Positions 1 through 64,000 of a stretch of 64,000 bases of DNA are shown piece after piece. The notes under the pieces were generated by a model. The model was not told where the DNA came from and ran no database searches. It saw only the letters and a list, made by a program, of their open reading frames with translations. Source of the DNA: Streptomyces sp. RPT161 (GTDB lineage: Bacteria > Actinomycetota > Actinomycetes > Streptomycetales > Streptomycetaceae); the NCBI RefSeq assembly GCF_027533845.1, contig NZ_JAPZVN010000016.1:62001-126000 (forward strand), read 5' to 3'. Made by a program: the position numbers and the translations under genes. Numbering within the stretch: the stretch's first letter is position 1; each line of letters opens with the position of its first letter.

Positions 1-324
1 CGTCTACTGTCTCGCTTCGTCAGCGCGACGGAGCCCTGCTCCACCGCGCTGACCTGTGCCGATGCATGATTTCGCGCGTCCAATCGCGCCACTGCATCAG
101 CTCGTTGTCCGCACCCATACATCCGCACAAGGAGGCGCCTGCATGCACAGGCTGAGATTACGAGGGCGGCTGGCTGCCGCTGACTGATGTACGTCTGGCG
201 TTCCGGGACTACCAACTCCGTTGCCGGGCCAGCCCTCCGGGGCTGATTCACACCGGCGCGGTGCCGACGACTTTCCACAAGGAGTTGGCACCGCGCCTCC
301 TACGACCAGCAAGGAGACGATGCG
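1..324. other. Leader region without a recognised gene
   Basis: No reading frame here has convincing protein character. The only clear structure is the inverted repeat at 255-297 described separately. The region probably holds the promoter and 5' leader of the transfer operon that starts downstream, but no -10/-35 pair could be picked with confidence. Confidence 0.5.
255..297. repeat. Perfect 11-bp inverted repeat with a Shine-Dalgarno-like loop
   Basis: The arms GGCGCGGTGCC (255-265) and GGCACCGCGCC (287-297) are perfectly complementary around a 21-base loop. The loop contains AAGGAG at 279-284. A second AAGGAG lies at 311-316 ahead of the small leader frame. The hairpin could be a terminator of an upstream gene or an RNA switch controlling entry into the transfer operon. 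The arms are seen directly; the role is inferred. Confidence 0.6.
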
Positions 325-411
325 ATGCAGCACGCTCTCATACACCCGTCGCCCGGCCCAATGCCGGCTACAGCTCCGGCTGTTCGCTGCGGCGTTGGGC
401 GGTGGCAGTGA
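325..411 (+). CDS. Possible 28-residue leader peptide
   Basis: An ATG at 325 lies eight bases after AAGGAG and opens a 28-codon frame. Its TGA (409-411) overlaps the GTG at 408 that best fits the start of the wall hydrolase gene, giving a GTGA stop/start junction of the kind used repeatedly in this element. The peptide is rich in Pro and Ala and has no recognisable domain. It may only be a coupling device for the gene behind it. The frame is too short to trust on composition alone. Confidence 0.35.
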   Translation: MQHALIHPSPGPMPATAPAVRCGVGRWQ

Positions 412-1538
412 AGAAGACCTCAGCCGCAGCGGCCGTCGGGCTCGTCGCCGCCGGTCCGCTGATGCTGGCCCTGCCTGTCGTGGTGGCCGCAGCGGCAAGT
501 GCACAGGCTGTCTCCTGTTCAACTGGCAGTCCGCGGTCTGTTGATGCTGCGGTGGTCGCCGCCCAGGTGAAGACCACCTTGGGCGGAGGCGCCAAGACAT
601 CGGTTTCGGTTCCGGGGCTGGATGATCCGGCAGAGCAGGTGCCGAACGCCGAGACGATCGTTGCCACCGGGTTGGCGATGCATATCCCGACCCGTGGGCA
701 GATCGTGGCGTTGGCGACCGCGTTGCAGGAGAGCGGCCTGCGTAATCTGAACTACGGCGACCGCGACAGCCTTGGGTTGTTCCAGCAGCGGCCGTCTGCG
801 GGATGGGGCACGCCTGAGCAGATCATGGACCCGGTGCACGCCAGTACCGAGCTCTACTCGGCGCTGGAGGAGGTCTCCGGCTGGCAGTCGATGACTGTCG
901 CTCAGGCCGCCCAGGCGGTGCAGCGGTCAGCATTCCCGGATGCCTACGCGAAGTGGGAGCCGCTGGCCACGACTCTGCAGAAGGCGATCGAACCGTTGCT
1001 GGCGAAGGCCAGTGGTCCGAGTGCCGGCCCGTCACCGAGCGGCTCGTCGCCGAGCGGCAGCGGTGGCTGTTCGACCAGTGACGGCAGCAGTTTTGGTCCT
1101 ATTCCCGCCGGGGCGGTGCCGTCCGAGTATTCGATCCCGGCGGATGCTTCGCCGCACGTGCGTACCGCGATCCGGTGGGCGCTGGGGCAGCTTGGCACTC
1201 CGTATCAGTGGGGTGGTAGCTGCACTGATCCGCATGGTTCGGACCCGATGGGGCGCTGTGACTGCTCGTCGCTGATGCAGATGGCCTACAAGGCGGCGGG
1301 GGTCTCGCTGCCGCGTACGACCTACGAGCAGGTCGTAGTCGGCCAGCCGGTGCCGGTGAGCGCCCTGAAGCCAGGTGACTTGCTGTTCACGCGAGGCACT
1401 GCGGCGGCGCCCGAGCACGTCGGCATGTACATCGGTGACGGGCTCGTCATCAACGCCCCACACACCGGTGACGTGGTCCGCATCGCCACGCTCGCCGCCT
1501 GGAAGCCGCAGATCCTCGCGGCTCGCCGCGTCGTCTGA
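408..1538 (+). CDS. Lytic transglycosylase-like / NlpC-P60 peptidoglycan hydrolase of the T4SS (VirB1 role)
   Basis: A wall hydrolase that would open peptidoglycan for the conjugation apparatus. An N-terminal hydrophobic segment (about residues 5-30) acts as signal peptide or anchor. Residues about 85-200 resemble a lysozyme-like transglycosylase (QESGL with candidate acid E108, then GLFQQRPSAGWG). A Gly/Ser/Pro linker follows (about 200-235), then an NlpC/P60 domain with Cys286 in GRCDCSS, His337 in PEHVGMYIG and His352 in NAPHTG as the catalytic set. GTG 408 was chosen because it overlaps the leader stop and gives a clean signal sequence; GTG 402 is possible. The two-domain layout matches hydrolases placed first in actinobacterial conjugation operons. 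Confidence 0.9.
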   Translation: MKKTSAAAAVGLVAAGPLMLALPVVVAAAASAQAVSCSTGSPRSVDAAVVAAQVKTTLGGGAKTSVSVPGLDDPAEQVPNAETIVATGLAMHIPTRGQIVALATALQESGLRNLNYGDRDSLGLFQQRPSAGWGTPEQIMDPVHASTELYSALEEVSGWQSMTVAQAAQAVQRSAFPDAYAKWEPLATTLQKAIEPLLAKASGPSAGPSPSGSSPSGSGGCSTSDGSSFGPIPAGAVPSEYSIPADASPHVRTAIRWALGQLGTPYQWGGSCTDPHGSDPMGRCDCSSLMQMAYKAAGVSLPRTTYEQVVVGQPVPVSALKPGDLLFTRGTAAAPEHVGMYIGDGLVINAPHTGDVVRIATLAAWKPQILAARRVV

Positions 1539-1614
1539 CCGGCGCTTCCTCTTCCCCCTTCCTCTCTTCACGGCGTGCTTCCGCGCGCCCACTTCCGAAC
1601 TGGAGTTCGCAGTG

Positions 1615-1920
1615 ATGCTCGCTGATAAGGCCATCCAGCTCGCCTACGATCCCGGTATCAGTCCCAATAGCGGCGGCCTGCCTGGCTTGCCGGTCTTGAA
1701 GCAGGTGATCGGCTCGATCAACCTGTTCGGCATCATCGCCGTGGTCGGCGCGCTCGCGGTCAGCGCGGGCGTGTGGGCCTGGGGCCACCACTCCGGCGGC
1801 CACCAGGCGGAGGCGAACGGTAAGAAGGGCGTGCTGGTCTCCGCCGGTGCGGCCCTCCTGCTGGGCGCGGCGAACGGCGTGGTCGCGTTCTTCAGCACGC
1901 TGGGGACGCAGGTCCACTGA
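1615..1920 (+). CDS. Small two-helix membrane protein (DUF6112-like, VirB2-like position)
   Basis: About 101 residues with two hydrophobic segments (roughly 35-55 and 77-97) separated by a short basic, His-rich loop. Size, topology and place between the hydrolase and the other membrane components fit the small proteins I recall as DUF6112 in actinobacterial integrative elements, and a VirB2/TrbC-like pilin role is a reasonable inference. ATG 1615 or the adjoining GTG 1612 can be the start; GGAG at 1602-1605 serves either. The stop overlaps the next start by one base (TGATG). Confidence 0.7.
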   Translation: MLADKAIQLAYDPGISPNSGGLPGLPVLKQVIGSINLFGIIAVVGALAVSAGVWAWGHHSGGHQAEANGKKGVLVSAGAALLLGAANGVVAFFSTLGTQVH

Positions 1921-2606
1921 TGTCCACCCGCAGCAATGACTCCTCCGGCGGCGCACCGCGAATGCGCCGCCGGGCGCTGATCGGCACCGCCGTCCTGGTC
2001 GTGCTCGTTGTCCTCGCCGGCTTGTTCGCCTACCTCACGCGCGACAGTAGGACGCCTGCCAAAGCGCCTGCAAGGGGGCAGAGTTCGGCATCGGCCGTTC
2101 CTTATGCGCCGTCGCCGTCGGCATCCGCGTCTGCCGGACGCGGCACGCTGCCAAGGCCTCCGGCGACGCACGACCCGATCGCCTTCGGCAGGGCAGCAGC
2201 CACCGCCCTGTGGTCATACGACACCCGCGCCTACTCCCAATCCCGGTTGCTGACAGCACTGCATGCCTGGATGACCAGCGAGTCGAAGTACGCGGATGTC
2301 GCATCGGTCGACGAGCAGGTTCCCTCGGCCCAGTTGTGGGAGCAGATGGCCCAGGACCGCCAGTACGCCACCGCTACCGTGGCCGAGGCCCACTTCCCGG
2401 CCTCGTTCACACAGGCGCTGCAGGCAGACCCCGGCGCGATCGCCCAGGCGTACATCTACGCCGTCACCGTCACCGGTAAGCAGTCCATCGCGTGGAGCGG
2501 CTCGCCCCACGGCGGTGCCGAAGACCGTTCGATCACCCTCGCCGTCCAGTGCCACCCCGGCAAGGATTGTGCCCTGGTGGGCGTCCTGCCCGCCGTCGCC
2601 CCCTGA
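1920..2606 (+). CDS. Single-pass membrane protein, VirB8-like conjugation component
   Basis: A basic N-terminus is followed by one transmembrane helix (about residues 18-40), a low-complexity Ala/Ser/Pro linker and an extracytoplasmic domain of about 140 residues. The domain (FGRAAATALWSYDTRAYSQ, later AYIYAVTVTGK) has the rhythm of VirB8/TcpC NTF2-like folds, which act in the T4SS core. That assignment rests on topology and context; no diagnostic motif is visible. Its ATG overlaps the stop of the preceding gene, so it is probably translationally coupled. Confidence 0.65.
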   Translation: MSTRSNDSSGGAPRMRRRALIGTAVLVVLVVLAGLFAYLTRDSRTPAKAPARGQSSASAVPYAPSPSASASAGRGTLPRPPATHDPIAFGRAAATALWSYDTRAYSQSRLLTALHAWMTSESKYADVASVDEQVPSAQLWEQMAQDRQYATATVAEAHFPASFTQALQADPGAIAQAYIYAVTVTGKQSIAWSGSPHGGAEDRSITLAVQCHPGKDCALVGVLPAVAP

Positions 2607-2636
2607 CCCCCGAGACAGAGAAAGGAGGTATCTGCC

Positions 2637-4121
2637 ATGGGAGTCTGCGACATCCCCTTGATGGACAAGGTGTGCGACGTCGTCGATGGCATCAACTTCG
2701 TCAGTGACCCGGGCAAGAGCATCACCGACGGCATCGGCGCGTGGATAGCCAAGTCCATGGGCGAGTTGGCCACCAGTGCCGCGAACCTTGCCGCCAAGGC
2801 CGTCGACAAGACGACGGCCATCGACTTGAACGCCTCGTGGTTCAGGAACAACTATGACCTGATTCTTCCAATCGGTCTGGCGTTGATCGTCGGCACGTTC
2901 TGCCTGCAGCTGATGCTCGCCGCCTGGCGCCGGGACGAGCGAGCACTCGCCCAGGCCGCCTGGGGCACCATGACCGGCGTCCTGTTCTCCTTCTGCGCCG
3001 TCTCCTTCACTGCGGTCGCCGTCACCGCCGTTGACGCATTGTCCGACGGGCTGTTCAAGGCGGCCAACCTCAGCATCGCGGATGCGGTGCGACGCATCAT
3101 CAAGGTCTCCGAACTGGGGGCGATGTTCCAACTCGGCTGGGCGATCCCCGCCCTGGTCGCCGTTGGTTGCGCGATCGGCGCCTTCTTGTACTGGTGTGTC
3201 ATGGTCGCGCGCAAGGTCGGCGTGCTGATCCTTGTCACACTCGCGATCTTCGCCGGGGCTGGTGGCGGTTGGGAGGCAGCCCGGCGCTGGCGGCGCGGGT
3301 GGATCGAGGCCACCAGCACCCTGGTGGTCTCCAAGCTGCTGATGACGGTGGTCTTCCTGATCGGCGTCAGCGCGATCGGCAACAGCGATACCAAGGACGG
3401 CATGGGTGCCGTGTCGGACGCCATGGCGGGCATCGTGGTGATGGTCCTGGTGCTGTTGTGCCCGTACGCCACGTACCGGTTCATCCACTGGGCGACCGAC
3501 GGTGGCGGCCACGATGAGGTCCACCGATCCGGTGTCGCGGGCATGGCGGTCGCGGCAGGCGCGGCGAAGACTGCGGGCAGCCTGGCCTTGCAGATGCGCA
3601 CCGGCTCTCCGGCTCCGCAGGGGCCGAACCAGGTTCCGGGCATGGGTCCGTGCGGCGTCGCCTCCGGCATCGATCCGACCGGTCGGATCAGCAAGGAAGG
3701 CATCGACGCCGGACCGCCCCGGCAGCCCACCAAGTACCGGTACGGCGAGGATTCGAACGCCAACGGTGACAGGGGTCGCACTCTCATTCAGCGGCCCGGC
3801 ATCCCACCACTGATCACCCGACCCGGCACGGCAGGCGGAAGTAATGCCTCCGAGTCCCGCGAGCCTGCGACCAGCGACGGCTCGGCTCAGCAACTGGCCT
3901 CCCCGAGTAGCCAGTCCGGCGGACTTCCGACCAGGTTCGTACCCGCCGCTCCCTCCGGTCCGGAACGCGGTGGAGATCCCGGGCCGATCCGGCCTATCGG
4001 CAACGGTGTGTCCGCTCGCCGATCGGAACCGGCGGCGGGCAGTAACGGCCCGTCGGCGACCGGCTCGCCGACCCCGGCTCGCTGGAACTTCCCGGACCAG
4101 CCGCCAAGTTCCGATGCCTGA
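2637..4121 (+). CDS. TrbL/VirB6-family T4SS channel membrane protein
   Basis: Polytopic inner-membrane protein expected to form part of the translocation channel. About six hydrophobic segments are visible (near residues 76-96, 110-132, 166-190, 194-210, 229-247 and 262-280). A 200-residue Pro/Gly/Ser-rich soluble tail with no globular character follows. The N-terminal 70 residues are amphipathic, as in VirB6/TrbL proteins. An excellent ribosome site, AAAGGAGGT, precedes ATG 2637. It lies in the same run as the hydrolase, VirB8-like and SCO6880-type genes. Confidence 0.85.
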   Translation: MGVCDIPLMDKVCDVVDGINFVSDPGKSITDGIGAWIAKSMGELATSAANLAAKAVDKTTAIDLNASWFRNNYDLILPIGLALIVGTFCLQLMLAAWRRDERALAQAAWGTMTGVLFSFCAVSFTAVAVTAVDALSDGLFKAANLSIADAVRRIIKVSELGAMFQLGWAIPALVAVGCAIGAFLYWCVMVARKVGVLILVTLAIFAGAGGGWEAARRWRRGWIEATSTLVVSKLLMTVVFLIGVSAIGNSDTKDGMGAVSDAMAGIVVMVLVLLCPYATYRFIHWATDGGGHDEVHRSGVAGMAVAAGAAKTAGSLALQMRTGSPAPQGPNQVPGMGPCGVASGIDPTGRISKEGIDAGPPRQPTKYRYGEDSNANGDRGRTLIQRPGIPPLITRPGTAGGSNASESREPATSDGSAQQLASPSSQSGGLPTRFVPAAPSGPERGGDPGPIRPIGNGVSARRSEPAAGSNGPSATGSPTPARWNFPDQPPSSDA

Positions 4122-4271
4122 TCCATCCGCGGGGCGGGCTGGTCCGCTACGCACAGCCCGCCCCGCCTCCTCCTCGTTCCTCAACCGAAACAGGTGTCCC
4201 GCGATGACTTCCAGAAGAGCGTCCCGCCTCCGGTCGCCCGATATTCCGTGCTCATACCACCTGGATTCCCG

Positions 4272-5738
4272 ATGTCTGACTACCCGGCCACCACCTTGGC
4301 CGCCGTAACGTTCCCGCACCGCTCCCGCCGCGGCATCCTGCTCGGCCTGACCACCGCCCAGTTGATCGTCCTCGCCGCTTCTGGCCTGCTGCTGCTCGCC
4401 GTGATCCTCACCCGCGGCGTGGTCGGCGCCCTGCAGCTGCTGCCCGCCTGGGCCGCCATCGCCTTGTTCGTCTTCGTCCGCCACCGGGGCCGGTCCCTGG
4501 CCGACTGGGCACCGATCGTCACCCGCTACGCTCTACGCCGCATGCGCGGACAGATGATCTGGCTCGTGCGGCCGACGCGCCGCCCGGTGCGCGAGGGCCT
4601 GTTGAACCTGCCCGGCACCGCAGCCAACCTGCGCGTCGTCACCTCTCCCGACCGCCGCTACGGCGCAGTTCACGACCCCCATGCGGGCACGCTCACCGCG
4701 GTGGTGAAGGTGGCCTCCCGCGCCTACGCCCTGCTGGACCCCGCTACCCAGAACGCCAACGTGTCTGGCTGGGGCCGGACCTTGGCAGCCTTGGCCCGCA
4801 CCAACCAGGTCGCCCGCATCCAGGTGATCGAGCGCACCGTCCCCGATTCCGGTGACGCGCTGCGCCGCTACTGGGACGAACATGGCCAGCCCGACGCGCC
4901 GCTTGCAGGCGCCGTCTACAGCGAACTTATCAAGAACGCCGGGCCTGCCGCCGCCCCGCACGAGGCGTATGTCGCGGTCGCACTTGACATGAAGGCCGCC
5001 CGCCGGTTGATCAACCAGGCCGGTGGCGGACTGATGGGCGCCTTCTCCATCCTCACCCAGCTGACCGCGACGTTCGACCAAGCCGCCCGCACCGCCGGTC
5101 TCAACCCGACCAGCTGGTTGTCCGCCACCGAGATCGCGGCGGTCGTACGCAGCGCCTACGACCCCACGTCTCTTCCGGCGCTGGACCGTTGGTCGTCCAC
5201 GGGGCGCCCCGAGGCTGATCCTGCCGCCGCTGGCCCGGTGGTGGTCGTGGAGAAGGCTGACCGCATCGCTACCGATTCGGCGTTCCACACCACCTACTGG
5301 GTGGAGAACTGGCCCCGCACCGAAACCAGCGCGGGGTTCTTGCACCAGCTGCTGTTCACCGCTGGCGTCCGCCGCACCCTGTCCCTGTCCTACGAGCCGA
5401 AGGGCCTCGATGCCGCACTGCGCGATGTCCAGCGCAAGAAGGCATCCGTCATCGCGGACGCTGCCGAACGCGTCCGCCGGGGCCAGGTCGATTCCGAAGT
5501 GGACAGCATCGAGTACCAGGACATCAAGGCTCGTGAGCGGCAGCTGATCGCCGGGCACGCTGATGTCGCATTGACCGGGCTACTGACTGTCTCGGCCGAC
5601 TCCGAGGAGGAGCTGCGCTCTGCGTGCGCGGTCGTGGAAACCGCGGCTGTCGCTGCCCAGCTCGATGTTCGCCCGCTGACCTGGCAGCAGGCCGAAGCCT
5701 TCACCGCCGCCGCCATGCCGCTCGCCCTCGCCGCCTGA
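4272..5738 (+). CDS. SCO6880-family T4SS membrane protein
   Basis: Two adjacent transmembrane helices near the N-terminus (about residues 18-60 from ATG 4272) precede a long cytoplasmic part. It resembles the family I know as SCO6880 proteins, which accompany VirB4 ATPases in actinobacterial conjugative elements and look like the part of VirB4 before its motor domain. No Walker motif is present, so it is not an ATPase itself. The frame is open from GTG 4194, but neither start has a strong ribosome site; ATG 4272 gives the usual short tail before the first helix. Confidence 0.8.
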   Translation: MSDYPATTLAAVTFPHRSRRGILLGLTTAQLIVLAASGLLLLAVILTRGVVGALQLLPAWAAIALFVFVRHRGRSLADWAPIVTRYALRRMRGQMIWLVRPTRRPVREGLLNLPGTAANLRVVTSPDRRYGAVHDPHAGTLTAVVKVASRAYALLDPATQNANVSGWGRTLAALARTNQVARIQVIERTVPDSGDALRRYWDEHGQPDAPLAGAVYSELIKNAGPAAAPHEAYVAVALDMKAARRLINQAGGGLMGAFSILTQLTATFDQAARTAGLNPTSWLSATEIAAVVRSAYDPTSLPALDRWSSTGRPEADPAAAGPVVVVEKADRIATDSAFHTTYWVENWPRTETSAGFLHQLLFTAGVRRTLSLSYEPKGLDAALRDVQRKKASVIADAAERVRRGQVDSEVDSIEYQDIKARERQLIAGHADVALTGLLTVSADSEEELRSACAVVETAAVAAQLDVRPLTWQQAEAFTAAAMPLALAA

Positions 5739-5775
5739 CGCCGGCTCGCCTCCCTGCCGAAAGAGCGCCACCTCC

Positions 5776-6228
5776 ATGTCCCACACCACGACCCCTGCCG
5801 CGCAGGACTTCGTTCCGTACGCGACCGCGGCAATCGACTTCCATCGGGCACTGAACCTTCCCGGCGGCGCCCTGGTCGCCACCCGCGCCGAGTTGGACTC
5901 CCTGCACGCCCACCTGATTGCCCTGCACGGCCTCATGGACGCCCATGTGGCACGCACGGCGCCGCTGATCGAGACCGAGGGCGATCACCTCAAGGCCGCA
6001 CGGACCCGGATTTGGCAGGCCGCCGCCCACCTGCACGCCGCCTACCACACAGCACCCATGCCCGACACCGGCGATGTACCCGCCCAGGAGGCGTGCACAG
6101 CCCGCCTGCCCGAGGGAGCCCCTCAGCTGACGATCTGCCAGCGCCACCAGGGAGCCTCCCGCACCGTGCGACGCCAGTCCACCCCGGCCGACCTGCACAC
6201 CCCGTTCACCGGCCTCATCCGCCACTGA
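5776..6228 (+). CDS. Conserved element protein, DUF6238-like
   Basis: A 150-residue soluble protein. The first 100 residues are helical and His/Ala-rich (DFHRALNLPGG, RAELDSLHAHLIALHGLMDAH); the last 45 are basic and probably flexible. I recall similar proteins labelled DUF6238 next to VirB4 genes in Streptomyces integrative elements, but function is unknown. It lies 37 bases after the SCO6880-type gene and 18 bases before virB4, so it is part of the transfer operon. Confidence 0.6.
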   Translation: MSHTTTPAAQDFVPYATAAIDFHRALNLPGGALVATRAELDSLHAHLIALHGLMDAHVARTAPLIETEGDHLKAARTRIWQAAAHLHAAYHTAPMPDTGDVPAQEACTARLPEGAPQLTICQRHQGASRTVRRQSTPADLHTPFTGLIRH

Positions 6229-6246
6229 CCAGCCGAGAGCACTGCC

Positions 6247-7815
6247 ATGCCAAAGACCCGCGCCAGCGCCAGCCCCCTGTACATCCCCCGCAGGACCTCC
6301 CGCTCCCAGCAGCGCGAGGCGCGAGCGGAGTTCGCCGCCGCGCGCCGTCAAGCCCGCCACGCCGCAGCACCCCGCCAACGACACGCCGCACAAGGTGTCG
6401 ACCCGGAGCTGCGGGCGACCTACCCCGCCTCCGGGCGCCCCGGTCCAGCGTCAGCACGAGGGGGCAAGCTCGGGCTACCCGCGCACCGGATGACCACCGC
6501 CACCGCCAGCGGCGCGTACCCCTTCCTGGCAGAAGGCGGCCTGGGTGCGGAAGGGATCTTCATCGGACGCGATGTCCACGCGGAGGCGGCGTTCTGCTAC
6601 GACCCGTTCAGCCTGTACAACAGCGGTCGACTCGACGGGTTCACCAACCCGAACGCGGTGTTGGCCGGGATCATCGGCATGGGCAAGTCCGCCCTGGCCA
6701 AGAGCATCGCGACCCGAGCGATCGCCCACGGCTACCGCATCTACGTCCCTTGCGACCCCAAGGGCGAATGGACCGACCTCGCGCATGCACTCGGCGGCTA
6801 CGCCATCGCCCTCGGCCCCGGTCTGCCAGGGCGGTTGAACCCGCTCGACGCCCCGGCCCGACCGATCGGCGTGAACGAAAGTGACTGGGCCAGCGAGGTC
6901 CGCAAGCGCCGCCTTCTGCTCCTCGGCGGCCTGGCCCGCACCGTACTCAAGCGCGACCTGCGGCCGATGGAACACACCGCGCTCGACCTCGCCCTCGACC
7001 TGGTCGTCGCCGACGCCGAAGCCCGCGACGCAGTGCCGCTGCTCGGCGAAATCGCTCACGCACTTGGCAGCGCCCAGCGTTTGGATTCCGCGCTCGGCGA
7101 GGGGGCCGGGCGGATGGGCCCGGCCGCACAGAACCTCGCTCACGCCCTGCGACGATTGGTCCACGGCGACCTCAGCGCAATGTTCGACGCTCCGTCGACC
7201 GTGAAGTTCGACGCCAGCGCACCGATGTTGTCGATCGACCTGTCTCGGCTCGGCGGTGCTGGCGACGACGCCGCTCTCGTGCTGGCGATGACCTGCGCCA
7301 GCGCCTGGATGGAATCCGCCCTCGCCGACCCCCACGGCGGACGTCGCTGGGTGATCTATGACGAGGCTTGGCGGGTGATGCGCCACATCGGCCTGCTGGA
7401 GCGCATGCAGGCGCAGTGGAAGCTCTCCCGCGGGCTCGGCATCGCCAACCTCATGATCATCCATCGCCTGTCCGATCTGCTCTCCGCAGGCGACGCCGGA
7501 TCACGCGGACGCGTCCTCGCCGAGGGACTCCTCGCCGACTGCTCCACCCGCATCATCTACCGCCAAGAACCGGACCAACTCGCCACCGCCGCCTCTCTAC
7601 TCGGCCTGACCGGTGTCGAAACCCAAGCTGTCTCCGCCCTCACCAAGGGCCGAGGGCTATGGAAGGTCGCGGGTCGCAGCTTCATCGTCCAGCACCTTCT
7701 GCACCCGGCTGAGCGGCAACTGTTCGACACCGACGCCCGCATGGCCGCCAAAGGCGCCGAGTTCACGAAAACTGAAGCGCCTTTGCTGCCTGTCCGGCGC
7801 CGGGAGGTGCAGTGA
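6247..7815 (+). CDS. VirB4-like T4SS ATPase
   Basis: Motor ATPase that energises the secretion channel. After a basic, probably disordered N-terminus (1-70), the motor domain shows Walker A GIIGMGKS at about residues 141-148, then a DPKGEW motif and Walker B WVIYDEAW at about 368-375, followed by the helical region and IIYRQEPDQ near 440, all typical of VirB4/TraC motors. At 522 residues it lacks the long N-terminal domain of classical VirB4; the separate SCO6880-type protein upstream probably supplies that part. The gene is intact up to its TGA (7813-7815), directly behind which the inserted recombinase cassette begins. Confidence 0.9.
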   Translation: MPKTRASASPLYIPRRTSRSQQREARAEFAAARRQARHAAAPRQRHAAQGVDPELRATYPASGRPGPASARGGKLGLPAHRMTTATASGAYPFLAEGGLGAEGIFIGRDVHAEAAFCYDPFSLYNSGRLDGFTNPNAVLAGIIGMGKSALAKSIATRAIAHGYRIYVPCDPKGEWTDLAHALGGYAIALGPGLPGRLNPLDAPARPIGVNESDWASEVRKRRLLLLGGLARTVLKRDLRPMEHTALDLALDLVVADAEARDAVPLLGEIAHALGSAQRLDSALGEGAGRMGPAAQNLAHALRRLVHGDLSAMFDAPSTVKFDASAPMLSIDLSRLGGAGDDAALVLAMTCASAWMESALADPHGGRRWVIYDEAWRVMRHIGLLERMQAQWKLSRGLGIANLMIIHRLSDLLSAGDAGSRGRVLAEGLLADCSTRIIYRQEPDQLATAASLLGLTGVETQAVSALTKGRGLWKVAGRSFIVQHLLHPAERQLFDTDARMAAKGAEFTKTEAPLLPVRRREVQ

Positions 7816-7847
7816 TGAGTGTAGGTGAGGTCCTGAGTTCCTGTCGG

Positions 7848-9566
7848 CTACTGCTCGGAGTCGCCTTCGGGGTCGGCCTGTGCGAGGACCAGGGTGTAGC
7901 GCATGGCCGCGTCGATTCCGATGCCGAAGAAGTCGCAGATGCGGCGTACGTCGCCGCCGGTCGCGAAGATCTCCTGAAGGATGCGGTCCTCGCGCAGGGC
8001 CTGTGGCTTCACGTCGAGGGTCCGCCAGGCGTAGAGCCTGCTAGTCGGTGTGGTCCGCGGAGCGGTCTTGCGGTTGACGATCAGGTGGGGGTTCAGGGTG
8101 CTGGGCCAGCTCCGGGCTCGGTGGTCAAGGTAGGCGGTGAGGCGGGTCAGGACCGGCCCGGCGAGCGGGATGGTCTTCTCGCCGAGGGTGAGCTTGCCGT
8201 CGCTGATGTCCGTGAGCTGGATCGCGGCGAGTTGCGAGCCGGTCAGTCCGTGGAAGGCAACCAGCGCGACGGCCAGGGCCACGGTGACATCGGACGAGTT
8301 GAGCGCATCGCGGATCTTCGTCGTGTCGAGAGGCGTGGGGATGGTGGTGTTGCTCCGGGCTATGGGGACGCCTCTCGTGGGGTTGGTGAAGACCTTCTTA
8401 CGGGACTTGAGGACGGCGAATACCGAGCGCAGGCCCTGGTCAGCGAAGAGCCGGTTGGCTCCTTCGGCCGGGAGTGCCTCGACGAAGTCCTGCCTGCTGA
8501 TCTCGGCGAGCGAAGTGTGTCCCTGGTCGGCCCATCGTCGCCAGATCGGGGCCATGCCCTGTATGTGGAGGTGGATGGTCTGCTCGTGGCGGGGACGTCG
8601 CCGCGGGGCGGTGGCACTGCCCTTGAGCATGACGTCGAACCACAGCTGCAGTTGACCGGTCATCTCTTGCGGCAGACCCGTGGTCTTCTTCGCGAAGTAC
8701 CGCTCGACGGCCGTGGTCCGGTCGTCGACCAGGAGGTCGGCGGCGGCGAGGATCTCCAGCGTCGAGGTCTGGGTGCCGCCGTATCGGATGCTGGCGGTGA
8801 CGTCGCTGACCAGGATCTTCGCGCCCGGCCAGTCCTGCAGGGCGTCCAGCAGTTTGAGGGTGTGGACGACGCTGTTGGTCTGTCGCCGCGTCCATGCGTG
8901 TCGCTCGGCGTGCTCGCGCAGGACGGGCTCGCAGTAACGCAGCAGCCGCGAATCGCCCGTCAGTGCACGGTTCTTGATGGCGCCGTGGCCGGGTGGCATA
9001 CGGAACAGCAGCAACTGGCGGGTACCGGTAATGGTCTCGGGAATTGCTGGTGGCCGCTTCTGGTGCAGTTCACGGGCGCGGGCGGCGCGGCGCCGGGCGG
9101 CTCCGGTCTTGTCGTACTGGAGGTTGGCGAAGAAGAGCTGCTGCCCGTGCTGTCTGACGGTCTCCAGGTTGGGGGCCCGGCCGGGCTGTTGATGAAGGCG
9201 GGCGTTCTCCCAGCACAGTCGGCAGGCGCCCTGGCCGTTGATCCGGCTCTTGCGTCCGCAGAACTCGCACGTGTCGACGGGATAGTGGGTGAACCACCAG
9301 CGGCAGCTCCAGCACTGCCAGCTGGTGGACCGGTAGACGCCCCAGGCCAGGCAGCCCTGGCAGGAGCCGACGTGGAGCGGGGCTCCGGGATGGCAGCGGG
9401 TGCACAGTCCTTGGCTGAAGTAGTCCACCCCGCCACAGGCCCGGCACGGCGGCGGGATGAACGGGCCGCCGGGCAGGCAGCTGTAGCAGAAGTCCATCCG
9501 CGGCTTGGTCCAGGCGACCCGGTTGACCTGGCAGACCGTGCACTTGCCGGGCGGTGGGGTGCTCAT
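7848..9566 (-). CDS. Zinc-ribbon protein with degenerate tyrosine-recombinase-like C-terminus
   Basis: 572 residues. The first 150 contain eight CxxC pairs (CTVC, CYSC, CRAC, CTRC, CQGC, CWSC, CEFC, CRLC), enough for four zinc ribbons, presumably for DNA or protein binding. The rest resembles a tyrosine recombinase: a helical core-binding region, then FHGLTGSQLAAIQLTDI and a final GGDVRRICDFFGIGIDAAMRY block. The usual active-site Arg of the TGLR motif is replaced (TGSQ), and the H of LGH is missing although the final Tyr remains, so it is probably a partner protein rather than an independent recombinase. ATG 9566 overlaps the stop of the HTH gene by four bases; upstream extension of the frame is unlikely coding. 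Confidence 0.75.
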   Translation of the reverse strand: MSTPPPGKCTVCQVNRVAWTKPRMDFCYSCLPGGPFIPPPCRACGGVDYFSQGLCTRCHPGAPLHVGSCQGCLAWGVYRSTSWQCWSCRWWFTHYPVDTCEFCGRKSRINGQGACRLCWENARLHQQPGRAPNLETVRQHGQQLFFANLQYDKTGAARRRAARARELHQKRPPAIPETITGTRQLLLFRMPPGHGAIKNRALTGDSRLLRYCEPVLREHAERHAWTRRQTNSVVHTLKLLDALQDWPGAKILVSDVTASIRYGGTQTSTLEILAAADLLVDDRTTAVERYFAKKTTGLPQEMTGQLQLWFDVMLKGSATAPRRRPRHEQTIHLHIQGMAPIWRRWADQGHTSLAEISRQDFVEALPAEGANRLFADQGLRSVFAVLKSRKKVFTNPTRGVPIARSNTTIPTPLDTTKIRDALNSSDVTVALAVALVAFHGLTGSQLAAIQLTDISDGKLTLGEKTIPLAGPVLTRLTAYLDHRARSWPSTLNPHLIVNRKTAPRTTPTSRLYAWRTLDVKPQALREDRILQEIFATGGDVRRICDFFGIGIDAAMRYTLVLAQADPEGDSEQ

Positions 9567-9886
9567 AGCGGCGGCTGCGAGCGTGGACGGCCGAACCGCG
9601 GGGCGACGACCGGACCCGCATCGGAGGCCGCGGCGGTCTCCTGCTCGGGCGGCCGACGTGCGGCGACCTTCTCCGGTTCGCGGATCAGCAGCGCGGTCGG
9701 CTCGCAGTCCAGGACCGCGCAGATCACGTCCAGGTCGTCCAGCCGGATTGAGGTCGGTGTCCCTGTCCACAGTGCCGACATCTTGCCCGCGCTGATCTCC
9801 AACCCAGCTTGGGCCAGGAGCCGACGCATCTCGGTGGACTTCCAGATGCCGCGCTCGGCGGCCTTCAGCCGCAGGTTCCACTGCAC
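9563..9886 (-). CDS. Cro/C1-type helix-turn-helix protein of the recombinase cassette
   Basis: About 107 residues. Residues 1-75 form an XRE/HTH_26-like domain (MRRLLAQAGLEISAGKMSALW, then IRLDDLDVICAVLDCEPTALL, the typical end of this fold). The rest is a flexible, charged tail. It probably regulates the cassette or assists the recombinases. GTG 9886 is chosen because GAGAGG lies just before it and the HTH begins right after. It starts four bases beyond the recombinase stop and ends in an ATGA overlap with the next gene, so the three genes form one transcription unit. Confidence 0.8.
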   Translation of the reverse strand: MQWNLRLKAAERGIWKSTEMRRLLAQAGLEISAGKMSALWTGTPTSIRLDDLDVICAVLDCEPTALLIREPEKVAARRPPEQETAAASDAGPVVAPRFGRPRSQPPL

Positions 9887-9890
9887 GGGT

Positions 9891-10967
9891 TCACACCTCT
9901 CCCAAGCGCGCTTCGAGTCGCTCGTTCGCACTCATCCAGGCTCGCTCGACGTGATCGCTATGGACGTGGATGTAGCGGCTGGTCGTCGACAGCCACTCGT
10001 GTCCGAGGAGTTCTTGCAGGGCCTTCAGATCCATCCCGTCCCCGTAGAGCGAGGAGGCACAGTAGTGCCGCAGGACATGGGGCGTGAGCCTTCCCGCCCA
10101 GGCTGGCAGCCACAGCTCGGTGGCGCCCGACAGACCGGCACGCAGGGAACTGTGGTTGATCCGCGTGCAGTGCCCGGTGAGCTCGTCATGCCGTTCGCTG
10201 GGCAGCAGCGGGGCGTCGGGATGGGCCCAGTCGGGTCCGAACTGGTGGCGTACGTCGGTGAGCCACCAGTCGATCAGACGGTCAGCACCGTTGATCGCCG
10301 GGACCATCCGCGGCTTGGGCCCTCGGCCACGGCTGCCCTTGCCGTGCCGGACGTGGAGCTTGCCGAACGTGCCCAGATCAGGGCGCCAGTCACGGATGTC
10401 GAGCATGCGTGCCTCGTTGATCCGCAGTCCCAAGCGGCGCCACAGCGAGGCCGCGAAGTAGTTCCGGGCGGCCGGCAGATACTTGCGAGCCTCGGAGACC
10501 GACGTCCGCCACTGCCCGAAGAGCTGGTCGACCTCCGCGTCGGAGGGCGGGATCCGCATGTTGGCGAAGACCGGACTGCTGGGGCGGTTGTACTCGTCGA
10601 TCGGCTGCTGGACCACGGAGCCGGTCAAGACGTGGATGTCGCCCTGGTACCGGCTGATCACGAAGTCGTAGAAGTAAGCCAGCATGCCGGCCTTGCCCGC
10701 CCGCGTACTGTGGGCCCGGCCCTCCAGCCGCAGCCCCGTCAGGAAGCGGTCGGCGTCGTCGCACGATGCAGTCCACAGCGGGCCGTTGAGGGTCCTCGCG
10801 AACTCGAAGATAGCCGCCCGCACATTGCCGATGTGGCTGTCGGTCAGGTTGGCCGCGGCCATGGACAGGGCGAACTGATCAACGATCTCTTGCTCGAAGT
10901 CCTCGATGTCGCGCTGCGTCCGCAGCGCACGAGCCGAGGAGATGTTCCGGATGACTGCCAGTGCCAT
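9891..10967 (-). CDS. Tyrosine recombinase / integrase
   Basis: Site-specific recombinase of 358 residues with an N-terminal core-binding domain (about 20-120) and a complete catalytic domain. The expected catalytic residues are all visible: Arg182 in LGLRINEARML, Lys210 in RHGKGSRGRG, His297 and Arg300 in HVLRHYCAS, His323 in LLGHEWLSTTSRY and the nucleophile Tyr332. It opens the minus-strand three-gene cassette inserted in the transfer operon and most likely moves that cassette. It could instead be the integrase of the whole element, but its orientation and tight coupling to the two other cassette genes argue against this. Confidence 0.9.
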   Translation of the reverse strand: MALAVIRNISSARALRTQRDIEDFEQEIVDQFALSMAAANLTDSHIGNVRAAIFEFARTLNGPLWTASCDDADRFLTGLRLEGRAHSTRAGKAGMLAYFYDFVISRYQGDIHVLTGSVVQQPIDEYNRPSSPVFANMRIPPSDAEVDQLFGQWRTSVSEARKYLPAARNYFAASLWRRLGLRINEARMLDIRDWRPDLGTFGKLHVRHGKGSRGRGPKPRMVPAINGADRLIDWWLTDVRHQFGPDWAHPDAPLLPSERHDELTGHCTRINHSSLRAGLSGATELWLPAWAGRLTPHVLRHYCASSLYGDGMDLKALQELLGHEWLSTTSRYIHVHSDHVERAWMSANERLEARLGEV

Positions 10968-11195
10968 GGGCCGCTCAGTTCAGCGAGACAACGACTGAGT
11001 CGAGATTACTGGCAGAGCTTCAGGATTTCCGACGAACCATCAAACTTCGTTACCCAGGCCGGGCATCCCATGCCACCTGGCCTGCAGCCCACTCCCACCG
11101 CCCCGGCCCTGAACGAACTCGGCGGCCTACAGACATGAGTCAACCAGAAGTACCGCGATGCAACCGTCCTTGACCACCGACACAGGAACACCGTC

Positions 11196-11930
11196 ATGGA
11201 ACCTGCCGACCTGGCCTTTGGCCGTCACCCCCAGTACGGCATCGTCGCCCGCAACACCCGTGACCTGCCTGCCGGTCAGTGGATGCTCGACCGCCTCGAC
11301 TTTCGGCGAGTCCCGGACCATCCCCATCTGTACGCACTCGCCGACCACTACCGCGACGGCCGGGCACACACCGCCCAAGCCATCGCCACCTTGCGCAAGG
11401 CTGGCTTCGCCGTAGACGCCGATGTCGAGTTCGAGCCGATCGAACACGCTGCGCAGGCCGAACAGTTCGTGCACTACGAACCTGTCGCGCCCGATGTGGC
11501 GTTCGCCGAGCACCCGCAGCTCGGCGTAGTCGCCGCCATCGATGACGGTGCCCGCCTTGGCGGCGAGTTGCTAGAACAGCACGGATGGCAGCACCACCCC
11601 GGGCTGGACATCTATACGCTGCCGAACAACATCGACCGCTTGCAAGCGCTCGACCACGTCGCGGCAGCTGCCCTTGCCGCGCAGCGTGCCGACCTCCTGG
11701 TGGCCGTACACCCCGAGTTGGCCCAGGCCGTAACGCATCACCGCACCGCGCAGGCCACAGCCCTCCACGCCCAGCACACCCCTGAACAAGGGTCTTCGAT
11801 CAGCGATTCCGCGCTCGCCCGCAGCCCTGCGGTCTCCGCCCTGCCTGGCACGCCGACAACACCTGCCCCGGCGGCCGACTCTCCGGCGCGGCCGGTCGAT
11901 CCACGTCGCGATGTCTCCCGCTCTCGCTGA
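11196..11930 (+). CDS. Conserved element protein with internal duplication
   Basis: 244 residues of unknown function. Two similar blocks begin with FGRHPQYGIVA (near residue 8) and FAEHPQLGVVA (near 104), each followed by a helical stretch and a hydrophobic strand, which suggests a duplicated fold. The last 60 residues are Pro/Ala/Ser-rich and end in several arginines; ALARS starts at residue 206, 39 residues from the end, a feature shared with other accessory proteins here. It is the first plus-strand gene after the recombinase cassette and, before that insertion, would have followed virB4 closely. Confidence 0.7.
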   Translation: MEPADLAFGRHPQYGIVARNTRDLPAGQWMLDRLDFRRVPDHPHLYALADHYRDGRAHTAQAIATLRKAGFAVDADVEFEPIEHAAQAEQFVHYEPVAPDVAFAEHPQLGVVAAIDDGARLGGELLEQHGWQHHPGLDIYTLPNNIDRLQALDHVAAAALAAQRADLLVAVHPELAQAVTHHRTAQATALHAQHTPEQGSSISDSALARSPAVSALPGTPTTPAPAADSPARPVDPRRDVSRSR

Positions 11931-11959
11931 GACCCAACCCACTGGAAGGAGCCATACCG

Positions 11960-12457
11960 GTGGCTGTGAAGAAGATCTGGACGATCACGCACTCGTGCGG
12001 ACACGAGGTCGAGCGCGATCTGTCGGTCCGCCCTGCGGACCGCCGTGCCGGTTTCGCTGAGTGGCTGGCCAAGCAAGAGTGCACCGATTGTTGGAAGGCT
12101 GCACGCACCGATCGCGAAGAAGACAGGGCGGCCTGGCTGGCCGCCAAGCGTGCCGAGGAGCAGGCCGCCGCCGATGCCTGGTCGGCACGGTACCGGATGC
12201 CTCCGCTGGAGGGCACCGAGCGGGGGATCGCCTGGGGCGCGTGCTGCCGCCACCAGTTGGTGTCCGCCGCCTACACCTCTCTGGTTCTCGAAGGCGACAT
12301 GGGCGATGCCGCGTGGCAGCAGATAGAGGACGCGACCCGGACAATCACCCGCGCCGGCTGGTGGATCGACAACCGCGCCTCCGAACCCGACGACCTCCCC
12401 GAACTCCTGGCCGCCGGAACCTCTAGCGACCGGTCGTGTGAGAACCCGTTCCTCTGA
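11960..12457 (+). CDS. Small zinc-binding-like conserved element protein
   Basis: 165 residues. The N-terminus (ITHSCGHEVERDLSV, then CTDCW) carries a CGH and CxxC arrangement that could bind one zinc ion; a charged helical segment follows (about 45-80). The C-terminal half (AWGACCRHQLVSAAY...AGWWIDNR) is globular. No known domain was recognised. AAGGAG before GTG 11960 is a good ribosome site. It lies 29 bases behind the preceding gene and ahead of the coupling-protein leader, so it probably belongs to the same operon. Confidence 0.7.
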   Translation: MAVKKIWTITHSCGHEVERDLSVRPADRRAGFAEWLAKQECTDCWKAARTDREEDRAAWLAAKRAEEQAAADAWSARYRMPPLEGTERGIAWGACCRHQLVSAAYTSLVLEGDMGDAAWQQIEDATRTITRAGWWIDNRASEPDDLPELLAAGTSSDRSCENPFL

Positions 12458-12498
12458 CCAGCGGGGCGGCGTCCCAACTCACCGAGCGTGCCCCCCTG

Positions 12499-12527
12499 TT
12501 GACCTCGGCAGCTCCGCCGCCTAGCAC
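12499..12527 (+). promoter_or_regulatory. Candidate sigma-70-type promoter ahead of the coupling protein gene
   Basis: TTGACC at 12499-12504 and TAGCAC at 12522-12527 are separated by 17 bases, matching the vegetative promoter pattern. Transcription would start near the repeat at 12531. It lies in the 377-base non-coding stretch 12458-12834, which otherwise holds only that repeat and the leader of the coupling gene. Confidence 0.35.
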
Positions 12528-12530
12528 CTG

Positions 12531-12568
12531 TTTCCGGCCGAACCAAATCCGCGATCGGGCGGATCCTC
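12531..12568 (+). repeat. 38-base repeat, copy A
   Basis: The stretch starts TTTCCGGCCG, continues with CCAAATCC and ends GGATCCTC. A second copy at 18529-18566 matches these three blocks exactly, in the same order and spacing. Both copies lie in the few long gaps of the element, just ahead of plus-strand genes, which suggests a shared operator, promoter part or RNA leader element. Confidence 0.6.
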
Positions 12569-12834
12569 ATCGTCGACTAGTCCGCGCAACGGGCTTCTCC
12601 CTATCCCGTCGCCGTCCTCGAGGCCCTCGTGATCGCGCACCTGCGGTACAGCGCACCGGGTCGACAACCGGTGGACAGCCCTCGCCTTCGGCGCCCGTGT
12701 CCGCACGGACATCGCAAACCGGGTACGCCCTCCCGTCTCCATCCCCATCTTCGAACAGGAGCTTTCCGCATGACCAGCAGAAGAGTGCCGCGCATTCCAC
12801 CTTCCGCTATCAACTTCGCTTCCTGGACTGCTTC

Positions 12835-14622
12835 ATGCCTGCCCCGCGTACCAGCGCGCCCTCGGCCACCACCGGTACCGACGCGCTTCTCTACCTGCTG
12901 TTCGGCGCCGTCGGCGCCGCCCTCGGCTACGGCTCCCTCGCCTGGCTGACCGGCAACCTCACCAACTCTCTGCTGGGCTCCGGAGCTTGGTCCCCCTACC
13001 AGCCAGCGGAAACGATCCTTCATCCAGCCGAACTCTGGCCCGACCTTCCCCCCACCGCGCTGCTCATCGGCACGCGGGTCCTCCCCTCCATCCTGCTCAG
13101 CGCCGCCCTCACCACGGCAGCGATCTTCTGGCTGTCCCGGCGTAGCGGTGCCACAACCGGGCTGGCGAGCAAGGCGGATCTCGCTCCGCTACTGGACAAG
13201 GAGACCGCCGCCAAGGCAAAGAACCTGCGGCCGAGCCTCTCCGGGCTCAATCCCAAGCAGATCGCCCCGGCCGATCGCGGCCTCCTGCTTGGCACCCTCG
13301 ATCCTGGCCGAGTGGAGGTTCGTGCCTCCTGGGAGGACGTCCTGGTGGCGATCATGGCGCCGCGCTCCGGCAAGACCTCAGGGCTGGCCATCCCGGCGAT
13401 CCTGTCTGCGCCCGGGCCGGTGCTGCTGACCTCCAACAAGGCGGCGAACGACGCCTTCACCACCACCGTCGACGCGCGCTCCAAGGTCGGCACGATATGG
13501 ACGCTCGACCCGCAGCAGATCGCGCACCACTCACGCCTCATGTGGTGGGACATCCTCGCCGACGCCCACGACCTGGCTGGGGCCAAGCGTCTGGCCGGGC
13601 ACTTCGTCGCCGCCTCCGTGGACGACTCCAACGGCAGCGACTTCTGGTCCACCGCGGCGAGCAACACTCTCGCGGCCCTGTTCCTGGCGGCCTCCTCGTC
13701 CGGCCGTCCGATCACTGACGTACTCGCCTGGCTCGCCTCCCCGGCCGACCGCACTCCGGTCGACCTGCTCACCGATGCCGGACACGTGGCGGTCGCCGCC
13801 CAGCTTCAGGGAACCGTCAGCGGCGCAACGGAGACGCGGGACGGCATCTTCGAGACCGCGCGGCAGTACGCCAGTTGCCTGCTCGATCCGGAGATCGCCG
13901 CGTGGGTCACCCCTACCGACGAGCACCCCGAGTTCAAGCCCGCCGACTTCGCCACCTCCAAGGACACGTTGTACCTGCTGTCCAAGGACGGCGGCGGCAG
14001 CGCGAGCGCGATCATCGCCGCAGCCGCCGACGCGGTGATGCGTGCCGCGGTGATCGTCGCGGAACGCTCCGGCGGCAGGCTCGACCCGCCGCTCCTGGCG
14101 ATCCTCGATGAGGCCGCCAACGTGTGCCGCATCTCGGACCTGCCGGACCTGTACTCGCACCTCGGCAGCCGTGGCGTCATCCCCGTCACGATCCTGCAGA
14201 GCTACCGGCAGGGCCAGAAGGTCTGGGGTGAGACGGGCATGGATGCGCTCTGGTCCGCCGCCACCGTCAAGATCATCGGCTCTGGTATGGACGACGCCGA
14301 CTTCGCTGACCGCGTCTCCCGCCTCGTCGGCGACCACGACGTGCAGACCTCGTCGGTCTCCACCAGCGACGGCGGCAAGTCCACATCGATCTCGATGCGC
14401 ACCGAACGGATCCTGCCCCCGGACGCCATCCGTGCCCTGCCCAAGGGGAAGGCTCTCCTTCTTGCCACCGGCATCCGCGTCGCGATGCTCACCCTCAAGC
14501 CCTGGTACAAGGAGCGGTCCGTCAAGGAGATCGGCCCCGCCTCCGCAGCCGCCACGAAGGCGATCACTGGGCGGGCCATCGCCAAGACGCTACGGCGCGA
14601 CGACTTCGGGACTGCGGCATGA
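12835..14622 (+). CDS. VirD4/TraG-family type IV coupling protein
   Basis: Coupling ATPase that brings the relaxase-DNA complex to the channel. Two N-terminal membrane segments (about 17-38 and 75-100 from ATG 12835) precede a RecA-like motor with Walker A APRSGKTSG near residue 171-180, Walker B LLAILDEAANV near 420-428 and the typical LQSYRQGQKVWGE segment after it. The start is not settled. A strong ribosome site (AGGAGCTTTCCGC) leads to ATG 12770, but that ATG opens a different frame ending at 12949; ATG 12835 is the first in-frame start with normal protein character. It is about 595 residues, normal for the family. Confidence 0.9.
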   Translation: MPAPRTSAPSATTGTDALLYLLFGAVGAALGYGSLAWLTGNLTNSLLGSGAWSPYQPAETILHPAELWPDLPPTALLIGTRVLPSILLSAALTTAAIFWLSRRSGATTGLASKADLAPLLDKETAAKAKNLRPSLSGLNPKQIAPADRGLLLGTLDPGRVEVRASWEDVLVAIMAPRSGKTSGLAIPAILSAPGPVLLTSNKAANDAFTTTVDARSKVGTIWTLDPQQIAHHSRLMWWDILADAHDLAGAKRLAGHFVAASVDDSNGSDFWSTAASNTLAALFLAASSSGRPITDVLAWLASPADRTPVDLLTDAGHVAVAAQLQGTVSGATETRDGIFETARQYASCLLDPEIAAWVTPTDEHPEFKPADFATSKDTLYLLSKDGGGSASAIIAAAADAVMRAAVIVAERSGGRLDPPLLAILDEAANVCRISDLPDLYSHLGSRGVIPVTILQSYRQGQKVWGETGMDALWSAATVKIIGSGMDDADFADRVSRLVGDHDVQTSSVSTSDGGKSTSISMRTERILPPDAIRALPKGKALLLATGIRVAMLTLKPWYKERSVKEIGPASAAATKAITGRAIAKTLRRDDFGTAA

Positions 14623-14737
14623 GCGGTCTACGCCTGGTTCCCATCCGCGCAGAAGACCCGGCGCCGAGCGCGTTGCCTCCCCCCTGTGGCAAGCGGCGTG
14701 ACCACCGCAGCGGCCCTGCGGATCCTGTCGCCGCAGG

Positions 14738-15115
14738 TCACCAGCTGAGGACCCCGCCGCCCATCGCCTGTGCGCGCCTGGCGGCATCTTCAATGTTTGC
14801 CAACCGCCTAGAAATTACGTCCCGGTGTTCCTCAACCGTCCGCACGGCGGGCGTCCCTGCCACGATCGTCTCGAGGTGTTCGCGGAGCAGAGCGCACTCT
14901 CGCAGGAATGCTGGCACCTGGTCGACGTCAACCTGCAGGTCGGCAGCGGCGAGGACCGGAAAGAAGCGGGCTCCCAACGAACGGACCGCCTCCGACCCCC
15001 ACACCCGGGTACGCCAACGCTCGAATCCGGCCAGGTAAGAGCATCCTGCTGGAACGTCCAGCACCTGCATCTCACCGTCGGCTCCGATGACGAAGACATC
15101 CACCGACAGACTCAT
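14738..15115 (-). CDS. Conserved protein of unknown function, opposite strand in the transfer region
   Basis: A 125-residue soluble protein with clear coding character: an N-terminal strand-rich part (SVDVFVIGADGEMQVLDVP), then LAGFERWRTRVWGSEAVRSLGARFFPVL and a helical C-terminus ending in GGGVLSW. I recall a Streptomyces family of this size and pattern, often close to immunity or toxin genes, but with no known function. It is convergent with the coupling-protein gene and divergent from the next gene, so it is regulated separately from the transfer operon and may be cargo. Confidence 0.75.
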   Translation of the reverse strand: MSLSVDVFVIGADGEMQVLDVPAGCSYLAGFERWRTRVWGSEAVRSLGARFFPVLAAADLQVDVDQVPAFLRECALLREHLETIVAGTPAVRTVEEHRDVISRRLANIEDAARRAQAMGGGVLSW

Positions 15116-15248
15116 GAGCGCATTGGATCACAGCAGCCTTGCGTCGGCCTATGGACTTTAGCGCTGGTCCTGCCGCTTCGTGCCCCCTGCCGAGGCCACT
15201 TCGGCCTCTCCGCCCTATATCCCCTTGCACCTTCGTCAGGAGGCATTG

Positions 15249-15473
15249 GTGTCCCGTCACACCCCTACCGTCCCTGGGCTGGCCGATATGCCCGTCGTTC
15301 GGCTCGGCGACCAGTGGTGGCTCGTCGCCGACCGCGGCTCCGTACCCATCGCCGACCCCGCCTTCAGCGGGGAGCTGGACCAGTTCGCCGCCGCGATGAC
15401 CGCCGCGAACCGCGCGGTTGCCGCACTGCGCCCCTCACAGAACACCGACGAGAGCGACGCGGAGTTGCAGTGA
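15249..15473 (+). CDS. Small conserved element protein
   Basis: 74 residues, starting at GTG 15249 behind CAGGAGGCA, a near-ideal ribosome site. The sequence VVRLGDQWWLVADRGSVPIADP suggests a small beta-rich domain, followed by one amphipathic helix and an acidic tail. No family was recognised. Its stop overlaps the GTG of the DnaB-N-like gene (GTGA), so the two are probably co-translated and may work together. Confidence 0.65.
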   Translation: MSRHTPTVPGLADMPVVRLGDQWWLVADRGSVPIADPAFSGELDQFAAAMTAANRAVAALRPSQNTDESDAELQ

Positions 15474-16636
15474 ACGTGCTGATCGAAGCCGAGCAGGCGG
15501 TACTCGGCGCTGTCCTGCTTGATCCCGGTCAGCTCGACTCGCTGGCTGGTTGGTTGTTGCCCGACCACTTCTCTCGTCCCGCGCACCAAGCCGTGTTCGC
15601 CGCGATGCTCACCCTCCGATCGCGCGGTCACTCCGCGCTGGCCTCCAAGGGCGAGGCGCCGCTGGCGTGGGTGACCGACACCTTCGCCGAGGCTGATCGC
15701 CATATCCGGGGGCTTACTCGGTCGTACGCGCACACTCTCGTCGCCGCATGCCCGCGCGCCGGGAACGCCCCGGTCTACGGGCGGATGGTGCTGGAGGGCG
15801 CGATCCACCGCAGCGTCCTGGAGCACGCCACCCGCCTGTGCCAAGTCGCCGATACCGATGCCCTGCAGAGGGTGGTCGACAGCACCGTGGACCATGTTCA
15901 GATCCTGACCGACGTCCTCGACGATCTGTCCCGGCGCTGGGGCTGCGACCCCAAGCCGCTTCCGCCACCCGACGATGTCGACCATTCCTACCCGGTCGCC
16001 GCCGCGGGTAGCGACGGGCAGTCCGAGGATGAGCAGTTCCTCGTGGGGCTACTCATCGATCGGCCGGACGGCATGCGCCAGGTGGTGGAGTGGCTGCGAC
16101 CGGCTGACTTCGCCGACCCGCTCTGCGGGCGCCTCTACCGGTGCCTCGGTGCCTTGCACCACCGCGGTGAGCCCATCGATGCCATCACCGTGCAGTGGGA
16201 AGCCCAGCGACGCGGCCTGTTTGCCGACGGCTCTCTGAATGTGGACCAGGTCGGTGCCATCTGCCGGAGCGGCGGCGTTGGATCGCCGGAGTTCCTAGGC
16301 GAGCGTGTCTTGGCCTCGTCCCTTGTCCGAACGGCGTCGGCCTCTGCCCGCACGATCCAGGATCTGGCCCACGACGAGTCGCTCGCCCCCGGCCGCCTGA
16401 TCGGCTACGCCCTCCACGCCCTCCTATCGGCCCACGAGGTCCACGAGCGCTGGCGCACCGCCACCGGCACACCACCAGCCGGGAGTGCCGAACCTGTGGC
16501 GAATGCCGAGCACGCGACCGCGCGCGTTCATGCGGCTCTGGCTCGCAGCCAACCCCAGCGCTCGAGCCCGGCCCTGGCTCGGACGTCTGCCGCCTCCATT
16601 CCCACCGCCCGTCCCGCTGCCCGGAGCCACACGTGA
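15470..16636 (+). CDS. Tandem DnaB N-terminal-like domain protein without helicase domain
   Basis: 388 residues. Two copies of a DnaB-N-like helical domain are visible: EAEQAVLGAVLLDPGQLDSL with the following PDHFSRPAHQAVFAAM (about residues 6-60), and EDEQFLVGLLIDRPDGM with ADFADPLCGRLYRCLGALH (about 186-245). In DnaB this domain recruits primase and makes ring contacts. The RecA-like motor is absent, so this protein probably binds or modulates host or element replication proteins. The tail is Pro/Ser/Ala-rich with ALARS at residue 356 and ends in Arg-containing sequence. Its GTG overlaps the previous stop. Confidence 0.75.
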   Translation: MNVLIEAEQAVLGAVLLDPGQLDSLAGWLLPDHFSRPAHQAVFAAMLTLRSRGHSALASKGEAPLAWVTDTFAEADRHIRGLTRSYAHTLVAACPRAGNAPVYGRMVLEGAIHRSVLEHATRLCQVADTDALQRVVDSTVDHVQILTDVLDDLSRRWGCDPKPLPPPDDVDHSYPVAAAGSDGQSEDEQFLVGLLIDRPDGMRQVVEWLRPADFADPLCGRLYRCLGALHHRGEPIDAITVQWEAQRRGLFADGSLNVDQVGAICRSGGVGSPEFLGERVLASSLVRTASASARTIQDLAHDESLAPGRLIGYALHALLSAHEVHERWRTATGTPPAGSAEPVANAEHATARVHAALARSQPQRSSPALARTSAASIPTARPAARSHT

Positions 16637-16703
16637 TCCCTCGCAGACCAGCCTTGGCCGCCCTCGCCCATGCCTTCCGAATCACTATGGTCAGGAGTTC
16701 GCC

Positions 16704-17282
16704 ATGCCGTCCGCCTCCCCTGCCCACGCTCTGCGCGCTGCGGCTTTCGCCTTCGACGCCCAGCGCGGCAAGCTGCCGGTCGCCGGGGATCCCCACCGAT
16801 CGCCCGAACCCACCTTCGTCTCCCGGCAGATAGCCGAACTGAGCACACTAGTCACTGACTTGAGTGAGGAGGTCGCCTCCAGGGCTGTACACGACTCGAC
16901 CGCTCCGGCTGACGCGCGCGTCGCCACCGCCTTCGCCGCAGCGCTCGAACCCGCTGGCCAGGCCATCGCCGCGCTCGGTACGGTCAGCCACCAGTTGGCT
17001 TTCGTGGACCATACCTGGGCCAGGCGCCATGAGCCGGGTGTCCGCGATGTTCACGGACGAATCCCGCACGTCATTGAAGACGCCCTCTCTGAGGCCCACA
17101 CCGCTCTCCAGGATGCCTCCACTGCCCTCCACAGCGCAGCGACATTGATCGCGCAGCCGACGCTTCGACTGAAAGCCGCCCTCAGCCGCACCACGACAGC
17201 CATCGCCAAACCGTCGACTGTTCGCACCGCAGGCCCCGCCCCGGCGGCTCCTCTCGCGGCGGCAGCCACTCGAGGGCGGTGA
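16704..17282 (+). CDS. Helical conserved element protein
   Basis: 192 residues, almost entirely helical and Ala-rich (VSRQIAELSTLVTDLSEEVASRA; HTALQDASTALHSAATLIAQP), compatible with a coiled-coil or helical bundle. No domain was recognised. The C-terminal 34 residues start with ALSRT and end ATRGR, resembling the ALARS tails of neighbouring accessory proteins. CAGGAG lies seven bases before ATG 16704. It ends two bases before the start of the broken methyltransferase gene. Confidence 0.7.
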   Translation: MPSASPAHALRAAAFAFDAQRGKLPVAGDPHRSPEPTFVSRQIAELSTLVTDLSEEVASRAVHDSTAPADARVATAFAAALEPAGQAIAALGTVSHQLAFVDHTWARRHEPGVRDVHGRIPHVIEDALSEAHTALQDASTALHSAATLIAQPTLRLKAALSRTTTAIAKPSTVRTAGPAPAAPLAAAATRGR

Positions 17283-17283
17283 C

Positions 17284-18481
17284 ATGACCGGCACCACTCA
17301 ATCCCATTTCCCGCTGATCGGGAGTCTGTGCTCGGGATACGGCGGCCTGGACCTAGGCGTCCAGGCCGCCCTCGGCGGCAGCGTGGCCTGGCACGCCGAG
17401 ATCAACCCCGACGCCTCCAAGGTTCTGGCCCGGCACTGGCCAGACGTGCCGAACCTGGGCGACATCACCACCATCAACTGGGCCGCCGTACCGCAGGTGT
17501 GCGTGCTGACCGCCGGTTTCCCCTGTCAAAGACGTCTCCGTTGCCGGTCGACGCGCCGGACTCAGTAAAGACACCCGCTCCGGCCTGTGGCTGCACATCG
17601 CCCGTGCAGTCGAGGCCCTCCGTCCTTGCCTTTTGGTGGTGGAGAATGTCCGAGGACTCCTCACCTCACCCGCCGGTTCCCCTGGCGACATGGAACCCTG
17701 CCCGGGGTGTCTGGGAGACAACCCAACCCAGCCTCTTTTGCGGGCACTTGGTGCCGTACTCGGCTCCCTGGCCGACCTTCGGTATGACGCGCGGTGGCTC
17801 ATGCTTCGCGCCAGCGACGTCGGAGCACCCCATCATCGTGCGCGGACCTTCCTCGCTGCCTGGCCCGCCGATCGATCTGCTCAAGACTCCGACGTCGAAC
17901 TTGGGCACGAACGGTGGGAGCCAGCACCCGAACAAGCGCAAGCAGGGCGGCCACGGCCCATCGCTGGCCGACGAGGTGGAGTGGCTGCTGCCCACCCCGA
18001 AGGCCAGCGACGGAATCAAGGGATCGCCCAACCAGTGCTACGGCAGCGGCGACCTGACGCTCCCATCAGCGGCGGCGTCCCTGTGGTCGGCGTCGAGGAC
18101 CAACGACACGGGCGCCCCTGGTCGCAGGCCCGGCAAGAGCGACCGTCCACCCTCGTCGGCGGTGGTGCTGCCGTTGTGGGACGACCCGGACCCGGGCAGC
18201 AATCAGTCACCGGTCAGTGGGGGCGGTACGCAGCGGCCATCACCCGATGGGAGAACCTCACCCGGCCGGCACCAGCTCCGACCGACGACGCAGGGCGCCT
18301 TCAACCAGCTTTCGTGGAATGGATGCAAGGGCTCCCTGCGGGCTGGGTGACTGCCACCCCTGGCCTGGGTCGACCGGCTCAACTCATCGCACTTGGCAAC
18401 GGCGTTGTCCCCCAACAAGCCGAGTGTGCCGTCCAGTTGCTGACGCCGTTCTCACGGTGCTCGCAGTGCACCGTCCCGTAA
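17284..18481 (+). pseudogene. C5-cytosine DNA methyltransferase, disrupted by frame changes
   Basis: The product begins as a normal Dcm-type enzyme: SLCSGYGGLDLGVQ (SAM site) and the catalytic TAGFPCQ. An extra A in the AAA at 17528-17530 shifts the frame, and a stop follows at 17566-17568. The family sequence goes on in another frame with VVENVRGLLTSPAG (ENV motif) and GAPHHRARTFLAAWP, changes frame again near 17855-17875 to LLKTPTSNLG and LADEVEWLLPTPKASDG, and returns near 18190-18225 to ITRWENLTRP and GLPAGWVT, ending with the target-recognition-side motif ALGNGVVPQQAE. At least three frame changes make it inactive unless they are sequencing errors. Confidence 0.85.
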
Positions 18482-18528
18482 GCCTGCCACCGGATCACAT
18501 CACGCGGCCACGCCTCCTCTATCGCGGA

Positions 18529-18566
18529 TTTCCGGCCGTGCCAAATCCCGAATCCTCCGGATCCTC
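18529..18566 (+). repeat. 38-base repeat, copy B
   Basis: Second copy of the TTTCCGGCCG / CCAAATCC / GGATCCTC element of 12531-12568, with the three blocks unchanged and differences only between them. It ends 42 bases before the GTG of the DUF4913 gene. Position and conservation suggest a control element shared by two parts of the transfer region. Confidence 0.6.
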
Positions 18567-18607
18567 TTCCGCGTGCCGACCTCCGACAGAAGAAAGCAAG
18601 CACTACC

Positions 18608-19198
18608 GTGTCCGATTCTCTCCCGAGCTCCACCGAGCCCTTCCGCATACCCGACGACGATCTAGACGATCTCGCGTCCACCTTGGCCAAGATCGTCGCT
18701 GAGGTCCGTGAGCACGGTGTCCTCCTGGACCGCCTCGCCGCCGAAACAACCGAGCCCAGCGAAGCCTCCTCCGCGCAGCCCATAGATGCGGTCCAGGCCG
18801 CTGGCGAACAGAAACCACCTACCTCGGCGTTCATCGTGGCGCTCGGCGGCGAGGCATACGACATCGAACTCGCCGCCCTACGGAACTGGGTCAACTACCT
18901 CCTGCTTCCCGTATACGGCCGTGAGATCAGCGCCAACCGTCCCTGGTGCGACCAGTGGCACGAGCACCCCGAGGCCGTTGCCCGCCTACACGCGCTCTGG
19001 CTGGCCTGGCAACAGCTGACCGATGCCGAGGCGGGCCTGGGCGGGCCGTCGACCTGGCATCGCGACCACCTCGACCACGCGCTGCTTCAACTGCGCGCAG
19101 CTGATGGCCCGTTCGCGGCTTGCACCACCACCCCCGCCCGCCCGACCCACCGCGTCCTCACCACCCCGGCCCCCGCCCCCACCGGAGCACAACAGTGA
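18608..19198 (+). CDS. DUF4913-family protein
   Basis: 196 residues. The N-terminal 75 are acidic and probably flexible. Residues about 85-165 match the DUF4913 pattern I know from actinobacterial plasmids and integrative elements: NWVNYLLLPVYGR, WCDQWHEHPEAVARLHALWLAW and WHRDHLDHALLQL. Function is unknown, but the family is a regular companion of conjugation genes. The tail is Pro/Thr-rich. The start is GTG 18608 behind an A/G-rich stretch; the stop overlaps the next GTG. Confidence 0.8.
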   Translation: MSDSLPSSTEPFRIPDDDLDDLASTLAKIVAEVREHGVLLDRLAAETTEPSEASSAQPIDAVQAAGEQKPPTSAFIVALGGEAYDIELAALRNWVNYLLLPVYGREISANRPWCDQWHEHPEAVARLHALWLAWQQLTDAEAGLGGPSTWHRDHLDHALLQLRAADGPFAACTTTPARPTHRVLTTPAPAPTGAQQ

Positions 19199-19968
19199 AC
19201 ACCACACCCGACTACCGCCTGGAGGGTTTCGAGCCGACCGATGACGATGTGGCCGAGGACTTCTCCTTCGTCACGCTCTATGACGACAGTCTCGTCGCCG
19301 TCGCCGAACACCACAGCAGCGACGGCCGCGACACCTACCTGGTCCTCTACGACAACTCGGCGCAATGGGGCGCCCCAGGTACTCCCGCATACATCGCTAT
19401 GCACGTCAAACGCGAGGTCGGGCAGCGCAGCTTTCGATTCGACTCCACCCCCGTGGCCCTGGTGCCCTTGGCCCAGCGTTGGCTGATCGAGCGCGGCTGC
19501 CCCGCGGAGGCCATTGAGGTCTCCCACGCCAATTCACCCAAGCCGAAGGACGAACTCACGCAGCAGTTGGAGGAGCGGCTGAAGTCATCCGGCAACCGGT
19601 ACGAGGTACTCGACCACAACACCTACAACCCCGGGCGTTTCGACTTCGGCACCGAGACCTGGGTCCTCGTCCACGACAGCCACCTGGACTCCGCGGAGCA
19701 GCCATACCGCGTCTTTCTTGAAGAGGTCAGCGCCGACCTCAGCGGCTACACCGTCCGCGAGGGGGCGTTCGCCGACGAGGACGCGGCCGAGGAGTGGCTG
19801 TGGAATCGCGACACGCCACTGCCCCGGCCCGTCGAGGCGACACGCGGCACAACCCACCGAGCACAGGCGGCACTTGCTCGGTCGACCACCGAAATACCGG
19901 CCGCTACCGTGCCCGCGCCAGGGCCAGCACAAGCCACCGAAGGGAAGTCCAGCCGGAGGTCGCGATGA
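19195..19968 (+). CDS. Conserved element protein of unknown function
   Basis: 257 residues, acidic, with two alpha/beta blocks (RLEGFEPTDDDVAEDFSF... and RYEVLDHNTYNPGRFDFGTETWVLVHDSH) that look like related halves, each with a strand-rich core and a C-terminal helix. The tail from residue 226 (ALARSTTE) is disordered and ends KSSRRSR. No family was recognised. GTG 19195 overlaps the DUF4913 stop, and its own stop overlaps the next ATG, so the three genes are translated as a coupled set. Confidence 0.7.
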   Translation: MNTTPDYRLEGFEPTDDDVAEDFSFVTLYDDSLVAVAEHHSSDGRDTYLVLYDNSAQWGAPGTPAYIAMHVKREVGQRSFRFDSTPVALVPLAQRWLIERGCPAEAIEVSHANSPKPKDELTQQLEERLKSSGNRYEVLDHNTYNPGRFDFGTETWVLVHDSHLDSAEQPYRVFLEEVSADLSGYTVREGAFADEDAAEEWLWNRDTPLPRPVEATRGTTHRAQAALARSTTEIPAATVPAPGPAQATEGKSSRRSR

Positions 19969-20447
19969 GCCGCGCCCGCTTCGCCTTCGCCGCCCACCCG
20001 GACGCCATAGGCGACCTGCGCCAACTCCCCGACAACATTCGGGACCTGGCACTGCTAGAGCTGCAGAACCTCGTCCACGGCAGCGATGACTGCCTGCCGT
20101 TGGATGGCCGCTTGACCGGCTTCCACAAGGTCTACGTGGATCCCGCGGTCGCCTACCGCATGGTCATCCAGTTCCGGGATGCGCCCGCCTCCTCCACCCA
20201 CACCCACGAGGTCTACCTCGTCGCCGCAGGCGCCCGGCAGGACTACGAGGTCTACCGGACCGCCCAGCAGCGAACGGACCGTACCGGCCCTAACCGCCCG
20301 GCTCCCGACTCGACGGCCGACGCGCGGGTGCGAGCCGCACGTGCCCGCTCCCCCCAGGCCGCAGTCGTCAATCCGTCGACCACCGCCACAACGCCAACCG
20401 CCCCCGTGGGCACCGCGCGCGTCGCCGCTCGAAGGGATCTGTCATGA
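19965..20447 (+). CDS. RelE/ParE-like small protein with long C-terminal tail
   Basis: 160 residues. Residues 1-100 resemble the RelE/ParE toxin fold: FAAHPDAIGDLRQLPDNIRDLALLEL (two helices), LDGRLTGFHKVYVDPAVAYRMVIQF and THEVYLVAAGARQDYEVYRTAQQR (central sheet and last helix). No cognate antitoxin was recognised; the preceding gene is much larger than a usual antitoxin, so a toxin role is only an inference. The tail from residue 125 (ARARSPQ) is Pro/Thr/Ala-rich and basic at the end. ATG 19965 overlaps the previous stop (ATGA). Confidence 0.6.
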   Translation: MSRARFAFAAHPDAIGDLRQLPDNIRDLALLELQNLVHGSDDCLPLDGRLTGFHKVYVDPAVAYRMVIQFRDAPASSTHTHEVYLVAAGARQDYEVYRTAQQRTDRTGPNRPAPDSTADARVRAARARSPQAAVVNPSTTATTPTAPVGTARVAARRDLS

Positions 20448-20536
20448 CCGCCGACCGCATCGCCACCGCCACCAGCGCGGAGCTTGCTGACCAGGCCAGC
20501 GCAACCTGCAGCGGTACGCCGCCGGCGACCACCTAA
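20444..20536 (+). pseudogene. 30-codon remnant at the end of the transfer operon
   Basis: ATG 20444 overlaps the stop of the preceding gene exactly as the intact genes do, but the frame ends at TAA 20534-20536 after 30 residues (beginning MTADRIATATSAELADQ). The start context fits a real gene whose remainder was lost, so this is probably the truncated 5' end of another element gene and marks a recombination boundary. A genuine tiny peptide cannot be excluded. Confidence 0.45.
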
Positions 20537-20970
20537 GGTCACCATCCGGCTGGACGCCACAGCGAACTGACGGCAGTTGAAGGTGAAGGGCAGTTCACCA
20601 GAAAGCGTTGCTGTCGCTGATCTGCAGACCACTGGAGAAGCACAACCGTTCGATCTCAAAATGCAGTCAGTGCTGCTGCCACCACCAGACGGTGAGAGCC
20701 ACAGCCCCAGTGCCGACGGCCCCGGCCGCGCCACGGACCGCGCTGAGCACGATGATGCGCCGCCAGCGCCGGAGCCGTCGGCCTACACGCACCCAGCGTT
20801 CATGTCGGCCCCGCCTCCAGACACAATGATGGCAGCGACAATCCATGGTTCCGGACATACCGAGCCTCCCAGGCCTCTGACTTCTCCGTCCCGTGCGGGG
20901 CGACAGCAGCAGTACGCCATGGTGGTACGGCGGCCCCTGGCATCAGCTCGTGGGGTTGTAACGTGGGAGG
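20537..20970. other. Intergenic stretch at the element boundary
   Basis: 434 bases with no strong gene. A minus-strand frame at 20667-20792 could encode a 41-residue peptide with a basic start and one hydrophobic helix (IIVLSAVRGAAGAVGTGAVAL) ending WWWQQH, like small membrane proteins of some actinobacterial elements; it lacks a convincing ribosome site. No att-like duplication or tRNA end was recognised. Confidence 0.4.
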
Positions 20971-22128
20971 GTGCCTCGTACCGAGAGCCCTGCCGATCGA
21001 GAGCTCTGCGAAGCGGTGTGGGAAGCCCACCGGCAGACGATCAGCTGTAAACAGCTGGAGACATGGCGAGCGGCCAAGCTGCTGCCCAGCAACTTCCGGC
21101 GCGCTCTGGGGCGCGGACAAGGCAAGGTGTCCTGGTTTCACCCCGGGGCCGTGGGAATCGCGGCCGAACTCGGACGGAACTCCCGTCCCGGACGCAGCCT
21201 GCATGAAACGGTCCTGAGGACGTTCACCACCAACCCGTATACCTTCACCGAGGGCCGTTCTGCGCGGCATCCGCTCACAGGCCAACCGGAACTGTTCTCC
21301 CCGGAACCGGGGATGCGGACAGCCTTGGAGTGGCATCTGCGCAAGCCGCGTCTCACCGACGAAATCTTTCAGCGACTATCCGACGGGGCCTCCGCCGACG
21401 AGGCGCTGGCGGATGCCAATGTCGAGCTGCACCGATTCGCGCAAGAATCCGCCCAACTCCTCGCACGTCGTCGCCGGTCGCTCCCCGCCAGTAGGCAGCG
21501 TGACCCGAAGCTCCGTGATGTGGCTGCCGAGATCACGCAGCTCATCACCGATTGGGTCAACGGTGACGGCCTACCGTCGGAGGCCGTCACCGAGGACAGC
21601 GCAATGCTTCTCCGAGCCATGGGGGCCGATCGGCCCGAGGGAGAACTTGAACGGGTGAAGAGCCTGATCATCGCAGACGGGCTCAAGGGTGGACTTGCTG
21701 AACTCGACGCCAGTGCCTACCCGAAGGGAGCCGATGAAAGGGCGGCTGCCCTGAGGCAGCGTACGTATCGCGAGATCTGTGAAGTCGCCCTCATCGTGCA
21801 CTTCGTGGCGCGGACGATCAGGAACCGGAGGCTCTCGCTCACGCTCCTGCCCGGTAGCCAATTGGTCAACCGCACGGCGGTCCTCTACGCGACAGACCCG
21901 TGGCTCCACCAGTGGATGACCGTCCTGGAGCACACCATCGGACCGCAGGGCCCGGCCAACTGGTCCGGCACCACCACGGCCATCACGGCCTTGTGCTGCC
22001 ATCCCCGCGGCTTGGAGTACGCGCGACGGCTGGAGTCCCAGCTCGCATACTCCTACGGCGACTCCAGCGCCTCACAAGTAGAGGTGCAGCTCGACGAGAT
22101 CCTCGCCGTCAAAGCCGGAGGAACCTAG
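20971..22128 (+). CDS. Hypothetical protein with MerR-like N-terminal helix-turn-helix
   Basis: 385 residues. Residues about 22-65 (TISCKQLETWRAAKLLPSNF, then GQGKVSWFHPGAVGIAAEL) resemble a MerR-type winged helix preceding a mostly helical, charged body with no recognised domain. A single-gene regulator or phage-related protein is possible. GTG 20971 follows GTGGGAGG closely; the spacing is short, so the start is uncertain. It stands alone between the end of the transfer module and a divergent pair of genes. Confidence 0.65.
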   Translation: MPRTESPADRELCEAVWEAHRQTISCKQLETWRAAKLLPSNFRRALGRGQGKVSWFHPGAVGIAAELGRNSRPGRSLHETVLRTFTTNPYTFTEGRSARHPLTGQPELFSPEPGMRTALEWHLRKPRLTDEIFQRLSDGASADEALADANVELHRFAQESAQLLARRRRSLPASRQRDPKLRDVAAEITQLITDWVNGDGLPSEAVTEDSAMLLRAMGADRPEGELERVKSLIIADGLKGGLAELDASAYPKGADERAAALRQRTYREICEVALIVHFVARTIRNRRLSLTLLPGSQLVNRTAVLYATDPWLHQWMTVLEHTIGPQGPANWSGTTTAITALCCHPRGLEYARRLESQLAYSYGDSSASQVEVQLDEILAVKAGGT

Positions 22129-22266
22129 AGTCGGCGTGACTCCTGGGGAACACATACGGTCACCAGCGGCCGTGGTTTCCTGGGGGGAATTGGCGACAGT
22201 TGAATACGCGAGCTCACCAGTACGATCCCCGCACTCAGACCGGGCGCGTGCGATGCGGCCTGTTGG

Positions 22267-23052
22267 TCACCGTACGGGCTGCGTCGTGCTCAGAACGTAG
22301 TCGAAGTACACGGGATCGCCTTCCGGGTCGACGGGGTACTCGTAGGAGCTGTTGTTAGCGAAAGAGATCTTGGATTTCGGTAGGGCGTAGATGCCAAAGT
22401 CGTCGTCGTACGCGACGGAATGCCCGTGTTCTTCTACCTGCGGCACCAACCGTTCGCTGGGGGTGCGGAAAACGTCCAGTCCGTCGAAGGTGACGTTGAA
22501 TTCGTCATCTTCCACGCGGAAGCGCCACAGCTCGACGCTGGTCAGCGTCCCGTCCTGGGGGAAGGACAGGACGAATTGGAACGCGGAGTCATCGAGGTTC
22601 ACCACTGCGGGTCGTTCGGCTCCTGGCCGGTGACTGATCCGGCCCAGCCCTTGAGTGACCCGCATTGCTTCATGGAAGGGCATACCGAGCTGGAAGGGCC
22701 CAACACTGACGTGCGGATGAATCTGGACATCATCCACGCTTGCTTCGCCTACTCCTTGTCGCTCACTGGCTGCAGGGATCACCGCAGTAGAGCGGCCTCG
22801 TCGAAGGTCCAGCCACGACTGGCCACTTGCCTCACGTACGCCGCTGCAGAAGCCCAGTGCGACTAGTTCACTCGCGGCAGACGCCACTAGGGCCGAATCG
22901 ACTACGTACTTCGGCACACCCCATGTCAACGTACCGGTGTCGGGAAAACCCCAGGTCAACAAGGTGCCCCGCTCCAGCCACCCCTCGTCGGACGGCTGCG
23001 CACCTACCTGGATCTGCTTTGTCTCCACCAGCATTGAACCCATCACCAGCAC
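22267..23052 (-). CDS. Hypothetical, immunity-like protein
   Basis: 261 residues as drawn. The second half (VSVGPFQLGMPFHEAMRVTQGLG, then LSFPQDGTLTSVELWRF and VYFDYVLST) has the pattern of small strand-rich proteins found as polymorphic-toxin immunity proteins, where a phrase like VGPFxLGM is common. Immunity function is inferred, supported by the RHS toxin gene 2 kb away. The start at 23052 leaves only 26 bases to the divergent gene, so a start further in is possible. Confidence 0.5.
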   Translation of the reverse strand: MLVMGSMLVETKQIQVGAQPSDEGWLERGTLLTWGFPDTGTLTWGVPKYVVDSALVASAASELVALGFCSGVREASGQSWLDLRRGRSTAVIPAASERQGVGEASVDDVQIHPHVSVGPFQLGMPFHEAMRVTQGLGRISHRPGAERPAVVNLDDSAFQFVLSFPQDGTLTSVELWRFRVEDDEFNVTFDGLDVFRTPSERLVPQVEEHGHSVAYDDDFGIYALPKSKISFANNSSYEYPVDPEGDPVYFDYVLSTTQPVR

Positions 23053-23078
23053 CTCGCCAGCTTCCCCAAAGGATTCTC

Positions 23079-23591
23079 ATGTCTCGCTCGCTCACCGTCG
23101 GACAACTGATCCGTCAGCTAGAGGAACTGGATGCTGATCTGCCGGTCCGCCTGGCCATCAACCCAGACTGGCCGTTCTCCCACTACGCCGGCCGCGTTCT
23201 CAACGCGGACGGCACCGCGTTCATCGCCGACGACGGCCAAGAGGGGTACCTACCCCGCACCGTCAGCACCCTGCTCGACTGGGAGAACAGCAGCACTCCC
23301 ACTGAAGTCGCCGACTCTGACGAAGCCCCGGAGTACCTCGACGCGCAGGACGCCGCATACGTCGTCACCGAACTGTTTGACCGCCCAGACTGGACCGTCG
23401 AGGACGACGACCTGCCTGCCACCTACTCCAGCCCCTGTGGCCACCTCAAGGTCCGTCTCGACGAAGACGGTTGGCTCTACGAAGCGCGTGAGCAGCCCAC
23501 GGCCGCCCCCGTCTGGAACGCCTACTTCACGGCCTCGGTACCGGCGGACGCGATCAGGGCATTCACCGCTGCCCTATTGACTTCGCTCTGA
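23079..23591 (+). CDS. DUF317-like protein
   Basis: 170 residues. The first half (SLTVGQLIRQLEELDADLPVRLAINPDWPFSHYAGRV) is a small domain seen in many actinobacterial accessory proteins. The second half (SSPCGHLKVRLDEDGWLYEA, then WNAYFTASVPADAIRAFTAAL) matches the DUF317 pattern of Streptomyces, whose function is unknown. AAAGGA lies five bases before ATG 23079. A strong hairpin follows the gene, so it is probably monocistronic. Confidence 0.65.
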   Translation: MSRSLTVGQLIRQLEELDADLPVRLAINPDWPFSHYAGRVLNADGTAFIADDGQEGYLPRTVSTLLDWENSSTPTEVADSDEAPEYLDAQDAAYVVTELFDRPDWTVEDDDLPATYSSPCGHLKVRLDEDGWLYEAREQPTAAPVWNAYFTASVPADAIRAFTAALLTSL

Positions 23592-23605
23592 TCCTGGCCC
23601 ACGTC

Positions 23606-23630
23606 GCCCGAGGTGCGCTGCGCCTCGGGC
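23606..23630 (+). terminator. Hairpin terminator behind the DUF317-like gene
   Basis: GCCCGAGG (23606-23613) and CCTCGGGC (23623-23630) pair perfectly around a nine-base loop, 15 bases after the stop codon. It is followed by a pyrimidine-rich stretch. Confidence 0.75.
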
Positions 23631-23649
23631 GCCTTCTCCTTCCGCCTTA

Positions 23650-23875
23650 ACCCGCCGCCTGCTGGAAACCCGCTGCGAACGGCGGAAAGGACATCACCGC
23701 AGACCTCGGGCTCGCCGCCGGCGACCTACTGCTGCTGGCCACCTGGCCGAGGGTGACCGGTGACTGGTCACACGTTGTCCGACCCACGCTGTACGAAGCG
23801 ACCGGCCTGTGCGTCGTGATCAGCGTGTACAAAGCCGCTCTCCACCTGGCGAATCACATCGCCGAGTGCAGATGA
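23650..23875 (+). pseudogene. C-terminal remnant of a lost gene
   Basis: An open frame with good protein character but no usable start near its beginning runs to TGA 23873-23875 (ITADLGLAAGDLLLLATWP, later VVISVYKAALHLANHIAECR). A perfect hairpin lies 12 bases after the stop, as expected behind a real gene. It is best explained as the 3' part of a gene whose 5' part has been deleted. The family was not recognised. Confidence 0.4.
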
Positions 23876-23886
23876 TTCGCAACACC

Positions 23887-23918
23887 GGCCGCCCCTCACT
23901 CACGCAGCAGGGGCGGCC
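23887..23918 (+). terminator. Perfect 10-bp hairpin terminator
   Basis: GGCCGCCCCT (23887-23896) and AGGGGCGGCC (23909-23918) enclose a 12-base loop, immediately after the gene remnant. No U-tract follows, which is usual in Streptomyces terminators. The stretch from here to 24117 shows no gene. Confidence 0.75.
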
Positions 23919-24117
23919 TCGCGCGTTGGTCACCCTTTTCGCCAGCAGGGCTACATCGAGTACGGGATGTCCTACGTGATCAGCCCGCAATCGGCTGCGC
24001 CTGCGGTGGACCGTTTGACGATGGCTCTGGGCAGTCGCCGTAGCCCGCCGACGCCGATGGCTGGCGCGTTACACGCAGAACTCCGGCTTTGCTACTGGGC
24101 CCTGTTGGGGTAGTCGC

Positions 24118-25131
24118 TCACTGGGCCACCCGCCATCGCCGCACCAGGTCTCCCTCCGTTGTCAGCCACGTCCCGTCCCCGAGGGCGAGTGGGTCGCAGG
24201 AGACTGTGCCCGGGTAGTCGAGTTCGGCGACTGGCTGGAGGGTGCGGGCATCAAGGATCAGGTGGCGGTTGTCGTCCGAGTCCTCCTCCTCGGCGACGGC
24301 CACGACAACGCGATCGTTGTCCAGGAATCCAGGGCGATGGCCGACGAGGCGCATGCCCTCCGGCAGCACGTCCGCAGCCTCGACGACGATGTCCTCCTGC
24401 CCAGCCTCGCAGCGGCTGAGCCACTCCCCTCCAACGTCCAGCTTGAGGACTACACCGTTGAGGCTCACCCCGGCGAACGGCTCGTCGTCGCCGCCGACGG
24501 CCTGCGTGCGCAGGGTGTCGTCTTCCAGCGTGACCGCCAGCGAGTAGAAGGTGTCCCCTTGCAGCGCGTTGAGGAACACCTGAGTGGGGTCAGTGAGGGA
24601 CTGCTGGAAGATGTACCCCGCGGACGCGGACGGCAGCGGCGTCTGCGTGACGTGTCGGCCGTCGGCCAGATCGAGAGCGACGCACGCATCTCCGGAGTAG
24701 GCGCTGTCGCTCAGGCCGGGGCCTGGCGTCGTGACGAGGAGGCGGCGGCCCGAAGCGTCGGCGACGCAGGAAGGGCCTCCCGTTCCCCGATCAGGCCACG
24801 GCTCGAACTCATGCGTCCATCGCTGCCGCCCACTCGCGTCGTAGACCGTGACGGCGCCATTGGCCACCATGGCGAGTCCCCCGTCCGGTAGTGGCGAGGC
24901 GAACCCTTGGGTCTGCTCCGGCTTGTGGGAGGGCCAGCGGCGCTGTTCGGCGAAGACCCGACCACTGTCTGAAGCTACGCGGCCCACGACGATCTCGTCC
25001 CCGGGTTCGGAGACCAGCCAGCAGGCATGGTCGCGTACCAGAAAGGTGTCGAGGTGGTTGCGGGACCGGTTAACGAGACCCGGCAGTTCCTCCTGCGCGA
25101 GGAGCTCAGCGGTGGTACATGAGTAGCTCAT
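24118..25131 (-). CDS. Beta-propeller-like protein, probable immunity partner of the RHS toxin
   Basis: 337 residues built of repeated strand-rich blocks with phrases such as GLAMVANGAVTVYDASGRQRW and RHLILDARTLQPVAELDYPGT, typical of PQQ- or WD-like propellers. No signal peptide or membrane segment, so it is cytoplasmic. It begins 9 bases after the stop of the large RHS gene on the same strand, the position expected for the immunity gene of a polymorphic toxin. Family identity is not known; immunity is inferred from position and solubility. Confidence 0.65.
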   Translation of the reverse strand: MSYSCTTAELLAQEELPGLVNRSRNHLDTFLVRDHACWLVSEPGDEIVVGRVASDSGRVFAEQRRWPSHKPEQTQGFASPLPDGGLAMVANGAVTVYDASGRQRWTHEFEPWPDRGTGGPSCVADASGRRLLVTTPGPGLSDSAYSGDACVALDLADGRHVTQTPLPSASAGYIFQQSLTDPTQVFLNALQGDTFYSLAVTLEDDTLRTQAVGGDDEPFAGVSLNGVVLKLDVGGEWLSRCEAGQEDIVVEAADVLPEGMRLVGHRPGFLDNDRVVVAVAEEEDSDDNRHLILDARTLQPVAELDYPGTVSCDPLALGDGTWLTTEGDLVRRWRVAQ

Positions 25132-25140
25132 GGTGATTGT

Positions 25141-28100
25141 TTACCTCGGAGAATGCCTGGCGGGCCAATAGAACTGTTTCTGCTGCGTCCCCTGCGTGCG
25201 GGGGTACACCATGCCGTACATGGCTCCGTGGCTGCCACGGATGAGCGGGGAGCAGAAGTCTGTGCACACGCTGTTGGAAGCCGCGCCGTGTGTGGGTAGC
25301 CAGTCCGGCTTGTCCTTGCCGTGGTTCAACCGGCTGAGGTAGGCGAGGATGTTCTGCTCGGCGTGACCGCCCTTGACGCGCGGAGGCACCTTCATGTAGG
25401 CGTCGTCGGGGATGGGCACGAGCCCAAGTTGCTTGGCCAGTTTGACTTGTTCCGCATCGAGTTTGCTCTTGCTCGTGCCCGAGACAAAAGTGACGGGTCC
25501 CTTGGGCGTCTGCGCGTGGATGATCGCGACTGTCTGCTTCTCGCGTTGAATTTTGTTCTGCTTGAGGTTGTTGATCTGCTCCGCCATCTTCTGCATCGCG
25601 TCCATGCATGGCGCGAGCCCCATGGGATCGGAGATGGTCGCCGGGTTTGTCACGTATCCGGCGGGATTGGGGGCGGGTGCCAGCCCCAGTGGGTCGGGGG
25701 TGACGTAGCGGCCCGGTTCGGGGTCGTAGTGGCGGAAGTGGTTGTAGTGGAGTCCGGTCTCCGGGTCCGCGTACTGGCCGGGGAAGCGCAGGGGTGTGTA
25801 GGCGCTGGCGTCGCGGTTCCACGCGGTGGTGCCCCACAGGGTGGGGCGACTGTGCCAGGCTATGTCACCGGTCTCGCTGACGAGTTCGGTCGGGGTGCCG
25901 ATGAGGTCGGTGACGATGGCGAAGAAGCGCGAGTCGACGGACTGCTGGTCGGCGCTGGGCTGGCGGCTCTCGGCTTGCGCGAGTGGTCGTAGGCCGTCGT
26001 ACTCCCAGGTCAGCGTTGTCCGCGTGGTGGTGTCGGTCTGTTCCGACAGGCGGCCACCGTCCCATGCGAAGACGGTTTCCTCGACGACCGTTCCGTCCGG
26101 GGCGTGCTTGCGCTTGGCGGTGCGGCGCGCGAAGGCGTCGTAGGTGTAGGTCCACAGCACGCCGTCCGGCGTTGTGCAGGAGGTGAGTCGGTCCTCGGCG
26201 TCCCAGGTGTAGCGCCAGATGTCGGGCTTGCGGGACAGGCGTTTTCTGCGTCGCTCGATGACGCGTCCCGCCGCGTCATAGGTGTAGTGCAGGGCCCCGG
26301 CGGAGCGCAGCCGCATCCCGTCGTAGGTGCGCGGGCCGCGGGTGTCGGGGTTGGGGGCGTGGTCGGGCCAGGTGGCCTCGGTCTGGTTGCCTTCGCCGTC
26401 GTAGAGGTAGCGCTCGCTCCAGTGGTGTGCGTCGACGCCTGTTGGGCGGCCGTCGGCATCGAGCGTAAATCTGCTTGCCTGGCCGGTCAGTTGGTCGGTG
26501 ACGGCGAGGATGTGGTGGTCGGGCCGGTAGGTGTAGGCGCGTGAGCGCAGCTTTCGGCCCTTAACGGCCAGGCTCTGCTCGCTGACACGCCCCAGTGCGT
26601 CCCAGGCGGTGGCCAGGTGAACGGCCCGGTCAGAGGAGCCGACAGTGCGGGTGAGTTCCTGCCCGTGGGCGTCGTGCGTGAAGTGCAGCGGGCGCCCACT
26701 GAACTCCATGAGTGTGCGGTTGCCTGCCGCGTCATAGGTCTGGGTCGTGACCGCGCCGCTGGGTGTGGTGCGGAAGGTGCGGCGGCCTTCTGCGTCGTAG
26801 GTGTAGCGATGGGTACGGCCGTCGACTGCCTCGGCGGTAAGACGCCCCTGCGCGTCCCACGCCAACTCCAGCGTGGCGTGTGGTGATTGTGCTTGGAGGA
26901 GTCTGCCCGCCGGGTCGTAGGCGAAGGAGGTGACGGCGCCGTCGACGTCCTTGGTCGCGAGGCGGCCCAGTGCGTCGTAGTGGTGGGTGACGGTCTGACC
27001 GAGGGGGTTGGTGCGGGAGACCATGCGGCCGGAGGTGTCGTGTGTGTAGGTCAGTGTCCGGCCGTCGAAGTCGGTCTCGCGGATGACGCGTCCCACTTCG
27101 TCGTACGCGTAATTCCAGGTGAGACCAGTTGAGTTGCGGACCTCGGTCAGTCGCAGCTCGGTGTCGTATGTGAATTCATAGCGTGCTCCGCCCGGCTCGG
27201 TGCGGGCTGCGACCAGGTCGAAGTGGGTGTATTCATAGCGGGTGATACCGCCGTTCGCGTCGGTCTCGGTCAGGCAGTTGCCCTCGCCGTCGTAGGTCCA
27301 CCTCTGTTCGCTGCCGTCGGGCTCGACGCGGCGTAGAAGGTTCCCTTCGGGGTTCCACTCCAGGTGAGTGATGGCGCCGAGCGGGTCGGTGAGGGATGTC
27401 GGGTGGCCGAATGCGTCGCGCGTGAAGGTGTGGGCGTGGCCGAGGGCATCGGTGCGGGCCATCGGCAGACCGGCCGGATTGGGCAGGAAGGTTTCGGTGG
27501 CGCCGAGGGCGTCGGTGATCGCCGTGATGCCGCCGCGCGCGTCGTGTGCGTAGCGAGTGATCGTCCCGTCGGGTGCGATCAACGCGGTGTTGTTGCCGGC
27601 CTCGTCGTACTCGCGCCGCCACACGGCTCCGTCGGGCCCGGTCACGACGAGCGGCATGCCTCGCTCGTCATACTCGGCAGTGGTGACGGTGCCATCGGCC
27701 TCGCGGACGGCCGTGAGATTGCCGTGCTCGTCCCAGCTCCATTGTGTGGTGTGGCCCTGTGCGTCCGTGCGGCTCAGGAGGTGGTCGTCACGATCCCAGG
27801 TTTGGCGGGTGGTGTTGCCCAGCGGGTCGGTCTCGGCTACGACCTGGAGGCGGTCGTTGAGGTGGTAGACGGTGGTGGCACCGGTGGAGTTGGTGTAGCG
27901 GGTGATGCGGTAGCCGGTCTCGGGGTGGGCCTCGTACGCGAAGGTGGACGAGAGGAACCCGTCGGGGCCGATGGTGCGGACGACGCGGCCGTCACCGTCG
28001 TAGACGTACTGGAAGGTGGAGTCGTTGCGGTCGGTCCAGGACGTGATGCGGCCGACCGGATCGTAGGTGAAACGCAGCGGCAGGCCCGAGGAGTTGGTGA

Positions 28101-29883
28101 CCGCGTTGAGGTTGCCGTCCTCGTCGAAGCCGTAGGAGGCGACAGTGACCGCGCCGTCGGGAGTGCGTAGGGACAGCGTGCGTATTCGCTGGTCTTCTGC
28201 GGCGAGGTGAACCGTGTAGCCGCCGTGATGGATGACCGCGGTCGGGGTGCCGTCGCCGTGGCGGTCGATGGTGATGCGGTTGTTGCGATCGGTGAGTTCG
28301 GTGAGCCAGTAGGCGGTCGACTCGTTGTAGGGGCTTCCCGTGAAGCAGCGCACGGCGCCGGTGTGCGTGTCGGTTACCTGGTAGACCGTTTCGGTGTTCT
28401 CGTCCCCGCCATAGCTCAGGGGCAGGCGCGGGCCTTCCAAGGGGAGAACCGGTTCACCGCCGGGCTGGGGAAGGCGTGGATAGACCAGGAGGGAGCCGTC
28501 TTCCCGTGCCCAGACCGCCCCAGTGCCCGCGGTGTCGAGTTCGATGCGCTCGTCAAGGGTGGAAGCCCAACTGCGGCCGAACCACTGCCCGTAGCGATAC
28601 CCGGACAGGTGCGTACGCCGCAGGACCAAGGGCAGGACCCCGGGCAGCGACAGATCTGTCTGCGGCAGGGTCATCTCGCCTGTGGCGACATCCACTGGAT
28701 CGTTTTTGCAGGTTTTGTTATCCAGTTGGATGCCGTGACGGCGCGGGTCAGACTTCGCCTCGCTCAGCGAGTCCGGCTTGCCGTAACGCGACCTCCTTCC
28801 AGGGCCATTGGAAGCAAGGTGGAGGTCGTCGTTCCTGCCGTGGTGCTGGCCGAGCTTGTGGAAGCCGTCCTCGATGTCCTGGTCGGCCTTACGGAAGTCC
28901 TTGGAGATCTGCTGGACGGCCTTGGGCAGCCGGTCCTTGAGATGGTCGCCCAGCTCCGTGGCGGCCTTCTCCAACGCGTTGACCGCCTTCTCCGCGACCG
29001 GTGCGATCGCCTCAGCGATCACACCCCTGCCGCGAGTACGCCCCAAGTGCCCGCGCGCCGTGAAGATCTGGCCCCTGGTCTTGCCATGCACCGCGGCACC
29101 GACCATGTTGAGGTGGGTACTCGCCCGCTCATGCTCGGCGTGGTCGATCAGGACATCATCGGAGCCCCCACCGCCGCCCCCTCCGGCTCCACCGTCTCCG
29201 CCACCCACGGAGTCAAGGTGCAGTGCCGTCTTCGCGGAGCCCACGCCCTGATGGAAGCCGTCCTTGCCCGCCTGCTTGACCTCGTTGAGGTTCACCCCGT
29301 CCTGCACGCCCATGCCATCAGCGGCAAGTTGAATCGCCAGATCAACCGCCATGCCATCCAAAGCCGCCACCGCGGGCTCGGCCAGGGCCGAGACGATGTA
29401 GTTGACCGCGTCCTTGGCGACTTCCTGGAACAGCTGCTTGACGACCTGCTGCGTGGCTTCGATCGCACCCGCGTCCAGCAACGCCGACAACCCGCCGGTC
29501 TCCGGAATCAGCGCCAGCGCGATCCCAGTTTCGTCGGCTAGGTACCCCAACTGTGTGATTGCCTCGCCCTTTTGGGCCGTGATGGCACCCGCAGCCAGGT
29601 CCAAGGCCCCTGCGACCACTGTTGCCGCAGTGGCGAGGTCTTTCAGGTGCTTGTCCTTGACCTTCCCCCAGTGGGCGTTGAGTGCCTGCATCGACTGGCC
29701 GCGGCCGGATGCCAGCAGGCGTTGCATGTGCTGGTTGGCGGCGCCGGTGTTGTCGTCGAGGTCGTGCGCGAAATCGCGGAGCGAGTCGGCCGTGTGGTGG
29801 TAGTCGTCCTCGTCCACGTTGGGCCAGGACACGCCAATGAGGTCCAGCATCGTGGCGGCCCAGTCGGGCAACACAACACCCAC
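25141..29883 (-). CDS. RHS/YD-repeat polymorphic toxin with C-terminal deaminase-like domain
   Basis: 1580 residues. The N-terminal 200 are helical, with a WxG-like region (HHTADSLRDFAHDLDD, MQALNAHWGKVKDKHL) such as leads actinobacterial YD-repeat toxins to type VII secretion. A DUF6531-type entry (DPVDVATGEMTLPQTDLSLPG, near 410) is followed by about twenty YD repeats and the RHS core GLHYNHFRHYDPEPGRYVTPD near 1375. The last 160 residues are a variable tip with HAEQNIL (His1507, Glu1509) and CTDFC (Cys1540, Cys1544), the zinc and proton-shuttle residues of cytidine-deaminase-fold toxins. The spacing and CxxxC are unusual. Substrate (nucleoside, RNA or DNA) cannot be told from sequence. The immunity candidate follows at once. 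Confidence 0.85.
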   Translation of the reverse strand: MGVVLPDWAATMLDLIGVSWPNVDEDDYHHTADSLRDFAHDLDDNTGAANQHMQRLLASGRGQSMQALNAHWGKVKDKHLKDLATAATVVAGALDLAAGAITAQKGEAITQLGYLADETGIALALIPETGGLSALLDAGAIEATQQVVKQLFQEVAKDAVNYIVSALAEPAVAALDGMAVDLAIQLAADGMGVQDGVNLNEVKQAGKDGFHQGVGSAKTALHLDSVGGGDGGAGGGGGGGSDDVLIDHAEHERASTHLNMVGAAVHGKTRGQIFTARGHLGRTRGRGVIAEAIAPVAEKAVNALEKAATELGDHLKDRLPKAVQQISKDFRKADQDIEDGFHKLGQHHGRNDDLHLASNGPGRRSRYGKPDSLSEAKSDPRRHGIQLDNKTCKNDPVDVATGEMTLPQTDLSLPGVLPLVLRRTHLSGYRYGQWFGRSWASTLDERIELDTAGTGAVWAREDGSLLVYPRLPQPGGEPVLPLEGPRLPLSYGGDENTETVYQVTDTHTGAVRCFTGSPYNESTAYWLTELTDRNNRITIDRHGDGTPTAVIHHGGYTVHLAAEDQRIRTLSLRTPDGAVTVASYGFDEDGNLNAVTNSSGLPLRFTYDPVGRITSWTDRNDSTFQYVYDGDGRVVRTIGPDGFLSSTFAYEAHPETGYRITRYTNSTGATTVYHLNDRLQVVAETDPLGNTTRQTWDRDDHLLSRTDAQGHTTQWSWDEHGNLTAVREADGTVTTAEYDERGMPLVVTGPDGAVWRREYDEAGNNTALIAPDGTITRYAHDARGGITAITDALGATETFLPNPAGLPMARTDALGHAHTFTRDAFGHPTSLTDPLGAITHLEWNPEGNLLRRVEPDGSEQRWTYDGEGNCLTETDANGGITRYEYTHFDLVAARTEPGGARYEFTYDTELRLTEVRNSTGLTWNYAYDEVGRVIRETDFDGRTLTYTHDTSGRMVSRTNPLGQTVTHHYDALGRLATKDVDGAVTSFAYDPAGRLLQAQSPHATLELAWDAQGRLTAEAVDGRTHRYTYDAEGRRTFRTTPSGAVTTQTYDAAGNRTLMEFSGRPLHFTHDAHGQELTRTVGSSDRAVHLATAWDALGRVSEQSLAVKGRKLRSRAYTYRPDHHILAVTDQLTGQASRFTLDADGRPTGVDAHHWSERYLYDGEGNQTEATWPDHAPNPDTRGPRTYDGMRLRSAGALHYTYDAAGRVIERRRKRLSRKPDIWRYTWDAEDRLTSCTTPDGVLWTYTYDAFARRTAKRKHAPDGTVVEETVFAWDGGRLSEQTDTTTRTTLTWEYDGLRPLAQAESRQPSADQQSVDSRFFAIVTDLIGTPTELVSETGDIAWHSRPTLWGTTAWNRDASAYTPLRFPGQYADPETGLHYNHFRHYDPEPGRYVTPDPLGLAPAPNPAGYVTNPATISDPMGLAPCMDAMQKMAEQINNLKQNKIQREKQTVAIIHAQTPKGPVTFVSGTSKSKLDAEQVKLAKQLGLVPIPDDAYMKVPPRVKGGHAEQNILAYLSRLNHGKDKPDWLPTHGAASNSVCTDFCSPLIRGSHGAMYGMVYPRTQGTQQKQFYWPARHSPR

Positions 29884-30115
29884 GACTCAATCCCCCCGGT
29901 AAAAACGATCAAGACTGGCTAGTCGTATCACGAGGGGATCGGGCAGCGGAAGCCGAGTTTTGGCCTCTTACCGGTACGTATTAGCAGGTCAGGACAGGCG
30001 CCACCTTCAGCAAACCCAGATCAGTTGGGGGGCCAGCCCATACGCTGTCCGTACGGACAACGCGAGTACTCTCTGGCGTTGATTGAAGCCACGGCGCTGT
30101 GTTGAGCAGCGGCAC

Positions 30116-30208
30116 TCAGCTGGTTCGGGCGGTACGCCGCCGGACGAAGAACCCGACAATGGCGCCCGCGGCGACGATCGCCCCCAAGCCGCCCAGCGCC
30201 CAAGGCAT
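30116..30208 (-). pseudogene. C-terminal membrane-anchor remnant
   Basis: A minus-strand frame ending at 30116 encodes one hydrophobic helix followed by RRRTARTS (from about MPWALGGLGAIVAAGAIVG), typical of the C-terminal anchor of an exported actinobacterial protein. Upstream in frame there is only short low-quality sequence. It is probably the tail of a deleted gene; a free 30-residue membrane peptide is the alternative. Its 5' side meets the truncated DUF5919 gene on the other strand. Confidence 0.35.
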
Positions 30209-30231
30209 CACGGCGCTACTGCCATGGCCCC

Positions 30232-30555
30232 CGGCATCGGCCAGTTGCCATCCGCGATGCTGAAGAGGGTCTTGGCGGTACGCTCGCCGCCAAGATCAGA
30301 GCCTCCCTGACGTACTATCGGAAACTCCCTGGCGTACCTAGATGCGAGGTGCGGCTGCACGACACGACGCTGTACAACTCGCTGTTCCGCTACGACGACA
30401 TTCTCATGGTCAACCCTCACATCTGGGGCCAGCCTGCCAGCGCCAACCCACTGCTCCATCTCCAACGCCTTGATGGCAGTGGATGGTTCGACCACTACAT
30501 GGCCAGCTTCGACGCCGTCTGGGAGACCGCACGCCCCTGGGCAGCCGAGCGATAG
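30232..30555 (+). pseudogene. 5'-truncated regulator with DUF5919 domain
   Basis: The frame carries the C-terminal part of XRE-family proteins with a DUF5919 domain: LTYYRKLPGVPRCEVRLHDTTLYNSLFRYDD, then MVNPHIWGQPASANPLLHL and WFDHYMASFDAVWE. Homology reaches upstream of the GTG at 30349 to about 30232, but the helix-turn-helix half is absent and no start fits, so the gene has lost its 5' end. The next gene is a NUDIX hydrolase 13 bases on, the usual neighbour of intact DUF5919 regulators, which shows that the deletion removed the regulator part of a pair. Confidence 0.7.
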
Positions 30556-30568
30556 GAGAAACAGCACC

Positions 30569-31036
30569 GTGGGCAGGATTGAGTACTACCACGATCGATC
30601 GGCCCCGAAGGCCAACAGCCTGATCCCCGCCAGCAACCTCCTGGTGGTCAACGGCGAAGGAGCCATCCTCCTGCAGCGCCGCCGGGACACCGGGCAGTGG
30701 GCTCTTCCCGGCGGCGCGCAGGATATTGGCGAAAGCGCGGCTCAATGTGCGCTCCGCGAATGCGAGGAGGAGACCGGAATCCTCGCCGAGATCACTGGAC
30801 TGCTCGGGGTGTACTCCGAGCCCAAGCACATCGTTGCCTACACCGATGGGGAAGTCCGGCAGCAGTTCGAAGTCGCCTACATCGGACGGCCGATTGGCGG
30901 GGAGCCGACTGTCAACGACGAGGCGGACGGCGTTCGTTGGGTACGGCCGGAAGACCTCGACCACTATGACATCCACCCGAGCATGCGCCAACAGATCGGC
31001 GACTACCTGAGCGGAACCTACCCCTACTTGGGCTGA
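30569..31036 (+). CDS. NUDIX hydrolase
   Basis: 155 residues. Hydrolyses a nucleoside diphosphate linked to some other group; the substrate is not predictable. The Nudix box is complete (GGAQDIGESAAQCALRECEEETG, residues about 50-72, with the expected G-x5-E-x7-RE-CEEETG). VVNGEGAILLQRRRDTGQWALPGG before it and the strands after it are typical. GATAGGAGAAACAGCACC precedes GTG 30569. It is the intact half of a DUF5919-NUDIX pair. Confidence 0.9.
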   Translation: MGRIEYYHDRSAPKANSLIPASNLLVVNGEGAILLQRRRDTGQWALPGGAQDIGESAAQCALRECEEETGILAEITGLLGVYSEPKHIVAYTDGEVRQQFEVAYIGRPIGGEPTVNDEADGVRWVRPEDLDHYDIHPSMRQQIGDYLSGTYPYLG

Positions 31037-31054
31037 GGAACGCGGCCCGCGAAC

Positions 31055-31672
31055 CTATGCCGCATCCACCCGTGCTTGCACCCTGGCGACACTGGCGTGG
31101 ATAGCGGGTAGGGCGCGACGGATGAACCGCCCCACGACGCTGTCGGTGCCGTACCGGCTGATGATCTCGGCGACACGCTCCTCGGAGGACGTCCGCTTTC
31201 CGTCCGGCGTCGTCGTCATGTCGCAGTAGACCAGGGCGTCCACAAGGAACCGGTCATCCACCAAGGGGAACTCGCCCTCCAGATCCTCGCGCAGCCCCCG
31301 CTCCTCGGCCTCCAGCAGCGCATACGAATGGTTGGCCACCAGCCGAACCAGCAGCTCGTGCGACGCGTGAACGTCCCGCAGGTACCGAGCCCCGTCCAGG
31401 GGATGGAACCCGGTGACCACCCGCGGCGGCGCGTATCCCACGTCGTGCAGCCATGCCGCGGCGACAAGCAAGTCGGCGGACTCCCCCGCGACGGGTTCCA
31501 GCGAACGGGCACGCTCCGCCACCCCTTGGGTGTGTGCCCAGCGCCGTGGCAGAGCATCCGCGAGCTGGGACTCCGCGATATGCGTTGCCCATCCTTCGAG
31601 TCCCACACCGGGCAGTGTAGGTAACGCCAGGTCGCGCGGACAGTGGTCTCGACGGGCGTTGCGCGGGATCAT
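31055..31672 (-). CDS. HD-domain phosphohydrolase
   Basis: 205 residues. The metal-binding HD pattern is visible as H in RRWAHTQGVAERA (near residue 46), HD in AAAWLHDVGYAP (near 75) and D in VDALVYCDMTTTPDG (near 150), giving a metal-dependent phosphohydrolase, perhaps acting on nucleotides. Its start overlaps the stop of the phosphotransferase gene by four bases (ATGA), so the two are co-translated. Together with the neighbouring NUDIX genes it makes a small set of nucleotide or phosphate-acting enzymes. Confidence 0.85.
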   Translation of the reverse strand: MIPRNARRDHCPRDLALPTLPGVGLEGWATHIAESQLADALPRRWAHTQGVAERARSLEPVAGESADLLVAAAWLHDVGYAPPRVVTGFHPLDGARYLRDVHASHELLVRLVANHSYALLEAEERGLREDLEGEFPLVDDRFLVDALVYCDMTTTPDGKRTSSEERVAEIISRYGTDSVVGRFIRRALPAIHASVARVQARVDAA

Positions 31673-32577
31673 GCGTGACTGCTTTCTTCCATGAGGTGGG
31701 CGAGGGCGACGCGTGCTCGCAAGATGGCTTCGGTGTCCAGCGCGACGTGGCCGAATCGCAGCCTGTTGAGCGCATCCAGAGCTGCGAAAGCCGGAAGCGC
31801 GGCGCGCTCGACGTCGGTCAGATCCTGGCCGTATCCGTCCAGATACGCCTCGCGAAGGTCATCGCGGTGGATCCACGGCCCGTAGGCGAGTCGGACGGTG
31901 TCACGTAAACGCAGGTTCTTCTCACAGCACTCGAAATTGAGCAGGGCGACTGACTTCTGGGAGTTGTGCCACGACCAGTTGCGGGGCCGGTTGTCACCGT
32001 GGCAGTAAGCAGTGGGGAGTTGGCTCATTTCTGGACCAGCCAGGACAGCAGCGAGCTTGCGAATCAGGGCCTCCTCATCATCGGACAGGAGCCTTGAGAC
32101 GCGCTGCAGAAGGATCTCCAGCGTGGTAACGGCGTGGTGGATGAAAGTACTCGCTGGTGCTTTGGGGAGAGCCGACGTCGGCGTGGCATCGTGCAGCCGA
32201 CGGATCAGCTGACCGGCCTGACGGTGCAGGGCATACTCATCAGTGTGCGAGAGGCTCAGAGTTGAGGCCACCGCTCCCCGCAGACCTGTGGTGACCACGG
32301 CGCAGAGGTGGGCGTTAGCAGCGACCAATCGCGGTGCCTGTCCTTGTCCAAGGACCGAAACGACGCGGCGAAGGGCGAAGACCTCACGGTGAAAGAACGC
32401 CGGGTTCGGCAGAACCTTGACGAAGTAGCTGGTCCCGCTTGAACGCAGAATCCGCCACGCACGGGAGGCGTCCTGCTTCGACGAAGAGTGCCAGCACCCC
32501 ACATATTCGCCGACCATCTGGTACACCCACGGCCGTAATTCCGCAGGGAGTTCGGCTGGCTGCGTCCGGCCGCTCAC
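31669..32577 (-). CDS. Aminoglycoside-phosphotransferase-like kinase
   Basis: About 302 residues. The kinase fold is indicated by YCHGDNRPRNWSW (Brenner motif HGDxxxxN) and LLNFECC, where Asn replaces the usual metal-binding Asp of the DFE/DWE motif, so activity may be altered. An N-terminal lysine in YFVKVLPNP would bind ATP. The small-molecule substrate is unknown; an antibiotic need not be the target. GTG 32577 is chosen because AGGAGG lies seven bases before it and because it overlaps the stop of the NUDIX remnant. It is followed by the HD gene. Confidence 0.75.
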   Translation of the reverse strand: MSGRTQPAELPAELRPWVYQMVGEYVGCWHSSSKQDASRAWRILRSSGTSYFVKVLPNPAFFHREVFALRRVVSVLGQGQAPRLVAANAHLCAVVTTGLRGAVASTLSLSHTDEYALHRQAGQLIRRLHDATPTSALPKAPASTFIHHAVTTLEILLQRVSRLLSDDEEALIRKLAAVLAGPEMSQLPTAYCHGDNRPRNWSWHNSQKSVALLNFECCEKNLRLRDTVRLAYGPWIHRDDLREAYLDGYGQDLTDVERAALPAFAALDALNRLRFGHVALDTEAILRARVALAHLMEESSHA

Positions 32578-32852
32578 GAAGTCCACCTCCTGGTGGTAGA
32601 CGTCCGTCCCGCTCCAATGCCGCCTGGTGACGCTTTGGTGTTATCACCGACGGTCTCAAGCAGTTCCGTGAAGGGGCGCCATTGCCGGCGCTCACATATG
32701 TCGGGCTCAGCCGCGGTGACGGCGCCTTGGTGAGGCAGGACGCAGGAGAACATCTGAACGCCGCCCTTGGGCTCGTGGCGGTGGAGGACGTGCACCAACT
32801 CGCCTCGCTCGAACGGCAGATGTGCGCCGATAGTGTTCTCGTGAAGTGGCAT
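32574..32852 (-). pseudogene. NUDIX hydrolase fragment
   Basis: 92 residues matching only the C-terminal half of a NUDIX hydrolase (GELVHVLHRHEPKGGVQMF, then EPDICERRQWRPFTELLETV). The Nudix box and everything before it are missing, and the last 20 codons appear shifted out of the family frame. The gene is therefore truncated and unlikely to be active, though its stop still overlaps the start of the kinase-like gene. It lies directly behind the intact NUDIX gene. Confidence 0.6.
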
Positions 32853-32880
32853 ACTGCCTCCCGATTCGCGTGTGGAGCGA

Positions 32881-33429
32881 CTACACAGCTGGCTGGCCCC
32901 AGACCAAGTAAGCGGTCCTTCCCGTCTTGGCGGCTGCGGTGGCGGCTCGGATTCGCCGCTCTTGGCACGGCCTGACGTAGTTGCTGAGCCGGGCGAGTGG
33001 GACGAACCCGTAGGCGTCCAGTTCCGCTTCCTGCAGTGCGCTCTCCCCCGTGCGTGGAATGGTCCAGCCGCGGAAGACGAAGGTGATCCCTTCGACCGCG
33101 TCCTGTTTCCGGTTGGTTGGCGTGGAGTCGACTGCCAGCAGTTCGATCCCGGACAGTGTCAGACCGGTCTGCTCGCGGACCCCACGGCGTGCCGCTTCGT
33201 GCGGTGTCTCGCTCGCGTATGTTCCGCCGCCCGGCAGGGTCCACCCGTCGTCGCACGTGTCGTTCGGCTTGACCAGCAGGACCTTCCCGGACTCGTTCAG
33301 GAAGAGAGCGACGCCGCTGACCCGTCGGCGGGTGACCTTGCACGTGGACTCTCCTTGCTTTGGAAAATCCGGTGAAGGCGAGTAGGTCGGGGCGCATGTG
33401 TCTGAGTCCTTCCGAGTGCTGGGCGCCAT
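32881..33429 (-). CDS. NUDIX-family protein with degenerate Nudix box
   Basis: 182 residues. VSGVALFLNESGKVLLVKPN and WTLPGGGTY lead into a Nudix helix, ASETPHEAARRGVREQTGL. The catalytic signature REUxEE is altered to RGVREQ: the first Glu and the last Glu are replaced, so metal binding and catalysis may be weak or lost. The N-terminal 30 residues are not part of the fold. A good ribosome site (AAGGAG) inside this tail leads to a GTG in another frame, so the start is uncertain and a small frame error near 33340 is possible. Confidence 0.75.
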   Translation of the reverse strand: MAPSTRKDSDTCAPTYSPSPDFPKQGESTCKVTRRRVSGVALFLNESGKVLLVKPNDTCDDGWTLPGGGTYASETPHEAARRGVREQTGLTLSGIELLAVDSTPTNRKQDAVEGITFVFRGWTIPRTGESALQEAELDAYGFVPLARLSNYVRPCQERRIRAATAAAKTGRTAYLVWGQPAV

Positions 33430-33523
33430 CGATGCCTGGTCGCGTTCGCTTCAGACGATTCAGGCGTACATCGGGCATGAGGCGCCTCGTCGTACCGCGG
33501 CCGAGTGCCGACCGCGGATCGAC

Positions 33524-34756
33524 CTACGTCCTGGGCGCAAGGTGGATCGGCAGGGCACGCAGGCCATGGGCGATGAATGACTCGACCGGCTGGAGCCGTT
33601 CAGCGTCGATGGCGAGTTGAAGATCGGGGAAGCGGTCGAAGAGCGCGGGAAGCGCGATGCGGGCCTCCAGACGAGCCAGGGGCGCGCCGAGGCAGTGGTG
33701 GACGCCGTGGCCGAATGCCAGGTGGTCAGTGTGAGGGCGGCTGATGTTGAACTGGTCTGCGTCAGGTGCGTGATGGGCGGGGTCACGCCCGGCGGCGGCG
33801 TAAGCAGGCAGGATCGCCTCTCCCTTTCGGATTGTGGGACCGTCGGGGATGGGGATGTCTTCGACGGCGAAGCGCAATGGCAGGCTGGCGATGCTGGGTG
33901 CCCATCGCAAGGTCTCTTCGATGACGTCGCTCCACGACGCCGTTCCTGCACGCAGCAGACGGAGTTGGTTGGGGTGCGTGAGTAGGGCATGGACAGCATT
34001 GCCGATGAGGTTGACGGTGGTTTCGTGACCGGCACCGATGACCAGCAGCAGGGTGTCGATCAGCTCGGAGTCGCTCAGGCGGGCGTCGCCGTCTTGGTCG
34101 CGGGAGGCGACCAGCACACTGGTCATGTCATTGCCGGGGTTGGTGCGCTTGAGGGCAACTAGGTCGGAGAGCAGCTCATGGATCTCATGCCAGGTGGCAG
34201 CAGCCTGGTCTGGGGTCGCGGCGGCGGTGACGATGGCCTCGACGAGGCGCGCGGTGTCAGCGCGTAGGGTGTCCGGGATACCGAACAGTTCGCAGATGAC
34301 CTGCATGGGCAACGGGTGGGCGAAGGCGGTGCGGAGATCCACAGGGTGTTCTGTGGGGGCGGTGGTCATGGCATCGAGTAACTGGTGCGTGATCTCCTCG
34401 ATGCGTGGGGCGAGGGCCTCAGTACGGCGGGCTGTAAACGCAGGGGCGATGAGTTTGCGTAGCCGTCGGTGGTCGGAGCCGTAAGCAGTGAACATGTTGG
34501 TGACGCCGATCCACTGGTGCAGCCACGAGGTGGGAGTGATCTCGCCGCGCTGCCAGACCGGCCAGTGCTGCCGGGGGTCCTTCGAGACCTGCGGGTCGGC
34601 CAGGAGTTGCTTGAGCAAGTGGTGGCTGGTGACCGCCCAGGCGGTGATGCCGCCGGGGAGTTCTACGAGGGCTGCGGGGCCGAGCTTGCGGAGGCGGCCT
34701 GCTTCGCCGTGGATGTCGCTGCCTGTGGGGTCGATGGCGACGGGCTGCTGTTCCAT
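33524..34756 (-). CDS. Cytochrome P450, CYP154-like
   Basis: 410 residues, a complete soluble bacterial P450: I-helix GAGHETT, K-helix EETLRW (ExxR) and the haem loop [17 protein letters not shown] with the axial cysteine. It is the last gene of the conservon operon and its ATG (34756) lies 94 bases inside the preceding P450 gene. In Streptomyces, CYP157 and CYP154 genes occur in this order in conservons, which supports the subfamily suggestion. The substrate is unknown; an electron-transfer partner is not encoded nearby. Confidence 0.9.
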
Positions 34757-36003
34757 GGGGTGGCTCCTGTTTGGTCGGGGCTGATAGGGGTGAAGCGGGC
34801 GGGGAGGGCGGAGAGGGCCCGGTGGAAGGAGCCAGGCCGCCACACCAACTGCTCGTAAGGCACGGCGAGTTCGATGTTGGACAGCCATCCGGTAAGTCGC
34901 TCGATCGCGGTGGTGGCGATGAGCAGAGCGTGCTGCTTGACCGGGCAGGCATGCGGCCCAGCCGCCCAGGCGAGGTGTGATCGCTCGCCTGAGCGTGCCT
35001 GGCCGGGCGCGGTATGGGCTGGCTGGGTGTTGGCGGCAGCGTAGGAGACCAAGACGAGTTGTCCGGCGCGGATCCAGGTGCCGTGGAAGTAGATGTCCCT
35101 TAGTGGGTAGTGGGCGGAGTAGTTGGCCATGGGCGGGTCCCGCCACAGGACTTCGTTGATGGCATCCTGTGCGGTCAAGGCCCCGCCGACCAGGCTGTTG
35201 TAGTAGCGGTCGTCGGAGAGCATGCGGCCCAGCGCGTTGCCGATCAGGTTGGTGGTGGGCTCGTGCCCCGCCCCCATCGTCAAGATGATCTGGTCGACGA
35301 GTTCTTCTGGGCTGAGCCCTGCGGGGTGGTGCATGAACCAGGAGGTCAGGTCATCTCCGCGCCGTTGCCGTTTGAGGGCGACGAGTTCCCTTACGTACTG
35401 GCCGTAGGCGGCGTTGGCTTCGGCAGCCTCTTCGGGGCTGTTGCCTTCGAGCATCCCGGCCAGCGCGGCGATAAGGCGCTCGCTGTAGTGGTCGGGCAGT
35501 CCGAACAGTGCGTTGAAGATCAGTAGCGGCAGGCTGCGAGCGTATTGGGCAATCAGGTCGCAGTGGCCCGCGCCGCCGAACTCGCGGATGAGCCGGTCGG
35601 CGCAGTGTTGGACCAGGAGCCGCAGTTCGTGGGGCTCGACGAGGTCGAAGGCATCGACGATGACGCGCCGGTAGCGGGCATGGGCCTCGCCGTCGCTGAA
35701 GAGTACGTTACGGCGCCAAGCCAGCATCGGTAGCACTGGTGAGTCTGGTGGGATGGTGGCCTGCCACCGGCGTGGGTCTTTCGACCAGGTGCTGGTGTCG
35801 CGCAGCAGGTCCAGCGCCGTTTGGCGGCCGGTGACCAAGAGCGCGTCGACACCGGGGGCGATCTCAACCGGCGCGAGTGGCCCGCAGAGCCGCAGGTGCG
35901 CGTAGAAGGCTTGAGGGTCGGCGGCGAACTGGGGGCCGTAGAGCTGTACCACAGGGGGTGCGTCGCCGTGGGCCGGGCAGCTGGGCGGCTGTTGAGTTGT
36001 CAC
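34663..36003 (-). CDS. Cytochrome P450 lacking the ExxR arginine, CYP157-like
   Basis: 446 residues. Haem loop [16 protein letters not shown] carries the axial Cys but has Ala-Trp in place of the usual Phe. The I-helix reads GAGHEPTTN. The K-helix, normally ExxR, is EVLW in [20 protein letters not shown]. Loss of the Arg is the known trademark of the CYP157 family, where the only fully conserved P450 residue is the cysteine. It overlaps the GTPase-like gene by four bases and runs 94 bases into the CYP154-like gene, so the pair is co-expressed. Whether it is catalytic is open. Confidence 0.9.
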
Positions 36004-36602
36004 GCGGGCTCCATGTGCATGTGGGCGATGACGTGCTCGACCAACGCGATCAATGCGTCGAGGGATTGCCCGCGGCTACGGGCGTCGCACAGGACCAGGG
36101 GGGTGCCGGGGTGCAGGTCGAGGTGGTCCCGCAGCGTGTCCGCGTCGTAAGTCGGCGCTTCGGGGAAGGGATTGACGGCCACGGCGTACCGCAGCCCCGC
36201 TTCCTCGATGAGGTCCATTACTTCGAAGGACTCTTCCAGGCGGCGGGTGTCGACCATGACCAGAGCACCGACTGCTCCTTGAGCGATGTCTTCCCATAGC
36301 AGGCGGAACCGTCGCTGGCCCGGCGTCCCGAACAGGTACAGCACCAGGTTGTTGGGCAGAGTGAGGCGTCCGAAGTCGATGGCCACCGTGGTGGTGGTCT
36401 TGTCCTTCACTCCCGCCAGATGGTCGACCAGCGCACCGGCCTGCGTCATCACTTCCTCGGTGTGCAGGGGCGCGATCTCGGAGATGGCTCGGATGAGCGT
36501 GGTCTTGCCGACGGCGAAGGGTCCGGCGATGAGAAGTTTGATCAGGACCTGATCGGTCCCGGCCAGGTATCTGGGGTCAGGACTTGAGCGCGCGGAGTCC
36601 AT
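36000..36602 (-). CDS. Conservon GTPase-like protein (CvnD type)
   Basis: 200 residues. P-loop GPFAVGKTT near residue 28-36, switch-like region TTTTVAIDFGRLTL and FGTPGQRRFRLLWEDI (DxxG-type motif changed to GTPGQ), as in CvnD proteins of Streptomyces conservons, which behave like small G-proteins. The usual NKxD is replaced by VNPF, also normal for the family. With the Roadblock and DUF742 proteins it is expected to form a membrane-associated switch downstream of the kinase. It overlaps the DUF742 gene by 26 bases. Confidence 0.9.
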   Translation of the reverse strand: MDSARSSPDPRYLAGTDQVLIKLLIAGPFAVGKTTLIRAISEIAPLHTEEVMTQAGALVDHLAGVKDKTTTTVAIDFGRLTLPNNLVLYLFGTPGQRRFRLLWEDIAQGAVGALVMVDTRRLEESFEVMDLIEEAGLRYAVAVNPFPEAPTYDADTLRDHLDLHPGTPLVLCDARSRGQSLDALIALVEHVIAHMHMEPA

Positions 36603-36936
36603 CGAGAACCTTCTCCATTGTTTCGAGATCTGGTCCGGTGGCCTGTGGGATAGGAGGGCGGGCGTGCAAGAGCCCGGCGCTGACGAGGTCGGCCACTAGG
36701 ACTTTGACGATGCTGACGGGCAGGCGCAGGTACGCGGCGGCATCGACCAGCGGCAAGGCCCCGGGCTGGATCAGTTCCAGCACGCCACGCTGCTCCGGGC
36801 ACAGGCCGACCGGTATCTCCTCGCAGGCGGCGTGCAACGTGGTGAGCCTGTCGAGGTGGTTACGGCTGGGGTGAGCGCGCCCGCCGGTTGCCAGGTAGGC
36901 GGGCACGAGCCGTCTGCTGTGCCTGCCGCCGGTCAT
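36577..36936 (-). CDS. DUF742 protein (CvnC type)
   Basis: 119 residues: RRLVPAYLATGGRAHPSRNHLDRLTTL at the N-terminus, EQRGVLELIQPGALPLVDAAAYLRLPVSIVKVLVADLV forming a winged-helix-like core, and the short tail ATGPDLETMEKVLDGLRAL. This is the DUF742 signature of conservons. ATG 36936 overlaps the Roadblock stop by four bases. Partner of the Roadblock and GTPase-like proteins. Confidence 0.9.
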   Translation of the reverse strand: MTGGRHSRRLVPAYLATGGRAHPSRNHLDRLTTLHAACEEIPVGLCPEQRGVLELIQPGALPLVDAAAYLRLPVSIVKVLVADLVSAGLLHARPPIPQATGPDLETMEKVLDGLRALKS

Positions 36937-37361
36937 CCCGCGGCATCCCGAACGGGCTCGCGTGGCGAACTGGTCATGACTTTCTCTCCCAGGGACTTCA
37001 CCTGGATCTGCATCTGATGCGCCACTACCCCCAAGTTGACTTCCAGGCTGGTGAACACGGCCAGATACGCGTTCCCGCCAGCGGGGATGACGAAGACGTA
37101 ACCGTCGTCGGATTCGATGATGGTCTGACGCAGCCGGGGCTTCGGGTTCCCGGAGAAAGCCTGTGTGGTGGCGCGCGCGGCCCCCTGAAGAGCAGACATC
37201 ATCGCAGCCGCGCCTTCCGCGTCCGCCTCCGCCAGGTCCGGGGAGCGGCCTTCGATGAAACCATCGCCAGACAACACTGCGGCGTGAACCACGTGTGGCA
37301 GTTCCAACAGCGGGCCGAGCACCCACGACTTGTCCTCAGTCGCCTTCCGAAATGCGTTCAT
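36933..37361 (-). CDS. Roadblock/LC7 protein (CvnB type)
   Basis: 142 residues with a Roadblock/LC7 fold (LPHVVHAAVLSGDGFIEGRSPDL, MMSALQGAARATTQAF, YVFVIPAGGNAYLAVFTS, MQIQVKSLGEKV). In conservons this protein acts as regulator of the GTPase-like protein and dimerises. It overlaps the kinase gene by four bases and the DUF742 gene by four bases. Confidence 0.92.
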   Translation of the reverse strand: MNAFRKATEDKSWVLGPLLELPHVVHAAVLSGDGFIEGRSPDLAEADAEGAAAMMSALQGAARATTQAFSGNPKPRLRQTIIESDDGYVFVIPAGGNAYLAVFTSLEVNLGVVAHQMQIQVKSLGEKVMTSSPREPVRDAAG

Positions 37362-38665
37362 GATGTCGCGTCCCCTTCTACTTGCTGCGAGCCAGGCTCA
37401 GCGGCGGCCCGGCCCGACTCAGTACCGGCCTGGAACGCCGCCCAGCGCTGACCTGCCTCCTCCGGAGTACGGTCCGGGGCCGTGTCAACAAGCCTCGGTC
37501 GGGCCTGGGCTGTGGTGGGCTGACGTCGGCGTCGCCGCGGCAGGCCCTCGCCTCCAGGTGGGGGCGCAGGTGCAGGGGCGGTGTCAGAGCGAGGGCGTGG
37601 GGCCATCGCGGACATGGGCTGGGACCCGGGGTCCATTCGCGTGAGCAGGGCGCCCGGCAGGTACACGATGGCTCGCACACCGCCGTACGGGGAGGGCTCG
37701 ACGCGGACGGCGAACCCGTGTTGGTGCGCCAACTGACCGATCGCGGGGAATCCCATCCGCGGGGGGTCACCGAGCTCAGTGAGCAGCACCGGAGCCCGAG
37801 CGGTCATCAGGCGTTCCGCGCGCTGGAACTCCTCCTGGTGCATCCCGATCCCGGCATCATCGATGACTACCGAGGCGCCCTGGTGGCCCTGCAGTAGCGC
37901 GACTTGGACTGGAAGGTCCGGGTGCGAGTGGTGAAGCGCGTTTGCCAGCAATTCGGCGATCGCGATGGCGACCGGCTCCACCGCGCGGGCCACGACACCG
38001 ACTGGATCACGCAGTTGGTTGCTGACCTCAACCCGCTCGTACCCCCGCACCCGTGACCGTGCACCGACCGTGATGTCGGCCAGGTAGGAGTCCTCGCGGA
38101 TCAGTCCTGTCCAGGGCGCTCCGCACACCACGGCTGTGGCCTGTACCCGGCGCAGCGTCTGCTCGTTGAGGAAGTCAGCGGCAAGCAGATCCTGCGCGAT
38201 GTACGGGTCGTCGTATCGCTCCTGCATCTGCTGCAGAGCGCTCTGCATTTGATACAGCATGGCCTGGATCGTGCTGGTGGTCCCCTGCATCGCAGCCCGA
38301 GCGGCGGAGTCGACGCGCAATCGCTCCTTGGTGACTGCCTCGCGAACCTGTTCCAGCACCGAGCCCAGAGCACGCTCGATATCCGTTCCGGCGAACCGGT
38401 CATCCAGCAAACCCCGGACGGGCACGCGCGGGTGCGCCAACGACATCACCAGATCCGGAACGCGAGCACTGGCTAAATGCCCGACCTCGTCCTCCAGGGC
38501 CTGCCACAGACTTGTCAGGTGGGCGTTCTCCTCCTCCGCCGCCGCGGAGCGCTCAACCTGAGCCCTCCGGCCCAGCCAACTGCGAATCAGGAACGGCGCC
38601 ACGCCAAGAGCGGCCGTGGCGGCCCCTGTCAGGTACGCCACTAGCACCCCCGGTATCTGCATCAT
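37358..38665 (-). CDS. Conservon sensor histidine kinase-like protein (CvnA type)
   Basis: 435 residues from ATG 38665. One N-terminal membrane helix (about 5-30) is followed by a long helical linker and a GHKL ATPase domain with N-box AIAELLANALHHSHP near residue 240 and G1 box IDDAGIGM. No phospho-accepting H-box and no response regulator gene is present, as is normal for CvnA. The last 90 residues are Pro/Arg-rich. It heads the six-gene operon. A start further upstream (38770) is open but lacks family similarity. Confidence 0.9.
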   Translation of the reverse strand: MMQIPGVLVAYLTGAATAALGVAPFLIRSWLGRRAQVERSAAAEEENAHLTSLWQALEDEVGHLASARVPDLVMSLAHPRVPVRGLLDDRFAGTDIERALGSVLEQVREAVTKERLRVDSAARAAMQGTTSTIQAMLYQMQSALQQMQERYDDPYIAQDLLAADFLNEQTLRRVQATAVVCGAPWTGLIREDSYLADITVGARSRVRGYERVEVSNQLRDPVGVVARAVEPVAIAIAELLANALHHSHPDLPVQVALLQGHQGASVVIDDAGIGMHQEEFQRAERLMTARAPVLLTELGDPPRMGFPAIGQLAHQHGFAVRVEPSPYGGVRAIVYLPGALLTRMDPGSQPMSAMAPRPRSDTAPAPAPPPGGEGLPRRRRRQPTTAQARPRLVDTAPDRTPEEAGQRWAAFQAGTESGRAAAEPGSQQVEGDATS

Positions 38666-38750
38666 CGAAAGTCCTCGCTCTACGGACGGATGGTCGAGGC
38701 TTCCCCGACTGAAAGGGGGAAGGAGAACGGACTCATGTTCCCGTGCGGGT

Positions 38751-38945
38751 CTACAGATGGAACTGGCCAATCATGCGCGTCACGTTGGTCGTCAGACTGC
38801 GGATCGTGGGAGCGAGCGAAGAGCTGGCGAGATAGAAACCCAACAGGATGCACACCAACGCATGGCCCAATTTCAAGCCTCCCTGCTTGACCAGCAACAG
38901 CACCATGATCAGCAGAAAGAGAACCGTGGATACGCTCAGGGTCAC
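38751..38945 (-). CDS. Small conserved membrane protein
   Basis: 64 residues with two hydrophobic helices (VLFLLIMVLLLV and HALVCILLGFYLASSSLA) and the ending IRSLTTNVTRMIG. I recall very similar small proteins across Streptomyces, often near conjugation or regulatory genes, without known function. GGAGG lies seven bases before the GTG at 38945. It is 85 bases upstream of the conservon and could share its promoter. Confidence 0.75.
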   Translation of the reverse strand: MTLSVSTVLFLLIMVLLLVKQGGLKLGHALVCILLGFYLASSSLAPTIRSLTTNVTRMIGQFHL

Positions 38946-38966
38946 TGGTTTGCCTCCAGCGATGGA

Positions 38967-39380
38967 TCACGCCGCCCTGGCCCACGCTGCGCGAACTGAC
39001 GCAAGCGAGTGGTGCAGTTCAGCGCTGTCGGTGACAGCGAAGGAAGAGTCGTGCGGCAGCAACCAGATGCGGACGCACTCGCGGAGCTGCCATTCGCGAC
39101 CAGGAACCAAGCAAGAGAAATCGCCGTACCGGCACGGAGCCTGCGGCGCATGCCAACGCCACGCGGAACCAGCCTCCACAGGGATGTGAACCAACAGGTC
39201 CGTCATGCAACACAGCACCGGCCCAACCGGACGGCGCAGTTTGCGCAACTCATCTAAGGCCCTCATTCCAACGCAAAGCCCCGTCTGCACCACGTCTGTG
39301 CGAGTCGTCAGTGGTGATTCCGGTCGGGGGTGCTCCGTAAGGCGTACGTTCCAGGGGAGTTCTGAAATGGGGGCGAGCAT
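38967..39380 (-). CDS. Conserved hypothetical protein
   Basis: 137 residues from ATG 39380, which is preceded by CCGGAG at good spacing. The body (ALDELRKLRRPVGPVLC, then AWRWHAPQAPCRYGDFSCLVPGREWQL and IWLLPHDSSFAVTDSAELHHSL) is a compact alpha/beta domain similar to hypothetical proteins found beside the small membrane protein in other Streptomyces. Its stop is only 21 bases before that gene, so the two probably form one operon. Function is unknown. Confidence 0.6.
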   Translation of the reverse strand: MLAPISELPWNVRLTEHPRPESPLTTRTDVVQTGLCVGMRALDELRKLRRPVGPVLCCMTDLLVHIPVEAGSAWRWHAPQAPCRYGDFSCLVPGREWQLRECVRIWLLPHDSSFAVTDSAELHHSLASVRAAWARAA

Positions 39381-40183
39381 AGGGACTCCGGTGCCGATGT
39401 TGAATGAAAGTGGGGCCAGAGCTTGATGCTGACTGCCTGCCCGGCGGCACGATGCTGGCCTGGTGTGCGGGACGGCGGTACCGCCTCGGTGGACGCCTTG
39501 GGGACGTCTCGGGACGTTTCTGAGCACGAGTCGCGACAACGATGGAACACCCGACCCGCGCAAGAGTTCAGCGGAGGAGCCGGAGATGGTCAGCGTCATC
39601 GTGGCCGATGAGCGGAAGCGGTTGAGCGGCGCAAGGCACCCGGGGGCTCAACTTCCCCCGGACAGGACTATCCGCCAACGCCACCGCGACGCCGACCCCT
39701 CCGTTCACTGGCGCGCTTGTGGTCACCCTTGCACTGTTGGCCCCCCTCGACGAGGGAAGCTCACCCGCCGTGACGGCGCCACGTACCTGCCGCCCTCACA
39801 TGGGCGGAACAACTAGGGTGGCCTAGAGCCTTCTCCGGACATCATCCTGATCACTCAGTGTTGACCTACCGCCTCAAAGCTGGGCATTCCGGCGCTTGCC
39901 ATGAAACGCAAGCGTCAAGTGTTCGCAATATGTGCGACATTGACCACGACGCACCGTGACACCATCAAGCCAACCAAGTAGGCCCTTAAGGGACCTTAAG
40001 GGCGGTTCATGTTGGCATGATCACGCTACGGAAGCGGGCGCGTCGCAACCTTCACGGCATGGCCAAAAACGTGTAGAGGCAGTGAAGGGTCGCTGGAGAA
40101 GATTTTGATCAGCGCCACGGGGGGTTGGCCGCGGATAACTTCGCGTGGCGCATTGTCCCTTCAGCTTCCCAACGGAGGACGCA
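39381..40183. other. 800-base intergenic region with two dyads
   Basis: No credible gene. From about 39830 the GC content falls compared with the surroundings. It contains a 5-bp dyad TCGCA-ATATG-TGCGA (39923-39937) and a perfect 20-bp palindrome at 39982-40003 listed separately. It should hold the promoters of the small conserved genes on the left and of the secreted protein on the right. Confidence 0.5.
39982..40003. promoter_or_regulatory. Perfect palindrome, candidate operator
   Basis: GCCCTTAAGG (39982-39991) and CCTTAAGGGC (39994-40003) are exact complements separated by two bases; each arm itself contains the palindrome CTTAAG. It lies 180 bases before the secreted-protein gene and 600 bases from the nearest gene on the left, so it is more likely a protein-binding site than a terminator. 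Confidence 0.5.
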
Positions 40184-40684
40184 ATGCGCATTTGGACTCG
40201 TGTCGCTGCTTTAGCGGTAGCCGCTATGTCCGTCGTCGCGATGGCCGGTACGTCTCAGGCCGCCAGCCCTTCGCCCGCAGCCACCAAGCAGTACCAGGTC
40301 ATCCGCACCGCTCACGTGGAGATCCCGGCAGCCAGCCCCAAGGGCATTGCCCGGCCCAACACCGGTGGTAACTGCGACTACTACGTCTCCTGCACCAGTC
40401 TGAGCAATGGCACGCTGTACGTTTCGGTTCTCGACGCCGGATCCAGCCCCAGCGAGGTCCTCGACCAGTACTCAAAGACTGGCGGCGGCACCATCTCGGC
40501 CGACTTCGAGTACAACGACGGGAGCAGCCTGCACTACGACCAGGGCACGTTCTCGCAGTCGTCCGGCCAGACCAAGTCCTACGAGTGGTACCAGCAGTAC
40601 CTGCCCAGCTGTGCTCAGGTCGTCGGCATCCTGGCGGTAAGAGGCCAGGGCAACTTCCAGACGCCTCCGGTGTACATGTGCTAG
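40184..40684 (+). CDS. Secreted protein of unknown function
   Basis: 166 residues with a clear signal peptide (MRIWTRVAALAVAAMSVVAMAGTSQA, cleavage likely after AQA/SQA). The mature part has Cys in NCDYYVSCTSL and near the end (SCAQVV, VYMC), probably forming disulphides, and a strand-rich body (TISADFEYNDGSSLHYDQG). No known domain. GGAGG lies before ATG 40184. A strong terminator follows. Confidence 0.8.
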   Translation: MRIWTRVAALAVAAMSVVAMAGTSQAASPSPAATKQYQVIRTAHVEIPAASPKGIARPNTGGNCDYYVSCTSLSNGTLYVSVLDAGSSPSEVLDQYSKTGGGTISADFEYNDGSSLHYDQGTFSQSSGQTKSYEWYQQYLPSCAQVVGILAVRGQGNFQTPPVYMC

Positions 40685-40703
40685 TAGCCAAGCAGTGACA
40701 TGT

Positions 40704-40738
40704 GCGGCCCGCACTCTCGTGCAGGGGGTGCGGGCCGC
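40704..40738 (+). terminator. Perfect 11-bp hairpin terminator
   Basis: GCGGCCCGCAC (40704-40714) pairs exactly with GTGCGGGCCGC (40728-40738) across a 13-base loop, 20 bases after the stop of the secreted-protein gene. Confidence 0.85.
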
Positions 40739-40774
40739 GTGTGGTCAACCCTTCGTCGTCTGGAAGCCCCTGCA

Positions 40775-42061
40775 ATGATCCGCGCAATTCTCAAAGCGAA
40801 CGTCGGCCTGATACCCGTCTTTCTGATCTTGGCCGTGATCCTTGGCTCGCTTGCCTGGTGGGCCGCGCGACGGCGCACACTGCCGGTGTGGCCCACCGTG
40901 CTGTTCGCCGTCTCCTTAGCGGGAGAGTTCACCGCAACGCTTTATCCCACCGGCCGCCATGCCGGGTCCTCCCACGTCTGTTCGTACAGCAAGGACATCG
41001 CCGCCGCGTTCGCTGATCAGCAGGGGCTGATGAACGTGGCCATGTACATCCCCGTCGCGCTGTTCGCCGTCCTGGCCTTTCTACACCCTCTGTACGTCGT
41101 GGCTGCCTGCTGGCTCCTGTCCGCCACCACCGAGACCGTGCAGGCGCTGATCCCACACATCGGTCGAGCCTGTGACTCCCAGGACTTCGTCACCAACTCC
41201 ACGGGAGCGGTGATCGGGGTCGCGATCGGATGCGCATGGCAAGTGCTACAGCGGTCCCTGTCGGTACCGACGAAGCGCGAGGCCGTGTGGAGCGTCATCC
41301 CGCTTGCGGGAGGGGCCATCGCCCTCGCGTTGGTGCATCATGCGGCCATCAACCCCATGTGGGCCGACTCCACGTTGACCGTGGCTCACTCCACCGACCA
41401 GCGGGCCCTCGCGGCACAGGACGCAAAACTCCTCTTCGGCCCGTCAGCCAAGGTGGTCAACATCCAAGATCAGTCAGCGCTACGTGAAACACCGGAACTG
41501 GTGATCGTCACCACCGACACGGGCCAATTCTCCATCGAGTGGCCTTCCGGACAACTCCACGACGGCACCAACGGAATTTCCGCCCTGCCGACCGCTGGCG
41601 GATCAGATGCCGAAGCTCAGGCAGCGGCCGACGCCTTCGCGCGTAAATGGTTTCCCCGGAGCCTGCCAGACACCACCGTCCGGGTCTACAAGGTCGACCC
41701 CAAGAACGCCCGGCGCATCGTCGAGTACCGCCGCTACCGCAAGGCCGATGGCCTTCTGGAGCCGATGCGTCTGGACATCGAGGTCGACCCGGGCGGACAC
41801 ATCGCCCAGTACAACTCCCGTAACGTCCCTGACCCCGAACTCCCCACAGCACGCATCACCCGCGAACAAGCCATCGCCACGGTCACATCGGCACACCCTG
41901 GGAAAGTACAAACCGCCTTCCTGCTCGCCTACCAACTCGACGGGAAATGGCAACCCTGTTGGGCCGTCACACTACCCAGCAGCAACCCGCACGCCCCGGG
42001 CATCTCCTACCTGGTAGACGCGGTCACCGGCGCCCCCATCAACGGCAATGTCAACCAGTGA
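40775..42061 (+). CDS. VanZ-like membrane protein fused to a PepSY-like domain
   Basis: 428 residues. The N-terminal 180 have about five membrane helices with the VanZ-type pattern (SLAGEFTATLYPTGR, LMNVAMYIPVALFAVLAF, WLLSATTETVQALIPHIGRACDSQDFVTNSTGAVIGVAIG); the motif QDFVTNSTGAVIG is characteristic. After a sixth helix, the outside part carries two PepSY-like segments (DPGGHIAQYNSRN, ARITREQAIATVTSAHPG, PGISYLVDAVTGAPI). VanZ proteins influence glycopeptide sensitivity. The fusion suggests a sensor or inhibitor domain facing the wall. ATG 40775 follows GGAAGC. Confidence 0.8.
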   Translation: MIRAILKANVGLIPVFLILAVILGSLAWWAARRRTLPVWPTVLFAVSLAGEFTATLYPTGRHAGSSHVCSYSKDIAAAFADQQGLMNVAMYIPVALFAVLAFLHPLYVVAACWLLSATTETVQALIPHIGRACDSQDFVTNSTGAVIGVAIGCAWQVLQRSLSVPTKREAVWSVIPLAGGAIALALVHHAAINPMWADSTLTVAHSTDQRALAAQDAKLLFGPSAKVVNIQDQSALRETPELVIVTTDTGQFSIEWPSGQLHDGTNGISALPTAGGSDAEAQAAADAFARKWFPRSLPDTTVRVYKVDPKNARRIVEYRRYRKADGLLEPMRLDIEVDPGGHIAQYNSRNVPDPELPTARITREQAIATVTSAHPGKVQTAFLLAYQLDGKWQPCWAVTLPSSNPHAPGISYLVDAVTGAPINGNVNQ

Positions 42062-42084
42062 GGTTTCTCAACGAAGATGCCGAT

Positions 42085-42130
42085 GGCGCCAGGTTGCAAG
42101 ACTCGCGATCAGCTCGGCCTGGCGCCTTTT
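42085..42130. terminator. Bidirectional terminator between VanZ-like gene and hydrolase remnant
   Basis: GGCGCCAGG (42085-42093) and CCTGGCGCC (42118-42126) pair perfectly across 24 bases and are followed by TTTT on the plus strand. It lies between two convergent genes. Confidence 0.8.
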
Positions 42131-42148
42131 GCAGAAGGTGGGAAGCGC

Positions 42149-42757
42149 TCAGTTGGAGTGCGCTTCCAGAGCGTCGAGGATCTCGGGCCAGAGTTCACGG
42201 GGGCGGTCGTGACCCATGCTGGGAATCAACAAGAGCTTCGCTCCGGGCACCAGGTCTGCGGTGCGTTTCCCACCACTGGGGTCGATCAGCGTGTCATCCA
42301 GGCCGTGGATCACCAGGGTCGGCACCCGAAGCTTCCGGAGTGCGTCTGCGCGTGACCCACCCAGGATCATCGCGCCGAGTTGACGCCCTACTCCGGCTGG
42401 GTAGTAAGCGCGGTCGTAGCTGTTGGCAGCGAGCTCACGAAGGATCGCGGGGGCGCCGTAGCGCTTGGAGGCCCACACCAGTTCCCTCTCCGCCGCTGCA
42501 ATCTATCCCTCACGGTCGGCTGGCTTTGGGCTGAAGAGCACCGCCTGGGCCTCGGGGCTAGGCTGTCCGTATTCGGGTTCGCCGGTCGAGGACATCATCG
42601 ACGTCAAGGTCAGCACCCGCGCCGGCTGGGTAATGGCCATCGTCTGGGCGATCATGCCGCCCATCGAGGATCCGACCACGTGAGCTCGTTCGATTCCGAG
42701 CGCGGTGAGCAGGCCGAGGCCGTCGTCGGCCATGTGTAGCGGAGGCTCCGTGATCGG
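42149..42757 (-). pseudogene. Alpha/beta-hydrolase, truncated and interrupted by a stop
   Basis: Reading leftward, the frame starts inside the fold (PLHMADDGLGLLTALGI), carries the nucleophile elbow VGSSMGGMIAQ, meets an in-frame TAG at about 42503-42505 after PADREG, and continues in the same frame with YDRAYYPAGVGRQL, LRKLRVPTLVIHGLDDTLIDP (acid) and IPSMGHDRPRELWP (catalytic His). The first third of the enzyme is missing: the remaining homology begins right at the stop codon of the STAND ATPase gene. Gene loss at that point together with the internal stop shows that it is inactive. Confidence 0.85.
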
Positions 42758-45700
42758 TCAGGACGATGGTGGGCTGACCGGTTCGTCGAGCAGCCGGACA
42801 TCGCGCCACACGTTCGTGTAGGCACGCTGGGCCTCCCGAACCCAAGAAGGAGGCGCGTGCCAATCAACGGCCACCTCGCGCTCGCCCCACGCCACCTGCA
42901 TGATCCGGCGGCCGGCAGCGAAGCTCTCGACGAGATCACGGCGCAGGAACAGCAAATGCCCTCGCCAGGGCTTGTCCACGCTGAAGGCTGCAGAGGCGCG
43001 CCGGCCGTCCAAACCCACTAGGTCCAGGGTGCTGGGCAACTGACGCAAGCCGAACCGGGCGGCGAATTCGAACGACGGCACATCGTACGACCCGTCCAGA
43101 GCACTCTTCGATTCGCTGTCGGAGGGGAACTCAACAGCGACTTGGTCGAAACTGATGCCTTCGGCGTCCTGCCAGTTCCGCTGAATTTCCGGCTGCGGGA
43201 CTGATTCCGAGGCGAAAGTAGGGTCGAATCTGAAGCTCCAGGGCATTTCCGTAGCGAGAACGCCACGAGCCGTCGGCAGCGAAGGGAAGAAGTCGTTTCC
43301 CGGATAGGCCTGTTCTACAGCGAACTGCCGTGCGCGTTCGGCATCTTCGGGAGCGAGGAGGAGGGTCCGGAAGAACCCGAACGCCGTCCGGCCATCATGC
43401 TCGTGGGCCAGGTAGCCCTCGGCCAGGAGCCAGCCACCACCCACGCCGTGGATCTCCGCCGGAGACCACAACTGGTCTGAGACTGCCACACTGCCTGACG
43501 TGACCCAGGTCTGATCGTCCCTGGACTCCACGGATGCCCACGGCGGAAGGGGCACAGGCGCGACCGGCGGCTCGTCGGGGAAGCCCGGGTCAATGTCGGG
43601 CATCAAACGTTCCGGCTCCCCGAAGAGGGCCGGTGCCCGTCCGACGTCCACGAGACGGCCGACCATTTCGTGATAGGCGATCCAGCTGTACTTTTTTCCG
43701 TAACGCTCCACCTTCCTCGAAGAGCTGTAGCGGCGCTCGGCACTCATGGCGATGGCCTCGTCGAGGCTACCGAACTCCTCTTTGCGCCAGCCGAGTTCCC
43801 AGACGCGGGCCCTGACCTCGGCGCGGGCTTGGCGGAAGGCAGGGTGGGTGTAGTCGTAGTTGCCACGGTCGTTAATGGCAGCTCCGATGACGTAGTTCTC
43901 AAAGTTCATGCCCATGGTGCGGTCGCATTCCGCTGCATGAGGATCGTCATCGGCCATCACATTGGCGGGCCCCACGGCGGCAAACGTCAGGGCGCGGGCG
44001 TCGACACCATCCGGGACGGCGGCGGGGTGGAGGGCACCAGCGAACTCGAAGGTCGCCCGTACGTAGCCGCGCAACTGCTCATGTGAGGTGGGAGCAGCCC
44101 CGCCATCGAGGAAGCTGTCGTGCAACTGCGCCAGCCAGTCACGTAGGGCCTGCTCGAACGATCCTTCGGGATCAGGCATCTGATGGGTGCTGGCGGCGCC
44201 GAACGCAGCACCGACTAGGCGCTCGACGATGTAGAGGTCATCGGCGTCGAGCATCCTGGCCGCGAGGTCGAACAACCGCTTGGGTTCCGGCCGGCCGTAT
44301 CGCTGGAGGGCCTTCGTGGCGAGGTCACGCAAGACCGTGTCCGTCGAGGCCAGCAGCCAGGATATGGCCAATGCATCCAAGTCGTCGCTCTCGGCACGGT
44401 CTGCCCGGGCCTCCCATCGGCTGACCGTCCGCTCCAGAGCCTTGGTGAGCACTCCTGGGGCTTGGCCACGAACCCATTCGGTCCAGTACGGATCGCGCTG
44501 TGCAAGGGGAAGCCGTCGCAGGACCCGGTCAAGGAACTCGGCGTTCAGGCGGTGTCGAACAGATCTGCGCACCTCCCACAGGCGGTCGAACGCATGACGA
44601 TGCCCTCGGCCGCCGGCCCAGCGTGTGCTAATCAGGGCTTCAAGCGCGTTGACAGTCTCGTCATCCAGGAAACCGGACTCAGTGGCGAGTTCACCGGCGA
44701 GCGCGAAATCACGATGCTCGGCCGGGGCGGCGCGCCACAGGTGACGCTTGGTGAAGCGACGTGGGAGCAGGCCGATCAGCCCGACGGTGACATCCTCACC
44801 GAGGGAGTGCGCCTGCTCGCCGAGGAGGGACTCCCACAGATCCGGCTCCGCGAGCTGATCGTGGACACCGGAGTAGGTCATGCGCACCAGGAGCGAGTCG
44901 GCGATCAGGTATCCGGCGAGGCGGTCGAACGCGAATGCGCACTCGGTGTCGTCGAAGCCCTCCGTCTCCTGGCGAATGAGGACCCCTTCCTCCACCAGGC
45001 GCCGGAAGAGGCTCTCGTCCCAGCTCGACTGGCCCGCGTCTAGGATCTCCCTAGCCTCGTCGGACGGCAGACGGCGGAGCTGATGTGTCCACATGTGGTT
45101 GGCGAGGTTGGCGAGGCGGCGCTTGATCTGCTCGGCGGGCACGTGGGTGCGCGCCGGGTCCAGGGCCAGGCGCTCGGCCACACCGTCGCGGTACAACTCA
45201 AAGACACCCACCAGGGACTGAGGCAGCGCTTCCGCGCCCACCGGTGTCTGGCGCGTGGGGTTCGCTGCCTCGCAGTACATGCGGACGAACAGGGGGCTAT
45301 GGAAGGCCACCGTCGGAAGCCAGGCGTCGGACGGGTTGATCTTGTACTCGCGGAAGTAGACCGTGACGATCTCGGAGACCTCCGCCTGCTGCCACTCCAG
45401 GTCCAGCCGCGCGGCGTCCTGGGGGATCAGCTGATCGGCATGTGCGTCGCGAAGGGTGACGATGACCATCACGTAGGGGTAGTCGCCCAACGCCGGCGCC
45501 AGTTCGGCCACCAGCCTGCGCCATTCAAGGGGCCGCTCGGCCTCGTTCAGCCCGTCGATGACCAGCGGGATGCGACAACCCGCCCGAATTCCAGAGGAAT
45601 TGAGCGCTTCCAGGAGCTGGTCGAAGCGATCGGCCTTGATACCGGGAATCCGCCGTGCGAGGTCGTCGAGAGTGCTGCCAGCATGCAGGCTCCCGCCTTG

Positions 45701-46765
45701 GACGAACACCCCCGCTGTAGGTCGGCCGGTCGCTGCGGTCATCTGCGCGGCGAGGTGTGTCTTGCCCTGCCCCGCGGCGGCGGTGACGGCAAGCAGTGGA
45801 GCTTCGGCATCGGCTCGCGCAGTGCTGAGCCACTGGACGATGTCGCGAAGGTCCGCGCCAAGGCCAGTCACCAGGAGCGCTTCAGGTCGCTGATGCCTCC
45901 TTAGCTTGACCACCAGGCGCTTCAGCGCTCGGGGAGAAGTCGTTGGCGGCTGTTGGCCGGCGAGCCGCTCACGGACCTCGCCAGGGCGAAGGCTCCTGCC
46001 GGCGTCGATGATCGCACGCAGGTCCTCGACGAAGCGGTTCAGGTCGTCGGCAGCAACTGCGGCGGCGTCACGCGAGTCCGGGTCCAGGCCATCGAGGGCA
46101 GCGCGAAGCGCACCGGTACGGACTGCGACATCGTCGGTTCGCTGCTGCAGCCAGTCGAACGCCGCCGGGCGTAGCAACGCACGGTCAATGTGATGCTCAG
46201 CCTGGGTTGAGGTGTGCAGGCGGGGCATCCACCGGAGCCTGACCGGCGCAACACTCCGCTCGTGGGACCGCTTCAACACCTCGGGCGTAAGCGCGAGTTC
46301 GCCGAAGAACGTGGCCCGCAGCTCGTCAAGCCCGGCCAGTTGAGCCTCGTAGTTCTCGGCGCACCACAGGCTGACTTTGACGGTTTCCTGGCTGAGGCCG
46401 TCGATCCAGTCCTCGTCCTTTTTCGCCGGCCGGTAGGGTAGGCAGAGAACAAAGTCGGTCAGCCCATCAACGTGCTTGACCGCCAGCCTGAGCGACTCTT
46501 CGGTCAGTTCGCGCTGGCGGACGGTCAACTCGTTCTTGCGGTTGAGCGCGAACCACTTGCACGACCAGCCCCAGACCCGGCCGGGATCGCCCAGGGCGCC
46601 GACGCGGTCGACATGGAAGTAGAACTCGACACCGGGCTGGTTGCGCCGCTCCCGCATCCTTCCCAGCGCGCCGTGGTGCCGAGAGACGATGGCTCGCGTC
46701 AGGGCCTCGAAGCTCTGGTCGGGGGCACCGGGCAGGCGCTCCAGATCAGCCAGATCCAGTGTCAC
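42758..46765 (-). CDS. STAND (NACHT-type) ATPase with N-terminal nuclease-like domain, Avs-like
   Basis: 1335 residues. Residues 1-150 resemble the restriction-endonuclease-like domain that leads many anti-phage STAND proteins (FEALTRAIVSRHHG, PGVEFYFHVDR, WGWSCKWFAL, DFVLCLPYRP); E and the SCK lysine could be the active site. An NTPase of the NACHT/STAND class follows with Walker A AAGQGKTHLAAQ near 328 and Walker B IPLVIDGLNEAE near 400. The remaining 900 residues are helical repeats and a strand-rich C-terminus, fitting a target-sensing part. GTG 46765 overlaps the DUF6375-like stop (GTGA). It is the last gene of a three-gene operon. Role in defence is inferred from architecture. Confidence 0.8.
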   Translation of the reverse strand: MTLDLADLERLPGAPDQSFEALTRAIVSRHHGALGRMRERRNQPGVEFYFHVDRVGALGDPGRVWGWSCKWFALNRKNELTVRQRELTEESLRLAVKHVDGLTDFVLCLPYRPAKKDEDWIDGLSQETVKVSLWCAENYEAQLAGLDELRATFFGELALTPEVLKRSHERSVAPVRLRWMPRLHTSTQAEHHIDRALLRPAAFDWLQQRTDDVAVRTGALRAALDGLDPDSRDAAAVAADDLNRFVEDLRAIIDAGRSLRPGEVRERLAGQQPPTTSPRALKRLVVKLRRHQRPEALLVTGLGADLRDIVQWLSTARADAEAPLLAVTAAAGQGKTHLAAQMTAATGRPTAGVFVQGGSLHAGSTLDDLARRIPGIKADRFDQLLEALNSSGIRAGCRIPLVIDGLNEAERPLEWRRLVAELAPALGDYPYVMVIVTLRDAHADQLIPQDAARLDLEWQQAEVSEIVTVYFREYKINPSDAWLPTVAFHSPLFVRMYCEAANPTRQTPVGAEALPQSLVGVFELYRDGVAERLALDPARTHVPAEQIKRRLANLANHMWTHQLRRLPSDEAREILDAGQSSWDESLFRRLVEEGVLIRQETEGFDDTECAFAFDRLAGYLIADSLLVRMTYSGVHDQLAEPDLWESLLGEQAHSLGEDVTVGLIGLLPRRFTKRHLWRAAPAEHRDFALAGELATESGFLDDETVNALEALISTRWAGGRGHRHAFDRLWEVRRSVRHRLNAEFLDRVLRRLPLAQRDPYWTEWVRGQAPGVLTKALERTVSRWEARADRAESDDLDALAISWLLASTDTVLRDLATKALQRYGRPEPKRLFDLAARMLDADDLYIVERLVGAAFGAASTHQMPDPEGSFEQALRDWLAQLHDSFLDGGAAPTSHEQLRGYVRATFEFAGALHPAAVPDGVDARALTFAAVGPANVMADDDPHAAECDRTMGMNFENYVIGAAINDRGNYDYTHPAFRQARAEVRARVWELGWRKEEFGSLDEAIAMSAERRYSSSRKVERYGKKYSWIAYHEMVGRLVDVGRAPALFGEPERLMPDIDPGFPDEPPVAPVPLPPWASVESRDDQTWVTSGSVAVSDQLWSPAEIHGVGGGWLLAEGYLAHEHDGRTAFGFFRTLLLAPEDAERARQFAVEQAYPGNDFFPSLPTARGVLATEMPWSFRFDPTFASESVPQPEIQRNWQDAEGISFDQVAVEFPSDSESKSALDGSYDVPSFEFAARFGLRQLPSTLDLVGLDGRRASAAFSVDKPWRGHLLFLRRDLVESFAAGRRIMQVAWGEREVAVDWHAPPSWVREAQRAYTNVWRDVRLLDEPVSPPSS

Positions 46766-47175
46766 TCGCTCACGTCCGATCGCGGCGTCGCGTCCTCGTT
46801 CCATTCGTGGCGGGAGAACACCTCGACCTTCGCACCGTAGTGGAGGAACACCTTCAAGAACCCCTGTACATCGGACTCATCGGTCCAGAGCCTGACCGTC
46901 TCGGCGTCGCGGGTGACGCTATGGTCGAACGCGTAGTTGTCGACGTCGGAGCGGCCCAGGTCGTACAGCTTCATTTCCTGCAGTGCGTCGCTGAGTTCGC
47001 GAGGCATGCGCTCATCGTGGGTGCGCCAGTCGTCGTCGGACCACGTGTCTTGGGCGAGTTCCTGCAGTGCCTTCATGCATTCCTCGGCTGCCTTCGCGCC
47101 GGTGACTTCTTGGAAGCGGCCGATCATGACGAGGTTCATCGAGTGCTCCGAGCCGTACCCGTTCCAGATCCTCAT
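46762..47175 (-). CDS. DUF6375-like protein
   Basis: 137 residues. MRIWNGYGSEHSMNLVMIGRF is a striking N-terminal signature that I associate with the family DUF6375; the rest (AAEECMKALQELAQD, YDLGRSDVDNYAFDHSV, DVQGFLKVFLHYGAKVEVFSRHEWN) is alpha/beta. Function is unknown. The conserved phrase and the exact overlaps on both sides (ATGA with the radical SAM gene, GTGA with the ATPase gene) tie it functionally to both neighbours. Confidence 0.8.
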   Translation of the reverse strand: MRIWNGYGSEHSMNLVMIGRFQEVTGAKAAEECMKALQELAQDTWSDDDWRTHDERMPRELSDALQEMKLYDLGRSDVDNYAFDHSVTRDAETVRLWTDESDVQGFLKVFLHYGAKVEVFSRHEWNEDATPRSDVSE

Positions 47176-48083
47176 CGTGCTCCTCTCAGCGTCTGGACGG
47201 CATCCATGATGGAGGCGCCAACCGGTGTTCCCGCAGCAGCGTAGGCGTGAGGGCGCAGCACCCCTGTAGCGTCGACGTGCATGTGCGCGTCCAGAGAATG
47301 CTCGCCTAGGAGTGCCTCCGCGACTGGCAGCGCCGCCTCGAGGCCGGTGCGCGAGATTGCGAGGCGAACCCCAGCCCTGGCGGCCGAGACCCACTCGACA
47401 AGACGCCGAGCATCGGTTTCGCCGATACCAGGGGTAGCCGCAGTTGGCTGCTCCGGCAGAAGCAGCAGCTCAGAAGCGCCGACATCGGCAGCGAACCTGG
47501 CGACGTCGTCAAGTTCATCGATGGTGTCGGCGTTGACCACTGTGTTGATGCCGAACGGGGCAAGGGAGGCGAGCAATGAGGCTGCTCGGACCACGGAGGC
47601 GAATGGCTTGCCGCGGAGTCGTTCGTACGTTGGTCCGATTCCGTCGACCGACAGACGGACGAAGTGGACGGCCCCGCGCAAGGACTCGATGAAGTCGGGC
47701 GTCAGCCGGTGCCCATGCGTGGTGAACGTCACTGCCATTGACGTGGACTGAGTAATGTCCGTGCACAGTTGAGAAAACCGGCGGTACGCGGTCGGCTCCC
47801 CTCCTCCGAAGCCGACGCCCAGGCACCCGGCCGCATCGAGCTCGACCGCCCAGGCCAGTACGTTCTCGGGGTTGAGAGCCGCAGCATGCTTGGGCGCGTA
47901 GCAGTACAGGCACTGGAGTTCGCACGCGTTCGTCAAGGCGACGGACAGGTACCGCGGTGCAGGAGAGAACTGCTCAGCAGCGACAGACACCTCATCGAAC
48001 AGGACGTTCATCCCGGAGGTGCGGTCAAACAAGTGAACGCCACAAGCGGACAGGCGGATCTTGCACGTCATCGACGACATCAT
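47172..48083 (-). CDS. Radical SAM enzyme
   Basis: About 303 residues from ATG 48083. The iron-sulphur cluster motif CELQCLYC (Cys54, Cys58, Cys61) is followed by the SAM-binding GGGEP and a complete partial barrel (VTFTTHGHRLTP, VRLSVDGIG, FGINTVVNADTIDELDDV, ELLLLPEQP). There is no C-terminal SPASM or second Fe-S cluster. It is not clearly viperin: the NHHS-type and C-terminal features are not visible. As first gene of the operon with the DUF6375-like and STAND genes it may modify a peptide, RNA base or small signal used by them. Starts at 48071 or 48080 are also possible. Confidence 0.85.
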   Translation of the reverse strand: MMSSMTCKIRLSACGVHLFDRTSGMNVLFDEVSVAAEQFSPAPRYLSVALTNACELQCLYCYAPKHAAALNPENVLAWAVELDAAGCLGVGFGGGEPTAYRRFSQLCTDITQSTSMAVTFTTHGHRLTPDFIESLRGAVHFVRLSVDGIGPTYERLRGKPFASVVRAASLLASLAPFGINTVVNADTIDELDDVARFAADVGASELLLLPEQPTAATPGIGETDARRLVEWVSAARAGVRLAISRTGLEAALPVAEALLGEHSLDAHMHVDATGVLRPHAYAAAGTPVGASIMDAVQTLRGAR

Positions 48084-48452
48084 GCCACCAAGGCCAGCGA
48101 CGGCTGTCCGTATCCAAAGATCTGAAATGTCCACCCAGAAGGATGTCAGCGCGTCCGTTGACACAGCACTCGCTGGACGGTGCCAGAGGGCTGCGACGCA
48201 GCGCCCTCGCCACGCCTTCGAACTGAGCAGACCGCATCACGAGATCGACTGATCCACCGTCAGCTAAGTCAGCATTGAGTCAGCATTCATCCGACTAGGC
48301 CCTGCTACAGCTGCTCAAACCTGCGAATCGCCGCTGGGCTCCCAAAGTCGCAATCACAGGGGCGGCCAGTGGTCCCGGCAATCGGGCTCGACGGAGCGAG
48401 AGCCGTGCCCACCAGGCTCTCAGCGATCCCATCAGCAGGGCGAATGCCCAGC
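48084..48452. other. Intergenic boundary between accessory operon and core-like genes
   Basis: 369 bases without a gene. The only structure noticed is a tandem AGTCAGCATT at 48267-48276 and 48278-48287. It should include the promoter of the radical SAM operon (leftward) and the 3' end region of the pirin gene. Confidence 0.5.
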
Positions 48453-49418
48453 TCAGCGCACACGTCCGCGCGGTTTCAGCGGCCCGGGCGGGAGTGCGGG
48501 GGCGGTAAGTCGAGAGCCGTCGTAGCCGCGCACCTGCCCGAAGCGAGTGCCTTCCATCCAGTCCATGCGGGCCTGTACGATCTCGTCCCCGGTCCGCCCG
48601 ACGAAGTTCCACCACATGACGATCTTCTCCTCGAACGGCTCGCCGCCCAGCAGTACGAGGTCGGTCGCGGTGTCGGCGCGTAGTGGCAGCCCCGTTCGGC
48701 CGCAGCCAAGGTAGAGCAGGGAGCCGGGGACGAGCGGTACGTCGTCCACGATCGCGCCGCCCGACATCGTGAGCGCCGCGTACTCGAAGGACGGATCGAG
48801 CGGCAGCGTCACATCGGCGCCCGCGTCCAGCAGCAGGTCAGCGCCGACCAGCGGGGAGAACGTACGGCCGGGTGAGACGGCGCCGGCCAGCTCGCCGATG
48901 ATGACGGTGGCCCTAAGGCCCGGCGCGGTGACCACGGGGAGTGCGGTGTGGTGGTCGAAGGCGGGCTCGGTGGCGCGGTGGGCGTCGGGGAGCGCGACCC
49001 ACAGTTGGGCGCCGTGCAGGAAGCGGGCGTGTTCGCGCGGGGACTCCTCGGAGTGCGCGATGCCCCGCCCCGCGGTCATCAGGCCCAGCTCGCCGGGGCG
49101 TACGGTTTGCAGGCTGCCGAGGCTGTCGCGGTGCAGCACCTCGCCTGCACGCAGCCAACTGACCGTCTGGAGGCCGATGTGCGGATGCGGCGGAACCTGC
49201 ATACCCGGTTCCTTGGCGATGTCGTCGGGGCCGTAGTGGTCGACGAAGCACCAAGCGCCGATCATGCGCCTGCCCAAGTTGGGCAGCAGGCGCCGCACTT
49301 CGGTGCTCTCGCCCAGCAACACCTGCCGCCCGGTGAGGAGTTCGCGTACCGGCTCGGCCGCGACGGCGGCGCGCCCGCCGCACACCGACACCTGGGGCCT
49401 GAGGTCGAGATTGCTCAT
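48453..49418 (-). CDS. Pirin-family bicupin protein
   Basis: 321 residues. N-terminal cupin with the metal-binding pattern PPHPHIGLQTVSWLRAGEVLHRDSLG and GRGIAHSEESP (His, His, His, Glu) and a second cupin from about residue 180. Pirins are iron-binding and some act as quercetinases or redox co-regulators. GGAGGG precedes ATG 49418. It follows the universal stress protein gene by 31 bases on the same strand. Confidence 0.92.
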   Translation of the reverse strand: MSNLDLRPQVSVCGGRAAVAAEPVRELLTGRQVLLGESTEVRRLLPNLGRRMIGAWCFVDHYGPDDIAKEPGMQVPPHPHIGLQTVSWLRAGEVLHRDSLGSLQTVRPGELGLMTAGRGIAHSEESPREHARFLHGAQLWVALPDAHRATEPAFDHHTALPVVTAPGLRATVIIGELAGAVSPGRTFSPLVGADLLLDAGADVTLPLDPSFEYAALTMSGGAIVDDVPLVPGSLLYLGCGRTGLPLRADTATDLVLLGGEPFEEKIVMWWNFVGRTGDEIVQARMDWMEGTRFGQVRGYDGSRLTAPALPPGPLKPRGRVR

Positions 49419-49449
49419 GCTGCCCTCCGCGGAGTGGTTCACGGCCGGA

Positions 49450-49917
49450 CTACGGGACGACGGTGACCGGCCAGCGGGCGGCCTTGACCAGCCGGACCGC
49501 CAGCGAGCCGATGATGCGGTGGCCGGCCTGTTCCGAGGCGCCGACGACCACGGCGTCGGCGCGCAGTTCGTCGGCGGCCTGGGACAGGCCGGTGAACGGG
49601 TCCCCGGCGAAGGTGTGGAACTCCCAGCGCAGCGTGGCCGTCTCGCCCATCCGCTCGATCGCCTCCCGCACCTGCGCGACGATCTCCTCCGCGACCTGCG
49701 AGGTGGCCTCGGCCATCGGCACGCCGAGACCGGCCGAGCTGGCCATGGCCATGGGCTGTACGTACACCATGGCGAGCAGGGACCGCTGCCGCCTGGCGAG
49801 GCCGGCGGCGTAGGCCGCCGCGCGCCAGGACGACTCCGAGCCGTCGACTCCGACCACTATCACCTTCGGACCGTCCGTACCCAGCTCGAACGCCGACCCG
49901 GTGTTGTTCTCCGTCAC
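49450..49917 (-). CDS. Universal stress protein (UspA family)
   Basis: 155 residues with the UspA fold: VIVVGVDGSESSWRAAAYAAGLARR at the start and the ATP-binding end ADAVVVGASEQAGHRIIGSLAVRLVKAARWPVTVVP (G-2x-G-9x-G(S) pattern recognisable). GTG 49917 with AAGGT close before it. Pairs with the pirin gene, probably co-transcribed. Confidence 0.9.
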   Translation of the reverse strand: MTENNTGSAFELGTDGPKVIVVGVDGSESSWRAAAYAAGLARRQRSLLAMVYVQPMAMASSAGLGVPMAEATSQVAEEIVAQVREAIERMGETATLRWEFHTFAGDPFTGLSQAADELRADAVVVGASEQAGHRIIGSLAVRLVKAARWPVTVVP

Positions 49918-50220
49918 ACCTTGAGCGTAGTCGGGCCGGAACGTTCCGCCGGGCCGGGGCCGGTACGGCGTCGACCCAGCCCTCCGGCGTGCGGCCCCAC
50001 TGCGCCGCGCGGCCCCGCCCGACGCCAGCACACACCCCAGCGCTTTGTGAACCCTTGGCCAACGCGCCGCTTGCCGAACCGTTGCCGTTCGCCCCACCGT
50101 ACTCACCAGTCGCTAGCGTGCGCCTGCCTTTCCGCGGCCCCGCGGATCTGGCGGGGCACACCACCGTCTCCGGGTCCGCGTCAACGGTTGGGCAACCACC
50201 CCATCTAGCAGGAGGCACTT
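49918..50220. other. Divergent promoter region
   Basis: 303 bases between the leftward stress-protein operon and the rightward phosphodiesterase gene. No clear promoter hexamers or repeats were identified; only the ribosome site GCAGGAGG just before 50221 is evident. Confidence 0.4.
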
Positions 50221-51270
50221 GTGATCGCTCGTCGATCGACCGCCGCGGCCATGGTCGCGGCAACGGCCCTGTTCCTCGGTGGCCTCGCACAGCCCGCGGT
50301 GGCGCAGCCGGCACGGAGCGCGGCCAGCGGAACCGGCGGTTCGCTCTCCGTCTTCGCCTGGAACGTCGACCTCGCCACGGCCGTGGTCGACTCGGTGGAG
50401 AGCGAGAAGGCCGCCGAGCGCACCCCGGTGGTCGAGTCGGTGATCCGCCAGCACAACGCCGATGTCGTGGTGCTGGACGAGCTGTTCAACCACGCCTCGA
50501 CCGACGACATCACCGCCAAGCTCGCCGACCTGTACCCGTACCGGACACCGGTGGTCGGCCAGGTCTGCTCCGGCGGCGGTTGGAACGGCATCAGTGGCAA
50601 CTGCTCCAACTCACCCTTCGTCATCAACGGCGGGACGATGATCCTGTCCAAGTACCCGATCACGGCCCAGTACGCCCATGTGTTCACCAACTCCACTTCG
50701 GGGACCTGGGACTACAACGCCAACAAGGGCGCGGCGCTGGCCCAGATCGACAAGGACGGCAGCAAGACCTGGGTGGTGGGCACACATCTGCAGGCCGACC
50801 AGTCGAACACCTCGACCGACACCACGCAGGCCACCCGGCTCGCCCAGCTCGGCGAGATCCGCGACTGGGCCGACGGCATCGTGGGCTCCAACGGACCGGT
50901 GCTCATCGGCGGCGACCTGAACGTCGAGTATTACCACGGCCAGGCGCGCGGCGACTACGCCAACGCCCAGGCCGCGGTGGGCGGTGTGCTCGGTACCCCG
51001 GCCGGCGATCCGTCTCAGACGCTGACCACCATCGACTGCAAGGTGTCGGCGTGGTGCCAGTACATGGCGGGCGTCGAGAGCTTCCCTACCGACTACACCG
51101 ATGATGTGGACTACCTCGGCTACCTCAACGCGCCGGGACGGCCCACCCCGGCGGCGCTGCCCGACGTCGCCGTCGACTTCGACCCGCAGAGCGGCTGGAC
51201 GCAGGGGCAGACCGACACCAACGCGCCCAGCGACCACTACCCTGTCGAGGCCACGTTCCAGCTGAACTGA
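50221..51270 (+). CDS. Secreted endonuclease/exonuclease/phosphatase-family phosphodiesterase (sphingomyelinase C-like)
   Basis: 349 residues with a signal peptide (AAAMVAATALFLGGLAQPAVAQ). The DNase I-like fold shows FAWNVD (Asn), VVVLDELFN (Glu), INGGTMILSKYPI, VVGTHLQAD (His), IGGDLNVEYY (Asp, Asn) and the final SDHYPVEATF (Asp-His), the full metal-dependent catalytic set. Similarity is closest to bacterial neutral sphingomyelinases, so a phospholipid substrate is likely, although a nuclease cannot be ruled out. GCAGGAGG precedes GTG 50221. Monocistronic. Confidence 0.9.
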   Translation: MIARRSTAAAMVAATALFLGGLAQPAVAQPARSAASGTGGSLSVFAWNVDLATAVVDSVESEKAAERTPVVESVIRQHNADVVVLDELFNHASTDDITAKLADLYPYRTPVVGQVCSGGGWNGISGNCSNSPFVINGGTMILSKYPITAQYAHVFTNSTSGTWDYNANKGAALAQIDKDGSKTWVVGTHLQADQSNTSTDTTQATRLAQLGEIRDWADGIVGSNGPVLIGGDLNVEYYHGQARGDYANAQAAVGGVLGTPAGDPSQTLTTIDCKVSAWCQYMAGVESFPTDYTDDVDYLGYLNAPGRPTPAALPDVAVDFDPQSGWTQGQTDTNAPSDHYPVEATFQLN

Positions 51271-51328
51271 CGCCCGACAGCCGGCGGTACCGCCCGTCGG
51301 CGGTCAACTGGCCGCCCACTTACGCGGG

Positions 51329-51673
51329 TTACGCGTCCTCGTATGAGGCGGCCAGTTGGCCTGGCGCCGCCTGCCGCCAGGAGTCCAGCAGGATGGCGCG
51401 CAGTTCCTCGATGTCGTCCACGGCGGCGAGCCGGACCCGCATCCAGGCGAAGTTGTCGTCATGGCCGCGGCGTATGAAGAACTTCTCCGGCTCCGCGGCG
51501 ATCAGCTCGGCCCGTTCATGCATCGGGCACTTGACGCTGATGGAGGCGTCGTCCTCGGCGAGCCACGCGAAGGACCTCCCGCGCACCCGGAAGGACGGCA
51601 TGCCCCAGGCCAGCTTCTCCACCGCCTCCGGCAGGGAGAGCGCGATTCTCCGTACGTCGTCGGCGTCGGCCAT
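51329..51673 (-). CDS. MmcQ/YjbR-family protein
   Basis: 114 residues: DDVRRIALSLPEAVEKLAWGMPSFRVRGRSFAWL at the N-terminus and FFIRRGHDDNFAWMRVRLAAVDDIEELRAILLDSWR at the end, matching the YjbR double-wing fold, thought to bind DNA or act in unknown regulation. Convergent with the phosphodiesterase gene. Confidence 0.88.
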   Translation of the reverse strand: MADADDVRRIALSLPEAVEKLAWGMPSFRVRGRSFAWLAEDDASISVKCPMHERAELIAAEPEKFFIRRGHDDNFAWMRVRLAAVDDIEELRAILLDSWRQAAPGQLAASYEDA

Positions 51674-51894
51674 CTCGGTCCTCCGTTCCCACCGTTCACC
51701 ACCGACCGTAGTGCCCACCACTGACAATGGCCGCCGACGGCGCTTCCGTGCGCCGCCCAAGCGCCCGCAGCCACTTTCCGCACTACCGGCGCGGCACGGC
51801 GCGACCCCGCGCGCTCCCCGCGGCTGGCGCCCCCGGCAGCCATGAGCGGGCACACTGGACCACATCGTTCTTCGCACCTCCGAGGACGGCCCTC

Positions 51895-53766
51895 GTGTCC
51901 GCACCGCCGAAGCTCCCGCCCCCCGACCCGTACCGCTCGCCGCTGACCGGGTGGACGCGGGCGCACTGGGAGGCGGTGGCCGACCGGTTGCTGGACGCGC
52001 TCGTGCCGTACGCGACGCCGGGCTGGGCGCGGTACTGCCTGCCGGGGCGGGCGAGTTGCTCCGGGCACGCCTCGGACGGTCTGGAAGGGTACGCACGGTC
52101 ATTTCTGCTGGCCTCCTTCCGCATCGCGGGCGCCGACGGCCAAGTGGACCAGCGCCTGACAGAACGCTACGCGCGGGGTCTGACAACGGGCACCGACCGC
52201 CGCAGCGGCGAGGCATGGCCGCCGATCGGCGATCGCGCGCAGCCCATGGTGGAGGCGGCCTCGATCGCCGTCGCGCTGCACGAGACGCGCCGTTGGATCT
52301 GGGACCGGTTGGACTCGCCGGTCCAGCAGCGGGTGGTCGACTGGCTCTCCGGAATCATCGGAAAGCGCACGCACGACAACAACTGGCGGCTGTTCCAGGT
52401 GGTTTGCGAGGAGTTTTTGGCGTCGGTGGGCGCCGGGTACCGCCAGTCGGACATCGACGGCGGCCTGGCACGGATCGAGGACTGGTACGTCGGCGACGGC
52501 TGGTACACCGACGGTGACGGCCGCAACTTCGACTACTACAACGGCTGGGCGCTGCACCTGTATCCGCTGCTGTGGGCCCGCATCGCCGGTGACCGGGCCG
52601 AAGCCGCGCGGGTGGCCGTCTACCGGGCGCGGCTGCGCCGGTTCCTGCTGGGCTACCAGCACTTCTTCGGTGCCGACGGCGCTCCTGTGCACCAGGGCCG
52701 GTCACTCACCTACCGCTTCGCGACCGTGGCGCCGGTGTGGCTGGGCGCGCTCGCCGACGCCACGCCGCTGCCCCCGGGCCGCACCCGCCGTCTCGCCTCC
52801 GGCGTGCTGCGGCACTTCACCGAGCGCGAAGTGCCCGACGAACGCGGCCTGTTGAGGCTAGGCTGGTACGAACCGTTCCTTCCGGTCACCCAGGAGTACT
52901 CCGGCCCGGCGTCACCGTACTGGGCGGCCAAGGGCTTCCTCGGGCTGCTGCTTCCCCCGGACCACCCGGTGTGGACCGCGCGCGAACTGCCGCTGCCCAT
53001 CGAGGAGTCGGACCAGTACGTGGCGCTGCCCGCGCCCGGCTGGCTGCTGCACGGCACCCGTGGCGACGGCATCGTGCGGCTGCTCAACCACGGCAGCGAC
53101 CACGCGACGCCAGGTCTGGCCGACGATCCGCACTATGTGAGGTTCGGCTACTCCTCGCGTACCGCGCCGCAGACCGCGTCGCACGCCCCGGCGGCGCGGC
53201 TCGACGGCCATCTGGCGCTGGTGGCCGCCGACGGCACCGCCTCCCGTCGCACCGTCATCCATCCGCTGGGCGTTTCAAGCTCCCGCGCCGCCTCCTGGTA
53301 CGCGGCGCGGCTGCCGGGTGACAGGACGGAGTACCGCGTCGAGACCACCGCCCTGCCGCACCAGGGCCTGGAGGTGCGCGTGCACCGGGTCGAGGCGCCC
53401 GCGGGGGTCACCGTCCGCGAGGGCGGTCACGCGATCGCCGGGACCCGGCCGCCGACGGCCGAGACGGGGGACGGCTGGGCACTGGTACGCCGCGCCGACG
53501 GTCTGGTCAGCGCCGTCGTGGGACTGTACGGCTGGTGTGGCGGGCATGTCGCCCACCACACCGACGCCAACGCGTTCGGCCCGTGTTCGGCCGTCCCGTA
53601 CCTCACCTCGGCACCGCACCCCGGCGGTCGCAGCATCCATGTCACGCTGGTCGCGCTGGCCGGCAACCCGGTGCAGGCGGCCGAGCTGTGCGGGGTCGCG
53701 GCCGCGGAGGTGATGGACGGCGCGGTCGCCGTCCGATTCACCGACGGTACCGAGCTGTACGTATGA
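51895..53766 (+). CDS. DUF2264-family protein
   Basis: 623 residues with no signal peptide. The first 360 residues are an all-helical toroid-like domain (WARYCLPGRASCSGHASDGLEGYARSF, VVDWLSGIIGKRTHDNNWRLFQVV, RNFDYYNGWALHLYPLLWARI), and the rest is strand-rich, as in DUF2264 proteins, which resemble polysaccharide-acting enzymes of the (alpha/alpha)6 class. Substrate unknown. GTG 51895 gives the usual start of the family (PYRSPLTGWTRAHW). Convergent with the next gene, seven bases apart. Confidence 0.9.
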   Translation: MSAPPKLPPPDPYRSPLTGWTRAHWEAVADRLLDALVPYATPGWARYCLPGRASCSGHASDGLEGYARSFLLASFRIAGADGQVDQRLTERYARGLTTGTDRRSGEAWPPIGDRAQPMVEAASIAVALHETRRWIWDRLDSPVQQRVVDWLSGIIGKRTHDNNWRLFQVVCEEFLASVGAGYRQSDIDGGLARIEDWYVGDGWYTDGDGRNFDYYNGWALHLYPLLWARIAGDRAEAARVAVYRARLRRFLLGYQHFFGADGAPVHQGRSLTYRFATVAPVWLGALADATPLPPGRTRRLASGVLRHFTEREVPDERGLLRLGWYEPFLPVTQEYSGPASPYWAAKGFLGLLLPPDHPVWTARELPLPIEESDQYVALPAPGWLLHGTRGDGIVRLLNHGSDHATPGLADDPHYVRFGYSSRTAPQTASHAPAARLDGHLALVAADGTASRRTVIHPLGVSSSRAASWYAARLPGDRTEYRVETTALPHQGLEVRVHRVEAPAGVTVREGGHAIAGTRPPTAETGDGWALVRRADGLVSAVVGLYGWCGGHVAHHTDANAFGPCSAVPYLTSAPHPGGRSIHVTLVALAGNPVQAAELCGVAAAEVMDGAVAVRFTDGTELYV

Positions 53767-53773
53767 CGTACCG

Positions 53774-54913
53774 TCAACCAGCCTCGTTCGGAGCCAGTTC
53801 GACAGGCGCGGACGCCGGTGCGGCAAGGGCGGCGGGCGACGGTACGGCGACCGGGCGCCACCAGGGCTCCAGGGGCAGTTCGCCGCTCGGCTCGAAGGGC
53901 CTTCCGGGTGGCGGCAGGGCCACCGAGGCACCGGCCGCGAGCGCGGCGGCGAGGGTGCGTTCCGCGGGCTCCTCCCAGGGGTGCGGGGCGAGGTTGAACG
54001 TGCCCCAGTGAATAGGTAGCAGGGCACCGCGCAACGTCCCGGCGGACAGGTCGGCGTGTGCCCGCAACCCCTCCTCCGGGGTCATGTGGATGTCCGGCCA
54101 GAAGTCGCTGTACGCGCCGATCTGGATCATCGCCGCATCGAAGGGGCCGTACTCGGCGCCTATATCGGCGAAGCCGGGGAAATATCCGGTGTCGCCGCTG
54201 TGGTAGATCCGGTGCTCGGATCCGCGCACCACCCAGGAGGCCCACAGCGTGTGCTGGGTGTTGCGTATGGCGCGTCCACAGAAGTGCCGGGCCGGGGTGG
54301 CGGTGAAGGTGAGTCCGGCGACGACCGCGGTCTCCCGCCAGTCCAGTTCCACCATCTGCCGGGCGGGCACGCCCCACCGCTCCAGATGCGCGCCGACACC
54401 CAGCGGAACGGCGAACGTCGTTCCGGTGCCGACCAGTTGGCGGATCGTGGGCAGGTCCAGGTGGTCGTAGTGGTCGTGCGAGATGACAACGGCGTCCAAC
54501 CGCCCCAGTTCGGCGAGCGGTACCGGCGCCGGATGCACCCGGCGCGGTCCGACGAAGCCGAACGGGGAACAGCGCTCGCCCCACACGGGGTCGAACAGCA
54601 CCCGCCGCCCGTCGATCTCGGCGAGCACGCTGGAGTGCCCCATCCAGGTCAGGCGCAGTCCGGACGCGGGCGGGGCGGCCAACTCGGCGACGGTGTACGG
54701 ATATACGGGAACGGGGGCCGCGGGACGTCTGCGGATCCGATCAGCCTTGCGCAACTGGGACTTGAGCATGCCCCAGCCCGGACCGCCCGGTGGCCGCGAG
54801 GGTCCTGCCGGGTTGACGAACACACCGTCCCTGAAGTTCGGGGAGCGGCGGATGCGGGCCATCCGCTCCCCCGTGGGGTCGGCGCCGAAGGACAGCGGAC
54901 GCCAGCCGGTCAT
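53774..54913 (-). CDS. Metallo-beta-lactamase-fold hydrolase (NAPE-PLD/UlaG-like)
   Basis: 379 residues. Metal-binding motif VVISHDHYDHLD, then HFCGRAIRNTQHTLWASWVV, YHSGDTGYFPGF (Asp) and IHWGTFNLAPHPWEEP (His). The order and the phrase WMGHSSVLAEIDGRRVLFDPVW identify the subgroup with N-acyl-phosphatidylethanolamine phospholipase D and UlaG. Likely acts on a phosphodiester lipid or related substrate. Overlaps the preceding PPOX gene by four bases (ATGA). Confidence 0.9.
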   Translation of the reverse strand: MTGWRPLSFGADPTGERMARIRRSPNFRDGVFVNPAGPSRPPGGPGWGMLKSQLRKADRIRRRPAAPVPVYPYTVAELAAPPASGLRLTWMGHSSVLAEIDGRRVLFDPVWGERCSPFGFVGPRRVHPAPVPLAELGRLDAVVISHDHYDHLDLPTIRQLVGTGTTFAVPLGVGAHLERWGVPARQMVELDWRETAVVAGLTFTATPARHFCGRAIRNTQHTLWASWVVRGSEHRIYHSGDTGYFPGFADIGAEYGPFDAAMIQIGAYSDFWPDIHMTPEEGLRAHADLSAGTLRGALLPIHWGTFNLAPHPWEEPAERTLAAALAAGASVALPPPGRPFEPSGELPLEPWWRPVAVPSPAALAAPASAPVELAPNEAG

Positions 54914-55368
54914 GCGCGCCGCCCCGGCTGCCCGTAGGCGCGCTCCACGCGCAGCCGCATGACCAGCCGCCGGTCGGCGACCATCGCCGCGCGGTACTCG
55001 TCCCAGTCGGGGTGCTCGCCGCGCACCGCGCGGTAGAGGCCGATGAGCTCCTCCACCGCCGGGTCGTGCGGGTCGGTGGCGACCTCGGACAGTTCGGCGG
55101 TGCCTTCCGCCACGGTCCAGGTCCACCGGTCGGGGCTGGTCACGTGGTAGCTGGCGCGTGGGTCGCGGCGTAGATTGCGGGTCTTGGCGCGGTCGTCGGT
55201 GATGGAGACCCGGACGATCCGCTCCTCGGGGTCGTAGTGGTGGTTGACGTTGGACAACTGCGGTCGTCCGTCACGCTTGAGGGTGACCAGGACCCCACCA
55301 TCCACCTCTGTGAGCAGCCGCAGCAGTGGTGCTTCGCGCTCCAGGGCGTCCGAATCTCTTGCCGTCAT
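54910..55368 (-). CDS. PPOX-class (probably F420-dependent) oxidoreductase
   Basis: 152 residues, a split beta-barrel flavin/F420-binding protein: GGVLVTLKRDGRPQLSNVNHHYD, VRVSITDDRAKTRNLRRDPRASYHVT, and HPDWDEYRAAMVADRRLVMRLRVERAYG, the typical ending in actinobacterial F420-binding members. Substrate unknown. ATG 55368 is preceded by TGAGGT. Co-translated with the metallo-hydrolase. Confidence 0.88.
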   Translation of the reverse strand: MTARDSDALEREAPLLRLLTEVDGGVLVTLKRDGRPQLSNVNHHYDPEERIVRVSITDDRAKTRNLRRDPRASYHVTSPDRWTWTVAEGTAELSEVATDPHDPAVEELIGLYRAVRGEHPDWDEYRAAMVADRRLVMRLRVERAYGQPGRRA

Positions 55369-55468
55369 GACGACCTCAACGCGTGGCCGGTCTCCGGTGT
55401 TCCGCCTCGTCAATCCTGTTGGGTCGCGGCCGTTCGGCACCGCTGGGGCGGTTGCCGGCGCGCCCTTG

Positions 55469-56266
55469 TCACGCCCGTACCGCGCGGACCGGGCGGCGGG
55501 CCTCGCAGGCGTGGGTGGAGGTGGCGGGGGCGTGGTCGCGTAGCGGGCCGACCTGAAGGCCGCGGCGCTCACAGGTGTCCAGCAGCATCGGCAGCGCGCC
55601 GAGCGCCGAACGCCAGGCGCCCGGGGCGGAGGTGCAGTCGGAGTCGTGCAGCAGGATCGTGCCGCCGCCGCGCAGGTCGGCGGTAACGGTCTGGTGCACC
55701 GAGCGCGGGGTGGCCCGACGGGTCCAGTCCTCGCCCCAGCAGGTCCACAGCACGGGGGTCAGGCCGAGCCGCCGTACCGCCAGATGCGCGGAGGTGGACA
55801 TCACGCCGTACGGCGGGCGGAACAGCCGCGGCATCTGGCCGGTGATCTCGGCTACCCGGTCGCGGGCGCGCGCGAAGTCCTGATAGGTGGCGCGCGGTCC
55901 GCGCAGCAGCAGCGGACGGTGCTGCCAGCCGTGGATGCCGATCTCGTGTCCGGCCGCGGCCATTTCCCTGAGCAGTTCCGGGGCGCGGTTGGCCATCGAG
56001 CCGAGTACGAAGAAGGTGGCGCGGATACGGTACTCGTCGAGCACCCGCAGGAAGAACGGGGTGGACAGCGGATCGGGGCCGTCGTCGAAGGTGAGCGCCA
56101 CGTGGTCGGCCCGGCCCTGGCCGGAAAGCCCCGGCATCAGCCGGTTGCGCAGCGGCCCGAGGGTGGAGATGACGGGAGCGGCGTGGACGGCGGCGAGCGC
56201 GGGCAGCGCCACGCATCCGGACTTGAGGACCGTACGGGCCAGGCCGGGCTTCCGGTTGGCGGGCAT
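55469..56266 (-). CDS. Polysaccharide deacetylase (NodB domain)
   Basis: About 265 residues. An N-terminal hydrophobic stretch (CVALPALAAVHAAPVIST) may anchor or export it. The NodB catalytic motifs are present: TFDDGPD (catalytic base and metal), HEIGIHGWQHRPL (metal His), LFRPPYGVMS and TILLHDSDC. Likely deacetylates a cell-surface polymer or peptidoglycan. AAGGAG before ATG 56266. It lies downstream of the glycosyltransferase gene on the same strand and shares the wall-related context. Confidence 0.9.
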   Translation of the reverse strand: MPANRKPGLARTVLKSGCVALPALAAVHAAPVISTLGPLRNRLMPGLSGQGRADHVALTFDDGPDPLSTPFFLRVLDEYRIRATFFVLGSMANRAPELLREMAAAGHEIGIHGWQHRPLLLRGPRATYQDFARARDRVAEITGQMPRLFRPPYGVMSTSAHLAVRRLGLTPVLWTCWGEDWTRRATPRSVHQTVTADLRGGGTILLHDSDCTSAPGAWRSALGALPMLLDTCERRGLQVGPLRDHAPATSTHACEARRPVRAVRA

Positions 56267-56307
56267 CGGCACTCCTTCTTACGGGCTTACGTGGTTTACG
56301 AGTTGGG

Positions 56308-57591
56308 TCAGCGGCCGAATTCGTGCAGCAGGTGGAAGCCACCGCGCGCCACCGCGGCCTCGGTGGTCTCCGGACCGGCGAGCATCGTGGTGGCCAGGGC
56401 GGCGGCGAGCACGATGGCGGTTCTGCGTGCGGCGGGCCGGCGCATGGATGCCGGGTCGGTGACCGCCTCGGGCAGTGGAGCGGCGGCGGCGTCGAGGATC
56501 TCGGCGACCGGTCCGGCCACCGGGTCGTCGTGGAACAGCGCCTGCCCGGCGGTCCGTTGGGCCCTGCCCAACGGGCCTTCGAGCAGTTCGCCGAGCACCG
56601 GCTTGAGGTCTTCGCGGGAGCGGATCCACACCGCGAGGCCCGCTTCGTCCAGGGCGGCGGCGTTGGTGCGGCCGTGGCCCGGTATGCAGCCGTAGGAGGC
56701 GACCGGCAGTCCGCTGGCGAACGCCTCCAGCGAGGTCAGCCCTCCGGCGTTCTGCACCAGGACGTCGGAGGCGTGCATCAGTCCCGGCATGTCCTCGACC
56801 CAGCCGAAGGCGTGCTCGATGCCCAGGGCGCGCAGCCGCTCCACGAGCGCCTGGTTGCGGCCGCAGACCACGACGGGCACGGCGGCGCCGCTGTCGCGGA
56901 TCTCGGTGGCCACCTGCTCGACCGGGCCGACGCCCCAGGATCCGGCGACCAGCAGCGCCAGCGGTGCGCGCGGCGGGAGGCCGAAGCGGGTCCGGGCGGC
57001 TTCCTGTTCGGCTGCGGACGCGGGGCCGAAGCGCGGATTGACCACCGGGCCGGTCGCGGTGACCCGCTCGGCGCCCGCCGTCCTGGCCTGATCGGCGGGT
57101 ATGGGGTGGGCGGCGAGATGCAGGTCCACCCCGTCGGCCACCCACATCGGGTGGACGGAGAAGTCGGTGAGGTAGGTGAGCACGGGCACCGTCAGCCGGC
57201 CGGACAGGCGCAGCGCGCCCAGCACCTGACTGGCCAGCGGATAGGTGGAGACGACCGCGCGGGTGTCCGGCGGCAGCACGCGCAGCGTGCGGTGCTCGGA
57301 GCGGCGCAGTACCGCGCGGGTGAGCCGACCGGTCTCGCCGCCGTGCTCGGTGGCGGCGTAGATGCGCTGGTAGGCCCAGGGGGCGTAGGTCAGCAGCTGG
57401 TGGTAGCTGCCGCAGATCAGCGGGCCGAGCCGGGCGGGCAGCAGGTCGAGGAAGTCATGCCGGTCGACGGTGGCACCGGCGGCGGTGAGCCGTCGGGTGA
57501 GTTCGTCGGCGGCGCCGTCGTGCCCCGCGCCGACGCTCGCGGAGATGACCACGATCCGGCCCGGGACCGCTTGGCTTTGGGGGTAAGACAC
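56308..57591 (-). CDS. MGDG-synthase/MurG-like glycosyltransferase
   Basis: 427 residues. GT-B fold with the N-terminal ISASVGAGHDGAADELTRRL (MGDG synthase pattern GAGH), C-terminal PLALLVAGSWGVGPVEQV, WVEDMPGLMHASDVLVQNAGGLTSLEAFASGLPV (nucleotide-sugar binding) and PGHGRTNA. Transfers a sugar to a lipid or lipid-linked acceptor. A C-terminal hydrophobic segment (AIVLAAALATTML) near residue 395 may attach it to the membrane. GTG 57591. A motif shared with the blaI and uppP promoters lies about 110 bases upstream. Confidence 0.88.
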   Translation of the reverse strand: MSYPQSQAVPGRIVVISASVGAGHDGAADELTRRLTAAGATVDRHDFLDLLPARLGPLICGSYHQLLTYAPWAYQRIYAATEHGGETGRLTRAVLRRSEHRTLRVLPPDTRAVVSTYPLASQVLGALRLSGRLTVPVLTYLTDFSVHPMWVADGVDLHLAAHPIPADQARTAGAERVTATGPVVNPRFGPASAAEQEAARTRFGLPPRAPLALLVAGSWGVGPVEQVATEIRDSGAAVPVVVCGRNQALVERLRALGIEHAFGWVEDMPGLMHASDVLVQNAGGLTSLEAFASGLPVASYGCIPGHGRTNAAALDEAGLAVWIRSREDLKPVLGELLEGPLGRAQRTAGQALFHDDPVAGPVAEILDAAAAPLPEAVTDPASMRRPAARRTAIVLAAALATTMLAGPETTEAAVARGGFHLLHEFGR

Positions 57592-57698
57592 GACCGACCT
57601 TGCCTCCGTACGTCGGGGAACGCTCCGCACGGACGACCTGGGGCGCCCCGTAGCCGAAAGCCGGGGTGGCGCGGCGCGATGGGGTGCGGGCATGCGGA

Positions 57699-57717
57699 AC
57701 TCTACAACGTGTAGTAG
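57699..57717. promoter_or_regulatory. Candidate BlaI-type operator, site 1
   Basis: TCTAC-AACGT-GTAGTAG: a TAC-N5-GTA dyad (57703-57713) extended by GTAGTA, as at the two other sites in this region. It lies in the divergent interval between the glycosyltransferase (leftward) and BlaI-type gene (rightward). Confidence 0.55.
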
Positions 57718-57796
57718 TTAACTTCCGACCCACCCGACCCCCGGAAAACCCGCACCCGCGAGCGGGTTACGAACAACCCCCCGGCCCGACACCGAG

Positions 57797-57815
57797 CTTT
57801 TACGAGAAGTAGTAG
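57797..57815 (+). promoter_or_regulatory. Candidate BlaI-type operator, site 2
   Basis: CTTTTAC (57797-57803), five bases, then GTAGTA (57809-57814). The same two blocks with the same spacing recur before uppP. The site is about 55 bases ahead of the repressor start, fitting autoregulation. Confidence 0.6.
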
Positions 57816-57867
57816 ATTGCGGGGTTGTATCGCGGGAGTGGATGTCATATGCGAGGAGGCCGGTCAC

Positions 57868-58287
57868 GTGGCAGGGGGTAAGGCGCGCTCGGTGAGCGGC
57901 AACAGCCGAAGGGCCGCCGGGGAGCTGGAAGCCGGTGTACTGGCCGCGCTCTGGGCCGCGGGGGAACCGCTGACCGCGGCCCAGGTCAACGAGCAGTTGC
58001 CCGGCGACCTCGCGTACACCACCGTGCTCACGATCCTGTCCCGGCTGTACGACAAGGGGATGCTCACCCGGCGCCGCGAGGGGCGCGGCTACGCCTACGC
58101 GCCCGTGGAGGACGAGGCCACGCACACCGCGGAGCGGATGCGTTCGCTGCTCGACCGCGGTCCCGACCGGGCCGCGGTGCTCTCCCGGTTCGTCTCCGAG
58201 CTGTCCGCCCAGGACGAGCTACTGCTCCACCGGCTCCTCGCCGAGCAGGGCCACTCGACCCCGGGTGGCCCCAAACCGCGGGCGTAG
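57868..58287 (+). CDS. BlaI/MecI-family transcriptional repressor
   Basis: 139 residues. Winged-helix BlaI fold: ELEAGVLAALWAAGEPLTAAQVNEQLPGDLAYTTVLTILSRLYDKGMLTRRREGRGYAY, with the recognition helix in YTTVLTILSRL and the dimerisation part LSRFVSELSAQDELLLHRLL. Such repressors bind TACA/TGTA dyads and are released by proteolysis through a sensor protease; none is encoded nearby. GTG 57868 with GAGGAGG eight bases before it. Likely controls itself, uppP and the glycosyltransferase gene. Confidence 0.9.
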   Translation: MAGGKARSVSGNSRRAAGELEAGVLAALWAAGEPLTAAQVNEQLPGDLAYTTVLTILSRLYDKGMLTRRREGRGYAYAPVEDEATHTAERMRSLLDRGPDRAAVLSRFVSELSAQDELLLHRLLAEQGHSTPGGPKPRA

Positions 58288-58384
58288 CACGGCCCTTGAG
58301 CGAGCGGCCCGCTCTCTCACGGCCCGGTTCGCGAGGTGAACGGCCGTGCAGCGGCGGATGAACAACTCTCCCTGGTCGACGGCG

Positions 58385-58402
58385 CTTTTACCGCTTGTAG
58401 TA
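58385..58402 (+). promoter_or_regulatory. Candidate BlaI-type operator, site 3 (before uppP)
   Basis: CTTTTAC (58385-58391), five bases, GTAGTA (58397-58402), identical blocks to site 2. It lies 57 bases before the uppP start, where it could overlap the promoter. Confidence 0.6.
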
Positions 58403-58458
58403 CGTTCTCCCCTGCCCGGGGTCTGTCCGGGTTCTGCTCCCTCCACCGAAGGTCGTCG

Positions 58459-59382
58459 ATGTCCTCCGTCCTGACCTACCCCGAAGCGATCGGCGTCGGC
58501 CTGCTGCAAGGCGTCACCGAGCTGTTTCCGGTGTCCAGCCTCGGCCACAGCATCCTGCTGCCCGCGCTGCTCGGCGGGCAGTGGAAGCATGACCTCAATG
58601 TGGCGGCCGACGGCTCGCCGTATCTGAACGTGCTGATCGGGCTGCACCTGGCCACCGCGTTGGCGCTCGTCGTCTACTTCCGGCGGGACTGGGCCAAGGT
58701 GGTGCGCGGGCTGTTCAGCTCCATCCGCCGGCGGCAGATCCAGACCGTCGAGCAGCGGCTGGCCTGGCTGCTGATCATAGGCACGATTCCGGTGGGCATC
58801 GCCGGACTCGCGCTCGACAAGGTCTTCCGCTCCACCCTCGGCAAGCCGGTGCCCACAGCGGTGTTCCTCGCGCTCAACGGGATCGTGCTGTACGTCACCG
58901 AGCAGTTGCGGCGCGGTGGCACCGGACGTCGCCGTGCGGGCTCGTCGGTCGCGCCCGGCGAGGAGCATCTGGACCCAGACGACCTGTCGGACCGGCGGAT
59001 CACCAAGCTCACCTTCGGCCAGGCGGCCTGGATCGGCGCCGCGCAGATCCTCGCGCTGTGCCCCGGGATCAGCCGCTCCGGGTCGACCATCAGCGCCGGG
59101 ATCTTCCGGGGCATGAGCCACGAGGACTCCGCGCGGTTCGCCTTCCTGCTGGCCACGCCGGTGATCGGCGCGGCGGCGCTGCTGAAGGTGCCCTCGCTGC
59201 TCGGCCCGGCCGGTGACGGCATCCGCGGTCAGCTGCTGGCGGGCAGCGTGGCGGCCTTCGTCGCGGGATACGTGGCGGTGCGCTTCCTCACCAAGTACTT
59301 CGAGACGCGCACGCTCACCCCGTTCGCCGTCTACTGCACGCTGGCCGGGCTGGGTAGCCTCGCCTACTTCACGCTGGCCTGA
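58459..59382 (+). CDS. uppP: Undecaprenyl-diphosphatase UppP (BacA)
   Basis: 307 residues, about eight membrane helices. Dephosphorylates undecaprenyl diphosphate to recycle the lipid carrier of wall synthesis; extra copies can raise bacitracin tolerance. The two catalytic motifs are clear: LLQGVTELFPVSSLGHSILL and LALCPGISRSGSTI. ATG 58459. The preceding motif ties it to the BlaI-type repressor, a link also sensible for wall stress control. Confidence 0.95.
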   Translation: MSSVLTYPEAIGVGLLQGVTELFPVSSLGHSILLPALLGGQWKHDLNVAADGSPYLNVLIGLHLATALALVVYFRRDWAKVVRGLFSSIRRRQIQTVEQRLAWLLIIGTIPVGIAGLALDKVFRSTLGKPVPTAVFLALNGIVLYVTEQLRRGGTGRRRAGSSVAPGEEHLDPDDLSDRRITKLTFGQAAWIGAAQILALCPGISRSGSTISAGIFRGMSHEDSARFAFLLATPVIGAAALLKVPSLLGPAGDGIRGQLLAGSVAAFVAGYVAVRFLTKYFETRTLTPFAVYCTLAGLGSLAYFTLA

Positions 59383-59398
59383 GTACCGGGCCGCCGGG

Positions 59399-59581
59399 TC
59401 AGCGGCCTATCTCCTTGCGGGTGACCCGCTTCAACCTGGCCCGCTGTGACGGATCGAGCAGCAGGTAACCGCCCACCGGCACGCCGATGATGATCAGCAG
59501 CGCCGCCCAGAGCGGCAGCACGTACAGCAGCACAAGTCCGACCGCCACGCCCCCGACGGTGTACGTAGCGCGCTTCGACAT
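59399..59581 (-). CDS. Small membrane protein
   Basis: 60 residues from ATG 59581. Two hydrophobic helices (TVGGVAVGLVLLYVLPLWAALLIIIGVPVGGYLLL) then DPSQRARLKRVTRKE. A common type of small inner-membrane protein in Streptomyces, with no known function. Convergent with uppP, 16 bases apart. Confidence 0.7.
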   Translation of the reverse strand: MSKRATYTVGGVAVGLVLLYVLPLWAALLIIIGVPVGGYLLLDPSQRARLKRVTRKEIGR

Positions 59582-59714
59582 CGCTTCCTCGCCCTCCGTC
59601 CGCGGTACGGGCCGCGCCACCACGGCTCCGCTCTCCGCCCCGTATGGACAACGCCACCGGCGGCCGCGCGGTTCCCGCCCCTCCTTCATACACCCGTTCG
59701 GGCGTGTGGAGCGG

Positions 59715-60140
59715 TCAGTCGAGGGTCGCGGTGAGGGTGATGGTGGTACCGGTGAGGGCCTGGCTGACCGGGCAGTTGTTCTTGGCGTCCTCGGCCGCCG
59801 CGGTGAAGGCCGCCGCGTCCACCCCGGAGACCTCGCCGCGCACGGTCAGATGGATCCCGGTGATGCCCTCGCCCGGCTGGAAGGTCGCCTCGGCCTGGGT
59901 GTGCAGTGTGGTGGGCGGCGTTCCCGCCTTGGCCAGGATGTTCGACAGCGCCATGGAGTAGCAGCTCGAATGGGCCGCGGCGATCAGCTCCTCGGGACTG
60001 GTCCTGCCGTCGGGCTCCTGCGCGCGGGACGCCCAGGTGACCTCCGCCTCCCCGATGCCGGAGGAGTCGAAGGTGACGGTGCCCCTCCCGTCGAGCAGAT
60101 TGCCTTCCCAGACGGTGTGCGCGATGCGCTTGGTCGCCAC
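59715..60140 (-). CDS. OsmC/Ohr-family peroxiredoxin-like protein
   Basis: 141 residues: ASRAQEPDGRTSPEELIAAAHSSCYSMALSNILAKAG with the first active Cys, and AEDAKNNCPVSQALTG with the second (CPVS), the two redox cysteines of OsmC. Arg and Glu of the active site are also in the first block. Removes organic hydroperoxides, often under osmotic or oxidative stress. Single gene. Confidence 0.93.
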   Translation of the reverse strand: MATKRIAHTVWEGNLLDGRGTVTFDSSGIGEAEVTWASRAQEPDGRTSPEELIAAAHSSCYSMALSNILAKAGTPPTTLHTQAEATFQPGEGITGIHLTVRGEVSGVDAAAFTAAAEDAKNNCPVSQALTGTTITLTATLD

Positions 60141-60509
60141 GGCGGATACCTCCTGCGGATGGTGGGCGTACGGCGGTGCCTACGGGATGCGAGTGGTTCG
60201 CGATGCGGGTGTTATGGAACTCGTGCGGGTACTACGGGTGAGCGGTACGCGACGCGGAACGGGTCCTCCCGATCATCCGCCACCATGGCCTTCGCACGGT
60301 GGTACACCTCGCGGATTCAGGACGGCTCCCCCCTTCCGGACCTATTCGGGCCCCGCCCGGGTCTCCCCGGGAGATTCACCTGCCGCCCGGACACTTCACG
60401 GGAATCACTCGTCTCTGAGAGCCTTCACATCCGTTTCTCATAGTTGTCGTCGATGATCTTCTCGGAGGGCAGCAACGCCCTCTCCGGCCTTTGGCAGAAG
60501 GGTCACCGC
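60141..60509. other. Divergent intergenic region
   Basis: 369 bases between osmC-like and protease genes, with no gene. The GC-rich CCCGGG repeats at about 60355-60372 could form a weak hairpin. No promoter hexamers were convincing. Confidence 0.4.
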
Positions 60510-61313
60510 ATGTTCAGGCAGCAGCGGTTCCGGCGCGGCGGATCAGGCCGCGCCCTCTCCCGCCGCGTGTGCCGCGATGTGGCACTGGTCCTGGGCTGGC
60601 TGGTCGTGGTCTCGATCGGAAGTACCGCGAGCGCCGCGGCGCTGTCCGCCTCGGCCACGGCCCTGGGCACCTCGCACTCCGTGCACGACACCAAGGCCAT
60701 CGCCACGGTCGGCGCCATCTTCCACGGCAACGTCTCGTCCGACGGCGACCACTTCTGCTCGGCCAGCGTCGTCAGGAGCGCGGGCAAGGACCTGATCGTC
60801 ACCGCCGCGCACTGCGTCAGCAACGGCACCGACGACCTGTACTTCGTCCCCGGCTACCACGACGGCCGGGCCCCCTACGGCGTCTGGAAGCTCGACAAGG
60901 CGACGCTGGACCCGCGCTGGACCGACAGCCAGGACGAGGACCTCGACGTCGCCTTCGTCAGTGTCCAGCCGCTCGGCGGCCGACACGTGCAGGACGTGGT
61001 GGGCAGCTACACGCTGGGCGTCAACAAGAACCAGACCAGCACCGTGCGGCTCACCGGCTACCCGTCCGACGAGGACGCCCCGATCACCTGCGTGAACCGG
61101 GTTTCGGCCTACTCCGCCACCCAGCTGCGCATCGCCTGCACCGCCTACAGCGGCGGCACCAGCGGCAGCCCCTGGATCACCGAGGGCCACACCGTGATGG
61201 GCGTCATCGGCGGCTTCCAGCAGGGCGGCAACACCGACGACGTCTCCTACAGCGCGTACTTCGACAACGACATCGCCGCCCTCTACCAACAGGCCGCTGC
61301 CACGCAGGTCTGA
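60510..61313 (+). CDS. Secreted trypsin-like serine protease
   Basis: 267 residues with a long basic signal sequence and membrane helix (VALVLGWLVVVSIGSTASA). Chymotrypsin-fold triad: VTAAHCVSNG (His), DLDVAFVSV (Asp) and YSGGTSGSPWI (Ser). Cys pairs in FCSASVV/TAAHC and ITCVN/IACTA fit disulphides. Probably an exported endopeptidase. GCAGAAGGG before ATG 60510. A palindrome that may act as terminator or as operator of the next gene lies directly behind the stop. Confidence 0.92.
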   Translation: MFRQQRFRRGGSGRALSRRVCRDVALVLGWLVVVSIGSTASAAALSASATALGTSHSVHDTKAIATVGAIFHGNVSSDGDHFCSASVVRSAGKDLIVTAAHCVSNGTDDLYFVPGYHDGRAPYGVWKLDKATLDPRWTDSQDEDLDVAFVSVQPLGGRHVQDVVGSYTLGVNKNQTSTVRLTGYPSDEDAPITCVNRVSAYSATQLRIACTAYSGGTSGSPWITEGHTVMGVIGGFQQGGNTDDVSYSAYFDNDIAALYQQAAATQV

Positions 61314-61318
61314 TCCTT

Positions 61319-61333
61319 TTGCCTCTGAGGCAA
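61319..61333. promoter_or_regulatory. Perfect 15-bp palindrome, candidate operator of the XRE-cupin gene
   Basis: TTGCCTC-T-GAGGCAA is an exact 7+1+7 dyad 40 bases before the regulator start, and a further TTTGCCT half-site follows at 61338-61344. This two-site layout is typical of autoregulation by helix-turn-helix dimers. It also sits five bases behind the protease stop, so a terminator role is the alternative. Confidence 0.6.
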
Positions 61334-61373
61334 GAAATTTGCCTGTCGGGCACGACGGGTGTGCACTGGACGC

Positions 61374-62000
61374 ATGACCGACAGCGTGTCCGAGGTAGAG
61401 ACCGGACCTGTGCCGACACCCGAGATCAGCGGACTCGGGGTGCGACTGCGTGAGTGGCGGCGGCGCGGGGGACTGACGCTGGAAGCGGCGGCCGCCAGGG
61501 TCGGACTCTCGCCCGCGTACCTCTCGCGGCTGGAGACCGAAAGCCGCCAGCCCTCGCTTCCGGTGCTGCTGGGCCTTTCCCGAGTGTACGGGACCACGGT
61601 GGCCGAACTGCTGGGCGAGCAGGCGGTGGCGCACGATCCGGTCATCCGCGCCGGACGGCTGGAGCCCGGACGCGCCGGAGGGTGGAGCTACCGCCGCGCC
61701 GGCAGGCCGGACCGGGCCATGCAGGCGCTGAAGGTGCACATCCCGCCCGCGGTACAGGACGCCGTGGTCCGAGTGCACCCCGGCGAGGAGTGGCTGTACG
61801 TGACCTCCGGGCGGCTACGGCTGACGCTCGGCGAGACGGTCCACGTCCTCGACCCCGGGGACTCGGCGCACTTCGACTCGCTCACCCCGCACCGGCTGGC
61901 CGCCGCGTCGGCCGAAGGGGTCGACCTGCTGTTCGTCCACACCCTGTTGCAGAGCCCGGTGGGCGGGCTGTGCGTCGATCCCCTCAGCCGCGTCCACTGA
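61374..62000 (+). CDS. XRE-family regulator with C-terminal cupin
   Basis: 208 residues. HTH: LREWRRRGGLTLEAAAARVGLSPAYLSRLETESRQPSLPVLLGLSRVYG (residues about 25-75). Cupin: VRVHPGEEWLYVTSGRLRLTLGETVHVLDPGDSAHFDSLTPHRLAA, binding a small ligand or metal. Regulator of unknown ligand, probably acting on its own gene and the DUF6126 gene behind it. Autoregulation is suggested by the palindrome just upstream. Confidence 0.9.
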   Translation: MTDSVSEVETGPVPTPEISGLGVRLREWRRRGGLTLEAAAARVGLSPAYLSRLETESRQPSLPVLLGLSRVYGTTVAELLGEQAVAHDPVIRAGRLEPGRAGGWSYRRAGRPDRAMQALKVHIPPAVQDAVVRVHPGEEWLYVTSGRLRLTLGETVHVLDPGDSAHFDSLTPHRLAAASAEGVDLLFVHTLLQSPVGGLCVDPLSRVH

Positions 62001-62045
62001 ACCGTCCGCGAACCGGCCACCCCTTTCAAGGAAGGTGTCTTCGCC

Positions 62046-62213
62046 ATGCCCGAAACCGCCCCCGCCTCGGCGGACAACCGGATCAAGTCGCTCACCCCGA
62101 AGTGGCTCAGCCGCGGCCTGGCCATCCGGGTCTTCATCTACCTCATCGGGGCGCACATGTTCGCGGCCTTCCTCTACCTGCTGTTCTGGCTCGGCGCCCA
62201 CGCCTCCCACTGA
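62046..62213 (+). CDS. DUF6126-family small membrane protein
   Basis: 55 residues with one hydrophobic helix pair (IRVFIYLIGAHMFAAFLYLLFWLGAHASH) after a polar start. It fits the small family I know as DUF6126, found directly behind XRE-cupin genes in Streptomyces. CAAGGAAGG-like site before ATG 62046. Function unknown; the constant pairing suggests it is the regulated membrane partner. Confidence 0.8.
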   Translation: MPETAPASADNRIKSLTPKWLSRGLAIRVFIYLIGAHMFAAFLYLLFWLGAHASH

Positions 62214-62232
62214 GTGCGGCACGATCAGCGGC

Positions 62233-62733
62233 ATGAACCTGTGGAGCATCACCCCGGAACCGGTGGACGGACCGGTCGGCACGGCACTGCTGCGGGAGTA
62301 CTACACGGACATCGTGCACCGCTACTACCAGACGCACCACGGCCGGGACGCCGCCCCGGCCGAGATCGACCAGGCGCTCGCCGAGGAGCCGAGCGGCCAT
62401 CTCGCCCCGCCGGGCGGCGAGTTCCTGGTCGCCCGGCGCGACGGCGTGGTGGCCGGATGCGCCGGAGTGCATCTGCTCGCGCCGGGCACCGCCGAGTTGA
62501 CCCGGGTGTTCATACGGCCGCCAGCACGTCGGCACGGTGGCGGAACCCGGTTGATCACCGCCGCCGAGCGGGCGGCTCGGACAGCTCTGGGCGCCGAGCT
62601 GCTACGCCTGGACACCCGGCACGACCTGGTAGAGGCCCGCGCGTTGTACGCGAGGATGGGCTACGCCGAGATCCCCGCGTACAACGACTCGCCCTACGCC
62701 GGGCACTGGTTCGAGAAGTCGCTCACTCCCTGA
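62233..62733 (+). CDS. GNAT-family N-acetyltransferase
   Basis: 166 residues. Acetyl-CoA binding region AELTRVFIRPPARRHGGGTRLITAAERAA (the R/Q-x-x-G-x-G/A loop appears as RRHGGG) and ending LYARMGYAEIPAYNDSPYAGHWFEKSL, typical of GNAT enzymes acting on small molecules. Starts 19 bases behind the DUF6126 gene; possibly same operon. Its end overlaps the convergent methyltransferase gene by 11 bases. Confidence 0.9.
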   Translation: MNLWSITPEPVDGPVGTALLREYYTDIVHRYYQTHHGRDAAPAEIDQALAEEPSGHLAPPGGEFLVARRDGVVAGCAGVHLLAPGTAELTRVFIRPPARRHGGGTRLITAAERAARTALGAELLRLDTRHDLVEARALYARMGYAEIPAYNDSPYAGHWFEKSLTP

Positions 62734-63529
62734 CGCCCACGCCGCCGTAGAACGCGATGCGGCGCAGGTCCTCGGCGTTCGGCAGGGCGCCCTCCGGACG
62801 CCACAGCGGCACCTGGACGACGCCGGGGTCGAGCAGTTCGAAGCCGTCGAAGAGCGGCAGGAACTCGTCGTAGCCGCGCAGCGTCAACTGCGCCGTCGCC
62901 CTCTTGTAGACCTCCCTGGCATCGCCCTCCGCGTCCTGGTGGAAGTCGGTGGTGCCATGAGTGAGGACGAGATGGCTGCCGCGCGGCAGTTCGCCGGTGA
63001 GCGTGGCCAGGATTCCGGCCGGGTCCTCCTCGTCCTTGACGAAGTGCAGTACGGCGACGAGCAGTACGGCGACCGGCTGGTCGAAGTCGATCAGTTCCCG
63101 GACCACCGGATGCCCGAGGATCGCCTTGGGGTCACGTACGTCGGCGAGCACGAACCCGGTGCCGCTCGTGTTGGTGAGCCTTGCTCCGGCGTGCGCCGCG
63201 ACGATGGGGTCGTTGTCGACGTAGGCGACGCGCACGTCCGGCGCGATCTCCCGTGCCACCTCATGGGTGTTGGGCGAGGTGGGGATGCCGGTGCCGATGT
63301 CGATGATCTGGCGGACGCCGGCGCGTACGACGGTGCGCACGGCCCGGCGCATGAAAGCGCGGTTGGCACGGGCGCTGGCGGGCGCCTCCGGGGCCATGGC
63401 GATGACGCGTTCCGCGGCCTCGCGGTCCACCTCGTAGTTGTCCCGGCCGCCCAGGTAGTAGTCGTACATCCGGGCCGGATGGGGCTTGCTGGTGTCTATC
63501 TGTTCGGCGGAGAAGCCTGGCTCGATCAC
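62723..63529 (-). CDS. DUF574-type SAM-dependent methyltransferase
   Basis: 268 residues. IDTSKPHPARMYDYYLGGRDNYEVDREAA and RQIIDIGTGIPTSPNTHEVAREIAPDVRVAYVDNDPIV (SAM site) are the signature of this large Streptomyces family (Methyltransf_19). Substrate unknown. AGGAGG precedes GTG 63529. Followed upstream by DUF397 and XRE genes on the same strand, a regular neighbourhood. Confidence 0.93.
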   Translation of the reverse strand: MIEPGFSAEQIDTSKPHPARMYDYYLGGRDNYEVDREAAERVIAMAPEAPASARANRAFMRRAVRTVVRAGVRQIIDIGTGIPTSPNTHEVAREIAPDVRVAYVDNDPIVAAHAGARLTNTSGTGFVLADVRDPKAILGHPVVRELIDFDQPVAVLLVAVLHFVKDEEDPAGILATLTGELPRGSHLVLTHGTTDFHQDAEGDAREVYKRATAQLTLRGYDEFLPLFDGFELLDPGVVQVPLWRPEGALPNAEDLRRIAFYGGVGVRE

Positions 63530-63561
63530 GCCGTCCTCCTGGTGTGGGCTGGCTGGGTCGG

Positions 63562-63831
63562 TCAGGCGAGCAGGAAGTCGGCTTCGCCGGACTTCGCGCC
63601 CTTGATGAAGGTCTCGATCTCGTGCAGCGTGTAGATCAGCGCCGGTCCGTCCGGATCGGTGGACTGGCGGAGCGCGACCCGTCCGTCGCGCAGCTTCATC
63701 GCCTCGACACAGCTCCCGCCGTTGCCCCCGCTCCACGGCTTGCGCCAGCCGTCGGTGCCCAGGTCCTTCGCCGGCATACCGTTGTATATGCGTTTCCCGC
63801 TTGCACGGTCCCCGTAATGCGTGCGATGCAT
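63562..63831 (-). CDS. DUF397-domain protein
   Basis: 89 residues: WRKPWSGGNGGSCVEAMKLRDGRVALRQSTDPDGPALIYTLHEIETFIKGAKSGEADFL, the DUF397 pattern. These proteins are encoded beside XRE regulators in Streptomyces and take part in developmental signalling as regulator partners (BldB-associated type). Four bases separate it from the XRE gene stop. Confidence 0.92.
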   Translation of the reverse strand: MHRTHYGDRASGKRIYNGMPAKDLGTDGWRKPWSGGNGGSCVEAMKLRDGRVALRQSTDPDGPALIYTLHEIETFIKGAKSGEADFLLA

Positions 63832-63835
63832 GTGG

Positions 63836-64000
63836 TCAGATCTCCTTGCGAATGGCATCGAGGAAGGCCTCGGTGCGCTGTGCTGGCGCGGCTTGCGCGC
63901 ACAACCGGTCCAGCGCCTCCTGGAAGCCCGACACGTCATCGCGCTGGTCGAAGTAGACAGCCCCTATCAGGCTCTCCGCGCACACGATGTCGGGCAGTTC
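63836..64000 (-). CDS. XRE-family regulator, C-terminal fragment (runs off the window)
   Basis: The last 54 codons of a gene that continues beyond the right edge: LPDIVCAESLIGAVYFDQRDDVSGFQEALDRLCAQA ... FLDAIRKEI. This is the end of the DUF5753 domain of XRE regulators, regular partners of DUF397 proteins. The HTH part is outside the window. Confidence 0.85.
   Translation of the reverse strand, partial: ELPDIVCAESLIGAVYFDQRDDVSGFQEALDRLCAQAAPAQRTEAFLDAIRKEI

Follow-up and report, generated by a model that had tools for sequence, protein, structure and literature searches.

The Avs proteins are bacterial kin of the animal NLR immune receptors, and all those known to us fire upon direct contact with a phage protein. 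Avs2 is a single-gene system, and we know of no radical SAM partner of Avs4. The triggers of Avs1–Avs4 are given in PMC12931631; for Avs2 the trigger is a phage packaging protein such as the large terminase. In the qatABCD system, according to the QatB results in PMC13279940, the N-terminus of QatB is unstructured, is essential for defence and is the putative modified end; deazaguanylation in type IV CBASS, as outlined in PMC11996544, is a precedent for N-terminal modification. For the FtsH ternary systems (vWA-MoxR conflict), a radical SAM domain was proposed in the corresponding part of PMC7159879 to modify a separately encoded peptide effector.

Here we analyze an operon of a radical SAM enzyme, a DUF6375 protein and an Avs-like ATPase. 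In the literature searched, which covered few subscription papers, we found neither a paper on DUF6375 nor a description of this operon. The occurrence of the three-gene unit across distantly related bacteria points to an antivirus system that is undescribed in that literature.

Layout and conservation of the operon

The window analyzed here is a stretch of 64,000 nucleotides from Streptomyces sp. RPT161. Its minus strand carries, by the reading of open frames, a radical SAM gene followed by a DUF6375 gene and a nuclease-NACHT ATPase gene (Table 1). The initial annotation had described three genes joined by ATGA and GTGA junctions, and the open frames, strands and overlaps were confirmed in the sequence. 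Other starts are available for two of the genes: the radical SAM frame has alternative starts further upstream, up to 48164, and the ATPase would be 13 residues longer if read from an in-frame ATG at 46804 instead of the GTG in the GTGA overlap.

Table 1. Features of the operon and its surroundings (positions in the window)
Feature	Position	Strand	Remarks
Radical SAM enzyme, first gene	47172..48083	-	303 aa; start codon uncertain
ATGA overlap, radical SAM stop / DUF6375 start	47172..47175	-	read in sequence
DUF6375 protein, second gene	46762..47175	-	137 aa
DUF6375 residues 1-14 (MRIWNGYGSEHSMN)	47134..47175	-	near-invariant N-terminal tail, proposed modification site
GTGA overlap, DUF6375 stop / ATPase start	46762..46765	-	read in sequence
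Nuclease-NACHT STAND ATPase, third gene	42758..46765	-	1335 aa counted from GTG
Predicted N-terminal PD-(D/E)xK-type nuclease domain, residues 1-165	46271..46765	-	by sequence: E20, E47, S/Q68, K70
Walker A (AAGQGKT; AGQGKTH = residues 331-337)	45755..45775	-	G332, G334 and K335 without exception in the 63 proteins
Walker B (VIDGLNEAE, residues 402-410)	45536..45562	-	D404, E408 invariant in 63 proteins
Predicted sensor region at the C-terminus, helical and alpha/beta, from about residue 600 to 1335	42758..44968	-	distant Avs2 sensor kin
Stretch of ~12 kb including the operon, missing from a same-genus genome	36478..48439	.	comparison with L092

When one genome per species was scanned for DUF6375 with a pattern fixing residues 6-14 of the tail, 71 loci emerged, and 70 of them were used for the counts (L053, the same plasmid as L004, was dropped). 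The radical SAM gene is situated directly upstream of DUF6375 in 69 of the 70 loci and the ATPase gene directly downstream in 65; in two of the five misses the contig ends there. Kutzneria and Pseudomonas putida are among the bacteria with a relative of the operon. All 65 loci with the ATPase have both other genes upstream of it; one locus (L077) has the enzyme and DUF6375, and the ATPase is absent. The 4-bp overlap of the radical SAM and DUF6375 genes is identical in 56 of 74 relatives with both genes.

Plasmid relatives were retrieved from PLSDB (72,556 plasmid records) without any tail pattern. The search with the radical SAM enzyme (E ≤ 1e-8) and the search with DUF6375 yielded the identical 16 plasmids; the ATPase was found with at least 75% coverage in 15 records, all of them among these 16, and at this coverage nowhere else in PLSDB. 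A chance meeting of the three genes is ruled out by their order, conserved in 65 of the 70 loci, and by the 16 shared plasmids. The genes are usually found together, and their description as obligate partners in the initial annotation can be kept in the form "near-obligate".

For the 62 systems represented by every one of the three proteins in the alignments, the pairwise distances of one protein are correlated with those of the others (r = 0.85-0.93; 0 of 999 permutations), and their nearest neighbours agree in just 25-33 of the 62, so that either some exchange of parts between systems or noise is present. The radical SAM enzyme, DUF6375 and the Avs2-like ATPase, occurring together across phyla, almost certainly form a conserved functional unit.

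The ATPase and its Avs relatives

The PADLOC Avs2 model PDLC02164 matches the ATPase with E = 5.7e-103 (344 bits), and the profile of the ATPase family matches the Avs2 structure 9o4e (PDB) with 304 bits, profile positions 160-964 and 975-1305 being aligned to it. The family alignment consisted of 63 proteins with ORFs of at least 1250 residues, 45 of which entered two sub-alignments; the RYGKKY stretch at residues 1021-1026 is invariant in all 63. The NACHT/STAND motor proposed from the initial reading is well supported as a prediction, the Walker A and B motifs being found and both the structure model and the Avs2 profile agreeing with it. The model of residues 136-1335 (mean pLDDT 86) matches NACHT proteins, with a best-rank TMq of just 0.16-0.26 (low whole-chain TM-scores) and with an rmsd of 33 Å over 679 residues against Avs3.

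For the C-terminal region, profile positions 975-1305 align to residues 1094-1447 of Avs2 9o4e (i-Evalue 1.1e-26), by which a sensor unrelated to that of Avs2 was rejected. The restriction-nuclease-like N-terminus that had also been suggested is predicted, by sequence only, to be a PD-(D/E)xK nuclease domain: the profile of 34 N-termini matches the solved Avs4 8dgf with E = 2e-6. Among the candidate nuclease residues, E20 and E47 are found in 63 of 63 proteins, position 68 is Q in 61 and S in two, and position 70 is K in 54 and R in nine, while the 34 N-terminal members match no Pfam nuclease model at E ≤ 1. Profile kinship to both Avs2 9o4e and Avs4 8dgf bears out the assignment to the Avs type, and the ATPase is a distant Avs2 relative with a predicted Avs4-like nuclease at its N-terminus.

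Genomic setting

The operon occupies an accessory position in the genome. Another genome of the genus (L092) matches the window at 48440-51874 and then, 283 bp further, at 36477-36090. The right flank, described initially as core-like, is indeed common to two other genomes of the genus at 83-87% DNA identity, and both are devoid of DUF6375. On the other side, in the region 42149-42739 of a putative "broken hydrolase", the scanned ORF 42152-42478 has no Pfam match at E ≤ 1e-5. Low GC content was rejected as a mark of an island: it is 63-68% inside and also 64-67% to the left, and rises to 69-75% only from about 49 kb rightwards.

We scanned the flanks of relatives with a simple ORF picker, taking from each side at most three neighbours, none longer than 1200 residues (350 of 352 proteins, two of L033 being dropped; the best 25 of 87, 188 and 112 matched families were listed). 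The matches listed, with no control loci for comparison, include models of BREX, restriction-modification, Kiwa, Gabija, AbiE and DRT. A type I restriction operon encloses the three genes in two of the loci. None of the scanned neighbours in the window itself is a defence gene. The defence-island setting suggested in the initial annotation is supported by the neighbours of the relatives.

Many radical SAM enzymes are biosynthetic. This, and the absence of defence genes from the scanned neighbours in the window, would fit a housekeeping or metabolic operon found in islands by chance, but the presence of the operon is patchy (among 396 genomes of the phylum, just the window's own is above the cut-off), it is carried on plasmids, it encodes an Avs-type ATPase and it has defence neighbours in the relatives, which makes this explanation highly improbable. 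An anti-phage role of the three-gene operon is very probable.

The radical SAM enzyme and the DUF6375 tail

The enzyme matches PF04055 with E = 6.5e-17 (62.6 bits against the gathering score of 29.5). In the alignment of 72 relatives with a single ORF, the window enzyme included, the cysteines of the CxxxCxxC motif (residues 54, 58 and 61) are kept in 71, 71 and 72 sequences. Beyond the motif only C107 is near-invariant (70/72); C255 is found in 48 of the 72 and is missing from the window enzyme, and the C-terminal domain has no SPASM auxiliary cysteine set in this alignment. The best solved relative is the peptide maturase SkfB (64.5 bits), with a viperin-like structure at 44.4 bits. Viperin models are the only PADLOC matches at E ≤ 1 (the best at 1.2e-15), the NCBIfam matches include models of MoaA and viperin, and no QueC model is among the Pfam matches at E ≤ 1. 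A viperin identity was rejected, the score of the enzyme being 45.2 of the 180 bits needed for the equivalog.

DUF6375 matches PF19902 over the whole model (1-132 of 132) with E = 9.2e-61 (204.7 bits against the gathering score of 27.5). Its AlphaFold2 model (mean pLDDT 83) has a body with a ferredoxin-like fold, while residues 1-10 have a mean pLDDT of 50 and no secondary structure is predicted up to residue 14. In the structure-based alignment of 66 rows, the mean entropy of tail residues 1-14 is 0.55 bits versus 1.92 bits elsewhere. Part of this invariance is by construction, since the scan pattern fixed tail residues and the start-finding expression demanded M/V/L at position 1, W/F/Y at position 4 and G(S/A)EH at positions 8-11; zero loci failed this expression. 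For conservation 74 of 76 sequences were counted, L036 and L080 being dropped as cut by contig ends, and another pass used all 76. The tail may have a low pLDDT only because its invariance leaves no co-variation, and it could be folded when in contact with a partner.

No solved structure matches the DUF6375 profile well, the best E-value being only 0.056; Foldseek gave no match at E ≤ 0.001, and a further fold comparison led to nothing but widespread ferredoxin-like arrangements (Z up to 6.8). No PADLOC model matches DUF6375 at E ≤ 1, no match was found in 50,697 phage records, and none of ten pattern matches in viral contigs encodes a DUF6375 relative.

The initial annotation left the product of the enzyme as a nucleotide or a peptide. 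We lean towards a protein, the DUF6375 tail, because SkfB is the best solved relative and the tail is near-invariant yet predicted to be unstructured; the chances that the enzyme modifies the tail seem even. A nucleotide is a possible product, given the close scores of viperin and MoaA. If the enzyme made a viperin-like modified nucleotide or another small molecule, DUF6375 could carry or sense it and the ATPase would be switched. The PADLOC and NCBIfam matches fit such a role, as do the PII and CutA chains that DUF6375 matches in fold (Z about 6), but such Z values are common for the ferredoxin-like fold, the viperin equivalog score is low, SkfB is ahead of viperin among solved relatives, and the near-invariant unstructured tail would be left unexplained. 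We consider this explanation unlikely.

Somewhat less likely still, the enzyme could modify the ATPase or a host molecule as a self mark, DUF6375 being an adaptor whose tail docks in the enzyme. DUF6375 adjoins the enzyme in all but one of the 70 genome loci and its globular body could serve as a recognition module; the peak of its conservation in the tail is what is expected of a substrate, but would fit a docking peptide too.

Proposed mechanism

The reading that we prefer starts with the radical SAM enzyme modifying the unstructured, near-invariant tail of DUF6375, the candidate residues being K/R2, W4, Y/H7, E10, H11, S12 and N14. The parallel is the action of QatC on the tail of QatB, as it is thought to proceed in qatABCD. 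By its ferredoxin-like body and the modified tail, DUF6375 would bind the ATPase and arm or restrain the nuclease. Kinship with Avs proteins suggests that the C-terminal region of the ATPase senses a phage protein, possibly with DUF6375 as a co-sensor, and that sensing would lead to oligomerisation, upon which the N-terminal nuclease would cut DNA and the infection would stop. To this whole chain, comprising the marking enzyme, gating by DUF6375 and Avs-like sensing with DNA cutting, we assign a probability of about 0.4.

Tentatively, the mark on DUF6375 may be regarded as a password for an NLR-like nuclease, which is armed by its presence or released by its loss; the mark could be lost through phage attack on SAM, on iron-sulphur clusters or on host expression. 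A related explanation makes DUF6375 an inhibitor, or antitoxin, whose marked form restrains the nuclease ATPase until a phage, by attacking SAM, iron-sulphur clusters or gene expression, causes loss of the mark and frees the nuclease. The nuclease-type ATPase encoded downstream, with the small partner encoded ahead, agrees with this, as does the retention of DUF6375 in loci without the ATPase, which a DUF6375-based search would give anyway. In PLSDB, the collection searched for a partner-free ATPase, no lone ATPase of at least 75% coverage was found. An antitoxin role is improbable in our estimation.

For our preferred reading, the conserved enzyme and its partner with a frozen tail suggest a protein modification within a sensing or safety step. 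The operon would offer a first function for DUF6375, and with DUF6375 an uncharacterised family of radical SAM enzymes would have a defined substrate for tests. The password mark, if real, would represent a kind of protein modification so far not known in immunity.

Comparison with known systems

The operon ATPase shares with Avs2 (AVAST type 2) the NACHT/STAND motor with intact Walker motifs and, distantly, the C-terminal sensor. It scores 246.2 of the 1000 bits asked by the NCBIfam Avs2 equivalog, far below the cut-off; with PDLC02164, the window ATPase and five relatives score 344 and 289-396 bits, respectively, whereas an annotated Avs2 reaches 1682 bits and another Avs2-type protein 1602. 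Unlike Avs2, it is accompanied by two further genes, and the stretches around those two reference proteins (L008 and L009) contain no match to the profiles of the enzyme and DUF6375. Its predicted N-terminal nuclease domain carries, like that of Avs4 (8dgf), the motifs NQxG(V/I)E and GWQ, but overall the protein is nearer to Avs2.

The enzyme resembles prokaryotic viperins in its radical SAM core and probable antiviral association, but it is far under the viperin cut-off and has a protein partner with a conserved tail. In the FtsH ternary systems, neither DUF6375 nor an Avs-like ATPase is mentioned in the passages of PMC7159879 that concern them.

In design, the operon is reminiscent of qatABCD (QatB/QatC) and type IV CBASS (Cap9), where an enzyme likewise adjoins a partner with a (putative) N-terminal modification site. 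The likeness is one of design only, since the enzyme is of the radical SAM and not the QueC type, the partner is a different one and the effector is an Avs-like ATPase. DUF6375, with its conserved, predicted unstructured tail and ferredoxin-like body, has the design of QatB; the operon would thereby parallel deazaguanylation in CBASS and qatABCD, and the password mark, if true, would represent a second independent origin of the marked tail of the QatB style.

Organization and conservation of the operon

The initial annotation had proposed a three-gene unit with overlapping junctions, and the window sequence confirmed it: an ATGA overlap joins the radical SAM and DUF6375 genes and a GTGA overlap joins the DUF6375 and ATPase genes.

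Genes of the operon in the window
Gene	Position	Strand	Properties
Radical SAM enzyme, gene 1	47172-48083	minus	303 residues
DUF6375 protein, gene 2	46762-47175	minus	137 residues; PF19902, E=9.2e-61
ATPase, gene 3	42758-46765	minus	1335 residues; GTG start

Among 72,556 plasmid records, the TBLASTN search with DUF6375 identified 16, and the radical SAM search (E<=1e-8) identified the identical 16. The ATPase search yielded 70 records; the 15 records listed with coverage of at least 75% all belonged to the 16, while the other 55 did not (0/55). The sole DUF6375 plasmid without the ATPase is that of Deinococcus peraridilitoris, in which an IS3-family transposase gene lies immediately 3' of DUF6375. 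Twelve of the 16 records came from Vibrio and 11 were predicted to be conjugative; in the Vibrio plasmid L006 the operon is located upstream of the resistance genes qnrVC6 and dfrA. In two plasmid records an IS3 transposase gene accompanies an ATPase match that is split in two.

The scan of genome contigs with the DUF6375 alignment (one genome per species, 84,980 species) yielded 71 loci, 70 after removal of one duplicate. A radical SAM gene was found upstream of DUF6375 in 69 loci, an ATPase gene downstream in 65, and the complete order in 65/70; hence the arrangement that the initial annotation proposed to seek in many actinobacterial genomes is common at DUF6375 loci, where the genes are not usually apart. 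Two of the five loci lacking the ATPase (L036 and L080) end there with the contig; according to ORF inspection, L063 has a transposase-like ORF in its place, L077 lacks the ATPase, and L067 lacks both partners. The lone DUF6375 gene of L067 (near 9001-9561), with an altered C-terminus, immediately follows a PglZ-like ORF (ORF inspection); it may be a remnant, or the MAG contig may be misassembled. Seven of the 65 ATPase ORFs are shorter than 1250 residues: three reach within 83 bases of a contig end and four appear broken or split; the radical SAM enzyme is divided into two ORFs in three loci. The 4-bp radical SAM/DUF6375 overlap is common to 56 of the 74 plasmid and genome loci having both genes, the other gaps ranging from -17 to 94 bases.

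As titled in their records, the genome hosts belong to Actinomycetota, Pseudomonadota, Planctomycetota, Nitrospirota, Bacillota, Bacteroidota, Cyanobacteriota, Verrucomicrobiota, delta-proteobacterial groups and candidate phyla; the plasmid hosts add Deinococcota. The system is rare, and its presence is patchy and accessory. Among 396 genomes of the window's phylum only the window's own genome exceeded the family cut-off (one further match fell below it), and in a class-level set of 369 genomes centred on a Pseudomonas genome only that central genome did. Pairwise distances of the three proteins correlate in 62 systems (enzyme-DUF6375, r=0.85; enzyme-ATPase, 0.93; DUF6375-ATPase, 0.90; matched by 0/999 permutations), but nearest neighbours agree in just 25-33 of 62 cases; the proteins thus mostly travel together, with noise or some exchange.

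Genomic surroundings

One same-genus genome matches window positions 48440-51874 (87%) and then, after 283 bp, positions 36477-36090 (86%); therefore the window holds about 12 kb extra. In another, the right flank alone was matched, from 48629, within the compared stretch. DUF6375 is absent from both. The GC content is 63-68% within the 12 kb, 64-67% to the left and 69-75% from about 49 kb rightwards; GC thus gives no limit for the island on its left side. Consecutive ORFs at 34663-38770 include PF03029 ATP-binding and histidine-kinase-like ones; we take the same row to contain a cytochrome P450-like ORF (no Pfam match at E<=1e-5) and a roadblock-like ORF, and presumably it resembles a Streptomyces conservon, with partial Pfam support. 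Fragments at 42149-42739 resemble the end of an alpha/beta hydrolase; since the ORF scanned there had no Pfam match (E<=1e-5), a broken hydrolase gene is unproven.

No defence families were found among the ten window neighbours scanned. PADLOC matches listed for the relatives' flanks (350 proteins, no control set) include BREX (PglX, PglZ), type I/II/IIG/IV restriction, Kiwa, Gabija, AbiE, Old and a reverse transcriptase system. In two Spartobacteria loci (L049 and L050, about 3.6-16.6 kb) the operon sits inside a type I restriction operon: a specificity gene precedes it and an hsdR-like gene shares 4 bases with the end of the ATPase gene, with a type I methyltransferase upstream in L050. Another upstream protein of L050 is weakly similar to Argonaute-type models. 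In the Deinococcus sp. QL22 plasmid, the operon is followed by the gene of a 1231-residue protein (L005:10663-14358) that hits the Upx defence model (E=2.2e-43).

The ATPase and the radical SAM enzyme

The best PADLOC model for the window ATPase is Avs2 PDLC02164 (E=5.7e-103), at 344 bits, with 289-396 for five relatives, 1682 for an annotated Avs2 and 1602 for a second protein of Avs2 type; the NCBIfam Avs2 score is below the cut-off (246 bits vs 1000 required). A family profile built from 45 members aligns with solved Avs2 9o4e (304 bits) at positions 160-964 and 975-1305, the latter indicating that the sensor is also related to Avs2. A second profile, built from 34 N-termini of 165 residues, hits solved Avs4 8dgf (E=2e-6); 25/34 N-termini match the PADLOC Avs4 model and 15/34 match PDLC02164 (E<=0.01), and none matches a Pfam nuclease model at E<=1. 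The structure model (residues 136-1335, pLDDT 86) resembles NLRP14, Avs3 and NLRC4 (E 2e-8 to 2e-6; low whole-chain TM-scores), and in a second comparison Avs3 (Z 14.3, rmsd 33.1, 679 aligned) and NLRP3 (Z 13.2, rmsd 10.8, 371 aligned); these matches fall chiefly on the NACHT part and hardly cover the sensor region. Judged by these comparisons, the ATPase is a distant sister of Avs2 carrying a predicted Avs4-like nuclease, in agreement with the Avs-type nuclease-NACHT ATPase initially annotated. E20 and E47, putatively catalytic, are present in 63/63 ATPases; at position 68, 61 proteins have Q and two have S, and at position 70, 54 have K and nine have R. The window ATPase has S68 (codon near 46562-46564) replacing the nuclease-motif Q, which may alter its nuclease activity.

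The radical SAM enzyme has CxxxCxxC and a conserved C107, and lacks a full auxiliary cluster set. Among the best 25 of 60 NCBIfam families it is under every cut-off (mycofactocin maturase, 52.8/265 bits; MoaA, 49.7/284; viperin, 45.2/180). Among solved structures it is closest to SkfB (64.5 bits), followed by PqqE (46.3) and viperin-like (44.4). We take its C-terminal HxDAxGxLKP to resemble a SPASM/twitch domain start, minus the cysteine. Sequence kinship leans towards a peptide or protein target.

The DUF6375 tail and a possible mechanism

The model of DUF6375 has a ferredoxin-like beta-alpha-beta-beta-alpha-beta body starting at residue 15, preceded by no secondary structure (residues 1-10, mean pLDDT 50). 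Conservation nevertheless peaks in residues 1-14 (mean entropy 0.55 bits vs 1.92 elsewhere): W4, G8, E10, H11, S12, N14 and also G19 are each found in 76/76, and residue 2 is always K or R (76/76). Conservation at residues 6-14 is biased by the genome scan pattern, which required them; the start-finding expression required M/V/L at 1, W/F/Y at 4 and G(S/A)EH at 8-11, and 0/75 loci failed. In the plasmid relatives, retrieved with no such pattern, the motif is present in 5/5 aligned. The start codon is ATG in 70/75, the rest being GTG or TTG.

No paper combining "radical SAM enzyme" with AVAST was found, and none names DUF6375, within an incomplete body of searched literature. The effector is an Avs relative, while the radical SAM-DUF6375 arm is without a described counterpart in the literature searched.

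We infer a defence role for the operon. Most likely, the enzyme would modify the DUF6375 tail, and marked DUF6375 would gate the ATPase, either arming or restraining it; sensing of a phage protein would be the trigger upon which the ATPase cuts DNA. Avs1-Avs4 are described as acting by nuclease upon sensing phage terminase, portal or other phage protein (PMC12931631). In type IV CBASS the mark sits on the N-terminus of the CD-NTase (PMC11996544), and for a further conflict system modification of a peptide effector by a radical SAM domain has been proposed (PMC7159879). The same design as DUF6375 with its radical SAM enzyme is described for qatABCD, a frozen, unstructured QatB N-terminus beside the likely modifying QatC, and defence there requires the QatB tail with its terminal motif (PMC13279940).
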